DNA of 64,000 nt, taken from the NCBI RefSeq assembly GCF_004336805.1, contig NZ_SJXM01000009.1, positions 62,001-126,000 of the forward strand, read 5' to 3'. This stretch comes from Aeromicrobium sp. IC_218 (GTDB taxonomy: Bacteria > Actinomycetota > Actinomycetes > Propionibacteriales > Nocardioidaceae). This document shows positions 1 to 64,000 of the stretch, one piece after another (position 1 is the first letter of the stretch; each line of letters starts with the position of its first letter). The translations under genes and the position numbers were made by a program. The notes beneath the pieces are model-generated. The model was not told the origin of the DNA, searched no databases, and saw only the letters and a program-made list of their open reading frames with translations.

Positions 1-1060
<1,060 letters not shown>

Positions 1061-1076
1061 GCCGGCCGCTTCCGCG

Positions 1077-1565
1077 TCAGGTCCAGGTCGCCCAGTCGTA
1101 CCGGACGCTCGTGCGCAGCACGAGGTCGTGCCAGGCCGCGTCCCGCCGGCTGACCGCCACCCACAGCAGGCCCACGGGGACGAGCACGCAGAGCAGCGCC
1201 CGCGCCGCGGCGCGGGCGAGCCCGAGCCGCCCGCCGTCGAGCGTGGTGACCCGCAGCCCCATCACGTGCTGCCCGTACGACCGTCCGCGCAGGCACCACG
1301 GGACGGACAGCGAGACGACGGCGACGGCCACGTACGAGAGGCCGACCAGTCCCGTCGACGGCCGGGGGAGGTGGAAGCCGCGGGAGTCGAGCACGAACCG
1401 CAGCCCGGCCCACGCGAGGTAGACCGAGACGAGCACGAGGACCACGAGCGCGAGGTCGATCGTCGCGGCGAGCAGCCGGCTGACGACGCCGGCCTCCCGG
1501 CCCTGGTGCGGACGCGCCTCGGTGGGCACCATCGGGACGTGACCGACCGGTGGACGCGCGCTCAT
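1077..1565 (-). CDS. RDD family membrane protein
   Basis: A 162-residue protein with three hydrophobic helices. The RDD signature appears as an R-x(n)-D-D-type first helix (SRLLAATIDLALVV, residues about 29-42) and the conserved LRGRSYGQHVMGLRV segment. RDD proteins are poorly characterised; some have been linked to ion transport. The ATG was chosen because it gives an ATGA overlap with the stop of the upstream gene (1562-2332), which implies translational coupling. It is probably the last gene of an operon that starts at the P-type ATPase. The role is unknown. Confidence 0.85.
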   Translation of the reverse strand: MSARPPVGHVPMVPTEARPHQGREAGVVSRLLAATIDLALVVLVLVSVYLAWAGLRFVLDSRGFHLPRPSTGLVGLSYVAVAVVSLSVPWCLRGRSYGQHVMGLRVTTLDGGRLGLARAAARALLCVLVPVGLLWVAVSRRDAAWHDLVLRTSVRYDWATWT

Positions 1566-2332
1566 GGTGCTGCTCCGCCGGGCAGGCCGTCCGGTCCGGG
1601 CCGGCGGTGCAGCCGGAACCGGTCGACGACGCGGTCCACCGCCCGGTCGGCGCTGATGCCCTGCATCCGCACCGAGCGGACCGTCTCGGCGGCCAGGGAC
1701 CCGCTGGACTCCCGGATGATCTCGGGCAGGTCCACCGCGGCGATGACGTCGCCGGCCAGGGCCGCCAGGTCGATCCGCGCGACCACGGCGTCCAGGTCGA
1801 TCCGCGCCACGACCGCGTCGACGTCCAGACCTCGCACCACGGCGTCGAGGTCGACGTGTCGGGCGACCACCTCGGTCAGGTCGAGCCGCCCGAGGACGGC
1901 CTCGAGATCGAGCCGGGTCGCCAGCGCGTCCAGGTCCAGCCGTCCGGCCACCGCGTCGAGGTCGACGTCGGCCACCAGCGCCTGCAGGTCGAGGTGCCGC
2001 CGCACGAGGTCGGTCAGCGGCACGAGCCGGGCCACGTAGGCGACCAGCGCCGGGAGCAGGGCGGCGACGGCGCGGTCGCGCGCGGCGACGGACGCGGCCC
2101 GGTCCCGGCGGCCGCGGCGGGCCAGCTCGTCCACCACCCGCGCCGGCCGGCGTCGGTGCGGGACGAGCGGGGGGTCGAGCAGCAGCCGGACGCCGGGGGC
2201 CGCGACCCGCGCCCCGACCCGCACGCCGCGGCCGAGACCGGCGACGGCGACGGAGCCGGCGCCCCACAGCGCGTCCGGCACGCGCGGCAGGCGGGGCGGC
2301 GGAGGATCGGGCGCGGGGGACGAGTCAGCCAT
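1562..2332 (-). CDS. Hypothetical protein with DLDAV-type tandem repeats
   Basis: I recognise no named enzyme family. The 256-residue protein has a proline-rich start, a basic middle, and from about residue 110 to 205 a run of imperfect 9-11-residue repeats built on [VIL]-D-[LV]-D-A-[LV]-[VA] (for example RIDLDAVVAR, occurring twice in succession). The regular spacing of hydrophobic and acidic positions suggests amphipathic helices or a coiled, membrane-apposed structure. It is translationally coupled (ATGA) to the RDD protein downstream. Repeat proteins of this look next to or fused to RDD domains are familiar in actinobacteria, so the two probably act together at the membrane. That partnership is an inference. 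Confidence 0.7.
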   Translation of the reverse strand: MADSSPAPDPPPPRLPRVPDALWGAGSVAVAGLGRGVRVGARVAAPGVRLLLDPPLVPHRRRPARVVDELARRGRRDRAASVAARDRAVAALLPALVAYVARLVPLTDLVRRHLDLQALVADVDLDAVAGRLDLDALATRLDLEAVLGRLDLTEVVARHVDLDAVVRGLDVDAVVARIDLDAVVARIDLAALAGDVIAAVDLPEIIRESSGSLAAETVRSVRMQGISADRAVDRVVDRFRLHRRPGPDGLPGGAAP

Positions 2333-2392
2333 CGTCGCCGCCTCCGGCCCTGCGGTGCGCGGGACGAGGCGCCGGGCAGGCTCGTGGGCCGG

Positions 2393-2998
2393 TCATGGCG
2401 TCAGGTCCTGGCACTCGTCGCTGTTCCTGAACGCGGCGCGCAGCTCGTCGGCGCCGTCGAGCGTCCGCAGGTCGTCCACGGCGTCCGAGACCTGGCTGAT
2501 CATCACGCCGACCGCGCGGCCGATGCTGGCCGCCTGCATGACCTGGGCCTCGAGCGACCCGGCCGGCTGCGCCGCCGCGTCCGCGACGATGCCACGCTGC
2601 TCGGCGAGGTCGTCGGACAGGGCGATGAGGCGCTGCGTGGCCTCGTCGCCCGCCTCGGTGTCCGGCGCGTCCAGGTCCGCGAGGTCGTCGACCAGCTCCG
2701 CCGTGGCGTCGTCGACGTCCTGGATCGTGCTCGTGAGGTCGTCGACGCTGACCTGCCGGGGGTCGGCCAGGATGGTGCGCGCCGTGGCCAGCACGCCCAG
2801 CCAGTCGGCGGCGCTGGAGCACACGTCGTCGGCCCAGGCCTCGGCCGACGTGGTGTCGTCGACGGGGTCGTCCTCGGAGCAGCCCGCGACGACGAGGGCC
2901 AGGGTCAGCGCGGCCGCGACCGCCGCCGCACGGTGGGCCCGGGTGCGCCCGGGCGCGTCGGTGGGGGCGGTGGTGCTGGGACGGGGCAGGGACGTCAT
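2393..2998 (-). CDS. Putative secreted lipoprotein
   Basis: A 201-residue protein with a twin-arginine-free, basic N-terminus, a hydrophobic stretch (residues about 25-38) and a lipobox VAGC with Cys near residue 40, so it is probably anchored to the outer face of the membrane after lipidation. The mature part is acidic, helical and rich in Asp, Ala and Leu, with two further cysteines (in DVCSS and DECQD) that could form a disulfide. It starts 15 bp after the stop of the P-type ATPase gene and is likely co-transcribed with it. No enzymatic motif is visible and the function is unknown. Confidence 0.75.
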   Translation of the reverse strand: MTSLPRPSTTAPTDAPGRTRAHRAAAVAAALTLALVVAGCSEDDPVDDTTSAEAWADDVCSSAADWLGVLATARTILADPRQVSVDDLTSTIQDVDDATAELVDDLADLDAPDTEAGDEATQRLIALSDDLAEQRGIVADAAAQPAGSLEAQVMQAASIGRAVGVMISQVSDAVDDLRTLDGADELRAAFRNSDECQDLTP

Positions 2999-3013
2999 CG
3001 GGGATCCTTCGCT

Positions 3014-5800
3014 TCAGGCGGTCCGGTGCGGGGAGGACGGTCGCGCGACCGACGACGCGACCGGCGGAGTGGGCCTGCGGTGGCGCAGGACGAGCTTCAC
3101 GAGCTCCTCGACCACGACGAGCGACGCGGCCAGGCCGAGGCACACGCACCACTGGTCGAGGGTCAGCGCCGCGGTGCCGACGATCCGCTGGAGGAGGTCG
3201 AGCGACGTGACCAGGACGATCGCGGCCAGCGCGATGCCGTACCGCCGCAGCTGCGCGAGGGCCGGCACGGCGTCCCGGTCGAAGATCGTGCCGTCCTGGT
3301 CACGGCACAGCAGCGCGGCGACGAGATGGAACAGCGACAGGGTCGTGAGCAGCATCGTGGACGCCACGACCGCGTCGTCCAGCGACGGGTCGTCCTGGGC
3401 GACGCCGACCTGGTAGGCCACGAGCGAGCCCACCGTCATCACGGCACCCTGCACGCACAGCCGGACCCAGCTGCGGGCCGACAGGACGGGGGCGCCGACC
3501 GGCCGGGGCGGCCGGGCCATGAGGCCGTGGGCGGGGCGGTCGAACCCCAGGGCGATCGCCAGCGGGATGTCGACGACCATGTTCAGCCACAGGATCTGGA
3601 GCGGGTTCAGGGGCGCGCCGTCGGCCACGTCGAAGATGCCGGCCCCCAGGAACACCGCGATGTACGCGACGAGGGTGGACATCTGGAACCGCAGGTACTT
3701 GAGCAGGTTGTCGTAGAGGGTGCGGCCGTAGGAGACGGCGCCCACGATCGTGGCGAAGTTGTCGTCGGTCAGGATCATCACGGCGGCCTCCTGCGAGACC
3801 TCGGTGCCGGTGATGCCCATCGCGACGCCGATGTCGGCGGACTTGAGCGCCGGGGCGTCGTTCACGCCGTCACCGGTCATGGCGACGACCTCGCCCTTGC
3901 GCTGCAGCAGCCGGACGAGCCGCACCTTGTCCTCGGGCGCCACTCGCGCGACGACGCCGATGTCGTCGAGCCGACCGGTCAGCTCCTCGTCGCTCATCGC
4001 GGCGAACTCGTGCCCGGTGACCGCCCGGCCGGGGATGCCGAGCTCGGACGCGATCGCCGCCGCGGTCGTGGCGTGGTCGCCGGTGATCATGCGCACGCGG
4101 ATGCCGGCCTCGCGGCACTCGGCGATGGCGTCGCGGGCCTCCGCGCGCGGCGGGTCGACGATGCCGACCATCGCGAGCAGGGTCAGGTCGTCGACCAGTG
4201 CGAGCAGGTCGCCGGTCAGCGGGGTCGCCGGGTCGAGGTCGCGGCGGGCGACGACCATGACGCGCTCGCCCGCCTCGGCGATGCTGTCGTTGGTCTCCGC
4301 CGCCAGCCGCCGGGACTCGGCGGTCAGCGGCACCAGCGTCCCCTCGGGGTGGCGGAGCGTGGACGAGCGGGCGAGCAGGACGTCCGGTGCGCCCTTGACG
4401 AAGCAGCGCAGGACCGGGCGACCGTCCTCGTCGGCCATCTGGTGGAAGGTCGCCATGAACTTGTGCTCGGAGTCGAACGGGACCTCGGCCACGCGCGGGA
4501 GCGCCGCCCTCGTCTGCGTGATGTCGAGGCCGCCCTTCGCGCCGAGGACGATGAGGGCGCCCTCGGTGGGGTCGCCGATCAGTCGCTCGCCGTCGAGCAC
4601 GGCGTCGGCGCACAGCACCATCGGCAGGAGGTAGGGGTCGAGGTCGTGGCGCTGGCCGCCGACGTGGCTGATCGTGCCCCGGGTGCTGTAGCCCTCGCCC
4701 GAGACGGTCCAGCGGTGGTGCCCGGGGACGACGAGCTGGCGGGCGGTCATCTTGTTCAGCGTGAGCGTGCCGGTCTTGTCCGAGCAGATCGCCGACGTCG
4801 ACCCGAGGGTCTCGACGGCCGGCAGCCGCTTGACGATGGCGTGGCGCCGGGCGATCTCGCGGGTGCCCATCGACAGCAGGGCCGTCACGACCGCCGGCAG
4901 CCCGGTGGGGATGGCCGCCACGGCGAGGGCCACGGCGGTGACGAAGAGGGTGTCGAACTCCTCGCCACGACCCAGCCCGAGCAGCAGCACCAGGACGAGG
5001 GCGGCTCCCGCGATCGCGGCGATGACCTTCGACAGCGAGTCCAGCTGCTTCTGCAGGGGCGTCTTGCCCGACTCGGTGCTGGCCAGCATGTCGGCGATGT
5101 GGCCGATCTCGGTGGCCATGCCGGTCGCGGTGACGACCAGCTCGCCTCGGCCGCGGGTCACGGAGGTGTTCATGTACGCCATGCACGTGCGGTCGCCCAG
5201 CGGCACGTCCCCGCCGGACACCGGGTCGGGCGACTTGGCCACCGGCAGGCTCTCCCCGGTGAGGGCGGCCTCCTCGATCTCGAGGGTCGCGGCGACGCAG
5301 ACCCGGCCGTCGGCGGGCACGCGGTTGCCGGCCTCCACCAGCACGACGTCCCCGGGCACGAGCTCGGCGGCGTCGACCTCCAGCACGCGGCCGCCGCGCC
5401 GCACGCGCGCGACCGTGCGCATCATCTGGGCCAGCGCCTTCACGCTCTCCTCGGCCTTGGCCTCCTGGCGCAGGCCGATGACGGCGTTCAGCACGGTCAG
5501 CCCGGCGAGCACGAGGGTGGTGCCGGTCTCGCCCGTGACGACCTGGTTGACCACTGCGGCGGCGAGCAGGACCAGCTGCATGAAGTCCTGGTACTGACGC
5601 AGGAACGCCCGGAAGCCGGACTCGCCGGCCGACTCGGTCAGCCGGTTGGGGCCCACCGACGCCAACCGGTCCGCCACCTGCTCGGGGGACAGCCCGGTCG
5701 CGAGGTCGACGTCCAGCGCGGCGGCGACGCCGGCGGCGTCGGTGCTCGCCGGGTCGCTCGCGGTGCCCGGGTCTCGGTGCGGGGCGTGGTCCGTGGTCAT
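3014..5800 (-). CDS. P-type cation-transporting ATPase, substrate uncertain
   Basis: A 928-residue P2-like ATPase with all catalytic landmarks: N-terminal cation-ATPase domain, actuator loop TGES at 181-184, phosphorylated Asp341 in DKTGT, and hinge TGDGVND at 642-648. About ten membrane helices are expected. The transport site is odd. The M4 motif is IPTGLP (Thr299) where Ca2+ pumps have PEGLP, M5 lacks the usual Asn/Glu ligands (FQMSTLVAY), and M6 reads LWLNMVVD, keeping Asn and Asp but not Thr. A generic 'calcium ATPase' label is therefore unsafe; H+ or a monovalent ion is possible. The ATG at 5800 lies 65 bp downstream of palindromic operator A. The lipoprotein, repeat protein and RDD protein probably follow in the same operon. 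Confidence 0.9.
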   Translation of the reverse strand: MTTDHAPHRDPGTASDPASTDAAGVAAALDVDLATGLSPEQVADRLASVGPNRLTESAGESGFRAFLRQYQDFMQLVLLAAAVVNQVVTGETGTTLVLAGLTVLNAVIGLRQEAKAEESVKALAQMMRTVARVRRGGRVLEVDAAELVPGDVVLVEAGNRVPADGRVCVAATLEIEEAALTGESLPVAKSPDPVSGGDVPLGDRTCMAYMNTSVTRGRGELVVTATGMATEIGHIADMLASTESGKTPLQKQLDSLSKVIAAIAGAALVLVLLLGLGRGEEFDTLFVTAVALAVAAIPTGLPAVVTALLSMGTREIARRHAIVKRLPAVETLGSTSAICSDKTGTLTLNKMTARQLVVPGHHRWTVSGEGYSTRGTISHVGGQRHDLDPYLLPMVLCADAVLDGERLIGDPTEGALIVLGAKGGLDITQTRAALPRVAEVPFDSEHKFMATFHQMADEDGRPVLRCFVKGAPDVLLARSSTLRHPEGTLVPLTAESRRLAAETNDSIAEAGERVMVVARRDLDPATPLTGDLLALVDDLTLLAMVGIVDPPRAEARDAIAECREAGIRVRMITGDHATTAAAIASELGIPGRAVTGHEFAAMSDEELTGRLDDIGVVARVAPEDKVRLVRLLQRKGEVVAMTGDGVNDAPALKSADIGVAMGITGTEVSQEAAVMILTDDNFATIVGAVSYGRTLYDNLLKYLRFQMSTLVAYIAVFLGAGIFDVADGAPLNPLQILWLNMVVDIPLAIALGFDRPAHGLMARPPRPVGAPVLSARSWVRLCVQGAVMTVGSLVAYQVGVAQDDPSLDDAVVASTMLLTTLSLFHLVAALLCRDQDGTIFDRDAVPALAQLRRYGIALAAIVLVTSLDLLQRIVGTAALTLDQWCVCLGLAASLVVVEELVKLVLRHRRPTPPVASSVARPSSPHRTA

Positions 5801-5865
5801 CGGCGCCTCCCGTCGTGCCCGCGGGTGCGGGTCCCTCCACCTTCGCCACGAGGCGCCGGGGAGGC

Positions 5866-5884
5866 CTCACCCGGCGCGGGGGAT
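5866..5884 (-). promoter_or_regulatory. Island operator A (P-type ATPase promoter)
   Basis: CTCACCCGGCGCGGGGGAT matches the island palindrome, with the conserved CTCNCCCG half (CGGGNGAG on the coding strand) facing the ATPase gene. A GAAGGT hexamer at 5839-5844 on the minus strand, 21 nt downstream, could be the -10 box. The motif recurs at the same distance from five other promoters (see the sites at 9082, 10147, 13522, 14206 and 14890). Confidence 0.6.
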
Positions 5885-5896
5885 GAGTGGTCGGTG

Positions 5897-5916
5897 CCCA
5901 CCCCGCCGGGGGTGGG
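5897..5916 (+). promoter_or_regulatory. Weak seventh island operator candidate (DUF6325 promoter)
   Basis: CCCACCCC and GGGGTGGG form an 8-bp inverted repeat upstream of the DUF6325 gene. The gene-proximal half CGGGGGTG differs by one base from the consensus CGGGNGAG. A CAGCGT hexamer at 5938-5943 lies about 21 nt further on, as at the better sites. The match is imperfect and the centre is shifted by half a base, so this is tentative. Confidence 0.35.
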
Positions 5917-6006
5917 GACGGACGGGGCCGCGCGTGCCAGCGTCGAGGAGCGGCCGTCGGGGCCGCAGCCGCACCGCGCGAGGCGCGGGGACCCAGGGAG
6001 GAAGCC

Positions 6007-6495
6007 ATGACCGATCAGATCGACGGAAGCCAGGACGCGGACGGCGCCGGCGGCGAGGAGGGGACGACCCTCGGACCCATCGACTACCTCGCCGTCGAGT
6101 TCCCGGGCGGACGCCTGGAAGGGCGCGGGCTCGCGGCCCTGCTCGACCTCGTGGACCGGGGGATCATCCGGCTGCTCGACCTGCGGGTGGCCAAGGTCGC
6201 CGAGGACGGCAGCGCGGTCGCGGTCGAGCTCGCCGACCTGGACGCCGACGGCACGATCGACCTGGCCGTGTTCTCCGGGGTGGAGTCCGGCCTGCTCGAC
6301 GACGACGACGTGGCCGAGAGCGCCACGCTGACGGCGCCGGGCAACGCGGTCGGCGTGCTGGTCTACGAGAACACGTGGGCCCGTCCGTTCGTCGCCGCCC
6401 TGCGCGGGGCCGGCGCCGAGGTCGTCGCCAGCGGCCGCATCTCCGCCGACGAGGTCGCGGCCGCGCTGGACGACCTGGACGGCGGGCAGGCCTGA
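6007..6495 (+). CDS. DUF6325 family protein
   Basis: A 162-residue soluble, acidic protein. The core has LGPIDYLAVEFPG (residues about 22-34), a VAVELADLDADG strand-turn, and VGVLVYENTWARPF, which place it in the DUF6325 group of small actinobacterial proteins. In layout it resembles the DUF1269 proteins found later in the island, where an ALFV or VLVYE strand follows a variable middle. The ATG at 6007 follows an AGGGAGGAAG ribosome-binding site. It is divergent from the ATPase gene and followed by a strong hairpin at 6510-6541, so it is probably monocistronic. The function is unknown; a stress-related role is inferred from context only. Confidence 0.8.
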   Translation: MTDQIDGSQDADGAGGEEGTTLGPIDYLAVEFPGGRLEGRGLAALLDLVDRGIIRLLDLRVAKVAEDGSAVAVELADLDADGTIDLAVFSGVESGLLDDDDVAESATLTAPGNAVGVLVYENTWARPFVAALRGAGAEVVASGRISADEVAAALDDLDGGQA

Positions 6496-6509
6496 GCGTG
6501 GTCCGGGAC

Positions 6510-6541
6510 CGTCCGTCGCGGGTGTTCACCCGCGACGGACG
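6510..6541 (+). terminator. Perfect 15-bp hairpin after the DUF6325 gene
   Basis: CGTCCGTCGCGGGTG is followed by TT and then its exact reverse complement. The stem starts 14 bp after the stop codon. There is no T-tract, as is usual for GC-rich actinobacterial terminators. It separates the DUF6325 gene from the SHOCT-LuxR pair. Confidence 0.7.
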
Positions 6542-6638
6542 ATCCCGCGCGCGACGGAGCCGCCTTCACTGGGACCCGGGCGGTCGTGGTGCCTGCCACG
6601 GGTGACCCGCCCGAGTGGTCGGACGGAAGGAACGGACC

Positions 6639-6926
6639 ATGGGACTTCTTCGAGGAATGGCGCGCACGGCCGTGGTGGCGGGGACGGCGACGGCGGTGTC
6701 CAACCGCGTCTCGCGGCGGCAGGCCGGCCGGTGGGCCGAGCAGGACGCGCTGCACGCGCAGGCGCAGTACGAGGCTCCGCCGCAGTACGCGGCGCCGCCA
6801 CCCGCGCCCGCCTCGTCGGGCGACGACGTGATCGCCCAGCTGGAGCGGCTCGGCGAGCTGCGGGAGAGCGGTGTCCTGACGGACGCGGAGTTCGCGGCGC
6901 AGAAGGCACGTCTGCTCGGGTCATGA
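6639..6926 (+). CDS. SHOCT domain protein
   Basis: A 95-residue protein. The N-terminus ([20 protein letters not shown]) is a short hydrophobic or amphipathic helix. A Gln/Ala/Pro linker follows (residues 45-60), and then a C-terminal SHOCT domain: [21 protein letters not shown] and [13 protein letters not shown] domains are short helical oligomerisation or membrane-association modules with no known catalysis. A GGAAGGAA ribosome-binding site precedes the ATG. The stop overlaps the ATG of the LuxR gene that follows (ATGA), so the two are probably made together. Confidence 0.85.
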
Positions 6927-8191
6927 GCGGGGCGGGCTCGGCGGCGCTGGACCGCGTCCGGACCGCCTCCGACCGGCTCGCCCACGGTGACTGGTCCGGG
7001 GGCGGCGACGCGCTGCGCGAGGCCCTGCGGCACGTGCCGGCGAGCCATCGGTCGCACCCGCTCGTGCGGCGGGGCTGGCGCGACGCCGGGACGGCGGTCG
7101 CCCTCGACGAGCGGTGGGACGACGCCGGAGCGGTGGAGCGCGAGCTGCGCGGGGCCGCCGGTGGCGACGTCGCGCGCCGGCTCGCCCTGGAGGGCACCCG
7201 TGCCGTGGGGCTGGCGCTCGCCGGGCGACCCCGCGACGCCCTGCGTGCGGTGACCGGCGTCCGCCGCATCGCGGTCGACGCCGGGATGACCTCGTTGTGC
7301 GCGGCGCTCGACCTGGCCGAGACGCTCGTCGCCCGGGAGACCGGCGATCGCGAGCTGGCCGAGTCTGCCCTCGAGCAGGCCGCCCGGGACTCGCGGACGA
7401 CAGGGTTCGGGCCGCTCGTGCCGACCCTCGCGCTCGTGCAGCTGCGGCTCGAGACCGGACGTCCGGAGCAGGCGGCGGTCGCGCTCGCCCGCGCCGACGC
7501 GACGGCCTGGGACCGGAGCGAACCGTCGCCGGGCAGCGGCGTCCGCAGCTGCCTCGGGTCGGCGCACCTGACGCTGTGCCTCGTGCGTGGCGACGTCGAC
7601 GGCGCCCGGTCGTGGGTCGAGGTCGTCACCGACCCGTTCTGGGGTCCCGCCGGGGAGGCGAGGATCCTGCTCGCCCAGGGTCGTGGTGACGCGGCCGCGA
7701 CCGTGCTCGCCCGGGCCCGGCCGCGCGGGCCGCGGCACGAGGTCGTCGGTGGTCTGCTGACGGCCCGCGCGCTGGCGGGGCGCGACCGGGAGGCGGCGCT
7801 CGGACGAGCGGGGGTCGCGGCCGAGGTCGCCGTGCGCCACGGGATGGTGCGGTCGGTCGCCGCCGAGGGAGGGACCGCGACCGACCTGCTCGAGCGCGAG
7901 GCGTGGCGGGTGCCGTCGGCCTGGATGGACCGGGTGCGGCACGCCCAGGCGCCGGTGCCGGTGGCGGAGGTCCCGCCGACGTGGCCGCTCGAGGGGCTCA
8001 CCGGACGCGAGCGCGAGGTGCTCCGTCTGCTGCCCGGCCGGCTCACCCTGCGGGAGGTCGCCGACGAGCTGGTCGTGTCGCCGAACACGCTGAAGTTCCA
8101 CCTGCGGACGGTCTACCGCAAGCTCGGCGCCGGCTCGCGCACCGAGGCGGTCGCCGTCGCGCGCCGGGCCGGGCTGCTGCCGCGCGTCTAG
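6923..8191 (+). CDS. LuxR-family regulator without ATPase domain
   Basis: A 422-residue protein made of Ala/Leu/Arg-rich helical repeats of TPR type (residues about 1-340) and a C-terminal LuxR helix-turn-helix: [12 protein letters not shown] at about 357, [15 protein letters not shown] at about 391. No Walker A motif is present, so unlike MalT it cannot be a STAND ATPase by itself. It is translationally coupled to the SHOCT protein. It is a plausible regulator of the palindromic operators in this island, because LuxR-type dimers bind 18-20-bp palindromes, but nothing in the sequence links it to them directly. Its last 4 bp overlap the converging DUF7144 gene. Confidence 0.85.
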
Positions 8192-8646
8192 GCTGCGTGG
8201 CCCCCGCTGCCCGGCGCCTCGACGTCGCGGAGCAGCGTGCACAGGGCCCGCACCACGAGCACGTCGAAGGCGATGACGATCGACGTCCACAGCGGGTAGA
8301 CCGGCAGGAAGGCGAAGTTCGCCAGCATGGACGCGCCGGCGACGACGAGTCCCGTCACGAACCCCCACGACTGCCCGGTCAGGATGCCGGCGGCGACGGC
8401 CACGGACAGCAGGCCGATCACCAGGTGCACCCAGCCCCACGCGGTGAGGTCGAAGGCGTAGGCGTAGTCGTCGCCGCCGGTCAGCAGCTCGTCGTCGGCG
8501 AGCGCAGCGACGCCCTGGACGATCGACAGCAGCGCGGTGACCAGCAGCACGACCGCGGCCACCTGGCTCATGACCCGGGCGCGGGCCACGGCCGGGGCCG
8601 GGCGGTCCGGTCCGGCCGTCGCCCCCGACTCGTGCCGGCCGTTCAC
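8188..8646 (-). CDS. DUF7144 family four-helix membrane protein (copy 1)
   Basis: A 152-residue protein with four hydrophobic helices. It carries the family pattern GVAAL near the end of helix 1, TAWGWVHLVIGLL opening helix 2, and FLPVYPLWTSIVIAFDVLVVRALC in the last helix. Two paralogues lie at 9666-10082 and 13026-13445. The GTG start was chosen because it overlaps the stop of the upstream gene (GTGA); an internal ATG 28 codons later would give a shorter protein. It is the second gene of an operon driven from operator B at 9082. Function is unknown. Confidence 0.8.
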   Translation of the reverse strand: MNGRHESGATAGPDRPAPAVARARVMSQVAAVVLLVTALLSIVQGVAALADDELLTGGDDYAYAFDLTAWGWVHLVIGLLSVAVAAGILTGQSWGFVTGLVVAGASMLANFAFLPVYPLWTSIVIAFDVLVVRALCTLLRDVEAPGSGGHAA

Positions 8647-9023
8647 GCCAGGGCCTTGGCCTTCAGCGCCGCGTACTCGGGCTCGGAGATGGTGCCGTCG
8701 TCCAGCAGGGCCTTGGCCTGGGCGATCTGGTCCGGTGCCGAGGGCGTGCTGCTCGCGACCGAGCGGATGTACGCGTCCTGCGCCGCCCGGTTGCGGCTGA
8801 CCATCTCGGCCTGACGCTCGGCCATGCCCCGGCCACGTGCGATCAGGTACACCAGCGCGGTCAGGAAGGGCACGAAGATGAGGCACACGACCCAGACGGC
8901 CTTCAGGCCGCCGGAGAGGTCCTGGTCGCGGAAGACGTCCGCCAGGATGCTGAACATCACCATGAGGTAGGCGATGAAGGCGAAGCTGACGACGATGAAC
9001 CAGATGACGTCCCAGAAGTCCAT
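8643..9023 (-). CDS. PLDc_N / SHOCT two-domain membrane protein
   Basis: A 126-residue protein. The first 65 residues form two hydrophobic helices with the PLDc_N look (FRDQDLSGGLKAVWVVCLIFVPFL). After a charged linker the C-terminal 30 residues form a SHOCT module (IAQAKALLDDGTISEPEYAALKAKAL). PLDc_N here is a membrane anchor only; there is no phospholipase HKD motif. A GAAGGAG ribosome-binding site precedes the ATG at 9023. It is the first gene of a two-gene operon with the DUF7144 protein and lies 58 bp downstream of operator B. The role is unknown. Confidence 0.85.
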   Translation of the reverse strand: MDFWDVIWFIVVSFAFIAYLMVMFSILADVFRDQDLSGGLKAVWVVCLIFVPFLTALVYLIARGRGMAERQAEMVSRNRAAQDAYIRSVASSTPSAPDQIAQAKALLDDGTISEPEYAALKAKALA

Positions 9024-9081
9024 GGGAACCACTCCTTCGGCTTGACTGATCCCTGGATAGTCCCCGCGCCGGGTCTGCCGT

Positions 9082-9100
9082 CTCACCCGGTCCGGGCGAG
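9082..9100 (-). promoter_or_regulatory. Island operator B
   Basis: CTCACCCGGTCCGGGCGAG is a near-perfect palindrome (7 of 8 arm positions). On the minus strand a TATCCA hexamer (9059-9054) begins exactly 22 nt downstream, as at sites C, D and F. The site would be centred near -44 relative to the inferred transcription start of the PLDc_N-SHOCT/DUF7144 operon. Confidence 0.7.
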
Positions 9101-9112
9101 ATGCGCGGTGAC

Positions 9113-9634
9113 TCAGGCGTCGCGGCGCGCGAGGTCGCGGACGGCGGTCGCGAGACGGGGCGGCGCGTCGTCGCGCAGCATCGCGTGCTCCAGCCGGACG
9201 TCGCCCCGGGCCCGCCCGCGCTCGATGACCAGGCGGATCTCGTCCAGGTCGGCGTCGGAGGAGAGCACGAGCAGCGCCGACGTGCCCGGTACGAGCCCGT
9301 CGCGGACGTCGGCCAGGAAGTCGCGCTCGATGCCCGTGCCGGCCAGACGCGTGGCCAGCAGGTCCAGGCCGGCCGCGGGGGTGCCCGGCGTCGAGCCGGC
9401 GACGAGCACGGCCACCAGGGGTCCGAGGACCGACTCCGGTCCGCGAGCCCAGGGCCCGCGGTGCCGCAGGTGGACGACCCGGGGCGCATGGGCGCCGCGC
9501 ACCCACGTCACGGTGACGGCGTCGACGACGGTGACGTGACCACGTTGCTGCAGGTCGCGGAGGCGCACCTCGCCGGCGGCCGCACCTCGCGGCGAGTCGT
9601 AGTGCCACACGGTCAGCGCGCTCGTACCGGGCAC
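9113..9634 (-). CDS. DUF1269-like protein, variant without glycine zipper
   Basis: A 173-residue protein related to the DUF1269 protein at 13623-14120. Both start with LTVW-x-[YF]-DSP, have a VTV-x-D-A-x-TV-[ST]-W strand, then VPGTSAL/TPGTSAL and a C-terminal half for predicting membrane or protein contact. In this copy the central Gly/Ala-rich segment that forms a glycine-zipper helix in the paralogue is replaced by a less regular stretch (GPLVAVLVAG). The GTG at 9634 is preferred because GGGAGGG lies 7 nt upstream. It follows the DUF7144 gene at 9666 by 31 bp and is probably co-transcribed from operator C. Confidence 0.7.
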   Translation of the reverse strand: MPGTSALTVWHYDSPRGAAAGEVRLRDLQQRGHVTVVDAVTVTWVRGAHAPRVVHLRHRGPWARGPESVLGPLVAVLVAGSTPGTPAAGLDLLATRLAGTGIERDFLADVRDGLVPGTSALLVLSSDADLDEIRLVIERGRARGDVRLEHAMLRDDAPPRLATAVRDLARRDA

Positions 9635-9665
9635 GATCAGTCCCTCCCGCACGCCGGTCCGGGCC

Positions 9666-10082
9666 TCACTCGTCGGCGATGAGCCGGCACAGCGACCACA
9701 GCACGAGCACGTGGAACGCGACGGCGGCGAGCGCCCAGAACGGGAAGTACGGGACGAACAGGAAGCTGACCACCGCGCCGACGACGGCCAGCAGCAGCCC
9801 GGCCATGCGGGCCCAGCGCGCACCCATCAGCAGTGCCCCGCCCACGAGCGTCGTGAGGGCACCGACGGTGACGTGCACCCAGCCCCAGGTCTTCAGGTCC
9901 AGCTCGGCGAAGTACCGCGGGCGTCCGGTGAACAGGTCGTCCCCGGCCAGGGCGGCGACGCCCTCGAGCGCCATCATGATGCCGACCGTCGCGAGCAGGA
10001 ACCCGGCGAACGCGGCGGTCTCCCAGGCGAGGCCGCCGGGTCGAGGACGAGCGCCCTCGGTGGTGGGTGCGCTGGTGGTCAT
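9666..10082 (-). CDS. DUF7144 family four-helix membrane protein (copy 2)
   Basis: A 138-residue protein with four membrane helices and the family motifs GVAAL, LKTWGWVHVTVGAL and FVPYFPFWALAAVAFHVLVLWSLC. The conserved WGWVH followed by a helix, and the aromatic/proline loop before the last helix, are shared with the copies at 8188 and 13026. It is the first gene of a unit that probably includes the DUF1269-like gene. The ATG lies 64 bp downstream of operator C. No catalytic residue stands out; a structural or small-ion role in the membrane is possible but unproven. Confidence 0.85.
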   Translation of the reverse strand: MTTSAPTTEGARPRPGGLAWETAAFAGFLLATVGIMMALEGVAALAGDDLFTGRPRYFAELDLKTWGWVHVTVGALTTLVGGALLMGARWARMAGLLLAVVGAVVSFLFVPYFPFWALAAVAFHVLVLWSLCRLIADE

Positions 10083-10146
10083 GGTCCCTCCGGTCGTCGA
10101 CGGGGGTGGATGCGTCGCACCGTAAGGCCGTCACCGCGCCCACGGG

Positions 10147-10165
10147 CTCGCCCGAACAAGGCGAG
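10147..10165 (-). promoter_or_regulatory. Island operator C
   Basis: CTCGCCCGAACAAGGCGAG has the invariant CTCNCCCG half and a CTCGCC/GGCGAG palindrome. On the minus strand a TACGGT -10-like hexamer (10124-10119) begins exactly 22 nt downstream, ahead of the DUF7144 gene (copy 2). Confidence 0.7.
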
Positions 10166-10178
10166 TGCGGTCAGCAGG

Positions 10179-12848
10179 TCACAGCAGGTGCTGCGTCCGG
10201 GCGACGGCCAGGGCCTCGCTACGACGGGAGACGGAGAGCTTCGCGTACAGGTTGGACACGTGCGTCTTCACGGTGTTCTCCGACACGACGAGGGTCGCCG
10301 CGATGTCCGCGTACGTGGCGCCCCGGGCGAGCTCGGCCAGCACGTCGCGCTCGCGCGAGCTCAGCCCGACGTGGGCGACCGGCTGCGTGGCTCGTTCCCG
10401 CTCGGCCTGGGTCGCGATAGCCGGCGCGAAGGTCGCTGTCGTGTCCGGCAGACCCGTCCGGGCTGCGACGAGCATCGCGAGCCACGAGCTCGCCGCCGGC
10501 GCGTCCCGCTCGGCGAGGACGTCGAGCAGCGTCGACAACGGCGTGCCGTGCCGTGACCAGCCGAGGAACGGCACCGCGTTGTTGCGGACGGCCGTGCCGA
10601 CGACCGCGTCCCGCAGGTCGTCCAGCGCGGACTCGCGGTCGCCCAGGACGTCGAGCAGCTGCGCCCGGCAGGTGAGGGCCAGCTCGCGGGAGGCGGGCTG
10701 GGCGAACCGGGCCGACGAGACGGCCTCGGTGAACCGCGCGACCGCGGTCCGGACGTCGCCGCTGAGGTCGGCGTCGAGGCCGCGGGCCAGGGCCAGCTCG
10801 CCGGGCGCGTCGACGTCCGAGAGCTCGCTCTCGACCGCGCGCAGACCGGGCCGGTCGAGGGTCAGGTAGGCCAGGAACGCCCGCTCGACGAGCACCACGG
10901 TCCGCAGGTGGTCCGGGAGCGCGCCGGCACCGCCGGGCACGTCGAGCGGGACCGACAGGATGCGCTCGGCCTCGTGGACCGAGCCGGCGCGCAGGGCCAG
11001 TCGTGACTGCAGCAGGCGCAGCCAGAACCGGGTGGCGGGGTCGGCGGGGTGGGCGGCCACCGTGTCCGGAGGGACGGCCAGCGGGTCGGACGGCCACGGC
11101 AGCCCGGGGAGCCCGGCCAGGAGCAGCGCGACAGCGACCCGCGTCCGCGCGTACCGCGGTTGCCACGCGGGGGAGCGGTCGAGCATGGCCGCGGCCTGGC
11201 GCGCGACCTCGGTGCAGGCGCGTTCTCGACCGAGCATGTACTCGGTCAGCGCGAGGTGGGTGGTGGCAGCCAGGCGGAGCGCGGGCAGGTCGCGGGTGCG
11301 ACCCAGCTCGATCGCGGACGTCAGGTTGCGTTCGGCGGTCGTCAGGTCGCCGGTCCAGTTCTGCGTGATGCCCAGCTCGGTCAGCAGCTGGGGGAGCAGC
11401 GCGTGGTCGACGGCACCGGTGGCCGGGGACGCCGTCACGTCGTCGGCGAGACGCTGGGCGTCGGCGACCGCACCGGTGAGGGGCAGCAGACCGAGCCGGG
11501 CGAGCACCAGCCCGGTGAGCGCGAGGACCATCCGGCGCGACGGGGTGTCGGGCTCGTGGGTCCCGGCCGGAAGTGCACGCAGCCGCTCGCTCCAGCGACG
11601 GGCGGAGGCGGTGTCACCCGCGACCCAGCGCTCCAGGGCGACGGCGAGCCAGGCGTCCGGCTCGGCCTCCACGTCGCCGGCCTGGTCACGGGCGAACCGG
11701 GCGATGGCGGCGCCCTGCCCGCGCATGAGCATCGTGACGCCCTCGCGACCGAGGAGCCGTGCGGCCTGCTCGTGGTCGTGCACCGCGACGAGACGCCCGA
11801 ACGCCAGCTCGACGTCGCCACGGGCCACGTCGAGCGCGACCGCGCGGGTCACGGTTGCGCGGGCCCGCACGACGTCCACGCCACCGGAGACGAGCCGACG
11901 GCGGACGACCTCGACGAGCAGCGGATGTATGCGGAACCGGGCGTCGGGGTCGAGGGCGAACGGTCCCTCGACCGACGCCCCGTCGAGGCGGGTGACGAGC
12001 AGGCCGGTGCTCTGCAGCTGGCCCAGGAGCTCACCGGCGTCCTGGTCGCCGGACAGGTGCACGGCCGTCGCGGGCGTGACCACCTGCTCCGGTGCGATGC
12101 ACAGCAGCAGGTGACGCTCGCGCGGCGTCAGCGACGCGAACACCTCGCCGATGACCGGGCCGGCGATGCCGGTCGCGCCACGCGCGTAGCGCTGCGCGGC
12201 CGCGACGGGGTCCGCCGCGGTGGCGACCGCACGGGCCATCAGCACCACGGCCGCGCACCAGCCCTCGGCGTGCCGGGTGATCGTCTCGACGACGGCGGGG
12301 GAGTCCGTCCGCACGTGCGCGGCGACCAGCTCGGCCGCCTCGTCGTCGTCCAGGCGCAGCACGTCGCCGCGGAGCAGGCTGAGGTGCCCGAGCAGCTCCG
12401 GCACGAGTCGGCGGATCGGCAGGTCCCAGCGGCTCAGCAGCACGACGCGCATCGAGGCGGGGTCCGTCGAGAGCCGGTGCTCGAGCAGGTCGAGCGCCTC
12501 GCTGGGCAGCAGGTGGGCGTCGTCGACCACCACCACGCGGGGGCCGGACCCGTCGGACGCAGCCAGGTCGAGCTGCTCGGCCAGCCGCTCGGCGTCCCAC
12601 TGCGGGTCCGCCTGCACCCAGCCGACCGGGGCCCGGTGCCGCAGCCTCGCCCAGCCGCCGACGCCGAGCGTCTTCCCCGTGCCCGCCGGGGCGACGAGCA
12701 GCGTGAGCGGACCCCGGACCGCCGCGTCGAGACGGTCGAACAGCGCGCGGCGCCGGACGTACGCCCGGGGCAGGTGGGGCGGGGCCCCGCCGGGACGTTC
12801 CGCCGGTTCGAGGATCCTTGTCCGTTCTTGCTGTCGTTCGTCAACCAT
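10179..12848 (-). CDS. MalT-like LuxR-family STAND ATPase regulator
   Basis: An 889-residue large ATP-binding LuxR regulator. It has Walker A APAGTGKT (53-60), a Walker B-like VVVVDDAHLL near 118-127, a winged-helix region, a long TPR-rich middle (about 400-800) and a C-terminal LuxR helix-turn-helix (LSSRERDVLAELARG and TVKTHVSNLYAKLSVSRR). In the MalT family an inducer and ATP trigger oligomerisation and activation of target promoters. The ATG at 12848 is preceded by GGGAGGGAG; an upstream in-frame ATG has poorer support. Lying in the middle of the operator-bearing genes, it is my first candidate for the island's activator. Its own promoter region shows no copy of the palindrome. Confidence 0.9.
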   Translation of the reverse strand: MVDERQQERTRILEPAERPGGAPPHLPRAYVRRRALFDRLDAAVRGPLTLLVAPAGTGKTLGVGGWARLRHRAPVGWVQADPQWDAERLAEQLDLAASDGSGPRVVVVDDAHLLPSEALDLLEHRLSTDPASMRVVLLSRWDLPIRRLVPELLGHLSLLRGDVLRLDDDEAAELVAAHVRTDSPAVVETITRHAEGWCAAVVLMARAVATAADPVAAAQRYARGATGIAGPVIGEVFASLTPRERHLLLCIAPEQVVTPATAVHLSGDQDAGELLGQLQSTGLLVTRLDGASVEGPFALDPDARFRIHPLLVEVVRRRLVSGGVDVVRARATVTRAVALDVARGDVELAFGRLVAVHDHEQAARLLGREGVTMLMRGQGAAIARFARDQAGDVEAEPDAWLAVALERWVAGDTASARRWSERLRALPAGTHEPDTPSRRMVLALTGLVLARLGLLPLTGAVADAQRLADDVTASPATGAVDHALLPQLLTELGITQNWTGDLTTAERNLTSAIELGRTRDLPALRLAATTHLALTEYMLGRERACTEVARQAAAMLDRSPAWQPRYARTRVAVALLLAGLPGLPWPSDPLAVPPDTVAAHPADPATRFWLRLLQSRLALRAGSVHEAERILSVPLDVPGGAGALPDHLRTVVLVERAFLAYLTLDRPGLRAVESELSDVDAPGELALARGLDADLSGDVRTAVARFTEAVSSARFAQPASRELALTCRAQLLDVLGDRESALDDLRDAVVGTAVRNNAVPFLGWSRHGTPLSTLLDVLAERDAPAASSWLAMLVAARTGLPDTTATFAPAIATQAERERATQPVAHVGLSSRERDVLAELARGATYADIAATLVVSENTVKTHVSNLYAKLSVSRRSEALAVARTQHLL

Positions 12849-12969
12849 GACCGGGCTCCCTCCCGGGTCGTCCACGCTCGGAACGATGATCCGCGGGTTC
12901 CTGGCGCGCTGGACAGGACGGCCGAGACCGTCCCTGTCAGCCACCGTACGCACGCGCGGGTCCGATCGG

Positions 12970-12990
12970 CCTCGTCCACGGCGGACGAGG
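12970..12990 (-). terminator. Hairpin downstream of DUF7144 copy 3
   Basis: CCTCGTCC and GGACGAGG pair perfectly around ACGGC. The hairpin lies 35 bp past the stop of the 13026-13445 gene, in the direction of its transcription, and before the LuxR gene. No T-tract is present. Confidence 0.45.
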
Positions 12991-13025
12991 AGCGCGGTGT
13001 CGTCCGCCCGGGCGCGGGCGGTCGG

Positions 13026-13445
13026 TCACAACCGGGTGCCGCGGCTGACCTGCGTGCACAGCGCCCAGATGACGGCGACGTTGAACACGATGATCGCCAG
13101 CGACCACCACGGGTAGTAGGGCAGGAACACGAAGTTGCTGACGCACGCCAGGGCCGCCACGACGACACCGGCGATGCGGGCGACGTCGTTGCCGACCAGG
13201 ATGCCGATCGCGACGAGCACGGCGATCACGCCGACGACGAGGTGGACCCAGCCCCACGTCGTGACGTCCAGCTCGTACGTGTACTTCGGGCCGTCGACGA
13301 ACACCTCGTCCTCGCCGATGGCGGCCAACCCCTGCAGCACCTGGAACAGTCCGACGATCGCCAGCATGAAGCCGGCGAAGGCCGTGACGCCCAGCGCCAC
13401 CAGCTCCGACGTCGATCCGTCCAGTCGTGAGGTGCTCGTGCTCAT
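13026..13445 (-). CDS. DUF7144 family four-helix membrane protein (copy 3)
   Basis: A 139-residue protein and the clearest of the three DUF7144 paralogues. Helix 1 ends in VLQGLAAIGEDE, TTWGWVHLVVGVIAVL opens helix 2, helix 3 is AGVVVAALACVSNFV, and helix 4 follows LPYYPWWSLA. It has its own promoter with operator D 76 bp upstream of the ATG and TAGCCT as a -10 box, and a hairpin downstream, so it is probably monocistronic. Three copies within 5 kb, each in an operator-controlled unit, suggest the family is central to what this island does. The molecular function is unknown. Confidence 0.85.
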   Translation of the reverse strand: MSTSTSRLDGSTSELVALGVTAFAGFMLAIVGLFQVLQGLAAIGEDEVFVDGPKYTYELDVTTWGWVHLVVGVIAVLVAIGILVGNDVARIAGVVVAALACVSNFVFLPYYPWWSLAIIVFNVAVIWALCTQVSRGTRL

Positions 13446-13521
13446 CGGTGCCTCCCGGTTCGTGCCGGCGACGGTCCCGCCGGCCGTGGTCGCAGGCTAG
13501 GGACGCGCGAGGCGCCCGGAC

Positions 13522-13540
13522 CTCACCCGCAACGGGCGAG
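13522..13540 (-). promoter_or_regulatory. Island operator D
   Basis: CTCACCCGCAACGGGCGAG is the best palindrome of the set (7 of 8 arm positions). On the minus strand TAGCCT (13499-13494) begins 22 nt downstream and makes a good actinobacterial -10 box. The place of a -35 box is taken by the edge of the palindrome (GGTCCG), as expected for an activator-dependent promoter. Confidence 0.75.
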
Positions 13541-13576
13541 TCCAGGCGTCGGGAGCGGTCCCTGGACGGACGCGGT

Positions 13577-13606
13577 CCGGCCCGGGACCTCGTGGTCCCG
13601 GGCCGG
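13577..13606 (-). terminator. Perfect 13-bp hairpin after the DUF1269 gene
   Basis: CCGGCCCGGGACC, loop TCGT, then the exact reverse complement, 16 bp beyond the stop of the 13623-14120 gene. It lies between that gene and operator D and has no T-tract. Confidence 0.65.
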
Positions 13607-13622
13607 CGCTGGGCGCTGGGGA

Positions 13623-14120
13623 TCAGGCGTCGGCGAAGACCTGACGCAGCGCCTGCTCCTGGTCCTCGGACAGGTGCGTGAAGATGAGGTCCGAGGGCTG
13701 GTGGCTGGCGAAGGCGTCCTTCACCTTGTCGATCACCGCGTCGGACGTCATCACGAACAGGGCCGAGGTGCCGGGGGTCACCTGGTCCCGGACCTTGTTG
13801 ATGAACCCGTCGTCGATGCCGACGTCGGAGAGCGAGCCGGCCAGCGCGCCGGTGGCGGCGCCCACCGCGGCTCCGAGCAGCGGCACGAAGAAGATGAGGC
13901 CGAAGAGCATGCCCCAGAACGCGCCGCCGAGCGCCCCGACGCCGGTGGTCGGCGTCCCTTGGTGCGTCTTCGGCTTCTTGCGTCCCTGCTCCCACGAGAC
14001 GGTGGCCGAGTCCAGCACGGTGATCACGTTCTGCTTGGCCAGCTGCTGCAACGTGCGTGCCGCCTCGTCGGCGCCGGACGGGGAGTCGAACTTCCAGACG
14101 GTGAGAGTGGCCTGTGCCAT
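13623..14120 (-). CDS. DUF1269 family protein with glycine-zipper helix
   Basis: A 165-residue protein. Strand-forming ends (LTVWKFDSP at 6-14; PGTSALFVMTSD near 118) flank a central Gly/Ala/Phe-rich segment (about 60-98; GVGALGGAFWGMLFGLIFF and GAAVGAATGALAG) that looks like a glycine-zipper membrane helix pair. DUF1269 proteins are widespread and uncharacterised; many lie near stress or ion-transport genes. The ATG at 14120 is preceded by AGGAGCAGCG. It is probably monocistronic, with operator E upstream and a hairpin downstream. The paralogue at 9113 has lost the zipper. Confidence 0.85.
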   Translation of the reverse strand: MAQATLTVWKFDSPSGADEAARTLQQLAKQNVITVLDSATVSWEQGRKKPKTHQGTPTTGVGALGGAFWGMLFGLIFFVPLLGAAVGAATGALAGSLSDVGIDDGFINKVRDQVTPGTSALFVMTSDAVIDKVKDAFASHQPSDLIFTHLSEDQEQALRQVFADA

Positions 14121-14205
14121 CGCTGCTCCTGGGTGTGGGTGCGACGCCGGGCGTCGCGGTCGGTCGGTTGACGTCCTCAGTCCATCCACGACGCCCGGGC
14201 CCGGC

Positions 14206-14224
14206 CTCCCCCGTGAGGGGTGAA
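14206..14224 (-). promoter_or_regulatory. Island operator E (weaker)
   Basis: CTCCCCCGTGAGGGGTGAA keeps the CTCNCCCG half but pairs at only 5 of 8 arm positions. A TGGACT hexamer (14184-14179, minus strand) begins 21 nt downstream, before the DUF1269 gene. The position and conserved half support it; the sequence alone would not. Confidence 0.5.
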
Positions 14225-14240
14225 CGTGGGCGGCGTCGGG

Positions 14241-14828
14241 TCAGGTCCGGGCCGTCCGGTCGTCGTCGGCGTCGTGGCTGCGGACGGACTGCGCCCGGTG
14301 GCCGGCGAGGGTGAGCGCGACCCAGGCGAGGGCGAACAGCACGGCGGCGCCGCCGGACTCGGGCCGCCAGAGCAGGTCCGCGTCGCCGTCGAGCAGCCGG
14401 CCGAGGCCGGACAGCAGCAGGGCGGCACCGGCGAGGGCGGTGCCCCAGCGCAGGAACCGGACGCGGAACCGGTTCGCGAGCAGGCCGCCGAGCACCGCGA
14501 CGGTGGGGACGAACACGGCCGCCAGCACCCAGCTCGTCCGGTCGTCGCCGCCGGAGGAGTCCGCGAGCACGAAGACCTTGGCACCCACGACGGCACCGAC
14601 GCAGGCGCCCCCGACGAAGAAGACGAAGGCCGCCATGAGGAACATGCCGGCCAGGGCGAGACCGGCCCCGCAGGCCGACACCAGCAACGCCGTGCCGGTG
14701 GAGGCGTGGAACGCCTCGGCGAGCAGCCAGCCCGCGCCGAACCCGGCGACGAGCACTCCCGCGCGGACCGACACCACGCCGAAGAAGCACAGGACCGCGC
14801 CGAGCACCACCAGCACGAGCTCGCTCAT
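14241..14828 (-). CDS. DUF4203/TMEM198-like membrane protein
   Basis: A 195-residue protein with about seven hydrophobic helices and a short acidic C-terminal tail (SHDADDDRTART). Small-residue helices (GAVLCFFGVVSVRAGVLVAG, FVGGACVGAVVGAK) resemble the DUF4203/TMEM198 group, whose function is unknown. The ATG at 14828 lies 61 bp downstream of operator F and is separated from the divergent gene at 15064 by that operator. The assignment to DUF4203 rests on general pattern only. Confidence 0.65.
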   Translation of the reverse strand: MSELVLVVLGAVLCFFGVVSVRAGVLVAGFGAGWLLAEAFHASTGTALLVSACGAGLALAGMFLMAAFVFFVGGACVGAVVGAKVFVLADSSGGDDRTSWVLAAVFVPTVAVLGGLLANRFRVRFLRWGTALAGAALLLSGLGRLLDGDADLLWRPESGGAAVLFALAWVALTLAGHRAQSVRSHDADDDRTART

Positions 14829-14889
14829 CGTGGGCCTCCCGGCGGTCGTCGTCCGGACGCCATGGTGGTGCGCCGCGGCGTGAAGGGTG

Positions 14890-14908
14890 CTCGCCCGATT
14901 CCGGTGAG
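14890..14908. promoter_or_regulatory. Island operator F, apparently bidirectional
   Basis: CTCGCCCGATTCCGGTGAG lies in a divergent intergenic region. On the minus strand CACCAT (14867-14862) begins 22 nt away, ahead of the 14241-14828 gene. On the plus strand TACGGT (14931-14936) also begins exactly 22 nt away, ahead of the 15064 gene. The same spacing on both sides suggests that one bound dimer could activate both promoters. Confidence 0.65.
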
Positions 14909-14930
14909 CCAGCGTCGAGGACCCGAGCCG

Positions 14931-14936
14931 TACGGT
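14931..14936 (+). promoter_or_regulatory. -10 box for the 15064 operon
   Basis: TACGGT fits the actinobacterial TANNNT -10 pattern and is identical to the -10 box after operator C. It is 22 nt from operator F. Transcription would start near 14943, leaving an untranslated leader of about 120 nt. Confidence 0.5.
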
Positions 14937-15063
14937 CACGGGGACGTCGGTGACCGGCAGGGACACCTGACGGGGCGGCCGTCGACGAGGTTCGAGCCAC
15001 CAGCCGGACGCCGGCCGCAGGCCCGGCCGTCGCCTCGGCGAGGGAACGACACGGGGAGCGACG

Positions 15064-15282
15064 ATGAGGGGCGAGGCGATGGCGAGGATGCTGATCCGGG
15101 TCGACGCCGACCTCAACGAGGACCTGCTCACCGCCTTCCCGCAGCTGGTCGCCCGCCACCACCCGGCCTCGACCACGCTGAGCGGGGACGTCGCCGACCA
15201 GCAGGAGCTGCAGGGCATCCTCAACCTGCTGACGTCGTTGGGCGTGGACGTCGTCGAGGTCGTCACGATCCCCGAGGCCTGA
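15064..15282 (+). CDS. Small hypothetical protein, 72 residues
   Basis: I do not recognise a named family. The protein has a VLIR-type opening strand (MLIRVDADLNEDLLTAF), a central helix and a closing VDVVEVVTIP strand, suggesting a small alpha/beta fold. Three in-frame ATGs (15064, 15079, 15088) are possible. The first has GGGGAG upstream, and the second has GAGGGG at a slightly better distance and would give 67 residues. It is followed after 3 bp by the K+ channel gene, so a regulatory or accessory role for the channel is possible but not shown. Confidence 0.65.
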   Translation: MRGEAMARMLIRVDADLNEDLLTAFPQLVARHHPASTTLSGDVADQQELQGILNLLTSLGVDVVEVVTIPEA

Positions 15283-15285
15283 TCG

Positions 15286-15819
15286 GTGGACGGCACGCGC
15301 TGGCTGCGCCTCGGGACGGTCGTCGGCCTGCTCCTCGCCCTGTTCATGACGGTGCCCGTGCGTCCCGGTGACGGCGGGACGACGGTGGTCCGGTCGCTCG
15401 GCGCCCTGCTGCTGCTCGTCCTGGCCACGGCCGTGCTGCTGTGGCAGCTGCGCCTGACCGCCGAGGACGGCGACCGGCGGGTGGACGGGCTGGTCGCGTC
15501 GGTGGGGCTGGTGGTCATGGCGTTCGCGCTGGGGTTCTACGCGCTGGAGGTGCACCGGCCGGGCGAGGTCGCCGGGCTCACGACGCGGGTCGACGCGCTG
15601 TACTTCACCTGCTCGACGATGCTCACGATCGGTTACGGCGACGTCCACGCCGTCGGGCAGGGGGCTCGCGTGCTGGTGCTCGTCCAGATGCTCGTCGACA
15701 TCGTGCTGGTCGCGGCCGCCGGGAGCCTGCTCGCCAACCGCCTGCGCGAGCGCGCCCGGGCGCGGGCCCGGCGCGGCGAGCCCGAGGACGTGGCGGGCGA
15801 GCCGGCGCGCGACCGGTGA
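15286..15819 (+). CDS. Small potassium channel (Ion_trans_2 type)
   Basis: A 177-residue protein with four hydrophobic helices. Before the last helix lies a pore loop with the K+ selectivity filter TIGYGD (about 113-118), preceded by TCSTM as in KcsA-like channels. Helices 1-2 (about 7-23 and 37-55) form an extra N-terminal pair. The C-terminus is a short basic, then acidic tail (RERARARARR) with no RCK nucleotide-binding domain. It would conduct K+ passively across the plasma membrane as a tetramer. The GTG start lies 3 bp after the upstream stop, and the pair is driven from operator F, which ties K+ flux to this regulon. Confidence 0.85.
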   Translation: MDGTRWLRLGTVVGLLLALFMTVPVRPGDGGTTVVRSLGALLLLVLATAVLLWQLRLTAEDGDRRVDGLVASVGLVVMAFALGFYALEVHRPGEVAGLTTRVDALYFTCSTMLTIGYGDVHAVGQGARVLVLVQMLVDIVLVAAAGSLLANRLRERARARARRGEPEDVAGEPARDR

Positions 15820-15887
15820 GGTGCGTGGCCGCGATGCCGACGCCCGGCTCGTGGCGCCGGTCACGGACGCGGGGCCGTGGTCGCCGC

Positions 15888-15893
15888 TAGTGT
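15888..15893 (+). promoter_or_regulatory. -10 box, leaderless promoter for the CPBP gene
   Basis: TAGTGT ends 7 nt before the ATG at 15901, with no ribosome-binding site between. A transcript starting near the A of the ATG would be leaderless, a common arrangement in actinobacteria. Confidence 0.45.
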
Positions 15894-15900
15894 CCGCGCC

Positions 15901-16701
15901 ATGAGCACACCCTCGAGCGGTCCCGACGTGACGTCCGGCGGCGAGCCTCTCCGGCCGCTCGCGCTGTGGCAGTTCGGCGTCGTCGTCGTGGTCTACCTGG
16001 CGATCATCCAGCTGGGCGGCCTCGTGCTGTCGCGCGTCGGCGACCACGACGACGACCTCACGACCGTCGAGGGCGTGCTGTGGAGCATGTGGCTTCCCTT
16101 GGGCGTCGCGCTGGTGTTCACGTACGCCGTCGTGGCGGCCCTCGGCTGGTGGCGGCCGGTGCTGCGCGACGACCGGCCGGTCCGCCGCTGGCTGTGGGTC
16201 GTGCCGGTCGTGTTCCTGCTCTGCAGCCTCGTCGCGGTCGACTACGGCGCGCTGAGCGAGAAGTCGGTCGGCTTCGTCCTGGCCCTGTTCCTGGCCACGC
16301 AGCTCGTCGGGTGGGGCGAGGAGGGCATGTTCCGGGGCATCGGAGTCACCGCCCTCCGTGTCCACGGGCTCACCGAGGGCAAGGTGGCGCTGTGGTCGAG
16401 CGTCGTCTTCGGCGCGGTGCACCTCACCAACGCGATCGGCCACGGCGCGCAGGCGATCCCGCAGGCCCTGGCGGTCAGCTTCGCGGGGTACTTCTTCTAC
16501 CTGACCCGTCGGGTCTCCGGCGGCAACGTCGTGAACTCGGTCCTGCACGGGCTGTTCGATTTCTCGCTGCTGACCGGCACCGCGATCCTCGTGGACCAGG
16601 AGACCTACCTCGGGTCGCTCGCGGCCGTCGCCGCCTACCTGGTGGTGGGGCTGGTCGTGCTGGTGGGGCGCCGCCGGATCGAGCCCGTGCCGGCCACGTG
16701 A
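15901..16701 (+). CDS. CPBP family intramembrane metalloprotease
   Basis: A 266-residue protein with about seven membrane helices. The CPBP (Rce1/Abi) motifs are all present: EEGMFRG with the EExxxR pair (near 140-146), FGAVHLTN with the motif 2 histidine (near 177), and NSVLHGLFDFS with the motif 3 histidine and Asp (near 219-226). Bacterial members cleave or process membrane peptides; some act in bacteriocin immunity or sortase-linked surface processing. It lies just before a surface-protein gene but has its own leaderless-type promoter, so no partner can be named. Confidence 0.88.
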   Translation: MSTPSSGPDVTSGGEPLRPLALWQFGVVVVVYLAIIQLGGLVLSRVGDHDDDLTTVEGVLWSMWLPLGVALVFTYAVVAALGWWRPVLRDDRPVRRWLWVVPVVFLLCSLVAVDYGALSEKSVGFVLALFLATQLVGWGEEGMFRGIGVTALRVHGLTEGKVALWSSVVFGAVHLTNAIGHGAQAIPQALAVSFAGYFFYLTRRVSGGNVVNSVLHGLFDFSLLTGTAILVDQETYLGSLAAVAAYLVVGLVVLVGRRRIEPVPAT

Positions 16702-16730
16702 CCGGACCCGGCCACCGAGGGACGTCCCGG

Positions 16731-16759
16731 TTCCCAGGGCTCCGGTCCGCCCCTACGGT
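16731..16759 (+). promoter_or_regulatory. Promoter of the surface-protein gene
   Basis: TTCCCA at 16731-16736 and TACGGT at 16754-16759 are separated by 17 bp. The -10 box ends 6 nt before the ATG at 16766, and no ribosome-binding site is visible, so translation may be leaderless. Confidence 0.45.
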
Positions 16760-16765
16760 GTTGCC

Positions 16766-19462
16766 ATGACGCGCGGGTGGGGACGGGCCTGGACCATCGC
16801 GACCGCGATGGCGGTCGCCTCGGCGACGGCGCTGGTCGGCGCGGCGGCCCCGGCGTCGGCCGACTTCGCCTCGGAGTGCTCCGCGCCCACGCGCACCCTC
16901 ACCGGTGACCGCACCGCGTCCGTGCAGGTCGCGGCCGGGGAGACGCTCCTGCTCCGCGGCGGCACGTTCTCCGGCGGCGTCGACGCGCTGCCCGAGACCG
17001 GACGGCTGTGCGTGGCCGCGTCCGCCGAGCTGGACGCGGCCTACCTCAACAACGCGTCCGGCGCGCTCGTGGTGGCGGCCGGCGCCGAGGTCTCGCTGCC
17101 GAGCATCGCCGTGTCGACCGGGTTCCGGCTCGACAACGCCGGCACCGTCGTCGTCCAGGGGCTCAACGTGAACGGATCGAGCCGGTTCCTGAACCGTCCG
17201 GGCGGCACGGTCGAGATCGCCTCCGGGTTCTCGCCCGCGGCCGGAGCGATCGTCAACGACGGCACGCTACGCGTCCGCGGGGCGCTCAACCTCAACGGTG
17301 CCGCCTCGCTGGAGAACAACCGCGTGCTCACCGTCGAGGGCCCGGCCACGGTCAGCGGCCGGTTCACGAACACCGGCGCGGCCGCGGTCGCCGGGACCGT
17401 GCAGGTCGACGGCTCCGGCCGCCTCGCGAACCGGTGCGCCCTGGTCGTCCAGGGCGGCCTGACCAACAACGGTCCGTCGACGAACGACGGCTACGTGCTC
17501 GCCTCCGGGACGTTCGGCAACAACGGCTCGTGGCGCCAGTCGCTCAGCGGCGGCCTGGTGGCGACGGCGCTGACCAACGACGGAGCGGTCACCGGCTTCG
17601 GGCGCTACGGATTCACCGGCACCACGCGCACGCAGGGGACCTTCGCCGGCGACAGCGCCGGCGCTCCGATCGTCGTGGACGACCGCACGCCGCCCGCCTC
17701 GCCGCAGGTCTTCGACGTGCAGTCGGGCACGGTGGCCAACGTCGTCCGCGACGACGTCGCCACGCCACCCGCCGACGGCTACCCGGCGCCGCAGTGCGCC
17801 GACCCGGTCGTCCGGCCCAGCGCGGACCTCGTGGTGTCGAAGACCGGTCCGGCCACGGTCGACGCGAACGGGACCCTGACCTACACCGTCACCGTCACGA
17901 ACGACGGGCCGGCGAGCGCCGCCGGGGTCGAGGTCACCGACGACGTCCCGGCCGAGCTGACCGGCGTCACGGCCAGCGACGGCGGCACCGTCGCCGGGGG
18001 CACGGTCACCTGGGACGTCGGGACGCTCGCCGCCGGGTCCACGGTCACGCGGACGATCACGGCCACGGCACCGTCCTCGGGCGTGTTCACCAACACGGTG
18101 CGCGGCACGTCCACGACGCCCGACCCCGACCCGGGCAACAACGACGGGACCTCCTCCGCGGCGAGCGTCGAGACGGTCGTGACCGCGGCCGCTCCGACCA
18201 ACAGCCCGCCGGTGGCCGACCCGGTGACGGTGACCACGCCCGTCGACCAGACGGTCGTGGGCCGGCTCGACGTCTCGGACCCGGACCCCGGGCAGAACCT
18301 GCAGACCCGGGCCACCAGCGACCCCGCGAACGGCACCGCGATCGTCCTGCCGTCGGGGGTGTTCGGCTACCTGCCCGACGACGGGTTCACCGGGGTCGAC
18401 ACGTTCACCTACCAGGTCTGCGACAACGGCGACCCGGTGCTGTGCGACGACTCCAGCGTGACCGTCGACGTCGTGCCGGTGGCGACGGACGACCGCCTGG
18501 TCACCCCGCAGGACGTGCCGGTCACCGTGCCGGTCCGCGCCAACGACCTCGGTGACGACGTCGTCGTCACCCTCGTGAGCGGCCCCAGCCACGGGCTCGC
18601 GGCCGTGCTGCCCGACGGCAGCATCCGCTACACCCCGGGCCCGGGCTACCTCGGCACGGACGTCATGCGGTACCGGCTCTGCGCGGCGTCGGCCCCGACG
18701 CTGTGCGCCGAGGCCGAGGTGGACGTCGTCGTCCGCCCGGCCAACACGCCGCCGGTGCTGCCCGACCAGGTGCTGCGCACCGTCACCGGCCAGCCCGTGG
18801 ACGGCACGCTGGCCGGCAGCGACCCCGACGGCGACGCGCTCACCTACGTCGTCGCCCAGGACCCCGCACACGGGACCGCCACGATCACCGGGTCGCGGGT
18901 CGACTACCGCCCCGCCGCCGGGTTCTCCGGACGCGACGAGGTGGCGGTCATCGTCTGCGACGACGGCATCCCGAGCCTGTGCGCCAGCGGTACCGTCCGG
19001 GTCGAGGTGTCGCCGCTCGCCGTCGACGACCGGGCGCGGACGGACGCCGGGACGCCGGTCAGGATCGACGCGCTGGCCAACGACGCGGGCGCCTCGGGCG
19101 CACCCACGGTGACCGTCGACCCGCAGGACGGCTCGGTCCGCCGGGCCGGTGGCCGGTTCGTCTACACGCCCGACCAGGGCTTCACGGGACGCGACCGGTT
19201 CACGTACCGCATCTGCTCACCCGGCCCCGACCCGTTGTGCGCGAGCGCCGAGGTCGTCGTGGACGTGGCGGCGGACGACGTCGTCCCGGACGACGAGGGC
19301 GGCACCGGCACCCCGCCCGACGGGAGCACCACGACCGACGACCTCACCGGCGGGCTCCCGGACGCCGGCGGACCGGCACTCTGGCTCGGCGTGCTCGGCG
19401 CGGCGCTGCTCGGGGCCGGTGCGTGGCTCGTGCGCCGCGGCCGTCCGCGCGTCCGGGCCTGA
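16766..19462 (+). CDS. Large cell-wall surface protein with LPDAG sorting signal
   Basis: An 898-residue protein that starts with a signal peptide cut after ASA (near 33). Residues about 35-330 form a repetitive, Asn/Gly-rich beta region (LNVNGSSRF, LTNNGPSTNDG) that may be a beta-solenoid. A DUF11 domain follows (about 350-460: SADLVVSKTGP to VTVTNDGP). Then come four cadherin-like/Big_9-type repeats, each with the PxHGxA and GFTGxDxFxYxxCD pattern and with paired cysteines. The end is LPDAG (864-868), a hydrophobic helix and an Arg-rich tail, the classic sortase layout with Ala in place of Thr. It should be anchored to the peptidoglycan. A class F sortase lies 35 kb away at 54450, but a housekeeping class E enzyme is more likely to handle it. 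Confidence 0.85.
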   Translation: MTRGWGRAWTIATAMAVASATALVGAAAPASADFASECSAPTRTLTGDRTASVQVAAGETLLLRGGTFSGGVDALPETGRLCVAASAELDAAYLNNASGALVVAAGAEVSLPSIAVSTGFRLDNAGTVVVQGLNVNGSSRFLNRPGGTVEIASGFSPAAGAIVNDGTLRVRGALNLNGAASLENNRVLTVEGPATVSGRFTNTGAAAVAGTVQVDGSGRLANRCALVVQGGLTNNGPSTNDGYVLASGTFGNNGSWRQSLSGGLVATALTNDGAVTGFGRYGFTGTTRTQGTFAGDSAGAPIVVDDRTPPASPQVFDVQSGTVANVVRDDVATPPADGYPAPQCADPVVRPSADLVVSKTGPATVDANGTLTYTVTVTNDGPASAAGVEVTDDVPAELTGVTASDGGTVAGGTVTWDVGTLAAGSTVTRTITATAPSSGVFTNTVRGTSTTPDPDPGNNDGTSSAASVETVVTAAAPTNSPPVADPVTVTTPVDQTVVGRLDVSDPDPGQNLQTRATSDPANGTAIVLPSGVFGYLPDDGFTGVDTFTYQVCDNGDPVLCDDSSVTVDVVPVATDDRLVTPQDVPVTVPVRANDLGDDVVVTLVSGPSHGLAAVLPDGSIRYTPGPGYLGTDVMRYRLCAASAPTLCAEAEVDVVVRPANTPPVLPDQVLRTVTGQPVDGTLAGSDPDGDALTYVVAQDPAHGTATITGSRVDYRPAAGFSGRDEVAVIVCDDGIPSLCASGTVRVEVSPLAVDDRARTDAGTPVRIDALANDAGASGAPTVTVDPQDGSVRRAGGRFVYTPDQGFTGRDRFTYRICSPGPDPLCASAEVVVDVAADDVVPDDEGGTGTPPDGSTTTDDLTGGLPDAGGPALWLGVLGAALLGAGAWLVRRGRPRVRA

Positions 19463-19480
19463 CGCGCGGCGCCGACCCCC

Positions 19481-19500
19481 GGTGAAACGCAGAGTTCACC
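19481..19500 (+). promoter_or_regulatory. Inverted-repeat operator upstream of narG
   Basis: GGTGAA and TTCACC are separated by 8 nt (ACGCAGAG). The repeat ends 9 bp before the -35 box of the narG promoter and is centred at about -56, a place for an activator. It is not an FNR/CRP-type TTGAT-N4-ATCAA box. Confidence 0.5.
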
Positions 19501-19509
19501 TGCGGTCCG

Positions 19510-19539
19510 TTGCCGGTGGTCCCCGCGCGGACGTAGCGT
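19510..19539 (+). promoter_or_regulatory. narG promoter, probably leaderless
   Basis: TTGCCG (19510-19515), an 18-bp spacer and TAGCGT (19534-19539) end 7 nt before the narG ATG. There is no ribosome-binding site in that gap, so the transcript probably begins at or next to the start codon. Confidence 0.6.
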
Positions 19540-19546
19540 CCCGAGC

Positions 19547-22500
19547 ATGGCCTCACGGGGGAGAGGGCGGGCCGCTGACGGCCCGGCGAGCCAGGCGCTG
19601 CTGGACGCAGGACGGTTCTTCACGCGCTGGGACGAGACGGACGACGGCCGGGCGGTCTTCCGGGAGGGCGGGCGCGCGGGCGACGTCTTCTACCGGGACC
19701 GCTGGAGCCACGACAAGGTCGTGCGGTCCACGCACGGCGTGAACTGCACCGGGTCCTGCTCGTGGAAGGTCTACGTCAAGGACGGGATCATCACCTGGGA
19801 GACCCAGCAGACCGACTACCCCTCGGTCGGACCCGACCGACCCGAGTACGAGCCCCGCGGATGCCCCCGCGGGGCTGCCTTCTCCTGGTACACCTACTCG
19901 CCGACGCGGGTGCGCTACCCGTACGTGCGCGGCGTGCTGCTCGAGATGTACCGCGAGGCCAAGGCCCGGCTGGGCGACCCGGTGCTGGCGTGGGCCGACG
20001 TGACGGCCGACCCCGAGCGACGCCGTCGCTACCAGCGCGCCCGGGGCAAGGGCGGCCTCGTGCGGGCCAGCTGGGAGGAGGCCGTCGAGATCGCGGCCGC
20101 CGCGCACGTCCACACGATCAAGACCCACGGGCCGGACCGCTGCGCCGGGTTCTCGCCGATCCCCGCGATGTCGATGGTGTCGCACTGCGTCGGCACCCGG
20201 TTCATCCAGCTCATCGGCGGCGTCATGACGTCCTTCTACGACTGGTACGCCGACCTGCCGGTGGCCAGCCCGCAGGTCTTCGGCGACCAGACGGACGTGC
20301 CGGAGTCCGGAGACTGGTGGGACGCGACCTACCTGATGATGTGGGGCTCGAACGTCCCGGTCACCCGCACGCCGGACGCGCACTGGATGGCCGAGGTGCG
20401 CTACCGCGGCACCAAGGTCGTCACGGTCAGTCCCGACTACGCCGACAACACCAAGTTCGCCGACGAGTGGATGCCGGCCCAGGCCGGCACCGACGGCGCG
20501 CTGGCGATGGCGATGGGGCACGTCATCCTCACCGAGCACTACGCGCAGGGCCGCACGCCGTTCTTCGCCGACTACGTGCGCCGGTACTCCGACCTGCCGT
20601 TCCTGGTGCGGCTCGACGAGCACGCCGACGGCGGGCTGGTGCCCGGCAAGTTCCTCACCGCCGCCGACCTCGGCGGAGCCGAGGACGAGGACGCCTGGAA
20701 GACGGTCGTGCTCGACGGGGCCACCGGCGAGCCGGTGGTGCCGAACGGCTCGCTGGGGTTCCGCTACGCCGAGTCCGGCAAGGGACGCTGGAACCTCGAC
20801 CTGGAGGGCGTCGAGCCGCTGCTGTCCGTCGCCGACGGGGAGGGGGCGGTGGACGCGGAGCCGGTCGAGGTGCTGCTGCCGGCGTTCGTGGCCGCGGACG
20901 GCGAGGGCTCGGTGCTGCGCCGCGGCGTCCCCGCCTCCCGTGTCGGCGGCCACCTGGTCACGACGTCGCTGGACCTGATGCTCGCCCAGTACGGCGTCGT
21001 CCGCGAGGTGGCCGGGGCGCCGCTGCCGGGGGAGTGGCCGACCGGGTACGACGACGCGAGCACCCCCTACACGCCCGCGTGGCAGGCCGAGATCACCAGC
21101 GTCCCGGCCGAGCAGTGCCTGCGGGTCGCGCGCGAGCTGGCCCAGAACGCCGAGGAGTCCGGCGGACGCTCGATGATCATCATGGGCGCCGGCGTCTGCC
21201 AGTGGTTCCACGGCGACGCGACCTACCGGGCGATGCTCGCGCTGCTGATCCTCACCGGCTGCATGGGCCGCAACGGCGGCGGCTGGGCGCACTACGTCGG
21301 GCAGGAGAAGTGCCGGCCGGTCACCGGCTGGATCTCGCTGGCCAACGCGCTGGACTGGTCGCGCCCGCCGCGCACCATGACGGGCACGTCCTACTGGTAC
21401 ATGCACACTGGGCAGTGGCGCCAGGACGGCTACTCCGCCGACTCGCTCGCCTCCCCGCTCGCGAAGGGCCACCTCCAGGGCAAGCACACCGCCGACGCGA
21501 TCGCGCAGTCCGCGCGGCTGGGCTGGATGCCGTTCTACCCGCAGTTCGCCACCAACCCGCTGCAGGTCGCCGAGGACGCCGAGGCCGCGGTCGCCGAAGG
21601 ACGGGCGCAGGACGCCGCGTCGTACATCGCCGAGGCCCTGCACCGGCGCGAGCTCACCCCGGCCATCGAGGACGTGGACGCCCCCGAGAACTGGCCGCGC
21701 ACCCTCGTGCTGTGGCGCTCGAACCTGCTCGGCTCGTCGGCCAAGGGCAACGAGTACTTCCTCAAGCACCTCCTGGGCACCCACTCCAACGTCCGCGGTG
21801 TCGACGGCGAGGGCGGTGAGGCGCCGGACGTCCCGCGCCCGAGCGAGGTCGCCTGGCACGACGAGGCGCCCGAGGGGAAGCTCGACCTGCTCGTCTCGGC
21901 CGACTTCCGCATGACGTCCACGACGCTGCTGTCGGACGTCGTCCTGCCGGCGGCGACCTGGTACGAGAAGCACGACCTGTCGTCCACCGACATGCACCCG
22001 TTCGTGCACGCGTTCACCCCGGCGATCGACCCGCCGTGGCAGGCCAAGAGCGACTTCGACACCTTCCACCTGCTCGCCCAGCGGTTCTCCGAGATGGCCC
22101 GCACGCACCTGGGGGTGCGCAAGGACCTGGTGAGCGTGCCGCTGCAGCACGACACCCCCGGTGAGACCGCCCAGCCCGGCGGCCGCGTCGTCGACTGGCG
22201 CGACGCCGACCGGCCCGGACGCCCGGGCCGCGACATGCCGGTGTTCACCGTCGTGGAGCGCGACTACACCGCCATCGCCGACAAGCTGGCCACGGTCGGC
22301 CCGCTCGCCGACCGGCTCGGGTTCACGGTCAAGAACGTGACCTACCGGCTCGAGGAGGAGGTCGAGCGGCTGGCGCGCAAGAACGGCGTCATGCTCGGTG
22401 GCGCCGGCGACGGACGTCCGGCGATCGACACCGACACCAAGCTGGCCGAGGCGATCCTCTCCTTCTCCGGCACCACCAACGGCGAGCTCGCGGTGCAGGG

Positions 22501-23290
22501 CTTCCGGACGCTCGAGGAACGGGTCGGCAAGCCGCTCGCCGACCTGGCCGAGGGCTCCGAGGAGCGGCGCATCACGTTCGCCGACACCCAGAAGCAGCCG
22601 GTGCCGGTCATCACCAGCCCCGAGTGGTCGGGGTCGGAGACCGGCGGCCGCCGCTACGCGCCGTTCACGGTGAACATCGAGCGGCTCAAGCCGTTCCACA
22701 CGCTCACCGGGCGCATGCACTTCTACCTCGACCACGACTGGATGTCCGACCTCGGCGAGTCCATGCCGACCTACCGGCCGCCGCTGGACATGCACCGGCT
22801 GTTCGGCGAGCCGCGGCTCGGGCCGGACGGCGCCACGGTGACCGTCCGCTACCTGACGCCGCACTCGAAGTGGTCGATCCACTCCGAGTACCAGGACAAC
22901 CTGCTCATGCTGTCGCTCTCGCGCGGCGGCCCGACGGTCTGGATGAGCCCGCAGGACGCCGACAGCATCGACGTCCACGACAACGAGTGGGTCGAGTGCG
23001 TCAACGCCAACGGCGTGCTCGTGGCCCGGGCGATCGTCAGCCACCGGATGCCGGCCGGTGTCGTGTACGTCTACCACGCGCAGGAGCGGACGATCGACGT
23101 CCCGAAGTCCGAGGCGACGGGCCGCCGCGGCGGCATCCACAACTCGGTCACGCGGCTGCTGGTCAAGCCCACCCACCTGATCGGCGGCTACGCGCAGCTG
23201 TCGTACACGTTCAACTACCTCGGTCCCACCGGCAACCAGCGCGACATGGTCACGACGGTCCGCAAGCGGTCCCAGGAGGTCGAGTACTGA
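19547..23290 (+). CDS. narG: Respiratory nitrate reductase, alpha subunit
   Basis: A 1247-residue catalytic subunit that reduces nitrate to nitrite at a Mo-bis-MGD centre on the cytoplasmic side. The FS0 cluster ligands His63, Cys67, Cys71 and Cys106 are present (HGVNCTGSC...GCPRG). The stretch YDWYADLP...DQTDVPESGDWW supplies the conserved Asp that ligates Mo in the E. coli enzyme. The length is normal for the family and there is no twin-arginine signal, as expected for NarG. It is the first gene of narGHJI-narK, and its stop overlaps the narH start (TGATG). An inverted repeat and promoter lie just upstream. Confidence 0.98.
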   Translation: MASRGRGRAADGPASQALLDAGRFFTRWDETDDGRAVFREGGRAGDVFYRDRWSHDKVVRSTHGVNCTGSCSWKVYVKDGIITWETQQTDYPSVGPDRPEYEPRGCPRGAAFSWYTYSPTRVRYPYVRGVLLEMYREAKARLGDPVLAWADVTADPERRRRYQRARGKGGLVRASWEEAVEIAAAAHVHTIKTHGPDRCAGFSPIPAMSMVSHCVGTRFIQLIGGVMTSFYDWYADLPVASPQVFGDQTDVPESGDWWDATYLMMWGSNVPVTRTPDAHWMAEVRYRGTKVVTVSPDYADNTKFADEWMPAQAGTDGALAMAMGHVILTEHYAQGRTPFFADYVRRYSDLPFLVRLDEHADGGLVPGKFLTAADLGGAEDEDAWKTVVLDGATGEPVVPNGSLGFRYAESGKGRWNLDLEGVEPLLSVADGEGAVDAEPVEVLLPAFVAADGEGSVLRRGVPASRVGGHLVTTSLDLMLAQYGVVREVAGAPLPGEWPTGYDDASTPYTPAWQAEITSVPAEQCLRVARELAQNAEESGGRSMIIMGAGVCQWFHGDATYRAMLALLILTGCMGRNGGGWAHYVGQEKCRPVTGWISLANALDWSRPPRTMTGTSYWYMHTGQWRQDGYSADSLASPLAKGHLQGKHTADAIAQSARLGWMPFYPQFATNPLQVAEDAEAAVAEGRAQDAASYIAEALHRRELTPAIEDVDAPENWPRTLVLWRSNLLGSSAKGNEYFLKHLLGTHSNVRGVDGEGGEAPDVPRPSEVAWHDEAPEGKLDLLVSADFRMTSTTLLSDVVLPAATWYEKHDLSSTDMHPFVHAFTPAIDPPWQAKSDFDTFHLLAQRFSEMARTHLGVRKDLVSVPLQHDTPGETAQPGGRVVDWRDADRPGRPGRDMPVFTVVERDYTAIADKLATVGPLADRLGFTVKNVTYRLEEEVERLARKNGVMLGGAGDGRPAIDTDTKLAEAILSFSGTTNGELAVQGFRTLEERVGKPLADLAEGSEERRITFADTQKQPVPVITSPEWSGSETGGRRYAPFTVNIERLKPFHTLTGRMHFYLDHDWMSDLGESMPTYRPPLDMHRLFGEPRLGPDGATVTVRYLTPHSKWSIHSEYQDNLLMLSLSRGGPTVWMSPQDADSIDVHDNEWVECVNANGVLVARAIVSHRMPAGVVYVYHAQERTIDVPKSEATGRRGGIHNSVTRLLVKPTHLIGGYAQLSYTFNYLGPTGNQRDMVTTVRKRSQEVEY

Positions 23291-24957
23291 TGCGTGTGAT
23301 GGCCCAGATGGGCATGGTGATGAACCTGGACAAGTGCATCGGGTGCCACACCTGCTCGGTGACCTGCAAGCAGGCGTGGACGAACCGTGCCGGCACGGAG
23401 TACGTCTGGTTCAACAACGTCGAGACGCGGCCCGGCCAGGGCTACCCGCGGCGCTACGAGGACCAGGAGCGCTGGCGCGGCGGCTGGGAGCTGAACCGGA
23501 ACGGGAACCTGCGGCTCAAGGCCGGCGGCCGGGTCAAGAAGCTGTTCGGCATCTTCGCCAGCCCGGTGCAGCCAGAGCTCGGCGACTACTACGAGCCGTG
23601 GACGTACGACTACCAGACGCTCGTGGAGGCGCCGCTGGGCGATGACTTCCCGGTGGCCCGGCCCAAGTCGCTCATCACCGGCGAGGACACCAAGATCACC
23701 TGGTCGGCCAACTGGGACGACAACCTGGGCGGCTCGAGCGAGACGCTCGGCCTCGACCCGGTGGTGGAGAAGCTGCGCCGCGAGTCCGAGGACAAGGTCC
23801 GGCTCGAGCTCGAGCAGACGTTCATGTTCTACCTGCCGCGCATCTGCGAGCACTGCCTCAACCCGTCGTGCATGGCCTCGTGCCCGTCCGGGGCGATCTA
23901 CAAGCGCGCCGAGGACGGCATCGTGCTGGTCGACCAGGACCGCTGCCGCGGCTGGCGCCAGTGCATCACCGGCTGCCCGTACAAGAAGATCTACTTCAAC
24001 CACCGCTCGGGCAAGGCCGAGAAGTGCACGTTCTGCTACCCGCGGGTCGAGGTCGGCCTGCCGACGGTGTGCTCGGAGACCTGTGTCGGCCGGCTGCGCT
24101 ACCTCGGCCTGTTCCTCTACGACGCCGACGCCGTGTCGGCCGCCGCCTCGGTCGAGGACCCGCAGGACCTGTACGAGGCCCAGCTCGACCTCATGCTCGA
24201 CCCGCACGACCCCGAGGTGGTCGCCGAGGCGCGGCGCAGCGGCATCCCGGACGACTGGCTCGACGCGGCGCGCCGGTCGCCGGTCTACGCGCTGGCCAAG
24301 ACGTACCGGGTCGCGCTGCCGCTGCATCCGGAGTACCGGACGATGCCGATGGTCTGGTACGTCCCGCCGCTGTCCCCGGTCGTCGACCTGCTGTCGTCCC
24401 AGGGCCACGACGCCGAGGACGCGGGCACGCTGTTCGGCGCCATCGAGGCGCTGCGCATCCCGGTCGAGTACCTGGCCGAGCTGTTCACCGCCGGCGACAC
24501 CGACGTCGTCACCGGGGTGCTGCGCAAGCTCGCCGCGATGCGCTCGTACATGCGGGGCGTGTCGCTGGGCCGCGAGCCCGACGCGTCCATCCCGGCCTCG
24601 GTCGGGATGAGCGAGGAGGCGCTCTACGAGATGTACCGGCTCATGGCGATCGCCAAGTACGAGGACCGGTACGTCATCCCCACGGCCCACGTCGAGGACG
24701 CGCACCGGCTCGAGGAGATGGGCTGCTCGCTGGACTTCGACGACGGCCCCGGCATGTACGACTCCGGTCCGTTCGGCGAGGCGAGCGGCAGCCCGGTGCC
24801 CGTCGCGGTCGAGACCTTCCACGCGCTGCGCGACCGGCAGACCGCCGACGAGCCGGCCTCGGACGGATCCATGCGCGGCCGGGTCAACCTGCTGAACTGG
24901 GACGGCAACGGACGTCCGGACGGCATGTTCCCGCCCACCGCCAAGGACGCGTCGTGA
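23290..24957 (+). CDS. narH: Respiratory nitrate reductase, beta (iron-sulfur) subunit
   Basis: A 555-residue electron-transfer subunit that passes electrons from NarI haem to NarG. Four cysteine groups are visible: CIGCHTCSVTCK (near 16), CEHCLNPSCMASCP (near 190), CRGWRQCITGCP (near 218) and CTFC...CSETC (near 248-268). The Trp in CRGW in place of Cys marks the [3Fe-4S] centre typical of NarH. The other three groups should hold [4Fe-4S] clusters. It starts with the ATG overlapping the narG stop and ends in a GTGA overlap with narJ. Confidence 0.97.
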   Translation: MRVMAQMGMVMNLDKCIGCHTCSVTCKQAWTNRAGTEYVWFNNVETRPGQGYPRRYEDQERWRGGWELNRNGNLRLKAGGRVKKLFGIFASPVQPELGDYYEPWTYDYQTLVEAPLGDDFPVARPKSLITGEDTKITWSANWDDNLGGSSETLGLDPVVEKLRRESEDKVRLELEQTFMFYLPRICEHCLNPSCMASCPSGAIYKRAEDGIVLVDQDRCRGWRQCITGCPYKKIYFNHRSGKAEKCTFCYPRVEVGLPTVCSETCVGRLRYLGLFLYDADAVSAAASVEDPQDLYEAQLDLMLDPHDPEVVAEARRSGIPDDWLDAARRSPVYALAKTYRVALPLHPEYRTMPMVWYVPPLSPVVDLLSSQGHDAEDAGTLFGAIEALRIPVEYLAELFTAGDTDVVTGVLRKLAAMRSYMRGVSLGREPDASIPASVGMSEEALYEMYRLMAIAKYEDRYVIPTAHVEDAHRLEEMGCSLDFDDGPGMYDSGPFGEASGSPVPVAVETFHALRDRQTADEPASDGSMRGRVNLLNWDGNGRPDGMFPPTAKDAS

Positions 24958-25598
24958 GGCGGCGCCGGGCCGACGAGACGGCGACCCGCGTGACCTACCA
25001 GGTCGCGTCGTGGACGCTGGGCTACCCCGACGAGGACCTGCTCGCGCGGGTGCCTGCGCTGCGGGCCGCGCTCGACGAGCACCCCGGCGTCCACCCAGGG
25101 CTGCGCGAGCTCGTCGACCACCTCGCGAGCACGCCGCTGGACGTCCTGCAGACCGGGTACGTCGACCTGTTCGACCTCAGCCGCAAGCACGCCCTGCACC
25201 TGAGCTACTGGACCGACGGCGACACGCGCCGCCGCGGCGAGGTGCTGGGCCGGTTCAAGTCCGCGTACCGCGCGAGCGGCTTCCTGGTCGACACCGGCGG
25301 CGAGCTGCCCGACCACCTGTCGATGGTGCTGGAGTTCGCAGCCGTGGCCGACCTGGCCGCCGGCAGCGAGCTGCTGCTGGACTTCCGGCCGGCCCTGGAG
25401 CTGGTGCGGCTGGCACTGCTCGACCGCGGCACGCCGTACGCCGGCGCGCTGGCGGCGGTGTGCGCGACCCTGCCGGGGGAGTCGCCCGCCGACCGCCGGG
25501 CGGCCATGGCGATGGCCGGCCCGCCCGCGCCGGAGGCCGTCGGGCTGGAGCCCTACGACCCGCGGCTGCTGCCGGTGCTGGACGGGACGCGCGCATGA
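24954..25598 (+). CDS. narJ: Nitrate reductase molybdenum cofactor assembly chaperone
   Basis: A 214-residue cytoplasmic chaperone of the TorD/NarJ type. It binds apo-NarG and lets the Mo cofactor be inserted; it is not part of the final enzyme. The family's YVDLFDLSRKHALHLSYW and GELPDHLSMVLEF segments (near 64-81 and 114-126) are present. The GTG start is set by the GTGA overlap with narH, and an ATGA overlap leads into narI. Length is close to that of E. coli NarJ. Confidence 0.95.
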   Translation: MRRRRADETATRVTYQVASWTLGYPDEDLLARVPALRAALDEHPGVHPGLRELVDHLASTPLDVLQTGYVDLFDLSRKHALHLSYWTDGDTRRRGEVLGRFKSAYRASGFLVDTGGELPDHLSMVLEFAAVADLAAGSELLLDFRPALELVRLALLDRGTPYAGALAAVCATLPGESPADRRAAMAMAGPPAPEAVGLEPYDPRLLPVLDGTRA

Positions 25599-26338
25599 GC
25601 ACCGTGCTGTGGGGCGTCCTGCCGTACGTGATGCTCGCGGTGCTCGTCGGCGGCACGTGGTGGCGCTACCGGTATGACAAGTTCGGCTGGACGACCCGCT
25701 CGTCGCAGCTGTACGAGTCGCGGCTGCTGCGGATCGGCTCCCCGATCTTCCACATCGGCATCCTGGTCGTGCTCATCGGTCACGTCATCGGCCTGGTGAT
25801 CCCCGAGTCCTGGACCGACGCGATCGGCGTGACGCAGGAGATGTACCACGTCAACGCGCTCGTCATGGGCGGCATCGCCGGGCTGTTCACCCTCGGCGGG
25901 CTGCTGATCCTCGTCTACCGCCGGCGCACGACCGGACCGGTCTTCATGGCCACCACGCGCAACGACAAGCTCATGTACGCCGTGCTGGTCACGACCATCG
26001 CGCTCGGACTCTGGACGACGCTCAAGGCGGTGGGCGCCGGGCACGAGGCGCACGACTACCGCCAGACCGTCTCGCCCTGGTTCCGGTCGCTGTTCACCTT
26101 CCAGCCGGACGTCGACGCGATGGCCGCCGCCCCGATCCAGTTCCACGCCCACGTGCTGATGGCGATGGTGCTGTTCACGATCTGGCCGTTCACCCGGCTC
26201 GTCCACGCCTTCACCGCACCGCTGCACTACCTGTTCCGTCCCTACATCGTCTACCGCAGCCGGGACGACCTGGCCTCGGCCCGCCCGCCCCGCCGGGGCT
26301 GGAGCGCGGTCGGCACCAGCGACCGGGCCCGCCGCTGA
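25595..26338 (+). CDS. narI: Respiratory nitrate reductase, gamma (cytochrome b) subunit
   Basis: A 247-residue membrane protein with five helices. It oxidises menaquinol and carries two b haems that feed NarH. Candidate haem ligands are in SPIFHIGILVVLIGHVIGL (helix 2) and QFHAHVLMAM...RLVHAF (helix 5). A short basic tail (ARPPRRGWS) lies inside. Translational coupling to narJ is by ATGA. The neighbour narK follows after 13 bp, so the five genes form one operon for nitrate respiration. Confidence 0.96.
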   Translation: MSTVLWGVLPYVMLAVLVGGTWWRYRYDKFGWTTRSSQLYESRLLRIGSPIFHIGILVVLIGHVIGLVIPESWTDAIGVTQEMYHVNALVMGGIAGLFTLGGLLILVYRRRTTGPVFMATTRNDKLMYAVLVTTIALGLWTTLKAVGAGHEAHDYRQTVSPWFRSLFTFQPDVDAMAAAPIQFHAHVLMAMVLFTIWPFTRLVHAFTAPLHYLFRPYIVYRSRDDLASARPPRRGWSAVGTSDRARR

Positions 26339-26351
26339 CCCAGGAGCCGAG

Positions 26352-27554
26352 ATGACGAGCACGCGCACCACCGAGACCACCCCCGACCTGCGCGGCCAGG
26401 GCCGCAACCTCGCGCTCGCGACGCTCGCGTTCGCGGTCAGCTTCTGGGCCTGGAACGTGGTGGGGCCGCTCGGCGTCCGCTACGCCCAGGAGCTCGACCT
26501 CACGAGCTCGCAGAAGTCGCTGCTCGTCGCCATCCCCGTGCTGGTCGGCTCGCTCGGCCGCATCCTGGCCGGCGCGCTGACCGACCGGCTCGGCGGGCGG
26601 CTCATGTTCCCGGTGCTGCTCGCGGCGTCCGCCCCGTTCGTCCTGCTGGTGGCGTTCGCGGGCGACCGGGGGTCGTACGGGCTGCTGCTCGTGTTCGGGT
26701 TCTTCCTCGGCGTGGCCGGCACGACCTTCGCGGTGGGCGTGCCGTTCGTCAACGCCTGGTACGAGGCGCCGCGGCGCGGGTTCGCGACCGGCGTCTTCGG
26801 CGCCGGCATGGGCGGCACGGCGCTGTCGTCGTTCTTCACGCCGCGCATGGTGGAGTGGTTCGGCTACACCGCGACGCACGTGCTGGTCGCCGCGGCGCTG
26901 CTCGTGACGGCGGCCGTCTGCTGGCTGCTCATGCGCGACTCGCCCCTCTGGCAGCCCAACCACAACCCCGTCCTGCCGAAGCTCGCCCTGGGGTTGCGGC
27001 TGCCGGTGACGTGGCGGATGTCGTTCTTGTACGCCGTCACCTTCGGCGGCTTCGTCGCGTTCTCCACCTACCTGCCGACGTACCTCACGGACGTCTACGC
27101 TTTCGACCTCAAGGCCGCCGGCGCCCGCACGGCCGGGTTCGCCATCGCCGCCGTCGTCGCGCGCCCGCTCGGCGGCGTGCTCTCGGACAAGGTGGGGCCA
27201 CGGACCGTCGTCATGACGTCGCTCGCGGGCACCGCGGTGATGGCCGTCGTCGTCGCGCTCGAGCCGCCGGTCGAGGTGCCGGCCGGCCTCGCGTTCATCC
27301 TGCTCGCGCTCTTCCTGGGCCTGGGGACCGGCGGCGTGTTCGCCTGGGTGGCGGTGCAGTCGCCGCCGGAGAAGGTCGGCACCGTGACCGGTCTCGTCGG
27401 CGCGGCCGGCGGCCTGGGCGGCTTCTTCCCGCCGCTGGTCATGGGCGCGACCTACGGCGTGGGGCTGGACGACTACGGGCTCGGGCTCGCGCTGCTGGTG
27501 GTCGTGGCGCTCGGCGCGCTGCTGTTCACCGTCCGCCAGCCGTCCGGCCGCTGA
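26352..27554 (+). CDS. narK: Nitrate/nitrite transporter of the major facilitator family
   Basis: A 400-residue transporter with 12 helices. It carries the nitrate-porter signature regions: LGRILAGALTDRLGGR after helix 2 (MFS motif A), GxGMGGTALSSFF in helix 5, and the repeat GAAGGLGGFFPPLVMG in helix 11. Members import nitrate or exchange it for nitrite. As a single-domain protein co-transcribed with narGHJI it should supply the reductase and remove nitrite. A perfect bidirectional terminator follows 6 bp after the stop. Confidence 0.93.
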   Translation: MTSTRTTETTPDLRGQGRNLALATLAFAVSFWAWNVVGPLGVRYAQELDLTSSQKSLLVAIPVLVGSLGRILAGALTDRLGGRLMFPVLLAASAPFVLLVAFAGDRGSYGLLLVFGFFLGVAGTTFAVGVPFVNAWYEAPRRGFATGVFGAGMGGTALSSFFTPRMVEWFGYTATHVLVAAALLVTAAVCWLLMRDSPLWQPNHNPVLPKLALGLRLPVTWRMSFLYAVTFGGFVAFSTYLPTYLTDVYAFDLKAAGARTAGFAIAAVVARPLGGVLSDKVGPRTVVMTSLAGTAVMAVVVALEPPVEVPAGLAFILLALFLGLGTGGVFAWVAVQSPPEKVGTVTGLVGAAGGLGGFFPPLVMGATYGVGLDDYGLGLALLVVVALGALLFTVRQPSGR

Positions 27555-27560
27555 CGCGGG

Positions 27561-27594
27561 ACGGCCCCCGACCTGGCATCAGGTCGGGGGCCGT
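27561..27594. terminator. Bidirectional terminator between narK and rpmJ
   Basis: ACGGCCCCCGACCTG, loop GCAT, then its exact reverse complement: a perfect 15-bp stem between convergent genes. It should stop transcription from the nar operon and from the minus-strand ribosomal operon. Confidence 0.85.
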
Positions 27595-27607
27595 CGTGCG
27601 TGGGGGC

Positions 27608-27730
27608 TCAGCCCTGGCGGGCCTTGAGGCGCGGGTTCTGCTTGTTGATCACGTAGGTGCGTCCGTGACGGCGCACGACCTGCGAGCCCGGCTGGTTCTT
27701 CAGCGAGCGGAGCGAGTTCCTGACCTTCAT
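27608..27730 (-). CDS. rpmJ: Ribosomal protein L36, zinc-free (C-) paralogue
   Basis: A 40-residue L36: [11 protein letters not shown] opening, [18 protein letters not shown] middle. The zinc-binding C-x2-C...C-x4-H ligands of ordinary L36 are missing; there is no cysteine at all. Such C- copies replace zinc-containing L36 when zinc is short, freeing zinc for the cell. Its ATG overlaps the L32 stop (ATGA), so it is the last gene of the Zur-controlled L31-CobW-L32-L36 unit. Confidence 0.93.
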
Positions 27731-27918
27731 GCGATCCTCCTGTTCCGGCCGGTCGTGGGATCGACCAGCCCTGCGTGGACGGCGGCGACGAGGCGTCGGG
27801 GGACGCGGTGCTCGCGGCCGTCGACCGTCACGGTCACCAGCTCGGGCGTGGACGCCTTCCACTGGGACCGTCGGTGACGGGTGTTGCTGCGCGACGTGCG
27901 GCGCTTCGGTACTGCCAT
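27727..27918 (-). CDS. rpmF: Ribosomal protein L32, zinc-free (C-) paralogue
   Basis: A 63-residue L32 with the typical start [20 protein letters not shown]. The usual CxxC pairs are absent and the C-terminal half ([16 protein letters not shown]) is free of cysteine. It belongs with the other C- ribosomal proteins of this cluster. It follows the CobW-like gene by 29 bp and overlaps the L36 start by 4 bp. Confidence 0.92.
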
Positions 27919-27947
27919 GGGTCCTCCTGCGGTGGTGTGAACAGCGA

Positions 27948-29009
27948 TCAGGCCGAGATGCTTCCCAGCCAGGGCTCGAAGCCGTCGTGGGTCGTGCTCC
28001 AGTCGTCCAGGACGGCGTCGGGCGCCACGAGCAGACCGTGGAACGCGTCCTCCAGCCCGTCCGGGACGTCGCCGGTGCCGGTCAGGACGAGCCGGGTGCG
28101 CGGCGCGCGCGGACCCCACGACTCGCCGTCGCCGATGCTCAGCTGGCCGCCCGCGCCGTCCCACACCAGGGCGCGCTCGGGACGGGTCGGCAGCCAGAAG
28201 CAGCCGCGCGAGCGGAACGGCCCGGACGCGAGCGTCTCCAGGTCGTCGAGCAGGCGCGCCGGGTCGAACGGACGGTCCGAACGCAGGTCCAGGCGCCAGA
28301 CGTGCGGCGACCGCAGGCTCGGCAGCTCGCAGTCCAGCACCGTGCCCGTCCAGGCCGCCGTGCGGCCGTAGTCGTGGACGTGCCCGGTCAGCGCCGCCGC
28401 GTCGACGTGCTCGGTGCCGGCCACGACCCGTGCCCCGGGACGAGCGAGCGCGGCCAGCAGGTCGAGCCCGGCGTCGGACGGCTCGCCGACCGCGACCGTG
28501 ACGTCGGCGTGCTCGATCATCGCGCAGGTGACCTCGGCGACGCCGCGACGGTCGTCCGGGCCGCAGTGGGTGCCCCGCTCGGCCAGCAGGTCGTCGCCGA
28601 GCAGGTCCTGCTCGACACCGGTGCCGGGCAGCGCGGCCACGACCGACGCGACGCGCAGCCGGCGGGCGAGCCGCGAGTCCAGCGCCAGCACGTGGCACAC
28701 CTGGTCGGCCTCGGCGCCCACGGGCAGGTGGGCCACGATCGTCGACCAGCGTCCGTCGGTCGCCAGCCGCTCGAGCGTCGGCAGGACGTCCTCGCGCAGG
28801 GCGCAGCTGACGCAGGCGTGCTCGAGGTGCACCTCGTGCTGCTCCAGCACGCCGCTCATGTCGCTGACGACGCGGCGCAGCACGCCCGCGTCGACGTCGA
28901 TGTGGTGGCGCACCGCGACCGCCCCGGGCAGGTCGAACAGCAGGCCCACCATCGTCGTGGCCAGCGCGTCGCGGTCGGTGCCGGTCAGCAGGACGACGGG
29001 CGTCCTCAT
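27948..29009 (-). CDS. CobW/COG0523-like protein with degenerate GTP-binding site
   Basis: A 353-residue protein placed between L31 and L32 genes of a zinc-starvation operon. COG0523 proteins are GTP-dependent metal chaperones. Here the P-loop GxxxxGKT is replaced by [13 protein letters not shown] (near 8-20), and the metal motif CxCC is CVSCALRED (Cys at about 63 and 66). A CobW C-terminal domain with the [12 protein letters not shown] and FEPWLGS segments closes the protein. The P-loop-less form next to C- ribosomal proteins is known in mycobacteria (Rv0106-like), so this is a lineage feature, not a broken gene. Zinc handling is likely; GTPase activity is doubtful. Confidence 0.85.
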
Positions 29010-29251
29010 GCGCGGCTGCCGTAGCGACGCCGGAAGCGCTCGACGCGTCCCTCGCTGTCGACGACGCGTCCGCGACCGGTCCAGAACGGGTGGCTGGCGG
29101 TGGTGACGTCCACGTCGACGACGGGGTAGGTGGTGCCGCCGAGCTCGATCGTCTTGTCGCTGGTCATGGTCGAGCGGGTCAGCGTGAGGTCGCCGGTCGA
29201 GCGGTCCCGGAAGACCACCGGGGCGTAGGGCGGGTGGATGCCGCGGCGCAT
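29006..29251 (-). CDS. rpmE2: Ribosomal protein L31 type B, zinc-free
   Basis: An 81-residue type B L31: [16 protein letters not shown] opening and [25 protein letters not shown] close. Zinc-type L31 has a CxxC motif; this has no cysteine. It is the first gene of the minus-strand operon. A GGAAGGAG ribosome-binding site precedes the ATG, and the Zur box lies 18 bp upstream of the start. An upstream in-frame ATG inside the Zur box is unlikely to be used. It overlaps the CobW-like gene by ATGA. Confidence 0.93.
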
Positions 29252-29268
29252 GCTGCTCCTTCCGTGTG

Positions 29269-29289
29269 TGAGAATGAGAATCATTCCCA
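29269..29289. promoter_or_regulatory. Zur box between divergent ribosomal-protein operons
   Basis: TGAGAATGA, spacer GAA, TCATTCCCA: the arms match at 8 of 9 positions. This is the form of actinobacterial Zur sites, an AT-rich palindrome in an otherwise very GC-rich region. It sits in the 60-bp gap between rpmE2 and rpmB2 and would repress both units when zinc is plentiful. Confidence 0.9.
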
Positions 29290-29311
29290 ATAGTACGCAC
29301 AGGAGGAAGTC

Positions 29312-29548
29312 ATGTCACGCACGTGCCAGGTGACCGGCGCCGAGCCCGGGTTCGGTCACCACGTCTCGCACTCGCACCGGCGGACCAAGCGCCGCTTCGA
29401 CGTCAACGTCCAGCGCAAGCGGTACTGGGTGCCGACGCTCGGGCGCCACGTCACGCTGCGGGTCAGCGCCCGGGGCATCAAGACGATCGACCAGCGCGGC
29501 ATCGACGCCGTGGTGGCCGACATCGTCCGGCGCGATGGGAGCGTGTGA
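29312..29548 (+). CDS. rpmB2: Ribosomal protein L28, zinc-free paralogue
   Basis: A 78-residue L28 ([29 protein letters not shown]). It keeps one cysteine near the start but lacks the full CxxC pairs of zinc-type L28. AGGAGGAAG precedes the ATG. It is the first gene of the plus-strand unit L28-L33-S14 and is separated from rpmE2 by the Zur box. The stop shares a base with the L33 start (TGATG). Confidence 0.93.
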
Positions 29549-29718
29549 TGGCGAGCCGCAGCAGCGACGTCCGGCCGGTCGTGAAGCTCCGGTCCACCGC
29601 GGGCACGGGCTACACGTACGTCACCCGCAAGAACCGCCGCAACGACCCCGACCGGCTCGAGCTCATGAAGTACGACCCCCGCGTGCGCCGGCACGTGACG
29701 TTCAAGGAGGAGCGCTGA
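29548..29718 (+). CDS. rpmG2: Ribosomal protein L33, zinc-free paralogue
   Basis: A 56-residue L33 with [21 protein letters not shown] and [16 protein letters not shown]. The ordinary zinc ligands (CxxC, twice) are replaced and no cysteine remains. TGATG overlaps link it to L28 before and S14 after, so the three are coupled. Confidence 0.94.
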
Positions 29719-30023
29719 TGGCCAAGCAGAGCAAGATCGCCGCCGACCGACGTCGCCGTGAGGTGGTCGCCCGCTACGCGGAGCGCCGCGCCGCGCTCAA
29801 GGAGGGGGTGCGACAGGCCGCGCCCGGCTCACCCGAGCAGGTGGCCGCCGTCCGCGCCCTGTCGCGCCTGCCTCGTGACGCGTCGCCCGTGCGGCTGCGC
29901 AACCGCGACCAGGTCGACGGACGTCCGCGCGGGTTCGTGCGGCTCACCGGCACGTCACGCATCCGGTTCCGCGAGATGGCCCACCGCGGCGAGCTGCCCG
30001 GGATCACCAAGTCCAGCTGGTAG
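29718..30023 (+). CDS. rpsN2: Ribosomal protein S14, zinc-free long form
   Basis: A 101-residue S14 of the long, C- type ([24 protein letters not shown] start; [27 protein letters not shown] end). The short zinc-type S14 is about 61 residues with a CxxC zinc site; this form has none. It closes the plus-strand unit. The S18 paralogue that often follows in this cluster is absent here. Confidence 0.95.
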
Positions 30024-30075
30024 ACCGGCGCCCAGGGCTCGGCGAGGCGGCTCCCGGCGGCTCGCGGGCGACCGC

Positions 30076-30081
30076 GATACT
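30076..30081 (+). promoter_or_regulatory. -10-like box before cobQ
   Basis: GATACT ends 6 nt before the GTG start of cobQ, with no Shine-Dalgarno sequence between. It could give a leaderless mRNA. No convincing -35 box is seen and the evidence is modest. Confidence 0.35.
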
Positions 30082-30087
30082 GGGGCC

Positions 30088-31584
30088 GTGGACGCACAGG
30101 CTCGCCGCACCGCCCGGCTCATGGTGGCCGGCACGACCTCGGACGCGGGCAAGAGCCTGGTCACGACCGCGGTGTGCCGGGCCCTCGCCCGCCGCGGCGT
30201 GCGGGTGGCCCCGTTCAAGTCGCAGAACATGTCGAACAACTCGATGGTCTGCGCCGACGGCGCCGAGATCGGTCGCGCGCAGTGGGTGCAGGCGCTGGCC
30301 GCCGGTGCCGAGCCCGAGGCCGCGATGAACCCCGTGCTCCTCAAGCCCGGCGGCGACCGGCGCAGCCACGTGGTGGTCATGGGACGTCCGGCGGGCGAGA
30401 TCAGCAGCGCCGAGTTCGTCGGTGGGCGCACGCACCTGGCCGAGGCCGCGTACGCCGCCTACGACGACCTGGCCTCCCGCTACGACCTCGTCGTGGCCGA
30501 GGGCGCGGGCAGCCCCGCGGAGATCAACCTGCGGGCCGGCGACTACGTGAACATGGGCCTGGCCCGGCACGCCGACATGCCCGTCGTGGTGGTCGGCGAC
30601 ATCGACCGCGGGGGCGTCTTCGCCGCGCTGTACGGCACCGTCGCGCTGCTGGAGCCCGCCGACCAGCGGCTGGTCGCCGGGTTCGTGATCAACAAGTTCC
30701 GCGGCGACGAGACGCTGCTCGCCCCCGGCCTGCGGAGCCTCGAGCAGCTGGCCGGACGTCCCGTGCTCGGCACCCTGCCGTGGAGCCCGGACGTGTGGCT
30801 GGACTCCGAGGACGCGCTCGACCTGGAGGGCCGGCGCACCGGCTCCGAGGGCGCCCTGCGCGTCGTCGTCGTGCGGCTCCCGCGCATCAGCAACTTCACC
30901 GACGTGGACGCGCTCGGGCTCGAGCCGGACGTCGACGTCGTCTTCACCGCGGACCCGCACGACCTGGCCGGCGCCGACCTGGTGGTCCTGCCCGGCACGC
31001 GCGCCACGGTCTCCGACCTGGCCTGGCTGCGTTCCCGCGGGCTGGACCGGGCGATCGTCCGGCACGCCGAGGCCGGACGGGCCGTGCTGGGCATCTGCGG
31101 TGGGTTCCAGATGCTCGGCCGCGACGTGCACGACCCCGAGGGCGTCGAGTCCGGCGCGCCCACGAGCGTCCCTGGCCTGGGGCTGCTGCCGGTCGCGACG
31201 ACGTTCGCCGCGAAGAAGACGCTGCGCCTGCCCCAGGGCGAGGCGCTCGGCGCCCAGGCGTCCGGCTACGAGATCCACCACGGGCGCATCATCCGCGAGC
31301 CCGGCGCGACCGAGTTCCTCGGCGGAGCCCAGGACGGGGCGGTGCTGGGCACGATGTGGCACGGCAGCCTGGAGTCCGACGCGCTGCGCACCGCCGTGCT
31401 CGACCTGGCCGCCCGCACGCGGGGCGGCTCGTTCGCGGCGTCCGGCGTCAGCTTCGCCGCGGCGCGCGAGGCCCGGCTCGACCTGCTCGGCGACCTGGCC
31501 GAGAAGCACCTGGACGTCGACGCGCTGCTCGCCCTGGCCGAGCGCGGCGCCCCGCCGGTGCCGGTGATCGGGCCGCACGCGTGA
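30088..31584 (+). CDS. cobQ: Cobyric acid synthase
   Basis: A 498-residue glutamine-dependent amidotransferase that adds four amide groups to adenosylcobyrinic acid a,c-diamide. The N-terminal P-loop-like GTTSDAGKSLVTTA (near 15-28) and FKSQNMSNNSMV mark the synthetase domain. The C-terminal class I glutaminase domain has the nucleophile Cys in GICGGFQMLG (near 336) and the His in MWHGSLE (near 426). Full length for the family. The GTG start is the only in-frame start near the -10-like box. It overlaps cobK by GTGA. Confidence 0.95.
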   Translation: MDAQARRTARLMVAGTTSDAGKSLVTTAVCRALARRGVRVAPFKSQNMSNNSMVCADGAEIGRAQWVQALAAGAEPEAAMNPVLLKPGGDRRSHVVVMGRPAGEISSAEFVGGRTHLAEAAYAAYDDLASRYDLVVAEGAGSPAEINLRAGDYVNMGLARHADMPVVVVGDIDRGGVFAALYGTVALLEPADQRLVAGFVINKFRGDETLLAPGLRSLEQLAGRPVLGTLPWSPDVWLDSEDALDLEGRRTGSEGALRVVVVRLPRISNFTDVDALGLEPDVDVVFTADPHDLAGADLVVLPGTRATVSDLAWLRSRGLDRAIVRHAEAGRAVLGICGGFQMLGRDVHDPEGVESGAPTSVPGLGLLPVATTFAAKKTLRLPQGEALGAQASGYEIHHGRIIREPGATEFLGGAQDGAVLGTMWHGSLESDALRTAVLDLAARTRGGSFAASGVSFAAAREARLDLLGDLAEKHLDVDALLALAERGAPPVPVIGPHA

Positions 31585-32321
31585 GGGTGCTGCTGCTGGG
31601 CGGGACGCGCGAGGCGCGCGCCCTGGCCGCGCTGCTGGTCGACGACGGCGACGACGTCACGACGTCGCTCGCCGGACGCGTCGCCCGACCCCGGCTGCCG
31701 GTCGGCGACGTCCGCGTGGGCGGCTTCGGCGGGATCGACGGCCTGGTGACGCACCTGCGCGACGAGCGGGTGGACGTCGCCGTCGACGCCACCCACCCGT
31801 TCGCCGAGCGCATCAGCGCGAACGCCGCCGCCGCGTGCCCGCAGGCCGGCGTGCCGCTGCTGCGCCTGGAGCGTCCCGGCTGGTCGGTGCGCCCGGACGC
31901 CGCCGGCTGGCACTGGGTGGACGACCACGACGAGGCCGCCCGCGTCACGGCCGGGCTGGGGGAGCGGCCGTTCCTCACGATCGGCCGGCAGTCGCTCGGC
32001 CGGTTCGTGGAGCCGCTGCGCGACCACGCCTGCGTCGTGCGCGTCGTCGATCCGCCCGAGCTCGCGCTGCCGGACGCGTGGACGCTCGTGCAGAGCCGCG
32101 GCCCCTACACGGTCGAGCACGAGCGCGACGCGATGCGCGGCACCGACGTGCTGGTGACCAAGGACTCCGGCGGCGAGCACACCGAGGCCAAGCTCGACGT
32201 GGCCGCGGAGCTCGGCGTCCCGGTCGTGGTCGTCCGGCGCGCGGGAGCGCCGGCGGGCGTCAGCGTCGTGACCGACGCTGCGGACGCGCGCGCCTGGGTG
32301 CGAGCGCAGCCAGCACGCTGA
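31581..32321 (+). CDS. cobK: Precorrin-6A reductase
   Basis: A 246-residue NADPH-dependent enzyme that reduces precorrin-6A to precorrin-6B. Family hallmarks are the GGTREARALA nucleotide-binding start, DATHPFAERIS (near 72-82), and the C-terminal VTKDSGGEHTEAKLDVA. It is coupled to cobQ through GTGA. Its last 62 bp overlap, tail to tail, with cobD on the other strand. Confidence 0.95.
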   Translation: MRVLLLGGTREARALAALLVDDGDDVTTSLAGRVARPRLPVGDVRVGGFGGIDGLVTHLRDERVDVAVDATHPFAERISANAAAACPQAGVPLLRLERPGWSVRPDAAGWHWVDDHDEAARVTAGLGERPFLTIGRQSLGRFVEPLRDHACVVRVVDPPELALPDAWTLVQSRGPYTVEHERDAMRGTDVLVTKDSGGEHTEAKLDVAAELGVPVVVVRRAGAPAGVSVVTDAADARAWVRAQPAR

Positions 32322-33219
32322 CCCCGGCCGCCGCCCACGCGACCGCCGTCGCGAGCCGCGTGGCCCGGGGCAGGTCGCGGACGGTGGGGGCGGGACCGTC
32401 GCCCATCTCGGCGCGGTGCTCGACGCGTCCGGCGTAGTCGTTCACCCCGCCGAGCGTGACGCCGAGCGCCCCGGCGAACGCGGCCTCGACCGGTCCGGCG
32501 TTCGGGCTGGGGTGACGGCGCGCGTCCCGGGCCCAGGCTCTGGCCGCGTCGGCCGGACGTCCCCCGACCGCCGGGGCGAGCACGGTGGCCAGCAGGGCGG
32601 AGACGCGCGACGGCACGAGGTTCGCGACGTCGTCGGCCCGGGCGCTCGCCCAGCCGAACCGCTCGTACCGCGTGCTGCGGTGGCCGACCATCGCGTCGAG
32701 CGTGTTCACGACGCGGTAGCCGACCAGCCCGGGCACGCCGAGCGCCGCGCCCCACAGCAACGGAGCGACGACGGCGTCGGACGTGTTCTCGGCCAGTGAC
32801 TCGACCGCGGCGCGGCTCACCCCGTCGGCGTCCAGCCGGCTCGGGTCGCGTCCGACCAGGTGGGTGACCTGCTGCCGGGCCGCGGGGAGGTCGCCGCGCT
32901 CGAGCTGCCGGGCGATGGTCGTCCCCTCGCGCACCAGTGAGCGTCCGCCGACGACCGACCAGGTGGCCGCCGCGGTCAGCGCGACCTGCTGCCACGGACG
33001 GCGGCACGCCCGCTCGGCGACCACCGCGCCGGCGACCAGCGGCGCCACGACGGCGACGTGGTGCACGACGCCCGCGAGGCGGCGGTCGGCGTACGTGCGG
33101 CGCTCGACCGCGGCCGCCCACCGGCCCAGGCCGGCCACGGGGTGGAACCGGGCCGGGTCGCCGAGCGCACGGTCGAGCACGAAGCCGAGCGCCAGCCCGG
33201 CGGCGAGGGGCGTGGTCAC
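32260..33219 (-). CDS. cobD: Adenosylcobinamide-phosphate synthase (CbiB/CobD type)
   Basis: A 319-residue integral membrane protein that joins the aminopropanol arm to adenosylcobyric acid. It has LALGFVLDRALGDPARFHPVAGLGR at the start, ESLAENTSDAVVAPL (near 139), GYRVVNTLDAMVGHRS (near 166) and RRHPSPNAGPVEAAFAGALG (near 236), all family landmarks. It is the last gene of the riboswitch-led unit. The GTG start overlaps the stop of the phosphatase gene (GTGA). The C-terminal 20 codons run antisense to the end of cobK. Confidence 0.94.
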   Translation of the reverse strand: MTTPLAAGLALGFVLDRALGDPARFHPVAGLGRWAAAVERRTYADRRLAGVVHHVAVVAPLVAGAVVAERACRRPWQQVALTAAATWSVVGGRSLVREGTTIARQLERGDLPAARQQVTHLVGRDPSRLDADGVSRAAVESLAENTSDAVVAPLLWGAALGVPGLVGYRVVNTLDAMVGHRSTRYERFGWASARADDVANLVPSRVSALLATVLAPAVGGRPADAARAWARDARRHPSPNAGPVEAAFAGALGVTLGGVNDYAGRVEHRAEMGDGPAPTVRDLPRATRLATAVAWAAAGVSVLAALAPRRARPQRRSRR

Positions 33220-33647
33220 AGGCCCTCCCGCGAGGTCACGATCGCCTGCGCGTTCCCGGGCACCTCGCACGGGCTCCCGGTGAGCAGCTCGACGGCGACC
33301 GCGATGGTGTCGCCGTGGGTGACGACCAGCAGCTCCCCGTGGTGGTCGGCCAGCAGGGCACGGACGCGGTCGCGCACCTGGCCGGCGGACTCGTCGTGGT
33401 CGCGCTCGACCAGGCGGTCGTCCACCTGGACGGTGAGTCCGAGGGCCTCGGCGACGACGTCGGCGGTCTGCCGGGCCCGCACGGCGGGCGAGCAGAGCAG
33501 CGCGTCGAAGGCGGTGCCACGCAGGTGCTCCGCGGCGGTGCGCGACTGCAGCCGGCCGAGCTCGGTGAGCGGGGGCCTGGGGTCGCGGTGCTGCATCCGG
33601 CCGGCGGCGTTCCAGGTGGACTCGCCGTGGCGCAGCCAGCAGATCAC
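33216..33647 (-). CDS. Histidine phosphatase family protein, possible alpha-ribazole phosphatase
   Basis: A 143-residue short histidine phosphatase. The catalytic His is in LRHGEST (residues 5-11). A second His is in VVTHGDT near residue 109, and the conserved Arg and Glu are in CSPAVRARQTA and LVERDHDE. In cobalamin clusters such proteins often act as alpha-ribazole-5'-phosphate phosphatase (CobC of enteric bacteria). It is short for the family, where about 190-200 residues is usual. It is coupled by GTGA to cobA before and cobD after. The specific substrate is inferred from context. Confidence 0.8.
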   Translation of the reverse strand: MICWLRHGESTWNAAGRMQHRDPRPPLTELGRLQSRTAAEHLRGTAFDALLCSPAVRARQTADVVAEALGLTVQVDDRLVERDHDESAGQVRDRVRALLADHHGELLVVTHGDTIAVAVELLTGSPCEVPGNAQAIVTSREGL

Positions 33648-34618
33648 GGCTCGAGCGCGGCGACGTGACCGATGACCGCGACCGCCGGGGCGCCGACGCC
33701 GGCGGCCGTCGCGTCCGCGACCGCGTCGGCCAGGGTGCTGCGCACGACTCGCTGGCTGGCCAGGCTGGCGTCCGCGACCAGCGCGCACGGGGTGTCGGCG
33801 GCCAGGCCGCCCTCGACCAGCGCATCGACGATCGCCGGCAGGGTCCGGACGCCCATGAGCACGACGAGCGTGGTGCCCGACCGAGCGAGGGCCGTGTAGT
33901 CGAGGGTCGAGTCGGGGTGGCCGGGCGGCACGTGGCCGGACACGACCGTGAAGCCCTGCACGAGACCGCGGTGCGTGACCGGGATGCCGGCCAGCTCCGG
34001 CCCGGCGACGCTCGACGTCACGCCGGGCACGACGGTGGTGGGGACGCCCGCGGCCGCGCAGGCCTGGACCTCCTCGAAGCCGCGGCCGAAGACGAACGAG
34101 TCGCCGCCCTTGAGCCGCACGACGTGCTTGCCCGCCAGCGCGTGCTCGACCAGCACGCGGTTGATCTCGTCCTGGCTGGTGGAGCGGCCGAACGGGATCT
34201 TCGAGACGTCCACGACCTCGACGTCCGGCCGGGCCCACGCGACCGACTCCCACGGCGCGAGCCGGTCGGCGACGATCACGTCGGCCGCCTCGATGGCCGC
34301 CCGGCCGGCCACCGTCACCAGGCCGGGGTCGCCGGGGCCGGCACCGACGAGCGTCACGCGTCCGCCCCCGGACGGCGCGGCCGGGCGGGTCTCCTCGCGG
34401 GCGACGGCGCGCAGGACGACGTCGTGGGCGGACTCGTCGACGGGGCCCGAGGTCCAGTCGAGCCGGCCGCGCTCGGCCAGGTCCTGGATCGCGGTGCAGA
34501 CGGCGGGGGCGGCGACGGTGACCTTCGCGCCGTCGCGCAGCAGGGCGGCGACGGTGGGGACGGCGGGCTCGCCACCGTCCAGCACGAGGACGGAGCGTCC
34601 GGCGACGTTCAGCTCCAT
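33644..34618 (-). CDS. cobA: Uroporphyrinogen-III C-methyltransferase with reduced N-terminal domain
   Basis: A 324-residue enzyme making precorrin-2 from uroporphyrinogen III with two SAM. The methyltransferase domain begins near 86 (VTLVGAGPGDPGLVTV) and has DVIVADRL, VRLKGGDSFVFGRG, VVPGVTSS and VLMGVRTL. The first 75 residues (VLVLDGG...AALLRDGAKVTVAAP) look like the start of a CysG-type dehydrogenase/ferrochelatase domain but are far too short and lack GxGxxA. That part is probably non-catalytic. The ATG overlaps the end of the CobBC gene by 10 bp. Confidence 0.93.
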   Translation of the reverse strand: MELNVAGRSVLVLDGGEPAVPTVAALLRDGAKVTVAAPAVCTAIQDLAERGRLDWTSGPVDESAHDVVLRAVAREETRPAAPSGGGRVTLVGAGPGDPGLVTVAGRAAIEAADVIVADRLAPWESVAWARPDVEVVDVSKIPFGRSTSQDEINRVLVEHALAGKHVVRLKGGDSFVFGRGFEEVQACAAAGVPTTVVPGVTSSVAGPELAGIPVTHRGLVQGFTVVSGHVPPGHPDSTLDYTALARSGTTLVVLMGVRTLPAIVDALVEGGLAADTPCALVADASLASQRVVRSTLADAVADATAAGVGAPAVAVIGHVAALEP

Positions 34619-37029
34619 GCGGCTTCGACTCCCAACGTGGTCAGCAGGTGGCGGGTGACGGCGGGCTCGCGGACGGCCAGCCGCGCCCAGGTGTCGTCGA
34701 GCCCGGGGAAGGTGTCGGCGCGGCGCACCGCGACGCCGGCGGCGCGCAGGCGGGCGTGGCCGCCGCTGCCGAGGCGGGCGAGCACGAACGGGGCCTCGGT
34801 CGGGACGACCTCGACGCCGAGCTCGGCCAGACCGTCGACGAGCACGCGGCGGTGCTGGACGGCGAGCCGGGCCCGGTGGTCGGCCTCGGCGAGCGCCTGC
34901 GGTCCGCTCGTCGCGACGACGGCGTGCAGGGCGGCGGTGCCGACCGACCACGGCGGCTGCTGCTCGCGCAGGTCGGCGACCACGGCCGGGTCGCCGACGA
35001 CGTAGCCGGCGCGGACGCCGGGCATCGACCAGGTCTTGGTCAGGCTGCGGACGACGACCAGGCCGGGCAGCCGGTGCGCGGTGAGCGTCTGGCGCTCGCC
35101 GGGGACGTGGTCCATGAACGCCTCGTCGACCACGACGACGCGTCCGGGCCGGCACAGCGCACGCAGGGTCGCGGCCGGGTGGAGGCGTCCGGTGGGGTTG
35201 GTGGGGTTGCCCACCACGACCAGGTCGGCGTCGTCGGGCACGAGGGCCGGGTCGAGCGCGAAGTCGTCCGCGGCGCGGCACAGCACGTGCGCGACCCGGT
35301 GACCGGCGGCGCGCAGCGCGACGTCCGGCTCGGTGAACTGCGGGTGCACCACGACCGGGCGGTGCCAGCGGCGGGCGCGGGCGACGAGGAAGAACGCCTC
35401 GGCGGCGCCGGCGGTCACCAGCACCTCGTCGACGTCGCGGCCGTGCCGGCGGGCCACGGCCGCGTGCGCGGCGGTGGCGTCGGGGTAGGCGGTCGACGCG
35501 GCGGTGCCGTCGCGCAGCGCCTGCTCCAGCCACTCCGGGCGGGGGAGCCGGCTGACGTTGACGGCCAGGTCGAGCAGGCCCTTGGTGGCCTCGACGTCGC
35601 CGTGGTGGCGCAGTGGGTCGCTCGGGGCGGCGACCGGCTCGACCACGGCGACGGTGGCGGCGACGGGCGTCGCCGGCCGGGCGGTCGCCGTCGAGCCATG
35701 GACGGCGTCGGCGAAGGACTGGGCGAGGTGGGGGTGGCCGGCCCAGTGCAGGTGCAGGTAGGACGCGCTGAGGGTCGGCCCGGCGAACCCGACGTCGCCG
35801 GCGTCGAGCGACCAGGCCGGGCGGTCGCCGTGGACGGGGTGGACGGTCGTGCGGTGGAACTCGTGGGCGGTCGCGGCGGTGCCGGCCGCGCCGAGCAGCT
35901 GGTCGGTGCCCAGGCGCGGCGTCCGGTACGACAGCGTCAGCCGCGGCGTCATCACGGCGTCCGCGTCGAGCGCACCGATCATCGGGTGCCCGTCGACCGA
36001 GCGGCACAGGTAGAGCAGGCCGGCGCACTCGGCGACGGTCGGGACGCCGTCGAGCACCGCCTGGCGCAGGTCGGCGCGCAGGCTCGAGTTCGCGCTCAGC
36101 GCCGCGGCGTGCACCTCGGGGAAGCCACCGCCGAGGTACAGGCCGCGGGTCCCGGCGGGCAGGTGCCGGTCGCGGGCCGGGTCGAACGGCACGACGGTGC
36201 AGCCCGCCGCCTCGAGCAGCTCGGTGGTCTCGGCGTAGCGGAACGTGAACGCGCGTCCGGCGGCCACGGCGACGACCGGGGCGTCCGTGCCTGCAGGACG
36301 CACGTGGTCGGTGGGGTCCCAGGCCGTCTCGGTCAGAGGGGACGCGCTGCGGGCGATCTCGAGCACGGCGTCCAGGTCGACGTGCTCGGCGACCTGGGCG
36401 GCGAGGCGGTCGAGCGAGCCGGCGGCCTCGTCGCGCTCCTCGGCCGGGACCAGACCGAGGTGGCGCGAGGGCGCGCTGACGCCGTGGTCGCGCTGCAGCA
36501 CGCCGAGCACGGGGATGCCCGTGCGCTCGACCGCGGCCCGCGCCTCGGCAGCGTGCCGCGGCGAGCCGGCCTTGTTGAGGATGACGCCGGCCACGGTCAC
36601 GCCGGGCTCGAACGTCGCCATGCCGTGCACGACCGCGCCCACGCTGCGCGAGGCGTGCGAGACGTCCACGACGAGCACCACCGGGGTGCGGGTCAGCGTC
36701 GCGACGTGCGCGCTCGAGGCGAAGCCGTCGCCACCGATCTGCCCGTCGAACAGGCCCATGACGCCCTCGACGACGGCGACGTCCGCGCCTCGGGCGCCGT
36801 GCAGCAGCAGCGGCACCATGAGGGCGGGGTCGGTCAGGTGCGGGTCGAGGTTGCGGCCCGGACGGCCGGTGGCCAGCGCGTGGTAGCCGGGGTCGATGTA
36901 GTCGGGCCCGACCTTGTGCCCCGAGACCGCGTGGCCGCGGGCGGCGAGCGCCGCCATGAGCCCCGTGGCCACGGTCGTCTTGCCGTGCCCGGACGCGGGC
37001 GCGGCCACGAGGACGCGTGGCAGGCTCAC
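34609..37029 (-). CDS. cobB: Fusion of cobyrinate a,c-diamide synthase and threonine-phosphate decarboxylase-like aminotransferase
   Basis: An 806-residue two-enzyme fusion. Residues 1-450 are CobB/CbiA: P-loop APASGHGKTTVATG, HKVGPDYIDPGYH, VEGVMGLFDG, and the glutaminase Cys in ECAGLLYLC; the enzyme amidates the a and c acetates. Residues about 485-806 are a PLP-dependent class I/II aminotransferase of the CobC/CobD (threonine-phosphate decarboxylase) type: NVSRLPRPEW, VVGNPTNPTGRLHP, and the PLP Lys in SLTKTWSMPGVRAGY. A Pro/Ala/Val-rich linker joins them. The frame is unbroken. The GTG start overlaps the cobO stop. The aminotransferase half would make the aminopropanol phosphate used by CobD. 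Confidence 0.93.
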   Translation of the reverse strand: MSLPRVLVAAPASGHGKTTVATGLMAALAARGHAVSGHKVGPDYIDPGYHALATGRPGRNLDPHLTDPALMVPLLLHGARGADVAVVEGVMGLFDGQIGGDGFASSAHVATLTRTPVVLVVDVSHASRSVGAVVHGMATFEPGVTVAGVILNKAGSPRHAAEARAAVERTGIPVLGVLQRDHGVSAPSRHLGLVPAEERDEAAGSLDRLAAQVAEHVDLDAVLEIARSASPLTETAWDPTDHVRPAGTDAPVVAVAAGRAFTFRYAETTELLEAAGCTVVPFDPARDRHLPAGTRGLYLGGGFPEVHAAALSANSSLRADLRQAVLDGVPTVAECAGLLYLCRSVDGHPMIGALDADAVMTPRLTLSYRTPRLGTDQLLGAAGTAATAHEFHRTTVHPVHGDRPAWSLDAGDVGFAGPTLSASYLHLHWAGHPHLAQSFADAVHGSTATARPATPVAATVAVVEPVAAPSDPLRHHGDVEATKGLLDLAVNVSRLPRPEWLEQALRDGTAASTAYPDATAAHAAVARRHGRDVDEVLVTAGAAEAFFLVARARRWHRPVVVHPQFTEPDVALRAAGHRVAHVLCRAADDFALDPALVPDDADLVVVGNPTNPTGRLHPAATLRALCRPGRVVVVDEAFMDHVPGERQTLTAHRLPGLVVVRSLTKTWSMPGVRAGYVVGDPAVVADLREQQPPWSVGTAALHAVVATSGPQALAEADHRARLAVQHRRVLVDGLAELGVEVVPTEAPFVLARLGSGGHARLRAAGVAVRRADTFPGLDDTWARLAVREPAVTRHLLTTLGVEAAWS

Positions 37030-37640
37030 CACTCGATGCCTCGCTGGCCCTTCTGGCCCACGTCCATGGGGTGCTTGACGTGCTGCATCTCGGTGACGAG
37101 GTCGGCCACCTCGACCAGCCGCGGGTCGGCGCGGCGGCCGGTGACCACGACGTGCTGGGTGCCGGGCCGGTTGGCGAGCGTCTCGACGACGTCGTCGACG
37201 TCGACCCAGCCCCACTGCATCGGGTAGGTGAACTCGTCGAGCACGTAGAGCCGGTGCCGCTCCGCCTGGATGCGGCGCTTGACCTCGGCCCAGCCCTCGG
37301 CGGCGTCGGCGGCGTGGTCGGCCTCGGAGCCCTCCTTGCGGCTCCACGACCAGCCCGAGCCCATCTTGTGCCACTCGATCGGGCCGCCCTCGCCGGTCTC
37401 CTCGTGCAGCCGGGCCAGGCGCTCCAGCACGGTCTGCTCGCCGATGCGCCACTTGGCCGACTTCACGAACTGGAAGACGCCGACGTCCCAGCCCTGGTTC
37501 CAGGCGCGCATGGCCAGGCCGAAGGCGGCGGTCGACTTCCCCTTGCCGTCGCCGGTGTGGACCATGAGCAGCGGCCGGTTGCGGCGCTGGCGGGTGGTGA
37601 GTCCGTCGTCGGGGACGACGAGCGGCTTGCCCTGCGGCAT
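37026..37640 (-). CDS. cobO: Cob(I)yrinic acid a,c-diamide adenosyltransferase
   Basis: A 204-residue CobA/CobO-type enzyme that transfers the adenosyl group of ATP to cobalt. The P-loop is GDGKGKSTAAFG (near 30-41), followed by the QFVKSAKWRIGE and VLDEFTYPMQWGWV segments of the family. It overlaps the chlID stop by one base (TGATG) and the cobBC start by GTGA. Confidence 0.96.
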   Translation of the reverse strand: MPQGKPLVVPDDGLTTRQRRNRPLLMVHTGDGKGKSTAAFGLAMRAWNQGWDVGVFQFVKSAKWRIGEQTVLERLARLHEETGEGGPIEWHKMGSGWSWSRKEGSEADHAADAAEGWAEVKRRIQAERHRLYVLDEFTYPMQWGWVDVDDVVETLANRPGTQHVVVTGRRADPRLVEVADLVTEMQHVKHPMDVGQKGQRGIEW

Positions 37641-39670
37641 CAGGCCACCCCCTCGCGCGGCGCGGTGGCGGCGTGGACGACGCCGGTGAGGCCGTCGGCG
37701 GTCACCTCGCCCAGCGGCACGTGCTCGGCCCCGAGGTGCTGGGCGAGCTGCCCGGCCAGGCCGAGCCGGAAGCGTCCGGTCTCGCAGTCGACGACGATGC
37801 TCTGCACGCCGGTGGCGGCCAGGTGCGCAGCGGCGCGGTGCGCCCGGCCCAGCGCGTCGGCGCCGGACGTCGCGCGTCCATCGGTGACGACGACGAGGAG
37901 CGGGCGGCGCGACGGGTCGCGCAGGGCCTCGCGGCGGAGCACGTCGGCACAGCGCTCCAGGCCCTCGGCGAGCGGGGTGCGGCCGCCGGCGGGCAGGTCG
38001 GCCAGGCGGCGGGACGCGACGTCGACCGAGCCGGTCGGGGGCAGGGCGACGTCCGCGGCGTGCTGACGGAACGTCACCAGCGCGACCTTGTCGCGGCGGC
38101 GGTAGGCGTCCAGCAGGAGCGACAGGACGGCGGTCTTGACCTGCTCCATGCGGCGCCGCGCGGCCATCGAGCCGGACGCGTCGACGCAGAGCAGGACGAG
38201 GTTGGACTCCTGGCCGACCGTCTCGGCCCGGCGCAGGTCGGCCGGGGCGAGGACGACCCCGCGGCCGTCGGCGAGCCCGCCGCGGTCCTGCTGGTGCGGC
38301 GCGGCGGCGGTGATGGTGCCGGTCAGGTGCAGGCGGCCGGGCGCGGTGCGGTCGCGCTGCACGCCGACGACCCGTCCCTGCGGGGTGCGGGCGCGCGAGC
38401 GGCGTCCGGCCTGGCCCTCGCCGGTGCCGCGGACGACCAGCAGCCGGGCGCGTCCGGGCGTCCCGGCCGAGGCGACCGTGCCGGCGCCGGCGGGCTGCTT
38501 CTCGCCCTGCTCGCCGGACTCGGGCTGGGGCGGCTGCGGGGTCTCGGGCCGGACGGACGCGTCGTCCGCCGGGCCGTCCTGGGGACCCTCCTCGGGGCCG
38601 CCGTCACCGGGTCCGCCGTCGTCCGGTCCGTCGCCGTCGGGCTCGGGCCCCGGGTCCGGCTCGTCGTCGCCGAGCAGGTCGTCGAGCTGCTGCTCGTCCA
38701 GGCCCGGCTCGTCGAAGGGGTTGCGGCGGCGCCGGTGCGGCAGGGCGAGCCGGGCGGCGACGCGGACGTCCTCGCGGGTGACGTGGGTGCGGCCCTGCCA
38801 GGCGGCGTGGGCCACGGCGGCACGGGCGGTGACCAGGTCGGCGCGCAGGCCGTCGACGTCGAACGCGGCGCAGATCTCGGCGATGGTGACCAGGGTGTCG
38901 TCGTCGAGCTCGACCTCGGCGACCAGCGCCTGGGCGGCGGTGAGCCGGTCGCGCACGGCGTCCTGCTCGGCGGACCAGCGGGCGGCGAAGCCCTCGGGGT
39001 CGGCGTCGAACGCGAGCCGGCGGCGGACGACCTCGACCCGCAGGGCCGGATCGCGCGGCGCGGCGACCTCGACGGTCAGGCCGAAGCGGTCGAGCAGCTG
39101 CGGGCGCAGCTCGCCCTCCTCGGGGTTCATCGTGCCGATGAGCACGAACCGCGAGGCGTGCTCCATCGACAGGCCGTCGCGCTCGATGCTGACCCGTCCG
39201 GTCGCGGCGGCGTCCAGCAGCAGGTCGACCAGGTGGTCGTGCAGCAGGTTGACCTCGTCGACGTAGAGCAGGCCGCGGTGGGCCCGGGCCAGCAGGCCGG
39301 GCTCGAGCTCGACCTTGCCCTCGCGGAGCGCGGAGTCCAGGCGCAGCGAGCCGGTGACGCGGTCGTCGCTGGCGCCGACGGGCAGCTCGACCAGGCGCAC
39401 CGGACGCTCGACGACGGGCGTGCCGGCCGCGAACGGGCCGTCGGGGGAGACCGCGGCGGCGTCGTCGGGGTCGGCCGAGAACCGGTCGCCCTCGAACGTC
39501 CGCACCGGCGGCAGGACGTCGGCGAGGCCGCGGACGGTGGTGGTCTTGGCGGTGCCCTTCTCCCCGCGGACCAGGACGCCGCCGATGAGCGGGTCGATCG
39601 CGACCAGGGTGAGGGCGAGGGTCATGTCGTCCGCGCCGACGACGGCACAGAAGGGGTACTGCGCTGGCAT
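37640..39670 (-). CDS. ChlI-ChlD fused AAA+/VWA chelatase subunit for cobalt insertion
   Basis: A 676-residue fusion of the two magnesium-chelatase motor subunits. Residues 1-320 are a BchI-type AAA+ ATPase: Walker A GEKGTAKTT, Walker B LLYVDEVNLL, sensor GTMNPEEG. Residues about 330-430 are an Asp/Pro/Gly-rich linker, and residues about 480-676 a VWA domain with MIDAS DASGSM. With no CobS/CobT in the window, this subunit probably drives CobN (49176) in ATP-dependent cobalt chelation. The ATG at 39670, with GGGAG 7 nt upstream, is preferred to an ATG eight codons earlier that has no such site. It is the first gene after B12 riboswitch 1. Confidence 0.9.
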   Translation of the reverse strand: MPAQYPFCAVVGADDMTLALTLVAIDPLIGGVLVRGEKGTAKTTTVRGLADVLPPVRTFEGDRFSADPDDAAAVSPDGPFAAGTPVVERPVRLVELPVGASDDRVTGSLRLDSALREGKVELEPGLLARAHRGLLYVDEVNLLHDHLVDLLLDAAATGRVSIERDGLSMEHASRFVLIGTMNPEEGELRPQLLDRFGLTVEVAAPRDPALRVEVVRRRLAFDADPEGFAARWSAEQDAVRDRLTAAQALVAEVELDDDTLVTIAEICAAFDVDGLRADLVTARAAVAHAAWQGRTHVTREDVRVAARLALPHRRRRNPFDEPGLDEQQLDDLLGDDEPDPGPEPDGDGPDDGGPGDGGPEEGPQDGPADDASVRPETPQPPQPESGEQGEKQPAGAGTVASAGTPGRARLLVVRGTGEGQAGRRSRARTPQGRVVGVQRDRTAPGRLHLTGTITAAAPHQQDRGGLADGRGVVLAPADLRRAETVGQESNLVLLCVDASGSMAARRRMEQVKTAVLSLLLDAYRRRDKVALVTFRQHAADVALPPTGSVDVASRRLADLPAGGRTPLAEGLERCADVLRREALRDPSRRPLLVVVTDGRATSGADALGRAHRAAAHLAATGVQSIVVDCETGRFRLGLAGQLAQHLGAEHVPLGEVTADGLTGVVHAATAPREGVA

Positions 39671-39700
39671 GTGAGGCTCCCGCTCGATTGCCACGACGGT

Positions 39701-39722
39701 CCGCGACGCGGTTGCGTCGCGG
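39701..39722 (-). terminator. Hairpin in the riboswitch expression platform
   Basis: CCGCGACGC and GCGTCGCGG pair perfectly around a 4-nt loop, between riboswitch 1 and the chlID ribosome-binding site (39677-39681). It is probably part of the on/off switch, by terminating transcription or by competing with the aptamer. There is no T-tract. Confidence 0.5.
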
Positions 39723-39866
39723 GTCGGAGCGAGGCCGGTCTTCGGACTTCCCAGGTCGTGCCTGAGTCACCGCAGCGGGCCTGTGCCGGACTCTCACCGG
39801 CTTCCCAGATTCTCCCCGTGGCCGTCGGCCGTGGGGCACCTCGTTCCTTCGTCGGACACCCTAGAC
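39723..39866 (-). ncRNA. Cobalamin (B12) riboswitch 1, upstream of chlID
   Basis: On the minus strand the leader contains GGGAAGCCGGTGAGAGTCC (around 39787-39808), then GCTGCGGTGAC, and a B12-box-like AGTCCGAAGACCGGCC (around 39732-39750). These are the core elements of the cobalamin riboswitch. Adenosylcobalamin binding should shut down the operon chlID-cobO-cobBC-cobA-phosphatase-cobD. Confidence 0.93.
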
Positions 39867-39915
39867 GCCGCGGGGCCGTGCGGGACAGGGGGTCCGCGGG
39901 CCGGACCGGCGCGGC

Positions 39916-39921
39916 TAGGGT
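39916..39921 (+). promoter_or_regulatory. -10 box, leaderless promoter of cobL
   Basis: TAGGGT ends 8 nt before the cobL ATG, with no ribosome-binding site in between. No -35 box is convincing. The cobL-cobM pair thus appears to lie outside direct riboswitch control. Confidence 0.4.
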
Positions 39922-39929
39922 GCTCGACC

Positions 39930-41138
39930 ATGGATGCGCACGTGACCGTCGTCGGTGTCGGGGCCGACGGCTGGGCCGGACTGCCCGAGGCGTCCCGCGG
40001 GCTCGTGCGCGCCGCCCGGACCCTGCTCGGCGGCGCCCGCCACCTCGCCGACGTGCCCCCGGTGGACGGCCAGGAGCGACTCCCGTGGCCGTCGCCGCTG
40101 CGCGAGAACCTGCCCGGCCTGCTCGCCTCCGCCGGGGCGCCGGTCGTCGTGCTGGCGTCCGGCGACCCGCTCGTGTCGGGCATCGGCACCACGCTGCTGG
40201 AGGTGCTCGGGCCCGACCGCGTGACGATCGTCCCGGCCGTCTCGTCGCCCGCGCTGGCCCGCGCCCGCCTGGGCTGGCCGGCCGAGAGCGCGACCGTCGT
40301 CTCCCTGGTGGGCCGCGACGTGCGGCTCGTCGTCCCCGCGCTCGCCGCCGGCCGTCGGCTGCTCGTGCTGTCCAGCGACGAGACGACCCCGGGGCTCGTG
40401 GCCGCGCTGCTGACCGGCCTCGGCTGGGGCGACAGCCGGCTCACGGTGCTGGGTGACCTCGGTGCAGCGTCCGAGTCGCGCACGTCCGGCACGGCCGCGA
40501 CGTGGGACGTCGAGGACGTGCCGCGCCTGCACGTCCTCGCCGTCGAGGTCGCGGGGTCCGGGCTCGGCTGGACGTCCGGCGGCGTGCTGCCCGACGACGC
40601 CTTCGAGCACGCGGGCCAGATCACCAAGCGCGACCTGCGGGCCAGCGCCCTCGCGCGCCTCGCCCCGGCTCCCGGACAGCTGCTGTGGGACGTCGGCGCG
40701 GGCAGCGGCTCGGTCGGCGTCGAGTGGATGCGCGCGCACCCCACCGCACGGACCGTCGCGATCGAGCCGCGTGCCGACCGTGTCGCGCTCGTGCGGGCCA
40801 ACGCCGAGCGGCACGGCGTCCCCGGCCTGACCGTCGTCGAGGGCGCCGCGCCGGACGCGCTGGCCGGGCTCGAGCGTCCGGACGCCGTCTTCGTCGGCGG
40901 AGGAGCCACGGTGCCCGGGGTGCTCGACGCCTGCTGGGACGCCCTGGGGCCGGGCGGACGCCTGGTCGTCCACGGCGTCACCGCCGAGACCGACGCCGTG
41001 CTGCTCGACCGCTACCGTCGCCACGGCGGCGAGCTCGTCCGCCTGTCCGTCGAGCGCGCCGAGCCGCTCGGGAGCTTCACCGGCTGGACGCCGGCTCGCG
41101 CCGTGAGCCAGTGGTCCGTCACCAAGGGAGAGTCATGA
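39930..41138 (+). CDS. cobL: Precorrin-6Y C5,15-methyltransferase (decarboxylating), CbiE-CbiT fusion
   Basis: A 402-residue fusion that methylates C5 and C15 of precorrin-6B and removes the C12 acetate carboxyl. Residues 1-200 are the CbiE-like tetrapyrrole methylase (VTVVGVGADGW, VVLASGDPLVSGIGTTL). Residues about 215-402 are the CbiT-like class I methyltransferase (DDAFEHAGQITKRDLRA; SAM motif DVGAGSGSVGVEW). It is divergent from riboswitch 1 and coupled to cobM by ATGA. Confidence 0.95.
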   Translation: MDAHVTVVGVGADGWAGLPEASRGLVRAARTLLGGARHLADVPPVDGQERLPWPSPLRENLPGLLASAGAPVVVLASGDPLVSGIGTTLLEVLGPDRVTIVPAVSSPALARARLGWPAESATVVSLVGRDVRLVVPALAAGRRLLVLSSDETTPGLVAALLTGLGWGDSRLTVLGDLGAASESRTSGTAATWDVEDVPRLHVLAVEVAGSGLGWTSGGVLPDDAFEHAGQITKRDLRASALARLAPAPGQLLWDVGAGSGSVGVEWMRAHPTARTVAIEPRADRVALVRANAERHGVPGLTVVEGAAPDALAGLERPDAVFVGGGATVPGVLDACWDALGPGGRLVVHGVTAETDAVLLDRYRRHGGELVRLSVERAEPLGSFTGWTPARAVSQWSVTKGES

Positions 41139-41890
41139 CCGTCCACTTCGTGGGGGCCGGGCCCGGCGCCGCCGACCTGCTCACCCTGCGCGCCGTGCGC
41201 CTGCTGCAGGCGGCGGACGTCGTGCTGTACGCCGGCACCTACCTGGACGCCGAGGTGCTCGGCCACTGCCGCGACGACGCGCGCCTGGTCGACACCCAGC
41301 ACCTGGACCTGGACGAGATCACCGCCCACCTGGTCGACGCCCACGCCCAGGGGCGCGACGTCGTGCGGCTGTGCTCGGGCGACCCGTCGCTGTACTCGGC
41401 CGTGCACGAGCAGGCCCGCCGGCTCGACGCCGCCCAGGTGCCGTGGGACGTCACGCCCGGCGTGCCCGCCTACGCCGCGGCCGCGGCGATCCTGGGCGCC
41501 GAGCTGACGGTGCCCGAGCTGGCGCAGTCGGTCGTCCTGACCCGCACCCAGGCGCGCTCGACGGCGATGCCCGAGGGGGAGAGGCTCGCAGCGTTCGCCG
41601 CGACCGGCGCGACGCTGGCGCTGCACCTGGGCATCACCCGCACCCGCGAGCTGGCCGCCGAGCTGGCCGAGCACTACGGAGCGGACTGCCCGGTGGCCGT
41701 CGTCTCGCGCGCCACCCAGCCCGAGGAGCTGGTCATCCGCGGCACGCTCGCCGACATCGCCGACCAGGTCGAGGCGGCCGGGCTGCGCCAGGCCGCGGTC
41801 ATCCTCGTCGGGCCCGCGCTGGCCCCGGACGTCCGCGGTGGCGAGTCGTTCCTCTACGCCGCCAGCCGCGAGCGCCGCGCCCGGGGCTAG
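41135..41890 (+). CDS. cobM: Precorrin-4 C11-methyltransferase
   Basis: A 251-residue SAM-dependent methylase converting precorrin-4 to precorrin-5. Typical motifs are VHFVGAGPGAADLLTLRA at the start, VVLYAGTYLD, VRLCSGDPSLYSAVHEQ, VTPGVPAYAAAAAILGAELTVPE, and LHLGITRTRELAAEL. It overlaps cobL by ATGA. A long hairpin (41909-41963) follows the stop. Confidence 0.96.
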   Translation: MTVHFVGAGPGAADLLTLRAVRLLQAADVVLYAGTYLDAEVLGHCRDDARLVDTQHLDLDEITAHLVDAHAQGRDVVRLCSGDPSLYSAVHEQARRLDAAQVPWDVTPGVPAYAAAAAILGAELTVPELAQSVVLTRTQARSTAMPEGERLAAFAATGATLALHLGITRTRELAAELAEHYGADCPVAVVSRATQPEELVIRGTLADIADQVEAAGLRQAAVILVGPALAPDVRGGESFLYAASRERRARG

Positions 41891-41908
41891 GCGCTGGCGG
41901 CCCGCCGG

Positions 41909-41963
41909 GAGCGGTGAGTGGGCAACCGAATCAACCCCTCGTAGGGTTGCCTGCTCACCGCTC
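41909..41963. terminator. Long 19-bp stem-loop between convergent cob units
   Basis: Bases 41909-41927 pair with 41945-41963 over 19 continuous positions (two G-T wobbles), starting GAGCGGTGAG and ending CTCACCGCTC. The 17-nt loop holds part of a second, overlapping hairpin (AACCC/GGGTT). It is less GC-rich than its surroundings and placed where a bidirectional terminator would be, but it is longer than a typical one and may be a dispersed palindromic repeat. Confidence 0.65.
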
Positions 41964-41989
41964 AGCGGGGGAACGGGGCGGCTCCCTGG

Positions 41990-42355
41990 TCAGGCGAGGT
42001 GTGAGGGCGGGCCTGCCGCGTGCCGGCTTGTCGTGAGCGCGCCGACGACCAGACCGACGAGCGCCACGAGAGCCACCAGGCCCGTGCCGACCGACGTCCC
42101 GTCCTCACCCGCCGACAGGGCCAGGTGGACGAGCAGCGCGCCGAGGCCCACGATGCTCCAGATCACGGCCAGGCGGTTGGACGGCGTGGGCTGCCGACGG
42201 TGGATCGCCACGCACGTCCACGGGACCGCTGCGGCGACCGCGAGTCCGAGGACGAGCAGCACGCCGTCCACCGCGGGGAGCCCGAGCGGCGCGACGGCCG
42301 ACCGCAGCATGAGCAGCAGCGCGAGCGCGACGACGGCGATGCGGGACGTGTCCAC
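41990..42355 (-). CDS. Small four-helix membrane protein, unknown
   Basis: A 121-residue protein with four hydrophobic helices separated by short loops (HRRQPTPSNR after helix 2, SAGEDGTSVG after helix 3). No family is recognised. It starts with GTG 3 bp after the cobIJ stop, so it is co-transcribed with cobG-cobH-cobIJ. It could serve cobalt or corrinoid handling, but nothing in the sequence says so. Confidence 0.65.
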   Translation of the reverse strand: MDTSRIAVVALALLLMLRSAVAPLGLPAVDGVLLVLGLAVAAAVPWTCVAIHRRQPTPSNRLAVIWSIVGLGALLVHLALSAGEDGTSVGTGLVALVALVGLVVGALTTSRHAAGPPSHLA

Positions 42356-42358
42356 GGC

Positions 42359-43867
42359 TCAGTCCTGCTCGACGAAGCGGGGGCTCCAGACACGTCCGCC
42401 GGGGGTGACCCGGGTGGACGAGGCACCGATCAGCAGCAGGCACTTCATGTCGACGGTCTCGGGGTCGAGCTCGCCGAGCGTGGTGACGGTGAGGCTCTCC
42501 TCGGCGCGGCCGACGTCGCGGCCCACGACCACGACGGTCTCGGCTGCCTTGTGCTCGAGCAGCACCGCCTGGGCCTGCGCGACCTGCTCGGTGCGCGAGC
42601 GCGAGCGCGGGTTGTAGAGCGCCAGCACGAGATCGGCCTCGGCGATCGCGCGCAGCCGTTTGACCACGACGTCCCACGGCTTGAGCCGGTCCGACAGGCT
42701 CATCACCGCGAAGTCGGCCCCGATCGGCGCCCCGGCCCGGGCCGCGACGGCCTGGACGGCGGAGATGCCGGGCACGACGCGCACGGAGACGCCCGCGTAG
42801 CGCTCGTCCTCGGCCGCCTCGAACACCGCCGACGCCATGCCGAAGATGCCCGCGTCGCCGCCTGACACCACGGCGACCCGCTCGCCGGCCAGGGCGAGCT
42901 CGAGCGCCTCGCGGGCGCGGTCGACCTCGACCGTGTTGCCAGAGGCGTGCCGGACGAGACCGGGACGCTGCGGGACGCGCTGCACGTACGGGCCGTAGCC
43001 GATGACGTGGCCGACCTCGGCCAGCACCTGCGACGCCTCGGGGGAGAGCCAGCGGTCCGGGCCGGGGCCCAGCCCCACGACGACGACCTCAGCCGCGGCG
43101 GCCGGAGCGACCGCCTCGGGGGCCGGGCTCTCGTACCGCTTGACGCCCGGACGGGTGTCGCCGGGCACCAGCACGATCGAGAAGTACGGGACGGTGTCGG
43201 GGTAGACGTCGGCCACCGGCAGCACCCGCTCGGCATCCATGGACGCGCGCTCGACGTACCAGGAGCCCTCGACGCGTCCGGCCTGCTCGAGGGCCGAGCG
43301 CACCTTGGCGAACGTCCGGCCGAGCTTCATGATCACGGCGCCGTCGGTGTCGGCCAGGCGGCGCGCGAGCTCGGGCTCGGGCAGCGTGCCGGGCAGCACG
43401 GTCAGCACGTCGGTCTGCCGCACGAGCGGCAGCGCGGTCGTGGCGGTGGCGGCGGCGAACGCCGGGACGCCGGCCACGACCTGGGTCTCGAACTCGTCAC
43501 TGAGCCGGTCGTGCAGGTACATGAACGAGCCGTAGAGCATCGGGTCGCCCTCGGCCAGCACCACGACGTCGCGACCGGCGGCCAGGTGGGCGCGCAGCCG
43601 GTCGGCGCACTCGGCGTAGAAGTCAGCCATCGCGCCGGCGTAGCCGCCCGGGTGGTCGGACGTCTGCGTGGTGACCGGGTAGACGAGCTCCTCCTCGACG
43701 ACCCCGTCGGCGATGAGCCCGGACGCGATGCGCCGCGCGTTCGACTGCTTGCCGACGCCGGAGTGGTAGACCACGACGTCCGCCGCGCCGATGAGCCGGG
43801 CCGCCTTGAGCGTGATCAGCTCCGGGTCGCCGGGGCCGACGCCGACGCCGCACAGCCGCCCGCTCAC
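42359..43867 (-). CDS. cobIJ: Fused precorrin-2 C20- and precorrin-3B C17-methyltransferase
   Basis: A 502-residue fusion of two tetrapyrrole methylases. Residues 1-240 are CobI (LCGVGVGPGDPELITLKA, VVLAEGDPMLYGSFMYLHDRL), which methylates C20 of precorrin-2. Residues about 255-502 are CobJ (VVVVGLGPGPDRWLSPEA, VAVVSGGDAGIFGMASAVFE, SDRLKPWDVVVKRL), which methylates C17 and contracts the ring. The two act on either side of the CobG step, and fusing them is common in actinobacteria. The GTG start overlaps the cobH stop. Confidence 0.96.
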   Translation of the reverse strand: MSGRLCGVGVGPGDPELITLKAARLIGAADVVVYHSGVGKQSNARRIASGLIADGVVEEELVYPVTTQTSDHPGGYAGAMADFYAECADRLRAHLAAGRDVVVLAEGDPMLYGSFMYLHDRLSDEFETQVVAGVPAFAAATATTALPLVRQTDVLTVLPGTLPEPELARRLADTDGAVIMKLGRTFAKVRSALEQAGRVEGSWYVERASMDAERVLPVADVYPDTVPYFSIVLVPGDTRPGVKRYESPAPEAVAPAAAAEVVVVGLGPGPDRWLSPEASQVLAEVGHVIGYGPYVQRVPQRPGLVRHASGNTVEVDRAREALELALAGERVAVVSGGDAGIFGMASAVFEAAEDERYAGVSVRVVPGISAVQAVAARAGAPIGADFAVMSLSDRLKPWDVVVKRLRAIAEADLVLALYNPRSRSRTEQVAQAQAVLLEHKAAETVVVVGRDVGRAEESLTVTTLGELDPETVDMKCLLLIGASSTRVTPGGRVWSPRFVEQD

Positions 43868-44529
43868 TCGCGCTCCTGGGCGAGGGCGTTGAGCGCGGAC
43901 GCGGCCATGGCCGACCCGCCGCGGCGTCCGGTCACGACCAGGTACGGCACGTCGAGGCCGGGCTCGTCGGCCGCCAGGTCGATGAGCGCCTGCTTGGACT
44001 CGGCCGCGCCGATGAAGCCCACCGGCGTGCCGATGATCGCGGCCGGACGCGGGGCGCCGTCGCGCAGCATCTCCAGCAGGTGGAACAGCGCGGTGGGCGC
44101 GTTGCCGAACGCGACGACGGCGCCCTCCATCCGGTCGGCCCACAGGGAGACCGCGGCGGCCGAGCGGGTCGTCGACCACGCCCGGGCGAGGTCCGGCACG
44201 CGCGGGTCGCGCAGCAGGCACATCACGTCGTTCTCGCGCGGCAGCCGGGCGCGGGTGACGCCCGACGCGACCATGTTCGCGTCGGTGAGGATCGGCGCGC
44301 CGGCCTCCAGCGCGGTGCGCGCGGCCGACACCAGCCCGGGGTGGATCACCAGGTCGCGGGTCAGGTCGGTCTGGCCGCACGCGTGGATCATCCGCACGGC
44401 GACCTTCTCGGCGTCCGCCGGCACGCGCGACAGGTCGGACTCGGCGCGGATCGTCGCGAACGAGTCGACGTAGATCTGGGACCCGTCCGTCTCGTAGTCG
44501 TAGCGGCGGGTCGGCGGGGCGGTCGTCAT
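43864..44529 (-). CDS. cobH: Precorrin-8X methylmutase
   Basis: A 221-residue enzyme moving the methyl group from C11 to C12 to give hydrogenobyrinic acid. The catalytic His lies in VAVRMIHACGQTDL (near 53-66). Other hallmarks are ILTDANMVASGV, AFGNAPTALFHLLEML and IIGTPVGFIGAAESK. The ATG overlaps the cobG stop (ATGA) and its stop overlaps the cobIJ start (GTGA). Confidence 0.96.
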   Translation of the reverse strand: MTTAPPTRRYDYETDGSQIYVDSFATIRAESDLSRVPADAEKVAVRMIHACGQTDLTRDLVIHPGLVSAARTALEAGAPILTDANMVASGVTRARLPRENDVMCLLRDPRVPDLARAWSTTRSAAAVSLWADRMEGAVVAFGNAPTALFHLLEMLRDGAPRPAAIIGTPVGFIGAAESKQALIDLAADEPGLDVPYLVVTGRRGGSAMAASALNALAQERE

Positions 44530-45404
44530 GCGTTCTCCAGGTCGGGGACGATCAGGGTGCGCCACGGCGTCACGACGACGTCCGGGGCGCCCAGCGCGCG
44601 GACCTCGTCGAGCAGGCGCCGCTCGAGACGGCCGTCGGGCGCCGCGAGGTGCTGCGCGTGCCGGCCGTCGTCCTGGGGGATCCTGCCAAGTGGCGGCGGG
44701 TCGGAGGTCACCCGGGTCTCGGGGCGTGGGTCCTGCGCCTCGTCCAGCAGGCCGGCCCCGCCGCCGGGCAGCTCGTCAACGTGCCACGGGGACGTCGGCT
44801 GGGCGCCGGCGGCCGCGACGAACCGGACGGCGAGGGACGCCAGGGCCGTGGCGGCGTCCGCCAGCGGGACGACGCGACCCCATCCGGACGCCCCCGCGCG
44901 CAGCTGCACCGCGTCGGCGCCCACCGCGACGAGCCCGAGGTCGAGGTCGCGTCCGGCCACGTCGCCACGTCCGTCGTCGAGCACGAACAGGAAGCGTCCG
45001 GCCAGCGCGGCGAGGGTCGGGTCGGCGCACACGAGCGCGTCCAGCTCGCGCACGACGGGACGCAGGTCGGCGCGGCCCCCGGCGCGTCCGGTCAGTGGCG
45101 AGGCCATGACGTTGCGGACCCGCTCGTGCGACGCCGACGGCATCAGTCCGGTGGCCATGACGGCGTCGACGACGTCGTCGGACAGGCAGCCGTCCTCGTG
45201 CCCGATCGCCCGCATCTGCAGGTTGGCGCGGCTGGTCAGGTGCACGGCGCCGTCACCGTGCCGCTCGGCGACGTCGACCAGCCCGGCCAGCGCGTCGACC
45301 GGCAGCATCCCGCCGGGCACGCGCACCCGCACCAGGGCGCCGTCGTCGGCGATCCAGGGGCGCAGCAGGCCGGGGCACAGGTCGCGGCGGGTCCGTTCGG
45401 TCAC
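44526..45404 (-). CDS. cobG: Precorrin-3B synthase-like protein, short form
   Basis: A 292-residue member of the sulfite/nitrite reductase family placed where CobG belongs. CobG uses O2 to make precorrin-3B. One ferredoxin-like half domain (LVRVRVPGGMLPVDALAGL...SRANLQMRAIG), one reductase-like core (MPSASHERVRNVMASPLTGR) and a second ferredoxin-like half (LGRIPQDDG...VVVTPWRTLIVPD) are visible. The second core repeat with the four cysteines that hold the Fe-S cluster and haem site is missing; only three scattered cysteines remain. Classical CobG has about 460 residues. The catalytic mechanism is therefore uncertain. The GTG start lies in a divergent region opposite riboswitch 2. Confidence 0.82.
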   Translation of the reverse strand: MTERTRRDLCPGLLRPWIADDGALVRVRVPGGMLPVDALAGLVDVAERHGDGAVHLTSRANLQMRAIGHEDGCLSDDVVDAVMATGLMPSASHERVRNVMASPLTGRAGGRADLRPVVRELDALVCADPTLAALAGRFLFVLDDGRGDVAGRDLDLGLVAVGADAVQLRAGASGWGRVVPLADAATALASLAVRFVAAAGAQPTSPWHVDELPGGGAGLLDEAQDPRPETRVTSDPPPLGRIPQDDGRHAQHLAAPDGRLERRLLDEVRALGAPDVVVTPWRTLIVPDLENA

Positions 45405-45431
45405 GCGGTCATGGTGCCAGGGGCCGGACGC

Positions 45432-45461
45432 GTGACCCAGCGGCGGCCGGGCTGCTAGGTT
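45432..45461 (+). promoter_or_regulatory. Promoter of the btuF-cobN operon
   Basis: GTGACC (45432-45437) and TAGGTT (45456-45461) are separated by 18 bp. Transcription would start near 45468, directly before the B12 riboswitch. Confidence 0.5.
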
Positions 45462-45467
45462 CCTCAC

Positions 45468-45625
45468 TGCCAGTCAAACTCAGCGATGAGCCAGGGAACC
45501 CGGTGAGAGTCCGGGACTGACGCGCAGCGGTGAGGGGGACGGGCGGAGCACGACGCCACTGGACGGGAGTCCGGGAAGGCGCTCCGTCCGGACGATCCCG
45601 AGTCCGAAGACCTGCTGGCACCTGC
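45468..45625 (+). ncRNA. Cobalamin (B12) riboswitch 2, upstream of btuF
   Basis: The leader has GGGAACCCGGTGAGAGTCC (45494-45512), GCGCAGCGGTGA shortly after, and the B12 box GAGTCCGAAGACCTGCTGGC (45600-45619), the conserved core of the cobalamin riboswitch. About 60 nt separate it from the btuF start. It should repress the uptake-chelation operon btuFCD-ferredoxin-cobN-cobF when B12 is abundant. Confidence 0.95.
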
Positions 45626-45687
45626 GGCGACCGCCGCCAGGTTCCGCCGGGCTTCGCGAACGAGCCCCGACCTCGAAGGACCGCCCC

Positions 45688-46677
45688 GTGCGTCTTCCCA
45701 CCCGTTCCCTCGGCCTCGGCCTGGCCGCCCTCCTGATGACGTCCGCCTGCGCGGGCGCCCCGACCGAGGAGGCGGACGCGACGCAGGCCTCGGACGGCTT
45801 CCCGGTCGACGTCACCAGCTGCGGTCACACCACCACGGTCGAGCGGGCCCCGGAGGCGGCCATCACGATGAACCAGGGCGCCACCGAGGTCGCCCTGGCG
45901 CTCGGCCTGCAGGACCGTCTCGCGGGCACCGCGTACCTCGACGACGCCGTCTCGCCCAGGTACGCCGAGGCCTACGAGGCCGTCGAGGTGCTCTCGGCCG
46001 AGTACCCCGACCACGAGACCGTCCTGGCCGCGGAGCCGGACTTCGTCTACGGCTCGTACGCCAGCGCCTTCGAGGACGCGGCGGCCGGCACCCAGCGCGA
46101 GCTCGACGAGCTCGGCGTCGGCTCCTACCTGTCGCCGTTCGGCTGCCCCGACGACGGCCAGAAGGCGCCGGTCTCGTTCGACTCGGTCTGGGCGGAGGTG
46201 CACGACGTGGCCACGGTGTTCGGCGTGCCCGAGCGCGCGGACGCGATCGAGGACGAGCAGCAGGCCGTCGTCGAGCAGCTCGCCGAGCAGCGCGTCGGCG
46301 AGGGCCTCGACGTGTTCTGGTTCGACTCCGGCGACAAGACCGCCCTCGCGGGGGCCGGCGAGGGCGGCCCGCAGGTCGTCCTCGACGCCGTCGGGGCCAC
46401 CAACCTGTTCGCCGACCTCGAGGGCGGCTGGGCCGACGTCTCGTGGGAGCAGGTCGTCAAGGCCGACCCGGACGTCATCGTGCTCGCCGACGCCTCGTGG
46501 TCCTCGGCCGACGACAAGCTCGCCTTCCTGCGCAAGGACCCCGTGCTGAGCAAGCTGCGGGCCGTCCGCGAGGACCGGATCGTCACGCTGCCCTACTCGG
46601 AGTCGACGCCCGGCGTGCGCCTCGCCGACGGCGCGAAGGCGGTCGCCGACCAGCTGCGCGAGCTGAACGCGTCCTGA
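45688..46677 (+). CDS. btuF: Corrinoid/cobalamin ABC transporter, substrate-binding lipoprotein
   Basis: A 329-residue periplasmic-binding-type protein (FecB/BtuF fold). A signal sequence ends in a lipobox-like TSAC (Cys near 21). TTTVERAPEAAITMNQGATEVALALGL and DPDVIVLADASW are typical of the family. It binds cobalamin or a related corrinoid outside the membrane; the riboswitch in front supports B12 rather than a siderophore. The GTG start is the first codon of the signal peptide. It overlaps the permease start by one base. Confidence 0.88.
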   Translation: MRLPTRSLGLGLAALLMTSACAGAPTEEADATQASDGFPVDVTSCGHTTTVERAPEAAITMNQGATEVALALGLQDRLAGTAYLDDAVSPRYAEAYEAVEVLSAEYPDHETVLAAEPDFVYGSYASAFEDAAAGTQRELDELGVGSYLSPFGCPDDGQKAPVSFDSVWAEVHDVATVFGVPERADAIEDEQQAVVEQLAEQRVGEGLDVFWFDSGDKTALAGAGEGGPQVVLDAVGATNLFADLEGGWADVSWEQVVKADPDVIVLADASWSSADDKLAFLRKDPVLSKLRAVREDRIVTLPYSESTPGVRLADGAKAVADQLRELNAS

Positions 46678-47738
46678 TGCTGCAGCGCAGGGAGCGGGGG
46701 GCACCGCTCCGGGTCCGGTACGCGAGCGGGGTCGCCGCCATGGCGGCCCTGCTCGTCGCGGCCATGGTCCTGGCGCTCATGATCGGCTCGGTGCACCTGC
46801 CCGTCGCGACCGTGCTCGAGGTCGTCGCCCGCCGTCTCGGCGTGGGCGGCCTGGACGTCTCGGTGCTCGACGACCGCATCGTGTGGGAGCTCCGCCTGCC
46901 CCGGGTGCTGGGTGCCGCTGCCACAGGCGCGGGCCTGGCGCTGTGCGGCGCCGTCCTGCAGTCGCTCACCCGCAACGACCTCGCCGACCCGTACCTGCTG
47001 GGCATCTCCGGCGGTGCCGCGGTGGGGGCGGTGAGCGTGATCGTCCTGGGCGTCTCGGTCGCCGGCCTCGTCGGGTCCGCGCTCGTCGGGGCGGGCGCCT
47101 TCGCGGGTGCCCTCCTGGCCCTGGTGCTCGTGCTCGGGCTCGCGGCGGGCCGGGCCGGCGACCTGCCACCCACCCGCGTGGTGCTGGCCGGCGTCGCGGT
47201 CGGCCAGGTGTGCGCCGCGTACACGTCCTTCATCGTCATCATGAGCGGCGACCACGACGCGGCGCGCCGGGTGCTGAGCTGGACGCTCGGCTCGCTGGCC
47301 GGCGTGCGGTGGACGGGGGCGATCACCCTCGTCGTCCTGGTGCTGCTGACCTTCGTGCTGGTCATGGCCTACACCTCGGCGCTGGACGCCTTCGCGTTCG
47401 GCGAGACGGCGGCCGGGTCGCTCGGCGTGAGCGTCCAGGCCACGCGCTGGACGCTCATGATCGCCACCGCGCTGGTCACCGCCGGGCTCGTGTCGTTCAC
47501 CGGCGCCATCGGCTTCGTCGGCCTCGTGGTGCCGCACCTGGTCCGGCTGGCCTGCGGCCCGCTGCACAAGCGGCTGCTGCCGCTGAGCGCCCTGGCCGGA
47601 GCGCTGCTGCTCGTCCTCGCCGACACCCTGGCCCGCTCGCTGGTCGACGGGCAGGAGGTGCCCATCGGCATCGTCACCGCCGTCGTCGGCGCCCCGGTCT
47701 TCGCCTGGCTGCTGCGCCGCGAGGGGAGGACGTCATGA
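46677..47738 (+). CDS. btuC: Corrinoid ABC transporter, permease
   Basis: A 353-residue FecCD/BtuC family permease with about ten helices. Landmarks are RLPRVLGAAATGAGLALCGAVLQSLTRNDLADPYLLGISGGA, and near the end FTGAIGFVGLVVPHLVRLACG, the coupling loop that touches the ATPase. It is coupled to btuF by TGATG and to btuD by ATGA. Confidence 0.93.
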   Translation: MLQRRERGAPLRVRYASGVAAMAALLVAAMVLALMIGSVHLPVATVLEVVARRLGVGGLDVSVLDDRIVWELRLPRVLGAAATGAGLALCGAVLQSLTRNDLADPYLLGISGGAAVGAVSVIVLGVSVAGLVGSALVGAGAFAGALLALVLVLGLAAGRAGDLPPTRVVLAGVAVGQVCAAYTSFIVIMSGDHDAARRVLSWTLGSLAGVRWTGAITLVVLVLLTFVLVMAYTSALDAFAFGETAAGSLGVSVQATRWTLMIATALVTAGLVSFTGAIGFVGLVVPHLVRLACGPLHKRLLPLSALAGALLLVLADTLARSLVDGQEVPIGIVTAVVGAPVFAWLLRREGRTS

Positions 47739-48496
47739 GGCTGAGCGTCCAGGACGTCACCTGGGTCCGGCGCGGCACCCGGGTGCTGGACCGGGTGACG
47801 GCGCAGGTGCCGGCCGGGTCCATCACCGGACTCATCGGTCCCAACGGCTCGGGCAAGACGAGCCTGCTCACCCTGCTCGCCGGACTGGCCCGGCCGACGT
47901 CCGGCCGCGTGCTGCTGGGGGAGCGGGACGCCGCGAGCGTCCCGTCCCGCGAGCGCGCCCGGCTGGTCGCGCTGCTGGAGCAGCACGCCACCACCTCGCT
48001 CGACCTCACCGCGCGGCAGGTGGTCGAGCTCGGCCGCATCCCGCACCGCGGACGCTGGGCCGGCTCGGCCGACCCCGACGCCGGCGTCGTGGAGCAGGCG
48101 ATGGTCGCGGCGCACGTCGCCCACCTCTCCGGCCGCCGGTGGCAGACGCTCTCGGGCGGCGAGCGACAGCGCGTGCAGCTGGCCCGCTCGCTGGCCCAGC
48201 AGCCGTCCGTCCTCATGCTCGACGAGCCCACCAACCACCTGGACCTGGGCCACCAGATCGACCTGCTGCGCACCGTCCGGCGCTTGGGCGTCACGACCGT
48301 CGCCGCCCTGCACGACCTCGACCTCGCCGCCGCCTACTGCGACCAGCTCGTGGTGCTGGACAACGGCGGCGTCGTCGCCCACGGCCCGGTGGCCGAGGTG
48401 CTGAGCAGCCCGCTCGTGGAACGCGTCTACGGCGTCCGGGCCGAGGTCGAGCGGCACGCCGTCGCCGACCGCCTGACGGTGGTGTGGCACCCGTGA
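47735..48496 (+). CDS. btuD: Corrinoid ABC transporter, ATPase
   Basis: A 253-residue ABC ATPase with Walker A GPNGSGKTS (near 35-43), Q-loop around LLEQHAT, signature LSGGERQRVQLA, Walker B VLMLDEPTNHLD and switch His in ALHDLDLA. It pairs with BtuC to power corrinoid import. Its stop overlaps the GTG of the next gene, which begins inside a short repeat. Confidence 0.93.
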   Translation: MRLSVQDVTWVRRGTRVLDRVTAQVPAGSITGLIGPNGSGKTSLLTLLAGLARPTSGRVLLGERDAASVPSRERARLVALLEQHATTSLDLTARQVVELGRIPHRGRWAGSADPDAGVVEQAMVAAHVAHLSGRRWQTLSGGERQRVQLARSLAQQPSVLMLDEPTNHLDLGHQIDLLRTVRRLGVTTVAALHDLDLAAAYCDQLVVLDNGGVVAHGPVAEVLSSPLVERVYGVRAEVERHAVADRLTVVWHP

Positions 48497-48524
48497 GCGA
48501 GCGCAGCGAGCGCAGCGAGCGAAC
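48493..48524 (+). repeat. GAGCGCAGC-type dispersed repeat forming a gene start
   Basis: GTGAGCGAGCGCAGC is followed by two further GAGCGCAGC-like units and ends CGAGCGAAC. The first four bases supply both the btuD stop and the next start codon. A 23-bp version of the same element occurs at 52772-52794 in the same position relative to cobN. Here it encodes SERSERSER. Confidence 0.75.
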
Positions 48525-49179
48525 GATCGAGGTGCTCGTCCACGTGGCGACCGCGCTGCCGGACGCGGCGCGGGTCGGCGTCCTGCGCCGGGCGGCGGAC
48601 GACGCCGGGGCGCGGCTGGCCTTCCTCCAGGGCGGCGAGCCGAGCCTGACCCGCCTGCTGGACGAGCTCCACGCCGACGGCGTCACCGCGGTGCGGCTGG
48701 AGCCGGTCAGCACCGACGACCTCACCTACGCCCGGTCGTGGGTCGGCCGGGTCGCCGCGCACTGGCACCGCCAGCAGGTCGACCCGCCGGTGCTCCACTT
48801 CGGGTCGCGGACGATCACCGGCCGCGAGGCCCCGCTGTCGTCGCCGGCGTGGGAGCGCCCGCCGGCCCACCGCCACCACCTGCTGCTGTGCCGCGGCCCG
48901 CGCTGCAGCGCCCGCGGCTCCGACGCGACGTACCGCGCGCTCGTCGGCGCGGTCGTCGAGCACGGGCTGACCGACGACGACGTCCTCATGGCCCAGACCG
49001 GCTGCCTGTTCCCCTGCAACCACGGCCCCGTGGCCGTCGTCCACCCCGACGGCGCCTGGTACGGGCCGCTCACCCCCGACGACACCGACCGGCTCGTCCG
49101 CGAGCACCTCGTCGCCGGACGGCCCCTGGCCGACCTGCGCCTCGAGACCGAGACCGCCTCCATCGAAGGAGAAGCATGA
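48493..49179 (+). CDS. Thioredoxin-like [2Fe-2S] ferredoxin protein next to cobN
   Basis: A 228-residue protein in the B12 operon. After a repeat-encoded SERSERSER start, residues 12-100 resemble a reduced CbiX/chelatase-like half (LLDELHADGVTAVRLEPVSTDD...WVGRVAAHW). Residues about 135-215 form a thioredoxin-like [2Fe-2S] ferredoxin domain with four cysteines in CRGPRC and GCLFPC. It may deliver electrons to cobalt reduction (the CobR step, whose gene is not in the window) or help CobN; both are inferences. GTGA and ATGA overlaps link it tightly to btuD and cobN. Confidence 0.75.
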   Translation: MSERSERSERTIEVLVHVATALPDAARVGVLRRAADDAGARLAFLQGGEPSLTRLLDELHADGVTAVRLEPVSTDDLTYARSWVGRVAAHWHRQQVDPPVLHFGSRTITGREAPLSSPAWERPPAHRHHLLLCRGPRCSARGSDATYRALVGAVVEHGLTDDDVLMAQTGCLFPCNHGPVAVVHPDGAWYGPLTPDDTDRLVREHLVAGRPLADLRLETETASIEGEA

Positions 49180-52100
49180 CCCGCATCGCCCTGCTGTCCA
49201 CCTCGGACACCGACCTGCTCTCGGCCCGCGCCAGCGGCGCGGACTACGTCTGGGCCAACCCGACGCGCCAGGTCGAGGGACACCAGTCGATGGCCGAGGT
49301 CATCGAGGCGTCCGACCTGGTGATCTGCCGGCTGCTGGGCTCGCCGGACGACCTGTGCGGCGGCTTCGAGCGCATCCGCGCCACCGGCAAGCCGATGATC
49401 GTGCTGGGCGGCGAGCTGACGCCCAACGCCGAGCTCATGGAGATGTCGACGGTGCCCGTCGGCGTCGCGGCCGAGGCCCACCGCTACCTCGTCGAGGGTG
49501 GCCCGGAGAACCTGCGCCAGCTGCACGCGTTCTGCTCCGACACCGTGCTGCTGACCGGCACCGGCTTCGAGCCGCCGCTGACCGTGCCGGCCTGGGGCTG
49601 GCTCGACCGCCCCGAGCCGGCCGAGGCCGCGGCCGGCCTGCCCCGCGTCGGCGTGCTGTTCTACCGCGCCCACCACACCGCCGGCAACGAGGACTTCGCC
49701 CACGCGCTGGCCGACGCGATCGACGCGACCGGCGAGGCCGTCGGTCGTCCGATCTTCTCCAGCTCGCTGCGCTCGGCCCCCGACGACCTCTTCGAGGCGC
49801 TCGGCTCGCTGGACGCCCTCGTCGTCACGGTGCTCGCGGCCGGTGGTGCGACCCCTGCGGGCGCCTCGGCCGGCGGCGACGACTCCGCCTGGGACGTCGC
49901 GCGGATGGCGGCGCTGGACATCCCGATCCTGCAGGGCCTGTGCCTGACCTCCAGCCGCGAGGAGTGGCTCGCCAACGACGACGGCGTCACGCCGCTGGAC
50001 TCGGCCAACCAGATCGCGATCCCCGAGTTCGACGGCCGCATCATCACCGCGCCGTTCTCGTTCAAGGAGGTCGACGCCGACGGGCTGCCGCGCTACGTCG
50101 CCGACCCCGAGCGCTGCGACCGCGTGGCGCGCATCGCCGTGCACCACGCGCGCCTGCGCCACGTGCCGGCGTCCGACCGCCGGATCGCGCTCATGCTGTC
50201 GGCCTACCCGACCAAGCACAGCCGCGTGGGCAACGCCGTCGGGCTGGACACGCCGGTCTCGGCGGTCCGCCTGCTGCGCCGCATGGCCGACGCCGGTTAC
50301 GACCTCGGGGGCGACAACGAGGTCACCGGCATCCTGGCCATGGACGACGACACCGCCGCGGGCGACGCGCTCATCCACACGCTGATCGCGGCCGGTGGCC
50401 AGGACGAGGAGTGGCTCACCAGCGCCCAGCTCACCGACTCGCACGTGCGCATCACGCCCGAGGAGTACGCGGCCTGGACTGCGGACCTGCCGCAGGACCT
50501 GCGCGACGAGATCGTCGAGGCGTGGGGCGCGGCCCCCGGCACGCTGTTCGTGAACGACCGGGGCGAGATCGTCCTGGCGACGCTCCAGGCCGGCAACGTG
50601 GTCATCCTCATCCAGCCGCCCCGCGGCTTCGGCGAGAACCCGGTCGCGATCTACCACGACCCGGACATGGCGCCCTCGCACCACTACCTGGCCGCGTACC
50701 GCTGGGTCCGCCACGGCTTCGGCGCCCACGCCGTCGTCCACCTGGGCAAGCACGGATCGATGGAGTGGCTGCCGGGCAAGAACGCGGCCCTCTCGGCGTC
50801 GTGCGCGACCGACGCGGCGATCGCCGACCTGCCGCTGGTCTACCCGTTCCTGGTCAACGACCCGGGCGAGGGGGCCCAGGCCAAGCGCCGCGCCCACGCC
50901 GTGATCGTCGACCACCTCATCCCGCCGATGGCGCGGGCCGAGACGTACGGCGACATCGCGCGCCTGGAGCAGCTGCTCGACGAGTACGGCAACATCGCGG
51001 CGATGGACCCGGCCAAGCTGCCGGCCATCCGCGGTGAGATCTGGACCCTCATGCGCTCGGCCGAGATGCACCGCGACCTGGGCCTGGAGAGCCAGCCGGA
51101 CGACGAGTCGTTCGACGACTTCATCATGCACGTCGACGGCTGGCTCTGCGAGATCAAGGACGTGCAGATCCGCGACGGTCTGCACGTGCTGGGACAGGCG
51201 CCGGAGGGCTCGGTCCGCGTCGACCTGGTGCTGGCGATCCTGCGCGCCCAGCAGGTGTGGGGTGGCGAGGCGGGCGCGGTGCCGGGCCTGCGCGCAGCCC
51301 TGGGGCTCAAGGGCGACGAGGCGACCGTCGCGGTGGACGCGGCCGAGGCGCAGGCGCGCTCGCTCGTCGAGGCCATGGAGGCCGCCGGCTGGGACCCGTC
51401 CGCGGCGACCGGCCTGCACGACGACCCCGAGGTGCAGCGGGTGCTGCGCTTCGCCGCCACCGAGGTCGTGCCGCGGCTGGCCGGCACCGCCGACGAGCTC
51501 GACGCGGTGCTGCACGCGCTCGAGGGCGGCTACGTCCCGGCCGGACCGTCCGGCTCGCCGCTGCGCGGCCTGGTCAACGTGCTGCCGACCGGCCGCAACT
51601 TCTACACGGTCGACCCGCGGGCCGTGCCCTCGCGCCTCGCCTGGGGCACGGGCCAGGCGATGGCCGAGTCGCTGCTCGAGCGCTACCTGGCCGAGACCGG
51701 CGAGTACCCCGCGTCGGTGGGCCTGTCGGTCTGGGGCACGTCGGCGATGCGTACCAGCGGCGACGACATCGCCGAGGTGCTCGCGCTGCTCGGCGTCCGC
51801 CCGGTGTGGGACGAGGCCTCGCGCCGCGTCGGCGACCTCGAGATCGTCCCGCTGGAGGAGCTGGGTCGTCCCCGTATCGACGTGACGGTGCGCATCTCGG
51901 GGTTCTTCCGCGACGCCTTCCCGCACGTCGTGGCGATGCTCGACGACGCGGTGGCGCTCGTGGCGGCGCTGGACGAACCGGCCGAGCAGAACTTCGTCCG
52001 CGCCCACACGCAGGCCGACCTGGCCGACCACGGGGACGAGCGTCGCGCGCGCACCCGCATCTTCGGCTCGGCGCCCGGCTCGTACGGCGCCGGCATCCTG

Positions 52101-52775
52101 CAGGTCATGGAGTCGGGCACCTGGCGCGACGACGCCGACCTGGCCGAGGTCTACACGGCCTGGGGCGGCTTCGCCTACGGCCGCGACCTCGCCGGCGTGC
52201 CGGCCGCCGACGACATGCGCACGTCGTACCGGCGCATCAAGGTCGCGACCAAGAACATCGACACCCGCGAGCACGACATCGCCGACTCCGACGACTACTT
52301 CCAGTACCACGGTGGCATGGTCGCCACGGTCCGCGCACTGACCGGCGCCGACCCGAAGGCGTACGTCGGCGACTCCACGTCGCCCGACGCGGTGCGCACG
52401 CGGACGCTGCAGGAGGAGACGAACCGGGTCTTCCGCTCGCGCGTCGTGAACCCGCGCTGGATCGGCGCGATGCGACGCCACGGCTACAAGGGCGCCTTCG
52501 AGCTGGCCGCGACGGTCGACTACCTGTTCGGCTTCGACGCCACCGCCGGCGTCGTGCACGACTGGATGTACGAGTCGCTGGCCAAGGAGTACGTGCTCGA
52601 CGCCGAGACGCAGGAGTTCATGCGGACGTCGAACCCGTGGGCGCTCCGCGGCATCGTCGAGCGGCTCAACGAGGCCGCCGACCGCGGGCTGTGGGCCGAG
52701 CCCGACGCCGAGGTCATGGCCGAGATGGCCCGCGTCTACCTGGAGGTCGAGGGCGACCTCGAGGACGACCAGTGA
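49176..52775 (+). CDS. cobN: Cobaltochelatase, large subunit
   Basis: A 1199-residue CobN/BchH-type chelatase that inserts Co2+ into hydrogenobyrinic acid a,c-diamide. Features are the N-terminal SMAEVIEASDLVICRLLG, GLCLTSSREEW (near 265), the AYPTKHSRVGNAVGLDTP and LGKHGSMEWLPGKNAALS motifs characteristic of the family, and the C-terminal NPRWIGAMRRHGYKGAFELAATVDYLFGFDATA. Length is normal. ChlID at 37640 is the likely ATPase partner. GAAGGAGAAGC precedes the ATG. Confidence 0.96.
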   Translation: MTRIALLSTSDTDLLSARASGADYVWANPTRQVEGHQSMAEVIEASDLVICRLLGSPDDLCGGFERIRATGKPMIVLGGELTPNAELMEMSTVPVGVAAEAHRYLVEGGPENLRQLHAFCSDTVLLTGTGFEPPLTVPAWGWLDRPEPAEAAAGLPRVGVLFYRAHHTAGNEDFAHALADAIDATGEAVGRPIFSSSLRSAPDDLFEALGSLDALVVTVLAAGGATPAGASAGGDDSAWDVARMAALDIPILQGLCLTSSREEWLANDDGVTPLDSANQIAIPEFDGRIITAPFSFKEVDADGLPRYVADPERCDRVARIAVHHARLRHVPASDRRIALMLSAYPTKHSRVGNAVGLDTPVSAVRLLRRMADAGYDLGGDNEVTGILAMDDDTAAGDALIHTLIAAGGQDEEWLTSAQLTDSHVRITPEEYAAWTADLPQDLRDEIVEAWGAAPGTLFVNDRGEIVLATLQAGNVVILIQPPRGFGENPVAIYHDPDMAPSHHYLAAYRWVRHGFGAHAVVHLGKHGSMEWLPGKNAALSASCATDAAIADLPLVYPFLVNDPGEGAQAKRRAHAVIVDHLIPPMARAETYGDIARLEQLLDEYGNIAAMDPAKLPAIRGEIWTLMRSAEMHRDLGLESQPDDESFDDFIMHVDGWLCEIKDVQIRDGLHVLGQAPEGSVRVDLVLAILRAQQVWGGEAGAVPGLRAALGLKGDEATVAVDAAEAQARSLVEAMEAAGWDPSAATGLHDDPEVQRVLRFAATEVVPRLAGTADELDAVLHALEGGYVPAGPSGSPLRGLVNVLPTGRNFYTVDPRAVPSRLAWGTGQAMAESLLERYLAETGEYPASVGLSVWGTSAMRTSGDDIAEVLALLGVRPVWDEASRRVGDLEIVPLEELGRPRIDVTVRISGFFRDAFPHVVAMLDDAVALVAALDEPAEQNFVRAHTQADLADHGDERRARTRIFGSAPGSYGAGILQVMESGTWRDDADLAEVYTAWGGFAYGRDLAGVPAADDMRTSYRRIKVATKNIDTREHDIADSDDYFQYHGGMVATVRALTGADPKAYVGDSTSPDAVRTRTLQEETNRVFRSRVVNPRWIGAMRRHGYKGAFELAATVDYLFGFDATAGVVHDWMYESLAKEYVLDAETQEFMRTSNPWALRGIVERLNEAADRGLWAEPDAEVMAEMARVYLEVEGDLEDDQ

Positions 52776-52852
52776 GCGAGCGCAGCGAGCGAACCACGAG
52801 GATCCTCGCGGGCGGGCGTCCGTACCGTGCGCTCCTCACGGAGGCTCGCCCG
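52772..52852 (+). repeat. Dispersed repeat followed by imperfect palindrome
   Basis: Bases 52772-52794 match the repeat at 48493 (GTGAGCGAGCGCAGC...GAAC). Bases 52809-52823 and 52838-52852 then pair at 14 of 15 positions (one wobble) around a 14-nt loop. The whole fills the gap between cobN and cobF and looks like an inserted repeat element that has been fitted into the operon. Confidence 0.65.
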
Positions 52853-52855
52853 TGA
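52772..52855 (+). CDS. Possible 27-codon coupled ORF between cobN and cobF
   Basis: The GTG at 52772 overlaps the cobN stop (GTGA), and the frame ends in a TGA at 52853-52855 that overlaps the cobF GTG (GTGA). It encodes a basic 27-residue peptide beginning VSERSERTTRILAGG. The first 23 bp are the same repeat found at 48493; the rest is an imperfect palindrome. It may be a real coupling peptide that carries ribosomes from cobN to cobF, or only repeat DNA that happens to be open. Confidence 0.35.
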   Translation: MSERSERTTRILAGGRPYRALLTEARP

Positions 52856-53628
52856 GCGGGGGGAGCGCCCGGCGTCGTCGGCTGGCGCTCGTGGGGCTCG
52901 GGCCGGGCGACCCCGAGCTCGTGACGGCCCAGGCCGCCCGGGTGCTGGACGAGGTCGACTTCTTCCTGGTGGCCGACAAGACCGGCGACCACCCGGGCAC
53001 GGCCGACCTCGTCGCGATGCGCGAGGCGATCTGCGAGCGGCACGTGACGGGGGAGTGGCGGCTCGTCGCCGTGCCCGACCCCGAGCGCGACCGCGACGAC
53101 CCGGCCGACTACGCCGGGGCGGTGCGCGACTGGCACGAGGCCCGGGCGGAGGCCTGGGAGCAGGCGCTCCTGGCCCACGACGGCGACGCGGCCGTGCTCG
53201 TGTGGGGCGACCCGGCGCTCTACGACTCGGCGATCCGGCTGGCCGACCGCATCGAGGCCCGCGGCGTCGTGGACGTCGCGGTCGAGGTCGTGCCGGGGCT
53301 GAGCAGCGTCCAGCTGCTCGCCGCCCGGCACCGGATCGTGCTCAACACGATCGGTGGCCCGATCACCATCACGACCGGACGCCGGCTGCTCCGGGACGCC
53401 GAGCACGGCGACAACCTCGTGGTGATGCTGGACGGCGGGCTCACCTGTCTGCGGCTGCCCGACCCGTCGGCCTGGCAGGTGTGGTGGGGCGCGAACCTCG
53501 GCTCCGCCGACGAGCAGCTGGTCGCCGGACGGCTGGACGAGGTCGCCGGCGAGATCGAGGCGCGCCGGGCCGCGGCCAAGCAGGCGCGCGGCTGGGTGAT
53601 GGACACCTACCTGCTGCGCCGGGTCTGA
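52852..53628 (+). CDS. cobF: Precorrin-6A synthase (deacetylating)
   Basis: A 258-residue SAM-dependent methylase that methylates C1 of precorrin-5 and removes the extruded acetyl group. LALVGLGPGDPELVTAQAARVLDEVDFFLVADKT opens the fold. DRDDPADYAGAVRDWHEARAEAWEQAL is specific for CobF, and LVWGDPALYDS and VVPGLSSVQLLAARHRIVLNTIG follow. CobF occurs only in the aerobic pathway, so it defines this cluster as the O2-using route. The GTG start overlaps the small ORF before it. Confidence 0.95.
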   Translation: MSGGSARRRRLALVGLGPGDPELVTAQAARVLDEVDFFLVADKTGDHPGTADLVAMREAICERHVTGEWRLVAVPDPERDRDDPADYAGAVRDWHEARAEAWEQALLAHDGDAAVLVWGDPALYDSAIRLADRIEARGVVDVAVEVVPGLSSVQLLAARHRIVLNTIGGPITITTGRRLLRDAEHGDNLVVMLDGGLTCLRLPDPSAWQVWWGANLGSADEQLVAGRLDEVAGEIEARRAAAKQARGWVMDTYLLRRV

Positions 53629-53637
53629 CGAAGGGCC

Positions 53638-54384
53638 TCAGCCCGCGGCCGACAGCGTGGACGTGCCGGCGCCCTGGTCGGCCAGACGGAGCAAGAGCGC
53701 GGCGAGCTGGTCGTCGGCGGTGTCCGGGTGCTCGGGGTGCCACTGGACGCCGGTGACGGGAGCCGTCTCGTGCACGGCCGCCTCCACGACGCCGTCGTCG
53801 GCCAGGGCGGCGACGACCAGGCCCTCGCCGAGCCGGTCGACCGCCTGGTGGTGCGTGCAGCGGACGTCCTGCTCGGCGTCGACCTCGCGGACGAGCGCCG
53901 GGCCGACGAGCCGCACCCGGTTGCGGACGAAGTCGTCGGGGTGCCGGTGCCCGGACACGGTCGGCAGGTGGGGGACGAGGGTGCCGCCCAGCGCGACGTT
54001 GACCAGCTGCAGCCCGCGGCACACGCCGAGCAGTGGCGTGCCCGTCTCCACGCACCGCCGGACGGCGGCCAGGTGCGCCGCGTCGGCGAGCGGCTCGTGC
54101 ATGCCGCTGCCGGGGTAGTCGACGGGACCGCCGTACGTGCGCGGGTCGACGTCCTCGCCGCCCATGAGGACGACCGCGTCGGCGCGGTCGACGGCCGCGA
54201 GCGTCGCCTCCACGCCGGTCTCGGCCGACGCCACGAGGTCGACGTGCCAGCCGAGGCGTTCGGCGACCCGTGCCGTCGCGTCGTTCAGCACGTCGAGCTT
54301 CTGCTGGAACCAGGGCGCGTGGGGCCGCTCGGTGCGCAGGTGAAGCAGGGCGAGGCGGGGCCGCGGGTCGAGGACGTCGGTCAC
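53638..54384 (-). CDS. Peptidase C26 / gamma-glutamyl-GABA hydrolase-like class I amidotransferase
   Basis: A 248-residue class I glutamine amidotransferase-fold hydrolase. VLMGGEDVDPRTYGG (near 96), the nucleophile Cys in LLGVCRGLQLVNVALGG (near 140) and the catalytic His-Glu in GVQWHPEHP (near 220) fit the PuuD/C26 group, which cleaves gamma-glutamyl bonds in polyamine or GABA metabolism. The GTG start was chosen as the first in frame before the conserved LALLHLR strand. It converges on cobF with a 9-bp gap. No neighbour tells its substrate. Confidence 0.85.
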   Translation of the reverse strand: MTDVLDPRPRLALLHLRTERPHAPWFQQKLDVLNDATARVAERLGWHVDLVASAETGVEATLAAVDRADAVVLMGGEDVDPRTYGGPVDYPGSGMHEPLADAAHLAAVRRCVETGTPLLGVCRGLQLVNVALGGTLVPHLPTVSGHRHPDDFVRNRVRLVGPALVREVDAEQDVRCTHHQAVDRLGEGLVVAALADDGVVEAAVHETAPVTGVQWHPEHPDTADDQLAALLLRLADQGAGTSTLSAAG

Positions 54385-54449
54385 GAGGGCAGCGTAGGAC
54401 GTCCGTGTGACGCGCAGGTTGCCTGCGACTCCGGGGGTCGGGACGGTCG

Positions 54450-55124
54450 TCAGCGAGGGGAGGGCTCGGCGACGACCACCGTGTTGTCCCGGTAGTGCCC
54501 CCATCGGTACCGGCTGCACGTGACCAGCACGAGCCGGGCAGCGGACTCCTGCGAGAACAGCTCGTCGGCCTCGTCGGCGAACTCGTCCTTGGGCACACGC
54601 GTGACGGTGGCGACGGCGTAGTCGATCGTGCCGCGCTCGGTCGTGACCCGGACGAGCGCACCCTCCTCGACGTCGCCGAGGTCGTTGAAGGCGCCACCAC
54701 CGGACCGGACCGTGTGGCCGGCGCACACCACGCTGCCCCGCGCCGAGCCGGGCTCGGCGCCGTCCTGCCACCAGCCGACCTGCTTGACCAGGGCGGGCGG
54801 GTCGAGCGTGCCCTCGGCGTCCGCCACGATCGGCACGACCGCGGCGTCGACCTCCAGGCTGGGGATCTCGAGCCGGACGGGCACGCCACGAGCGGGATCC
54901 GCCGTGGGGCGGGCGCTCGGCGTGGGCGTCGGCGACGAGCCGTCGGAGCTTCCGGTCGCAGGCCGAGGATCGCAGGGCTCCGCCGACTCCTCCGACCCCG
55001 CCGACTCGGCGGGTTCCGTGCGGGGGTCCGGCGACGACCGGACGATCGCCAGGGCGACACCGAGCGCGACCACCAGGAGCGCGACGGCGCCTGCGGCCGC
55101 CAGCCGCCGGGTCCGCGGGCTCAC
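54450..55124 (-). CDS. Class F sortase
   Basis: A 224-residue membrane-anchored transpeptidase. The N-terminal helix (residues about 8-28) is followed by a Ser/Pro/Thr-rich linker and the sortase barrel (VRLEIPSLEVDAAVVPI). The catalytic His is in VVCAGHTV (near 137), the Cys in LVLVTCSRY (near 203) and the Arg in WGHYRDN. The LEIPSL...VGWWQDGAEPG pattern is of class F. The GTG start overlaps the stop of the secreted-protein gene before it, so the two form an operon. Its substrate motif is not known. Confidence 0.88.
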   Translation of the reverse strand: MSPRTRRLAAAGAVALLVVALGVALAIVRSSPDPRTEPAESAGSEESAEPCDPRPATGSSDGSSPTPTPSARPTADPARGVPVRLEIPSLEVDAAVVPIVADAEGTLDPPALVKQVGWWQDGAEPGSARGSVVCAGHTVRSGGGAFNDLGDVEEGALVRVTTERGTIDYAVATVTRVPKDEFADEADELFSQESAARLVLVTCSRYRWGHYRDNTVVVAEPSPR

Positions 55125-55999
55125 GCGCCTGGTGCACGTCGTGACGCGAGGAGGACCCCTCCCGACGCCAGCAGGAAGGCGACACCGCCGCCGGCCAGGC
55201 CGGCGCCCCAGACCTGCGTCGTGCTCCAGTCCTCGACCCCGGCGGTGACGTTGCGGGGGACGGCGACGTCGTTGCCGGTCGCCCCGTCGTCGGACGCTCC
55301 GGTGCTGCCCGCGTCGCCGCCCGATCCGTCCTGGTCGCCGCCACCGTCGTCACTGCCGCCACCGCTGCCTTCATCGCCGCCACCGGTTCCGTCGCCGGGC
55401 GTCGTCGCGGAGGACGACGGGTCCGGACCGGGTGCGGGAGGCGCCGACGTGCCGCTGGCCGTGGGATCGTCCGGACCCGGCGTCGGCTCGGTCGGCTCCG
55501 TGGCCGGCTCGGTGGTCGGCGGCTCGGTCGGATCGGTGCTCGGCTCCGGCTCGGTCGGATCGGTCGTCGGCGCGATCGGCTCCGTCTCCGGGTCCCTCGG
55601 CGTCGGCGTCGGTCCGGCGGTGTCCTGGCACCGGCCCGCCTCCAGCTCCTCGGCGGAGGCGAAGTAGTCCAGCTTGGGATCCCCGGCGGCGTGCGGGACA
55701 CCGCGCCAGCTCCCGCTGGTGGACCAGGTCACCTGTTGGTTGTGCTGCTTGTCGGTGCCGGTGATGTGGCCGCTGGCCTGCTGGGCCGGCACCACGAGGA
55801 GGACGTACGGGTTCGAGTCCGAGGCGGTGCGGTGGCAGACGCCGATCTTGTCCTCCTGCCCGGCGGAGGCGGGCTCGGCGACGGCCAGCACCACCGTTCC
55901 GGCCACGAGGGCGACGAGACCGATGCCACCGAGGGCGGCGGCGAGGCGCACCCACGGGCGACGGTCGGACGGATGGCGTGCGCCAGCGCTGCTGGACAT
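55121..55999 (-). CDS. Secreted, membrane-tailed protein in sortase operon
   Basis: A 292-residue protein. A basic N-terminus and helix end in a signal-peptide site near ASAG (about 44). A cysteine-containing domain with CHRTASDSNPY and YFASAEELEAGRC follows (about 48-125), of a type common in actinobacterial surface proteins. A long Thr/Pro/Glu- and then Gly/Ser/Asp-rich stalk (about 130-250), a hydrophobic helix and RRAPGA close the protein. The layout is that of a wall-anchored protein, yet no LPxTG-like motif is visible before the last helix. It may be a membrane-held partner of the sortase rather than its substrate. Confidence 0.75.
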   Translation of the reverse strand: MSSSAGARHPSDRRPWVRLAAALGGIGLVALVAGTVVLAVAEPASAGQEDKIGVCHRTASDSNPYVLLVVPAQQASGHITGTDKQHNQQVTWSTSGSWRGVPHAAGDPKLDYFASAEELEAGRCQDTAGPTPTPRDPETEPIAPTTDPTEPEPSTDPTEPPTTEPATEPTEPTPGPDDPTASGTSAPPAPGPDPSSSATTPGDGTGGGDEGSGGGSDDGGGDQDGSGGDAGSTGASDDGATGNDVAVPRNVTAGVEDWSTTQVWGAGLAGGGVAFLLASGGVLLASRRAPGA

Positions 56000-56116
56000 G
56001 TGGTTCTCCCCCCGGAGGACGCCGGACCCGGCGTCGTCCCTCGACCGTACGCCGCGTCGCGCCGCGTGGCGAGGGTCCTGTCCGGCGGGCTGCCCACGGT
56101 GGGGCAGGATGCCGGC

Positions 56117-56458
56117 ATGGGCGAGAGCATCGGCGGACCCCGCGACCACCTGGCCAACGAGCGCACCCAGCTGGCCTGGCTCCGCACCGGGGCCAACGTC
56201 ATGGTGGTCGGTCTGGCCGTGGCCCGGTTCGGGGACGGCGGGGAGGTGACGACCCCGAGCCTGCTGGCCGGCGGCCTCCTGGTGGTCGTCGGGGCGCTGG
56301 GCGTCGGGTACGGCACGCTGCGCTACCGCCGCACGGCCGCCGAGCTGCGTGTCGGCACCGCCGCGGCCGCGTCCTCCTCCGCCGGGCCGGCGATCGCGGC
56401 CGGCGTGCTGGTCGTCGCCGTCGCGGTGGCCGTGCTCGTGCTGCTGCTCGGCGCCTGA
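56117..56458 (+). CDS. DUF202 family membrane protein
   Basis: A 113-residue protein with three hydrophobic helices. DHLANERTQLAWLRTGANVMVVGLAVARFG is the DUF202 signature (NERTxLAWLRT). The family has no defined function; some eukaryotic relatives sit in vacuolar transporter chaperones. The TauE gene follows 8 bp after the stop, so the two are probably co-transcribed. Confidence 0.88.
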   Translation: MGESIGGPRDHLANERTQLAWLRTGANVMVVGLAVARFGDGGEVTTPSLLAGGLLVVVGALGVGYGTLRYRRTAAELRVGTAAAASSSAGPAIAAGVLVVAVAVAVLVLLLGA

Positions 56459-56466
56459 GCCCCGTC

Positions 56467-57237
56467 GTGCTGGAGACCGTCGCCATCCTCGCCGCGGGGT
56501 TCTGGGCCGGGACGATCAACGTCGTCGTCGGCTCGGGGACGCTCGTGACCTTCCCGACGCTGCTCCTGCTCGGCTACCCACCGGTGGTCGCCAACGTGTC
56601 GAACAACATCGGCCTGGTCGGTGGCGGGATCGCCGGCTCGTTCGGCTACCGCCGCGAGCTCGCCGGCCAGGGACCGCTGCTGCGCCGGCTGCTGCCCGCG
56701 TCGCTGGCCGGCGGCGTGGCGGGTGCCCTGCTCCTGCTCGTCCTGCCGTCGTCGGCGTTCCGGGCCATCGTGCCGGCGCTCATCGTGGTCGGCCTGGTGA
56801 TGGTCGTGGCCGGCCCGGCCGTGCAACGCCGTGCGGCCCGGCGCCGCGGCGGGGAGGGCGTCGTCATGACGCCGTTGCGCACGGTCGTGCTCGCCGCCGG
56901 CATCGCGCTCCTCGGCGTCTACGGCGGCTACTTCGGGGCCGCCCAGGGCATCCTCGTCATGGGCCTCATGACGGTGATGACGACCATTGCGCTGCAGTCG
57001 GTCGTCGGGATCAAGAACGTGCTGACGACGGTGGTCAACGCCGTCGCGGCCGTCACCTTCGTGCTGGTGGCGTGGGACCGGATCGACTGGCACGTGGTGC
57101 TGCTCGTCGCCATCGGCGCGACCCTGGGCGGTCTGGTCGGTGCCCGCGTGGGCCGTCGTCTCCCGCCGGCGGCGCTCCGGGCGATCATCGTGCTGGTCGG
57201 CACCGTCGCCGTCGTGCGCCTCGTGACGACCGGCTGA
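56467..57237 (+). CDS. TauE/SafE family sulfite/anion exporter-like membrane protein
   Basis: A 256-residue protein with about eight helices. The family repeats are GFWAGTINVVVGSGTLVTFPTLLLLGYPPVVANVSNN (N-terminal) and YGGYFGAAQGILVMGLM...VVGIKNVLTTVVNAVAAVTF (C-terminal). TauE/SafE proteins are thought to move sulfite, sulfoacetate or related anions; the substrate cannot be named here. The GTG at 56467 is the first plausible start and lies just after the DUF202 stop. Confidence 0.85.
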   Translation: MLETVAILAAGFWAGTINVVVGSGTLVTFPTLLLLGYPPVVANVSNNIGLVGGGIAGSFGYRRELAGQGPLLRRLLPASLAGGVAGALLLLVLPSSAFRAIVPALIVVGLVMVVAGPAVQRRAARRRGGEGVVMTPLRTVVLAAGIALLGVYGGYFGAAQGILVMGLMTVMTTIALQSVVGIKNVLTTVVNAVAAVTFVLVAWDRIDWHVVLLVAIGATLGGLVGARVGRRLPPAALRAIIVLVGTVAVVRLVTTG

Positions 57238-57273
57238 CCGTCCCGATCGGCTCCGTCGCCCCCGGGCGCGGGC

Positions 57274-57279
57274 TAGCGT
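57274..57279 (+). promoter_or_regulatory. -10 box, leaderless promoter of the cytochrome b561 gene
   Basis: TAGCGT ends 7 nt before the ATG at 57287 with no ribosome-binding site between. The hexamer and spacing are the same as at narG. No -35 box is evident. Confidence 0.45.
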
Positions 57280-57286
57280 GCGGGCC

Positions 57287-57940
57287 ATGGCCGCACCGCA
57301 GGCGCAGCAGCAGGGCTACGACCCGACGGCGAAGGTGCTGCACTGGCTGACCGTCGTGGCGCTGGTCACCCAGCTCGTCGTCGGGCTCACGATGGACACC
57401 GGGGCGGCCGCCGACCGGGCCGAGCAGGCCGTCGACCGGGCCGAGGAGCGAGGCGAGGAGGCCGCCGAGCAGGAGGGCGAGGCCGCCGAGGAGTGGTTCG
57501 AGGCCGAGATCGAGCGGCGCGAGGACGCCGCCGACGCGCTCGACGACGAGCCCGGTCGCCAGGAGCTGCGCGACGTCGCGTCCGGATCGGTGCTGGACGA
57601 CGGGGTGAGCGGGGTCGAGACCCACGTGCTGCTCGGGCTCGGCCTGCTGCTGCTCGGCCTGGTGCGGATCGTCCGCCGCCGGGTCGTCGCGCTGCCGCCG
57701 TGGGCCGAGCACCTGGGCCCGGGACAGCGTCGGCTCGAGGGCGCCCTGGAGAGGGCGATGCTCACGCTGCTGCTGGTCGTGCCGGCCAGCGGGCTGCTGC
57801 TCGCCCTGCTGGGGGAGCCGCTGCTCGTGCTGCACGTCGGCACCCAGGTCGTGCTGGCCGTCGTCGTGGCGACGCACGTCGGCCTGGTGCTCTGGCACAC
57901 CGTGGTGCGCCGACACGGCCACCTCGGCCGCATGCTCTGA
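57287..57940 (+). CDS. Cytochrome b561 family protein with charged insertion
   Basis: A 217-residue membrane electron-transfer protein. Helix 1 holds KVLHWLTVVAL (His19), helix 2 ETHVLLGLGLLLLGLVR (His113), and helices 3-4 LLVLHVGTQVVLAVVVATHVGLVLWHTVVR; these histidines would bind two b haems. Between helices 1 and 2 (about 40-105) lies an unusual Glu/Ala/Arg-rich, coiled-coil-like insertion (AEERGEEAAEQEGEAAEEW). Ordinary bacterial b561 proteins have only a short loop there. It converges on a lipoprotein gene 6 bp away. Confidence 0.85.
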   Translation: MAAPQAQQQGYDPTAKVLHWLTVVALVTQLVVGLTMDTGAAADRAEQAVDRAEERGEEAAEQEGEAAEEWFEAEIERREDAADALDDEPGRQELRDVASGSVLDDGVSGVETHVLLGLGLLLLGLVRIVRRRVVALPPWAEHLGPGQRRLEGALERAMLTLLLVVPASGLLLALLGEPLLVLHVGTQVVLAVVVATHVGLVLWHTVVRRHGHLGRML

Positions 57941-57946
57941 CCGTCG

Positions 57947-58567
57947 TCAGGACGCCCGGCAGGTGCCCTCGGGCTCGTAGGAGGTGAACCGCACGGCGTC
58001 CGGCGCGCCCTCCGCGGTCAGCACGATCCGGTACCAGGTGCGGTCGCTGTCGTTGACCGGCTCCCCGGACGCGTCGAGGAACTGCTGGGTGTCGCCGCGG
58101 ACGCAGACCTTGAGCTGCGTGCCGTCGGACACCGCGACCCGGAACAGCGGGTCCGTCGGCACGGTGAAGCCCTGGTCGCGGGCGACCGACACCGTGCGCG
58201 ACACGAAGTCGCGCACCTGCTCGTTGCCCAGGTCGTCGAGCTCGGGCACGAGCTCGCCGCCGTTGATGCTGCGGTAGATCGCCGAGGTCAGCAGCCGGAA
58301 CTGCGCCACCACCGGGTCGTCGGCGAACTTGCGCCCGTTCTGGATGCGCACCTCGACCGAGCCGTCGCGGGTGCCGCCGTCGCTGCCGTCCGGCTCGGCG
58401 TCGGCATCGCCACTGTCGTCGTCACCGGGCGTCGGGGTGGCCGAGGCGCTCGGGGCGGGTGCCGTCGGCGTGGCCGGGGGGATCGTGCCGGTGTCGGTGC
58501 CGCCGCTGCAGGCGGCCAGGACGGCGAGGGCGAGGGCCGGCACGGTGAGCGCGGCGCGACGCATCAT
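57947..58567 (-). CDS. Putative secreted lipoprotein
   Basis: A 206-residue protein with a signal sequence and lipobox LAAC (Cys near 20), then an acidic Pro/Thr/Ser linker (about 25-68) and a folded part of about 135 residues (VEVRIQNGRKFADDPVVAQFRLLTSAIYRSINGG...EGTCRAS). Two cysteines (CVRG and the C-terminal TCRAS) could form a disulfide. No family is recognised. Two adjacent ATGs begin the gene. Confidence 0.75.
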   Translation of the reverse strand: MMRRAALTVPALALAVLAACSGGTDTGTIPPATPTAPAPSASATPTPGDDDSGDADAEPDGSDGGTRDGSVEVRIQNGRKFADDPVVAQFRLLTSAIYRSINGGELVPELDDLGNEQVRDFVSRTVSVARDQGFTVPTDPLFRVAVSDGTQLKVCVRGDTQQFLDASGEPVNDSDRTWYRIVLTAEGAPDAVRFTSYEPEGTCRAS

Positions 58568-58672
58568 GGGGTGCTCCCGGGGGATGAGCGGGTGGACGGA
58601 CGTCGGCGCAAGGGTACGTGAGTCGGTCCCGTCGCCGAGAAGACACGTGGTGAGCGGGGCCGACCGCCGCGT

Positions 58673-59980
58673 TCAGCCAGCAGCACGTGCCCCGGTCGAA
58701 GGGCGCCAGCGTCCGTCGTCGCGCCACTGACCGTCGGGTCCGCGGGTCTGGACGTGGCCGTGCTGGCCGCGGCGGAACTGCCAGCCGTCGCGGTGGGCCT
58801 GGTGGTGGTGTCGGGGGCAGAGCAGGACGGCATTGTCGAGGTCGGTCGGACCGCCTTCCGACCACGGGATCGGATGGTGGACCTCGGACCAGGAGGGTGG
58901 TCGGTCGCATCCGGGGGCGACACAGCCGAGGTCGCGAAGTCCGAGTGCGGTCTTCTGGTGCTTGGAGAACAGACGCTTGGTGCGGCCGAGGTCGAGCGGG
59001 AGGCTGTCGCCGTCCAGGACGGCCGGGATGATGCCGGCGGTGCAGGCGAGGCGGCGGGTCTCCCTAGCCGAGAGCCGGGTGCCGGTCGCCAGGGTGGAAG
59101 CCGCGAGACCCTCGCGAAGATCCTCCAGCTCCATCGTCACGACCAGGGTGGCGGCGGTGGTGCCGGACTGCGGGAGCCGGTCGACCGGCATCGTCTCGAG
59201 CAGGTGCGCGAAGGCGTGACCCTGCCGCTGGCCGAGCCTGTCGAGGCCCGTCCTCGTCCCTTCGACAGGCTCAGGGATCGGGTGCTCGCCCTGCCGGGGT
59301 GCGGTGAAGGCGTCGAGCATCGTCTTCAAGAGCTCGGCCTGCAGGTCGGGCAGGACGAACCCGCCCCGCCAGGTGCCGTCACGGTTGTCGGCCATCCGGA
59401 AGTCGGTGCGCTCCCACGCCCGCTGCTCCTGGGCCTCGAGTGCATCGTTCTCGATCTGGTCCACCTCGGGCTTGGGTGCGTAGACGTCCGCGATCCGCCG
59501 CGCCCGCCGAGCCAGGTCCTTCGCGCTCAGCATCTGCGCCGCCGCGATCAGCGTCTGCTCGCACCGTTCTTCATGCTCGGCCGGCACCCAACGCAGCGCG
59601 TTCACGATCACCACCGCCTGGGCCTCGCTGATCAACCCCTCGGCCAGCGCCCGCTCCGTCGTGGTCCGCTCACCCAACGACTGCGCCAGCCGCACCTGAC
59701 GACCCGCCGCCCGCCGATCCCGACCGAAGTCACGCGCCAGCAGGTCGGCCGTGCCGGTGGACCCGCCAAGACCCACCGGCACCAGCGCATCGACCGCCCG
59801 CACCGCCGCCGCACTGTGCGCAGCCAACCGGGCCTGCAGCCGCTGGATCCGCATCGCCGTCTGCCGCGCCTGCGTCGGCGACTGCTGCAGGTAGACCGTC
59901 GGATCCGCGGCGTCGAGGGCGCGCTCGACCTCGTCCAGGAACGCCACCGGCGACTCCGTGCCCACGAGCGCAGCGACCAT
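58673..59980 (-). CDS. DUF222 / HNH endonuclease domain protein
   Basis: A 435-residue actinobacterial DUF222 protein with a C-terminal HNH nuclease motif: CVAPGCDRPPSWSEVHHPIPWSEGGPTDLDNAVLLCPRHHHQAH (near 368-411), including the zinc cysteines and catalytic histidines. Such proteins occur in many copies per genome and some are within mobile elements, although no element ends are seen here. Residues near 236-248 (PIPEPVEGTRTGLDRLG) are encoded by a palindromic repeat (59234-59272). The ATG at 59980, preceded by GGGGGAATC, is preferred to one 10 codons upstream. Confidence 0.87.
   Translation of the reverse strand: MVAALVGTESPVAFLDEVERALDAADPTVYLQQSPTQARQTAMRIQRLQARLAAHSAAAVRAVDALVPVGLGGSTGTADLLARDFGRDRRAAGRQVRLAQSLGERTTTERALAEGLISEAQAVVIVNALRWVPAEHEERCEQTLIAAAQMLSAKDLARRARRIADVYAPKPEVDQIENDALEAQEQRAWERTDFRMADNRDGTWRGGFVLPDLQAELLKTMLDAFTAPRQGEHPIPEPVEGTRTGLDRLGQRQGHAFAHLLETMPVDRLPQSGTTAATLVVTMELEDLREGLAASTLATGTRLSARETRRLACTAGIIPAVLDGDSLPLDLGRTKRLFSKHQKTALGLRDLGCVAPGCDRPPSWSEVHHPIPWSEGGPTDLDNAVLLCPRHHHQAHRDGWQFRRGQHGHVQTRGPDGQWRDDGRWRPSTGARAAG
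59234..59272. repeat. Palindromic repeat inside the HNH gene
   Basis: GAGCCTGTCGA (59234-59244) and TCGACAGGCTC (59262-59272) are perfect reverse complements around 17 nt. CCTTCGACAGGCTCAGG is a well-known dispersed actinobacterial repeat motif. It is in frame and adds a short EPVEGT...LDRLG segment to the protein. Confidence 0.7.
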
Positions 59981-60200
59981 GATTCCCCCGAATCGAACTG
60001 ATGTTCCCATCCTAGGCGCGGCCACCGACAGCGAGGGGTCTTCCGCGCGCCGCTCGATCCGGTCAGTGCGGGCTCGTCGCACGCTGGCCGCGACCGTGGG
60101 AGCGCTGCCACGGTCGTGCGGACGGCCGACTCGCCGGATGCGTGGCGGGGATCATGCGCGAGTCGCGGATTTTTTCGTTGCCATGGCCGACAATGTCCGC

Positions 60201-61751
60201 ATGACGTCGACGCGTGACACGCCGGTGCCGGATGCGGCCACGCTCGACGACGTCCTCCTCGGCATGGAGATCGACCGGACGTCGGAGGATCCCCGGGTCG
60301 CCGCGGAGGTGCAGGAGCAGGCGCTGCTGCTGGGCCGCGACGACCTCGAGGCCCGGGCCCGGCTGGTCATCGCCGACGCCAGCATGCGCGCCGGCGACCT
60401 GGCCAGCGCGGCCCCGGTCCTGGACCAGGTGAACCGCTGGGCCGCCGACAACGGCCAGGCCCACGTGCTCGCCCGCAGCCACCTGCTGCTGGCCTACCAG
60501 CACTTCTACGTCGGCGACATGACCGAGGCGCGCCGCCACGGCGTGCTGAGCGTCGAGTACCTGCCCGAGGACGCGCCCCCGCTCCTGCGCGGCGCCCACC
60601 TGGTCGTGCTGGCCATGACGCTGGAGACGGCGATCAGCAACGACGCCACGCGCCACCACCACGAGGCCCTGGACATCGCCACCACCCACGGCAACCACCA
60701 GATGGCCCGTTCGGTGCTCAACAACATGGCCTACGGCGCCTACCAGCGCGGCGAGGTCGAGAAGGCGACCCAGCTGGTCGAGCGGCTGCAGGAGCTGTCG
60801 GTGTCCACCGGCATCCCGCTGCGGCCCGGCGACATCGACACCGTCGCGGCCGTGGCCACGCTGCGCGGCGACTACGACCAGGCCGAGGCGCTGCTGCTGC
60901 CGCTGGTCAACGGCGGCATCCCCGACGAGGACGAGGCCGACCTGCTGCCCGAGGTGCTGCTCACCCTCGTGCGGGTGCAGCGGCTCTCCGGCGCCCTCGA
61001 CCGGGCCGCCGAGACCGTCGAGCGCTGCATGAAGGTCTGCGAGAGCCGCGGGGGACTGGGCTCCATCGGCGTCCGGGCCCGGCGCGAGCGCGCGCTGCTG
61101 CACGCCGGCCGAGGCGACTACGAGGCCGCCTTCCACGAGATGCTGCGCTACGACGAGGAGGCCGCCGCCCAGCGCGACGACGACCGCGAGCGCCAGGCCG
61201 AGCTGACCCAGCTCGTCTTCGAGGTGCGCGAGGGACGCCGCGAGGCCGAGCAGTTCCGCGACATGGCGCTGCGCGACGCGCTCACCGGCCTGTACAACCG
61301 ACGCTTCCTGGAGGCGCAGCTGAACGCGCTGGAGTCGCGGGCCCGCGCCGAGGGGCTCGTGCTGTCGCTGGCCGTCGTCGACGTCGACCACTTCAAGGCG
61401 GTCAACGACTCCACGTCGCACCTGGTCGGCGACCAGGTGCTGCGCCAGCTCGCGCGCCGTCTGGAGGGCACCGTGTCGGCGGCGGCGACCGTCGCGCGGC
61501 TCGGCGGCGAGGAGTTCGTCATCGTGCTGCCCGAGTGCGACGAGGCGCAGGCGTTCAAGGCCTGCGAGCGGGTGCGGCTCGGCATCCGCGAGCACGACTG
61601 GAGCGAGCTGATCGACCGGCGGATCACGGTCAGCATCGGCGTCGCGACCGCCCGCGACGTCCACGTCGACGCCCACGAGCTGCTCCGCCGCGCCGACGAG
61701 AGCCTGTACCGGGCCAAGCGCAGCGGACGCGACCGCACGGTGGCGGAGTAG
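60201..61751 (+). CDS. TPR-GGDEF diguanylate cyclase
   Basis: A protein of 516 residues (522 if the ATG at 60183 is used). Residues 1-335 are TPR-like helical repeats (DDLEARARLVIADASMRAGDLASA and similar). A short coiled segment leads into a GGDEF domain (about 355-510) with DALTGLYNRRFLEAQL, VVDVDHFKAVND and the active-site GGEEF, which should make cyclic di-GMP. No RxxD inhibitory site is evident before GGEEF. No ribosome-binding site precedes either ATG. A GACAAT hexamer 6 nt before 60201 suggests a leaderless start there. The next gene encodes a PP2C sensor, and both look like signalling outputs. Confidence 0.9.
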   Translation: MTSTRDTPVPDAATLDDVLLGMEIDRTSEDPRVAAEVQEQALLLGRDDLEARARLVIADASMRAGDLASAAPVLDQVNRWAADNGQAHVLARSHLLLAYQHFYVGDMTEARRHGVLSVEYLPEDAPPLLRGAHLVVLAMTLETAISNDATRHHHEALDIATTHGNHQMARSVLNNMAYGAYQRGEVEKATQLVERLQELSVSTGIPLRPGDIDTVAAVATLRGDYDQAEALLLPLVNGGIPDEDEADLLPEVLLTLVRVQRLSGALDRAAETVERCMKVCESRGGLGSIGVRARRERALLHAGRGDYEAAFHEMLRYDEEAAAQRDDDRERQAELTQLVFEVREGRREAEQFRDMALRDALTGLYNRRFLEAQLNALESRARAEGLVLSLAVVDVDHFKAVNDSTSHLVGDQVLRQLARRLEGTVSAAATVARLGGEEFVIVLPECDEAQAFKACERVRLGIREHDWSELIDRRITVSIGVATARDVHVDAHELLRRADESLYRAKRSGRDRTVAE

Positions 61752-61839
61752 TCGGCGGGTTCGGGCACGGCGCGACGCGGCGTCGTGGGACGATGGGACC
61801 TGCACGGTCCGCCGGATCGTCGCCCGACGAGAGGTGCCC

Positions 61840-64000
61840 GTGGACGACCGAGGTACGCCGGTGAGCACGTCCGACGACGTGGCCGGCCGTCTGGCTCACG
61901 CACGTCGTCTGGCCCGCGCCGGGTCGCTGCCCGAGCTCGACCGCCTGACCGGGCACGTCGCCGCGCTGCTCGGCGCCCCGTCGGCCCAGGTCTCGATCAT
62001 CTCCGACGTGCAGACCGTCGTCGGCGGCACCGGTGCCGCCGCGCCCGACGTGGGCACCGAGTCGGCGCCCGCGGACTCGCTGTGCACCGTCACGGTCGAG
62101 GCCGCCTCGCCCGTGCGCGTGGACGACGGACCGGCCGACCCCCGTGTCGCGCACCTTCCCCCGGTCGCCGGCGGCGGCGTGGGCGCCTACCTCGGCGTCC
62201 CGCTGCGGGCGCACGGCCACGTGGTGGGGGCGCTGTGCGTCTACGGCCCGGAGCCCCGGGCGTGGAGCGACGACGACGTCCGCCTGCTCGAGGTGCTGGC
62301 CGCGCCGGTCGTGGCGCAGCTCGAGCTCGCCGCGCTCGAGCTCGAGCACGACTCCGAGCGCCTGATCTGGCAGATGGCCATCGACGCCGGCGGCGTCGGC
62401 GCGTTCGACTGGGACCTGGTCACCGGCGAGCTGCGCTGGGACGAGCGGCTGCTGACCCTCTTCGGCCTCACCGCCGAGCAGTTCGGCGGCACCATCGAGG
62501 CGTTCAACCAGTGCGTCCACCCCGACGACCGGGCCCGCGTGGGCCGCGCGCTGGCCGCCGCCATCGCGACCTGCGGCCGGTACGAGGCCGAGTATCGGGT
62601 GGTGCTGCCCGACGGCGGCCTGCGCTGGGTGTCGGCCCGCGGCAGCGCGCTGCCCGGCGCCGAGGGCACCTCGGTCCGGGTGCTGGGCGTCGCCACCGAC
62701 GTGACCGCCACGCGCGAGGAGGACGCCTCGGTCAGCCGCGTGCTCGAGGCCATGCCGGCGGCGTACTACCACCTGGACGCGCAGTGGCGGTTCACCTACG
62801 TCAACGCCCGCGCGGAGGAGCTGCTCGGCGCGATCGGCCGGCCGATCATCGGCGAGGTCGTCTGGGAGCTGTTCCCGGCCGCCGTCGGCACCGTCTTCGA
62901 GCGCTCCTACCGCGACGCCGTGTCGATGAGCACCCCGGTGTCGTTCGACGCGTACTACCCGCCGCCGCTCGACGGCTGGTACGAGGTGCGGGCCTGGCCG
63001 GTCGAGGACGGGCTGGCCGTGTACTTCCTCGACGTGACGCAGCGACGCGAGGCCCAGCAGACGATGGCCCGGGCCGCGCAGCGCGCCGACCTGCTGCGCG
63101 AGGTCACCGACGCGCTCGTCGGCACGCTCGAGCCCGAGCACGCCGGCAACCGGCTCGCCCGGCTCATCGTCCCCGCCCTGGGCGACTGGTGCGTCGTGAC
63201 GCTCGCCGAGGACGCGATGTCGCCGAGCGGTCCCTGGCGGCGCGGCCTGCGCGACGTCGGCTGGTGGCACGCCGAGGAGGCCTCGCGCCCGCTGGTCGAG
63301 CGCTACGCCCAGCTGCGCCTCGAGGCCCTGCTGGAGTCCTCGTTCGTCCGCCGGGCCATCGCCGAGGGGACGACCACCGTCGTCGAGCGTGACGCCGCCG
63401 ACCGGGTGTCGGCCGTGCTCGCGCCCGGCGAGGCCGCCGACCTGCTCCGCACGCTGGACCCGCAGACCGCCGTCATCGTGCCGCTCAACGGCCGGGGCCG
63501 GACGTCCGGCGTGCTCACCGTCTTCCGTGGTGCGGACCGGCCCGCGTTCTCGTCCGAGGAGATCGCCACGCTGGAGGAGGCCGCCGCCCGGGCCGGGCTC
63601 GCGCTCGACAACTCGCGGCTCTACGCCGAGCAGCGCGACCTGGCCGAGACCCTGCAGCGCAGCATGATGACCGCCCCGCCGGAGCCGGACCACCTGCAGG
63701 TGACGGTCCGCTACGTGCCGGCCGCCGAGACCGCCCGCGTCGGCGGCGACTGGTACGACGCGTTCCTGCAGCCCGGGGGCTCCACCATGGTGGTCATCGG
63801 CGACGTCGTCGGCCACGACACCGCCGCCGCGGCGGCCATGGGCCAGCTGCGCAGCATCCTGCGCGGCATCGCGGTCACCACCGACGCCGGTCCGGCCGAG
63901 TCGCTGACCCGGCTCGACGAGGCCATCGCGACGCTGCTGATCGACACGACGGCCACGGTCGTCGCGGCCCGCCTCGAGCAGTCGCCGGACGACCACGCGG
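61840..64000 (+). CDS. GAF-PAS-PAS-GAF sensor with PP2C/SpoIIE phosphatase domain, 3' end outside window
   Basis: The frame is open from the GTG at 61840 to the window edge (720 codons). A GAF domain (about 25-165), two PAS domains (about 175-290, with WDERLLTLFGLTAEQF, and about 300-395, with AYYHLDAQWRFTYVNARAEELLG), and a second GAF domain (about 415-595) are followed by the start of a SpoIIE-like PP2C domain: LQRSMMTAPPEP, VGGDWYDAF and VIGDVVGHDTAAAAAMGQLRS, with the metal-binding Asp residues. Such proteins dephosphorylate anti-anti-sigma factors in stress pathways. A possible C-terminal kinase domain would lie outside the window. GAGAGG precedes the start. Confidence 0.88.
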   Translation, partial: MDDRGTPVSTSDDVAGRLAHARRLARAGSLPELDRLTGHVAALLGAPSAQVSIISDVQTVVGGTGAAAPDVGTESAPADSLCTVTVEAASPVRVDDGPADPRVAHLPPVAGGGVGAYLGVPLRAHGHVVGALCVYGPEPRAWSDDDVRLLEVLAAPVVAQLELAALELEHDSERLIWQMAIDAGGVGAFDWDLVTGELRWDERLLTLFGLTAEQFGGTIEAFNQCVHPDDRARVGRALAAAIATCGRYEAEYRVVLPDGGLRWVSARGSALPGAEGTSVRVLGVATDVTATREEDASVSRVLEAMPAAYYHLDAQWRFTYVNARAEELLGAIGRPIIGEVVWELFPAAVGTVFERSYRDAVSMSTPVSFDAYYPPPLDGWYEVRAWPVEDGLAVYFLDVTQRREAQQTMARAAQRADLLREVTDALVGTLEPEHAGNRLARLIVPALGDWCVVTLAEDAMSPSGPWRRGLRDVGWWHAEEASRPLVERYAQLRLEALLESSFVRRAIAEGTTTVVERDAADRVSAVLAPGEAADLLRTLDPQTAVIVPLNGRGRTSGVLTVFRGADRPAFSSEEIATLEEAAARAGLALDNSRLYAEQRDLAETLQRSMMTAPPEPDHLQVTVRYVPAAETARVGGDWYDAFLQPGGSTMVVIGDVVGHDTAAAAAMGQLRSILRGIAVTTDAGPAESLTRLDEAIATLLIDTTATVVAARLEQSPDDHA

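Follow-up and report, generated by a model that had tools for sequence, protein, structure and literature searches.

The locus raises the question of what ties together a row of neighboring genes, mostly of uncharacterized families, which share a palindrome in front of their start codons. The window, i.e., the whole stretch of 64,000 nucleotides that was analyzed, belongs to contig NZ_SJXM01000009.1 of Aeromicrobium sp. IC_218, and a first-pass annotation had read six such palindromes as operators of an undescribed activator regulon. All six were found where they had been claimed (5866, 9082, 10147, 13522, 14206, and 14890). Their CTCNCCCG half, which reads CGGGNGAG on the minus strand and lies promoter-proximal, is invariant in six of six. 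The distance to the start codon is 58-85 nt (61 nt at 14890, with the start at 14828), and the proposed -10-like hexamers hold as well, four of them at 22 nt and two at 21 nt.

Operator 1 (5866..5884, minus strand, 16.3 bits) is located upstream of a gene encoding a P-type cation ATPase of 928 aa (3014..5800, minus strand), its putative target, with GAAGGT (5839-5844) at 21 nt. The divergent gene codes for a DUF6325 protein (6007..6495, plus strand); from operator 1 toward this gene no -10-like box was found in the window, and relatives of DUF6325 are direct operator targets in other loci. A weaker operator (6525..6543, plus strand, 13.4 bits), with TTCACT (6565-6570) at 21 nt, precedes the gene of an 89-aa SHOCT-domain protein (6657..6926, plus strand), next to which a possible regulator is encoded, a LuxR (GerE) protein of 422 aa with weak TPR matches (6923..8191, plus strand). 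Operator 2 (9082..9100, minus strand) has TATCCA (9054-9059) at 22 nt, a hexamer which recurs after the site of the relative in locus L072, and is assigned to a PLDc_N/SHOCT gene (8643..9023, minus strand) with a DUF7144 gene (8188..8571, minus strand) downstream.

Operator 3 (10147..10165, minus strand), with TACGGT (10119-10124) at 22 nt, is located upstream of a second DUF7144 gene (9666..10082, minus strand), which is followed by a diverged DUF1269 gene (9113..9652, minus strand). Since the latter comes after the DUF7144 gene and has no site of its own of at least 12 bits, it is not regarded as a direct target, so that of the two DUF1269 targets proposed only the one at 13623..14120 (minus strand) remains. 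This gene lies behind operator 5 (14206..14224, minus strand; TGGACT at 14179-14184, 21 nt), and a third DUF7144 gene (13026..13445, minus strand) behind operator 4 (13522..13540, minus strand; TAGCCT at 13494-13499, 22 nt). Operator 6 (14890..14908) faces boxes in both directions, CACCAT (14862-14867) on the minus strand and TACGGT (14931-14936) on the plus strand, each at 22 nt. Its minus-strand target encodes a 195-aa protein, membrane-like by reading (14241..14828), for which the label "DUF4203-like" could not be confirmed, as Pfam gave no hit; PF13886 (TM7S3/TM198-like) matches a related Nocardioides protein just below the cut-off. The plus-strand target is a previously overlooked gene for a conserved 67-aa protein (15079..15282).

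The six palindromes belong to a larger set of 17 intergenic operator sites, which spans 25-77 kb of the contig and extends about 0.4-37 kb beyond the left edge of the window. With 26 bits, the best-scoring operator of the contig (contig positions 61631-61649; TACCTT at 21 nt) precedes a LAL-type LuxR gene which starts outside the window on its left side and whose 3′ part occupies 14..1060 (plus strand). The refined element reads TCACCCG-N3-CGGGTGA, 21 or 22 nt, and then [T/C/G]ANNNT.

A weight matrix from this contig alone recovers the element in other genera and families of Actinomycetota (among them Nocardioides, Nocardia, Streptomyces, and Pseudonocardia). The gap of the palindrome is nearly strict: in 101 loci, N3 palindromes number 41 without a mismatch (40 distinct) and 128 when up to one mismatch is allowed (124 distinct) vs. 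1 and 4 with a gap of N2, and reversed controls gave 0. The hexamer NANNNT stands at 21 or 22 nt in 35 of 49 held-out pairs and in 110 of 162 pairs from 79 named loci, a pair being a site and a gene called to start 20-180 nt downstream of it, and a site between divergent genes counting twice. For 40 loci fetched for their LAL gene it was 38 of 51 pairs, where about 1 was expected. The background of the box in these counts is 0.9-1.5% per spacer, and spacings of 20 or 23 nt hardly occur, while 21/22 nt is kept across families. Locus L092, whose DNA is already contained in L072, was excluded from the spacing counts for the 79 named and the LAL loci and from the comparison of LAL genes by site, and was kept in the DUF7144-upstream, own-operator, family, spacer-column, and N3/N2 counts.

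Boxes in both directions are carried by 35 sites (33 distinct). No spacer column exceeds 0.8 bit among the sites with A2 and T6, to which this analysis was restricted and whose two columns are thus conserved by construction, so no -35 box is evident. The alignment and the model took 41 of 148 distinct promoters. By sequence architecture alone, an operator over a poor -35 region at a fixed distance from the -10 box corresponds to a class II activator-dependent promoter. The idea of a regulon of such promoters is well supported by the nearly strict N3 palindrome, the spacing in held-out genomes, the low conservation at the -35 place, the bidirectional use of single operators, and the concentration in the island.

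We consider it fairly probable that the sites are operators of one regulon of activator-dependent promoters bound by large MalT-like LuxR (LAL) regulators. A dimeric GerE/LuxR-type protein would sit on TCACCCG-N3-CGGGTGA, its proximal half covering the place of the missing -35 box and its center falling near -44, and would activate transcription by contacting RNA polymerase at the -10 box, at a spacing of 21 or 22 nt. As the operator is symmetric, it could drive divergent promoters. The activator would most likely be one or more of the LALs encoded in the same clusters, with a Walker A motif near the N-terminus and GerE at the C-terminus, and the inducing signal, by analogy with MalT, probably a ligand. 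The main candidate in the window is the 889-aa protein encoded at 10179..12848 (minus strand). It has the C-terminal LuxR/GerE domain of LALs (PF00196 at residues 829-882, 58.7 bits); its size and the Walker A motif APAGTGKT, read in the sequence near the N-terminus, correspond to their ATP-binding N-terminal part, with the nSTAND match of Pfam below the cut-off (19.3 of 34 bits).

The operator and LAL genes are distributed together. Among 49 Aeromicrobium genomes, the 7 with a best operator match below E 4e-4 are exactly the 7 with DUF7144, and all of them, as well as 3 others, have a LAL of at least 300 bits; this cut-off and that for the family (E ≤ 0.002) were picked after the ranking was known, and model R1 was built from promoters including those of Aeromicrobium. 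Of the 149 genomes of the family, 16 have two or more operator matches at E ≤ 0.002, and all of these belong to the 41 genomes in which a LAL was found at E ≤ 1e-60 (matches fetched in part; top 6-18 candidates scored per genome), an overlap with a probability of 8e-11 if genomes were independent. Outside the genus, 28 of 60 strong matches have a LAL gene within 20 kb vs. 1.2 expected; in these family counts one palindrome can enter in both orientations. All 7 matches in genomes lacking a LAL fall inside called coding genes vs. 1 of 21 checked, out of 53, in LAL genomes.

In the DUF7144-centered loci, LALs rank third in frequency among the families (31 of 101 loci), and the commonest other regulator families among the 60 largest clusters, named by reading, are LuxR-type response regulators (6 loci), IclR types (6), and OmpR types (5). 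Among the named loci, a LAL gene is present in 0 of 19 without 13-bit sites vs. 23 of 60 with sites (p 0.0009). In a LAL tree which omits L091, L092, and L304 (same records as L261, L072, and L103), site-bearing neighborhoods cluster, with 8 changes vs. 22.9 after shuffling and 0 of 500 shuffles as low; this may in part reflect inherited gene neighborhoods. Co-occurrence, linkage, and clustering thus lend indirect support to the earlier guess that LuxR proteins are the binders.

Several observations stand against the LALs. No LAL of at least 700 aa was found in the fetched flank of 37 of the 60 named site-bearing loci, fewer than two strong operator matches occur in 25 of the 41 LAL genomes of the family, and several LAL subfamilies whose GerE helices differ have the same operator. 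The LAL gene of the window is preceded only by a degenerate operator-like site (12971..12989, minus strand, 4.3 bits, far below the threshold; TACGGT at 12943-12948, 22 nt). An own operator of at least 12 bits occurs in 9 of 36 LAL genes vs. 231 of 1474 other genes of the same loci, and one with a box in 6 vs. 164, so that no clear excess of own operators is seen for LAL genes and autoregulation, tried as a general proof, is only weakly supported. In addition, published LALs behave differently, with GGA[TG]GA boxes for MalT and repression by SCO6993 (PMC9628970).

Since some LAL genes bear the operator like any target, they could be mere members of a regulon which is real, with the architecture described, but is controlled by another GerE-type protein encoded elsewhere, BldM-like or a LuxR-type response regulator. 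A common regulator over the whole island including the LALs would yield much of the same pattern, and 22 GerE matches were found in the genome, several of them in proteins of response-regulator size. We regard control by such another protein as rather unlikely, since LuxR-type response regulators are far rarer than LALs in the DUF7144 loci and all multi-site genomes among the 149 are LAL genomes. The response regulator BldM has a GerE-type domain by domain search. No clear orthologue was found here, the best of the GerE proteins in the genome being 38% identical to BldM of S. scabiei. The latter was identified from its size (203 aa) and from neighboring genes for an IMP dehydrogenase, a sigma factor, and a WhiB-like protein. 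According to the available part of the published description, the BldM group I operators of Streptomyces have the identical half-site (TCACCCG/CGGGTGA) and are likewise palindromic, homodimer-bound, and activating, but their gap is N2 (16 bp) instead of N3 (17 bp) (PMC4125116); moreover, the targets here are mostly membrane proteins and proteins of unknown function. Because of the N3 gap, with the N2 palindrome TCACcCgnncGgGTGA nearly missing from the 101 loci, and of the lack of a clear orthologue, BldM was set aside as regulator.

Still less probable is that the palindrome is the operator of a repressor, with promoter occlusion as the reason for the fixed spacing. Operators of repressors are as a rule flexible in position, whereas the spacing found here is restricted to 21/22 nt across families. 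The placement over the -35 position would fit a repressor, and the LAL SCO6993 has been reported as one in the accessible part of PMC9628970, but no -35 consensus is evident and the promoter would therefore be weak without help.

With at most three mismatches, the pattern is no commoner than in shuffled DNA (30 matches vs. 35.8 expected; 30 reached by 87 of 100 shuffles). With at most two there are 9 matches vs. 3.5 expected (reached by 2 of 100 shuffles), and with at most one 4 vs. 0.22 (0 of 100). The weight matrix finds 18 sites of at least 12 bits in the contig, 13 of which had gone into building it, vs. 1 in the reversed sequence, and held-out loci gave 70 vs. 6 and 164 vs. 6 sites relative to reversed controls. 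Elsewhere in the genome the motif is less frequent, as 9 of its 16 best places fall within 36 kb. Chance palindromes in DNA of 75% G+C, to which the three-mismatch count would point, were rejected on the one-mismatch excess, the held-out recovery, and the fixed spacing.

The regulon of LAL-bound promoters would extend to further families elsewhere. The expected conservation upstream of DUF7144 orthologues applies to a part of them: at a threshold of 12 bits and within 420 nt before the match, a site lies directly upstream in 22 of 80 named loci, 19 of which also have a box at 21/22 nt (counted by eye), and is missing in 58, so DUF7144 was rejected as a universal direct target. A 65-aa protein is often a direct target (26 of 30 cases in one cluster, mainly from Streptomyces, and 4 of 5 in another), as are SHOCT genes (24 of 41) and the DUF308 family (12 of 17), the family names being taken from one representative each. 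Tentatively, one may envisage a phylum-wide, undescribed response in which several LAL paralogues, probably with different ligands, use one operator, often bidirectionally, for a membrane/envelope program comprising DUF7144, DUF1269, DUF6325, DUF308, SHOCT/PLDc_N, P-type ATPase, sulfatase, SulP, and the 65-67-aa protein.

Among known systems, the lux box of LuxR is an inverted repeat of about 20 bp centered near -42 to -44, which overlaps the place of the -35 box. The placement is alike, the sequence is unrelated, and no autoinducer-type regulator was identified here. P-type ATPases are also members of regulons of the DevR/DosR/OsdR type. This dormancy regulon is under LuxR-type control, as proposed here, but the OsdR consensus AGGGCCGATCGGCCCT, as given in the available part of PMC5069765, is unlike the operator, and OsdR/DevR was set aside on this consensus only. 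The LALs MalT, SCO0877/SCO7173, and SCO6993 are, like those of the island, LuxR proteins of large size that combine Walker A with a C-terminal GerE domain. The MalT box is short and asymmetric (GGA[TG]GA; PMC9628970, available part), in contrast to the single symmetric palindrome described here.

In the literature searched, no description of the operator or regulon was found, and no shared operator of this sequence was reported for actinobacterial LALs in the parts of the sources available. There, the half-site CGGGTGA/TCACCCG appeared, apart from one primer, only in BldM-type N2 motifs; others may exist beyond these sources. The search returned no paper on DUF7144 or on three of the four subjects LuxR, DUF1269, SHOCT, and Actinobacteria together, and none with DUF1269 or SHOCT was among the matches listed for combinations of DUF1269, SHOCT, and LuxR.

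Judged from their sequences, many actinobacteria carry clusters of mostly uncharacterized genes, largely for membrane proteins, with a common promoter palindrome at a fixed distance from the likely transcription start. The palindrome is probably read by large, little-understood activators whose genes lie within these clusters. Some twelve protein families, among them several without a known function, would thereby be tied into one co-regulated set across Actinomycetota, and the LALs, described as poorly studied in the available part of PMC3282765, gain a concrete candidate DNA target. The comparison with BldM points to CGGGTGA as a half-site common to two regulons which differ by one base of spacing. 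The island genes can be treated as one response instead of DUF by DUF, also in tractable Streptomyces species.

Finally, the relatives of the 67-aa protein behind operator 6 gave no Pfam match. A beta-alpha-beta-beta-alpha-beta fold is predicted for it; a fold search returned nothing at E 0.001 or below and only weak matches, many of them to ferredoxin-like folds.

The six palindromes of the form TCACCCG-N3-CGGGTGA at 5866, 9082, 10147, 13522, 14206, and 14890 were recovered by searching the window sequence, and their presence, orientation and spacing are as claimed in the first-pass annotation. With 3 mismatches, the loose pattern is not unusual in a window of 75% G+C (30 matches vs. 35.8 expected); with at most one mismatch it is unusual (4 vs. 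0.22). Across the 3.3-Mb genome, 16 places have at most one mismatch, 9 of them within 36 kb of contig C25 (NZ_SJXM01000009.1, which carries the window at 62001-126000) and the remaining 7 dispersed over other contigs, so that the motif is not evenly frequent. A symmetric weight matrix derived from 13 C25 sites gave 18 sites on this 135-kb contig at a threshold of 12 bits, vs. 1 in the reversed control, 16 of them being classed as intergenic on the contig. The coding mark of C25 76890 (window 14890) is due to a gene call that is too long, the true start being 14828. The site at C25 66694 (window 4694) falls within the coding sequence of the P-type ATPase and lacks a box, i.e., no -10-like hexamer with A at position 2 and T at position 6 at a spacer of 21 or 22 nt. 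It is nearly certain that the regulon is real.

Among 49 held-out site-gene pairs from relatives, 22 have such a hexamer at spacer 21, 13 have it at spacer 22, and none has it at spacers 19, 20, or 23. The box is present at 21 or 22 nt in 110 of the 162 site-gene pairs of 79 named loci (centered on DUF7144 genes) and in 38 of the 51 pairs of 40 loci retrieved on the basis of a LAL gene, which encodes a large MalT-like LuxR regulator with a C-terminal GerE domain. The gap within the palindrome is three bases with almost no exceptions. A -35 element is not evident in the spacer columns (at most 0.8 bit each). Activation by a candidate regulator bound to the operator is likely.

At 35 sites (33 distinct) a box lies on either side of the operator; in the window, this site is 14890. 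The plus-strand box of this site precedes a gene that was overlooked earlier (15079-15282, plus strand), coding for a 67-aa protein whose relatives form a conserved family (about 65-67 aa; 24 sequences aligned). Its predicted structure is beta-alpha-beta-beta-alpha-beta (pLDDT 89), an order of strands and helices which seems ferredoxin-like in the model; two relatives lack a Pfam match. Few direct targets of the regulon are as constant as this small-protein family.

Direct targets, defined by a matrix score of at least 11 and a box, comprise 167 genes in 101 loci, a few being counted twice as L092 repeats L072. They include DUF7144 (30), the 65-aa family (30), PLDc_N/SHOCT (24), DUF308 (12), LAL (7, one counted twice) and sulfatase genes (6), the rest forming smaller groups. 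Loci with sites of at least 13 bits were found in Streptomyces, Nocardioides, Marmoricola, Mumia, Nocardia, Gordonia, Rhodococcus, Pseudonocardia, Promicromonospora, Williamsia, Aldersonia, Salsipaludibacter, and others. DUF7144 can also occur outside the regulon, since four Rhodococcus loci (L120, L123, L127, L142) carry the gene with neither a site of at least 13 bits nor a LAL gene in the fetched flank.

Presence, linkage and descent all point to the LAL proteins as the probable regulator, as support rather than proof. Three points speak against this assignment: the LAL genes give a weak autoregulation signal, a LAL is absent from the fetched flank in 37 of 60 named loci with sites, and the LALs may be passengers only. 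As to presence, the seven genomes of the genus with the best matches (E < 4e-4; next 1.05e-3 and 1.18e-3) are the same seven that have DUF7144, and all carry a LAL of at least 300 bits; three additional LAL genomes lack strong matches. At the family level, at least two matches at E ≤ 0.002 occur in 16 genomes, every one of which belongs to the 41 LAL genomes; the other 25 LAL genomes have fewer than two. Eleven more have a single match at this cut-off: three possess a LAL (G018, G047, G132), in G063 the LAL narrowly misses the LAL cut-off (4.6e-56), and in seven the match lies inside a called coding gene, compared with 1 of 21 examined among the 53 matches in LAL genomes. As to linkage, 28 of 60 non-genus matches lie within 20 kb of a LAL vs. 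1.2 expected.

As to descent, on a quick maximum-likelihood tree of 82 LALs (55 with site-bearing neighborhoods, 27 without), this label changes 8 times vs. a mean of 22.9 when shuffled (0 of 500 as low), a clustering that supports but does not prove the regulator role of the LALs, because loci were picked variously by DUF7144, site or LAL and neighborhoods are inherited. One clade of 21 LALs is almost site-free (20 neighborhoods without operator); it represents a subfamily of LALs from the bacterial family to which the window belongs, with examples in L277-L294 and L307.

The operator shares the half-site CGGGTGA with BldM group I promoters, 5'-TCACcCgnncGgGTGA-3' (PMC4125116), and a nearly identical N2 form is reported in an S. 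griseus study (PMC8914203). The BldM gap is N2, whereas the operator here has N3, a difference of one base that would rotate one half-site relative to the other by roughly one tenth of a helical turn. The BldM of S. scabiei was identified by its neighbors and its size of 203 aa, and SCO4768 is bldM. In a published table, the size of SCO4768 agrees with these 203 aa (PMC3282765). The GerE proteins of the window's genome include no clear BldM orthologue. Identity with the BldM operator was rejected on these tested features, the N3 gap and the lack of a clear orthologue. The element is predicted to work like a LuxR-type class II operator. In the accessible parts of the open-licence literature searched, no description of the N3 operator or of this regulon was found.

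The island, i.e., the gene cluster carrying the sites, begins well left of the window start, as the C25 sites of at least 12 bits reveal. It contains sulfatase-type and FGE genes (relatives in L073 and L087 confirm the sulfatase family), genes for SulP permeases, ThrE, an amino-acid permease, peptidases, an AI-2E-type and a BrkB-like membrane protein (the latter match below the family cut-off), as well as additional genes for DUF7144 and DUF1269 proteins and for LAL regulators. Adjoining it are respiratory nitrate reductase genes (19547-26338, plus strand; alpha assigned by molybdopterin domains, beta and gamma by Pfam), which lie in a stretch from 17607 to 35793 without an operator of at least 9 bits. 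At 27727-30023, Pfam also identified genes for ribosomal proteins L32, L28, L33, and S14 as neighbors of a CobW-type gene. Ribosomal protein paralogues near such a gene are the pattern of zinc-independent copies under zinc control, and this adjacency suggests the same for the four genes here.
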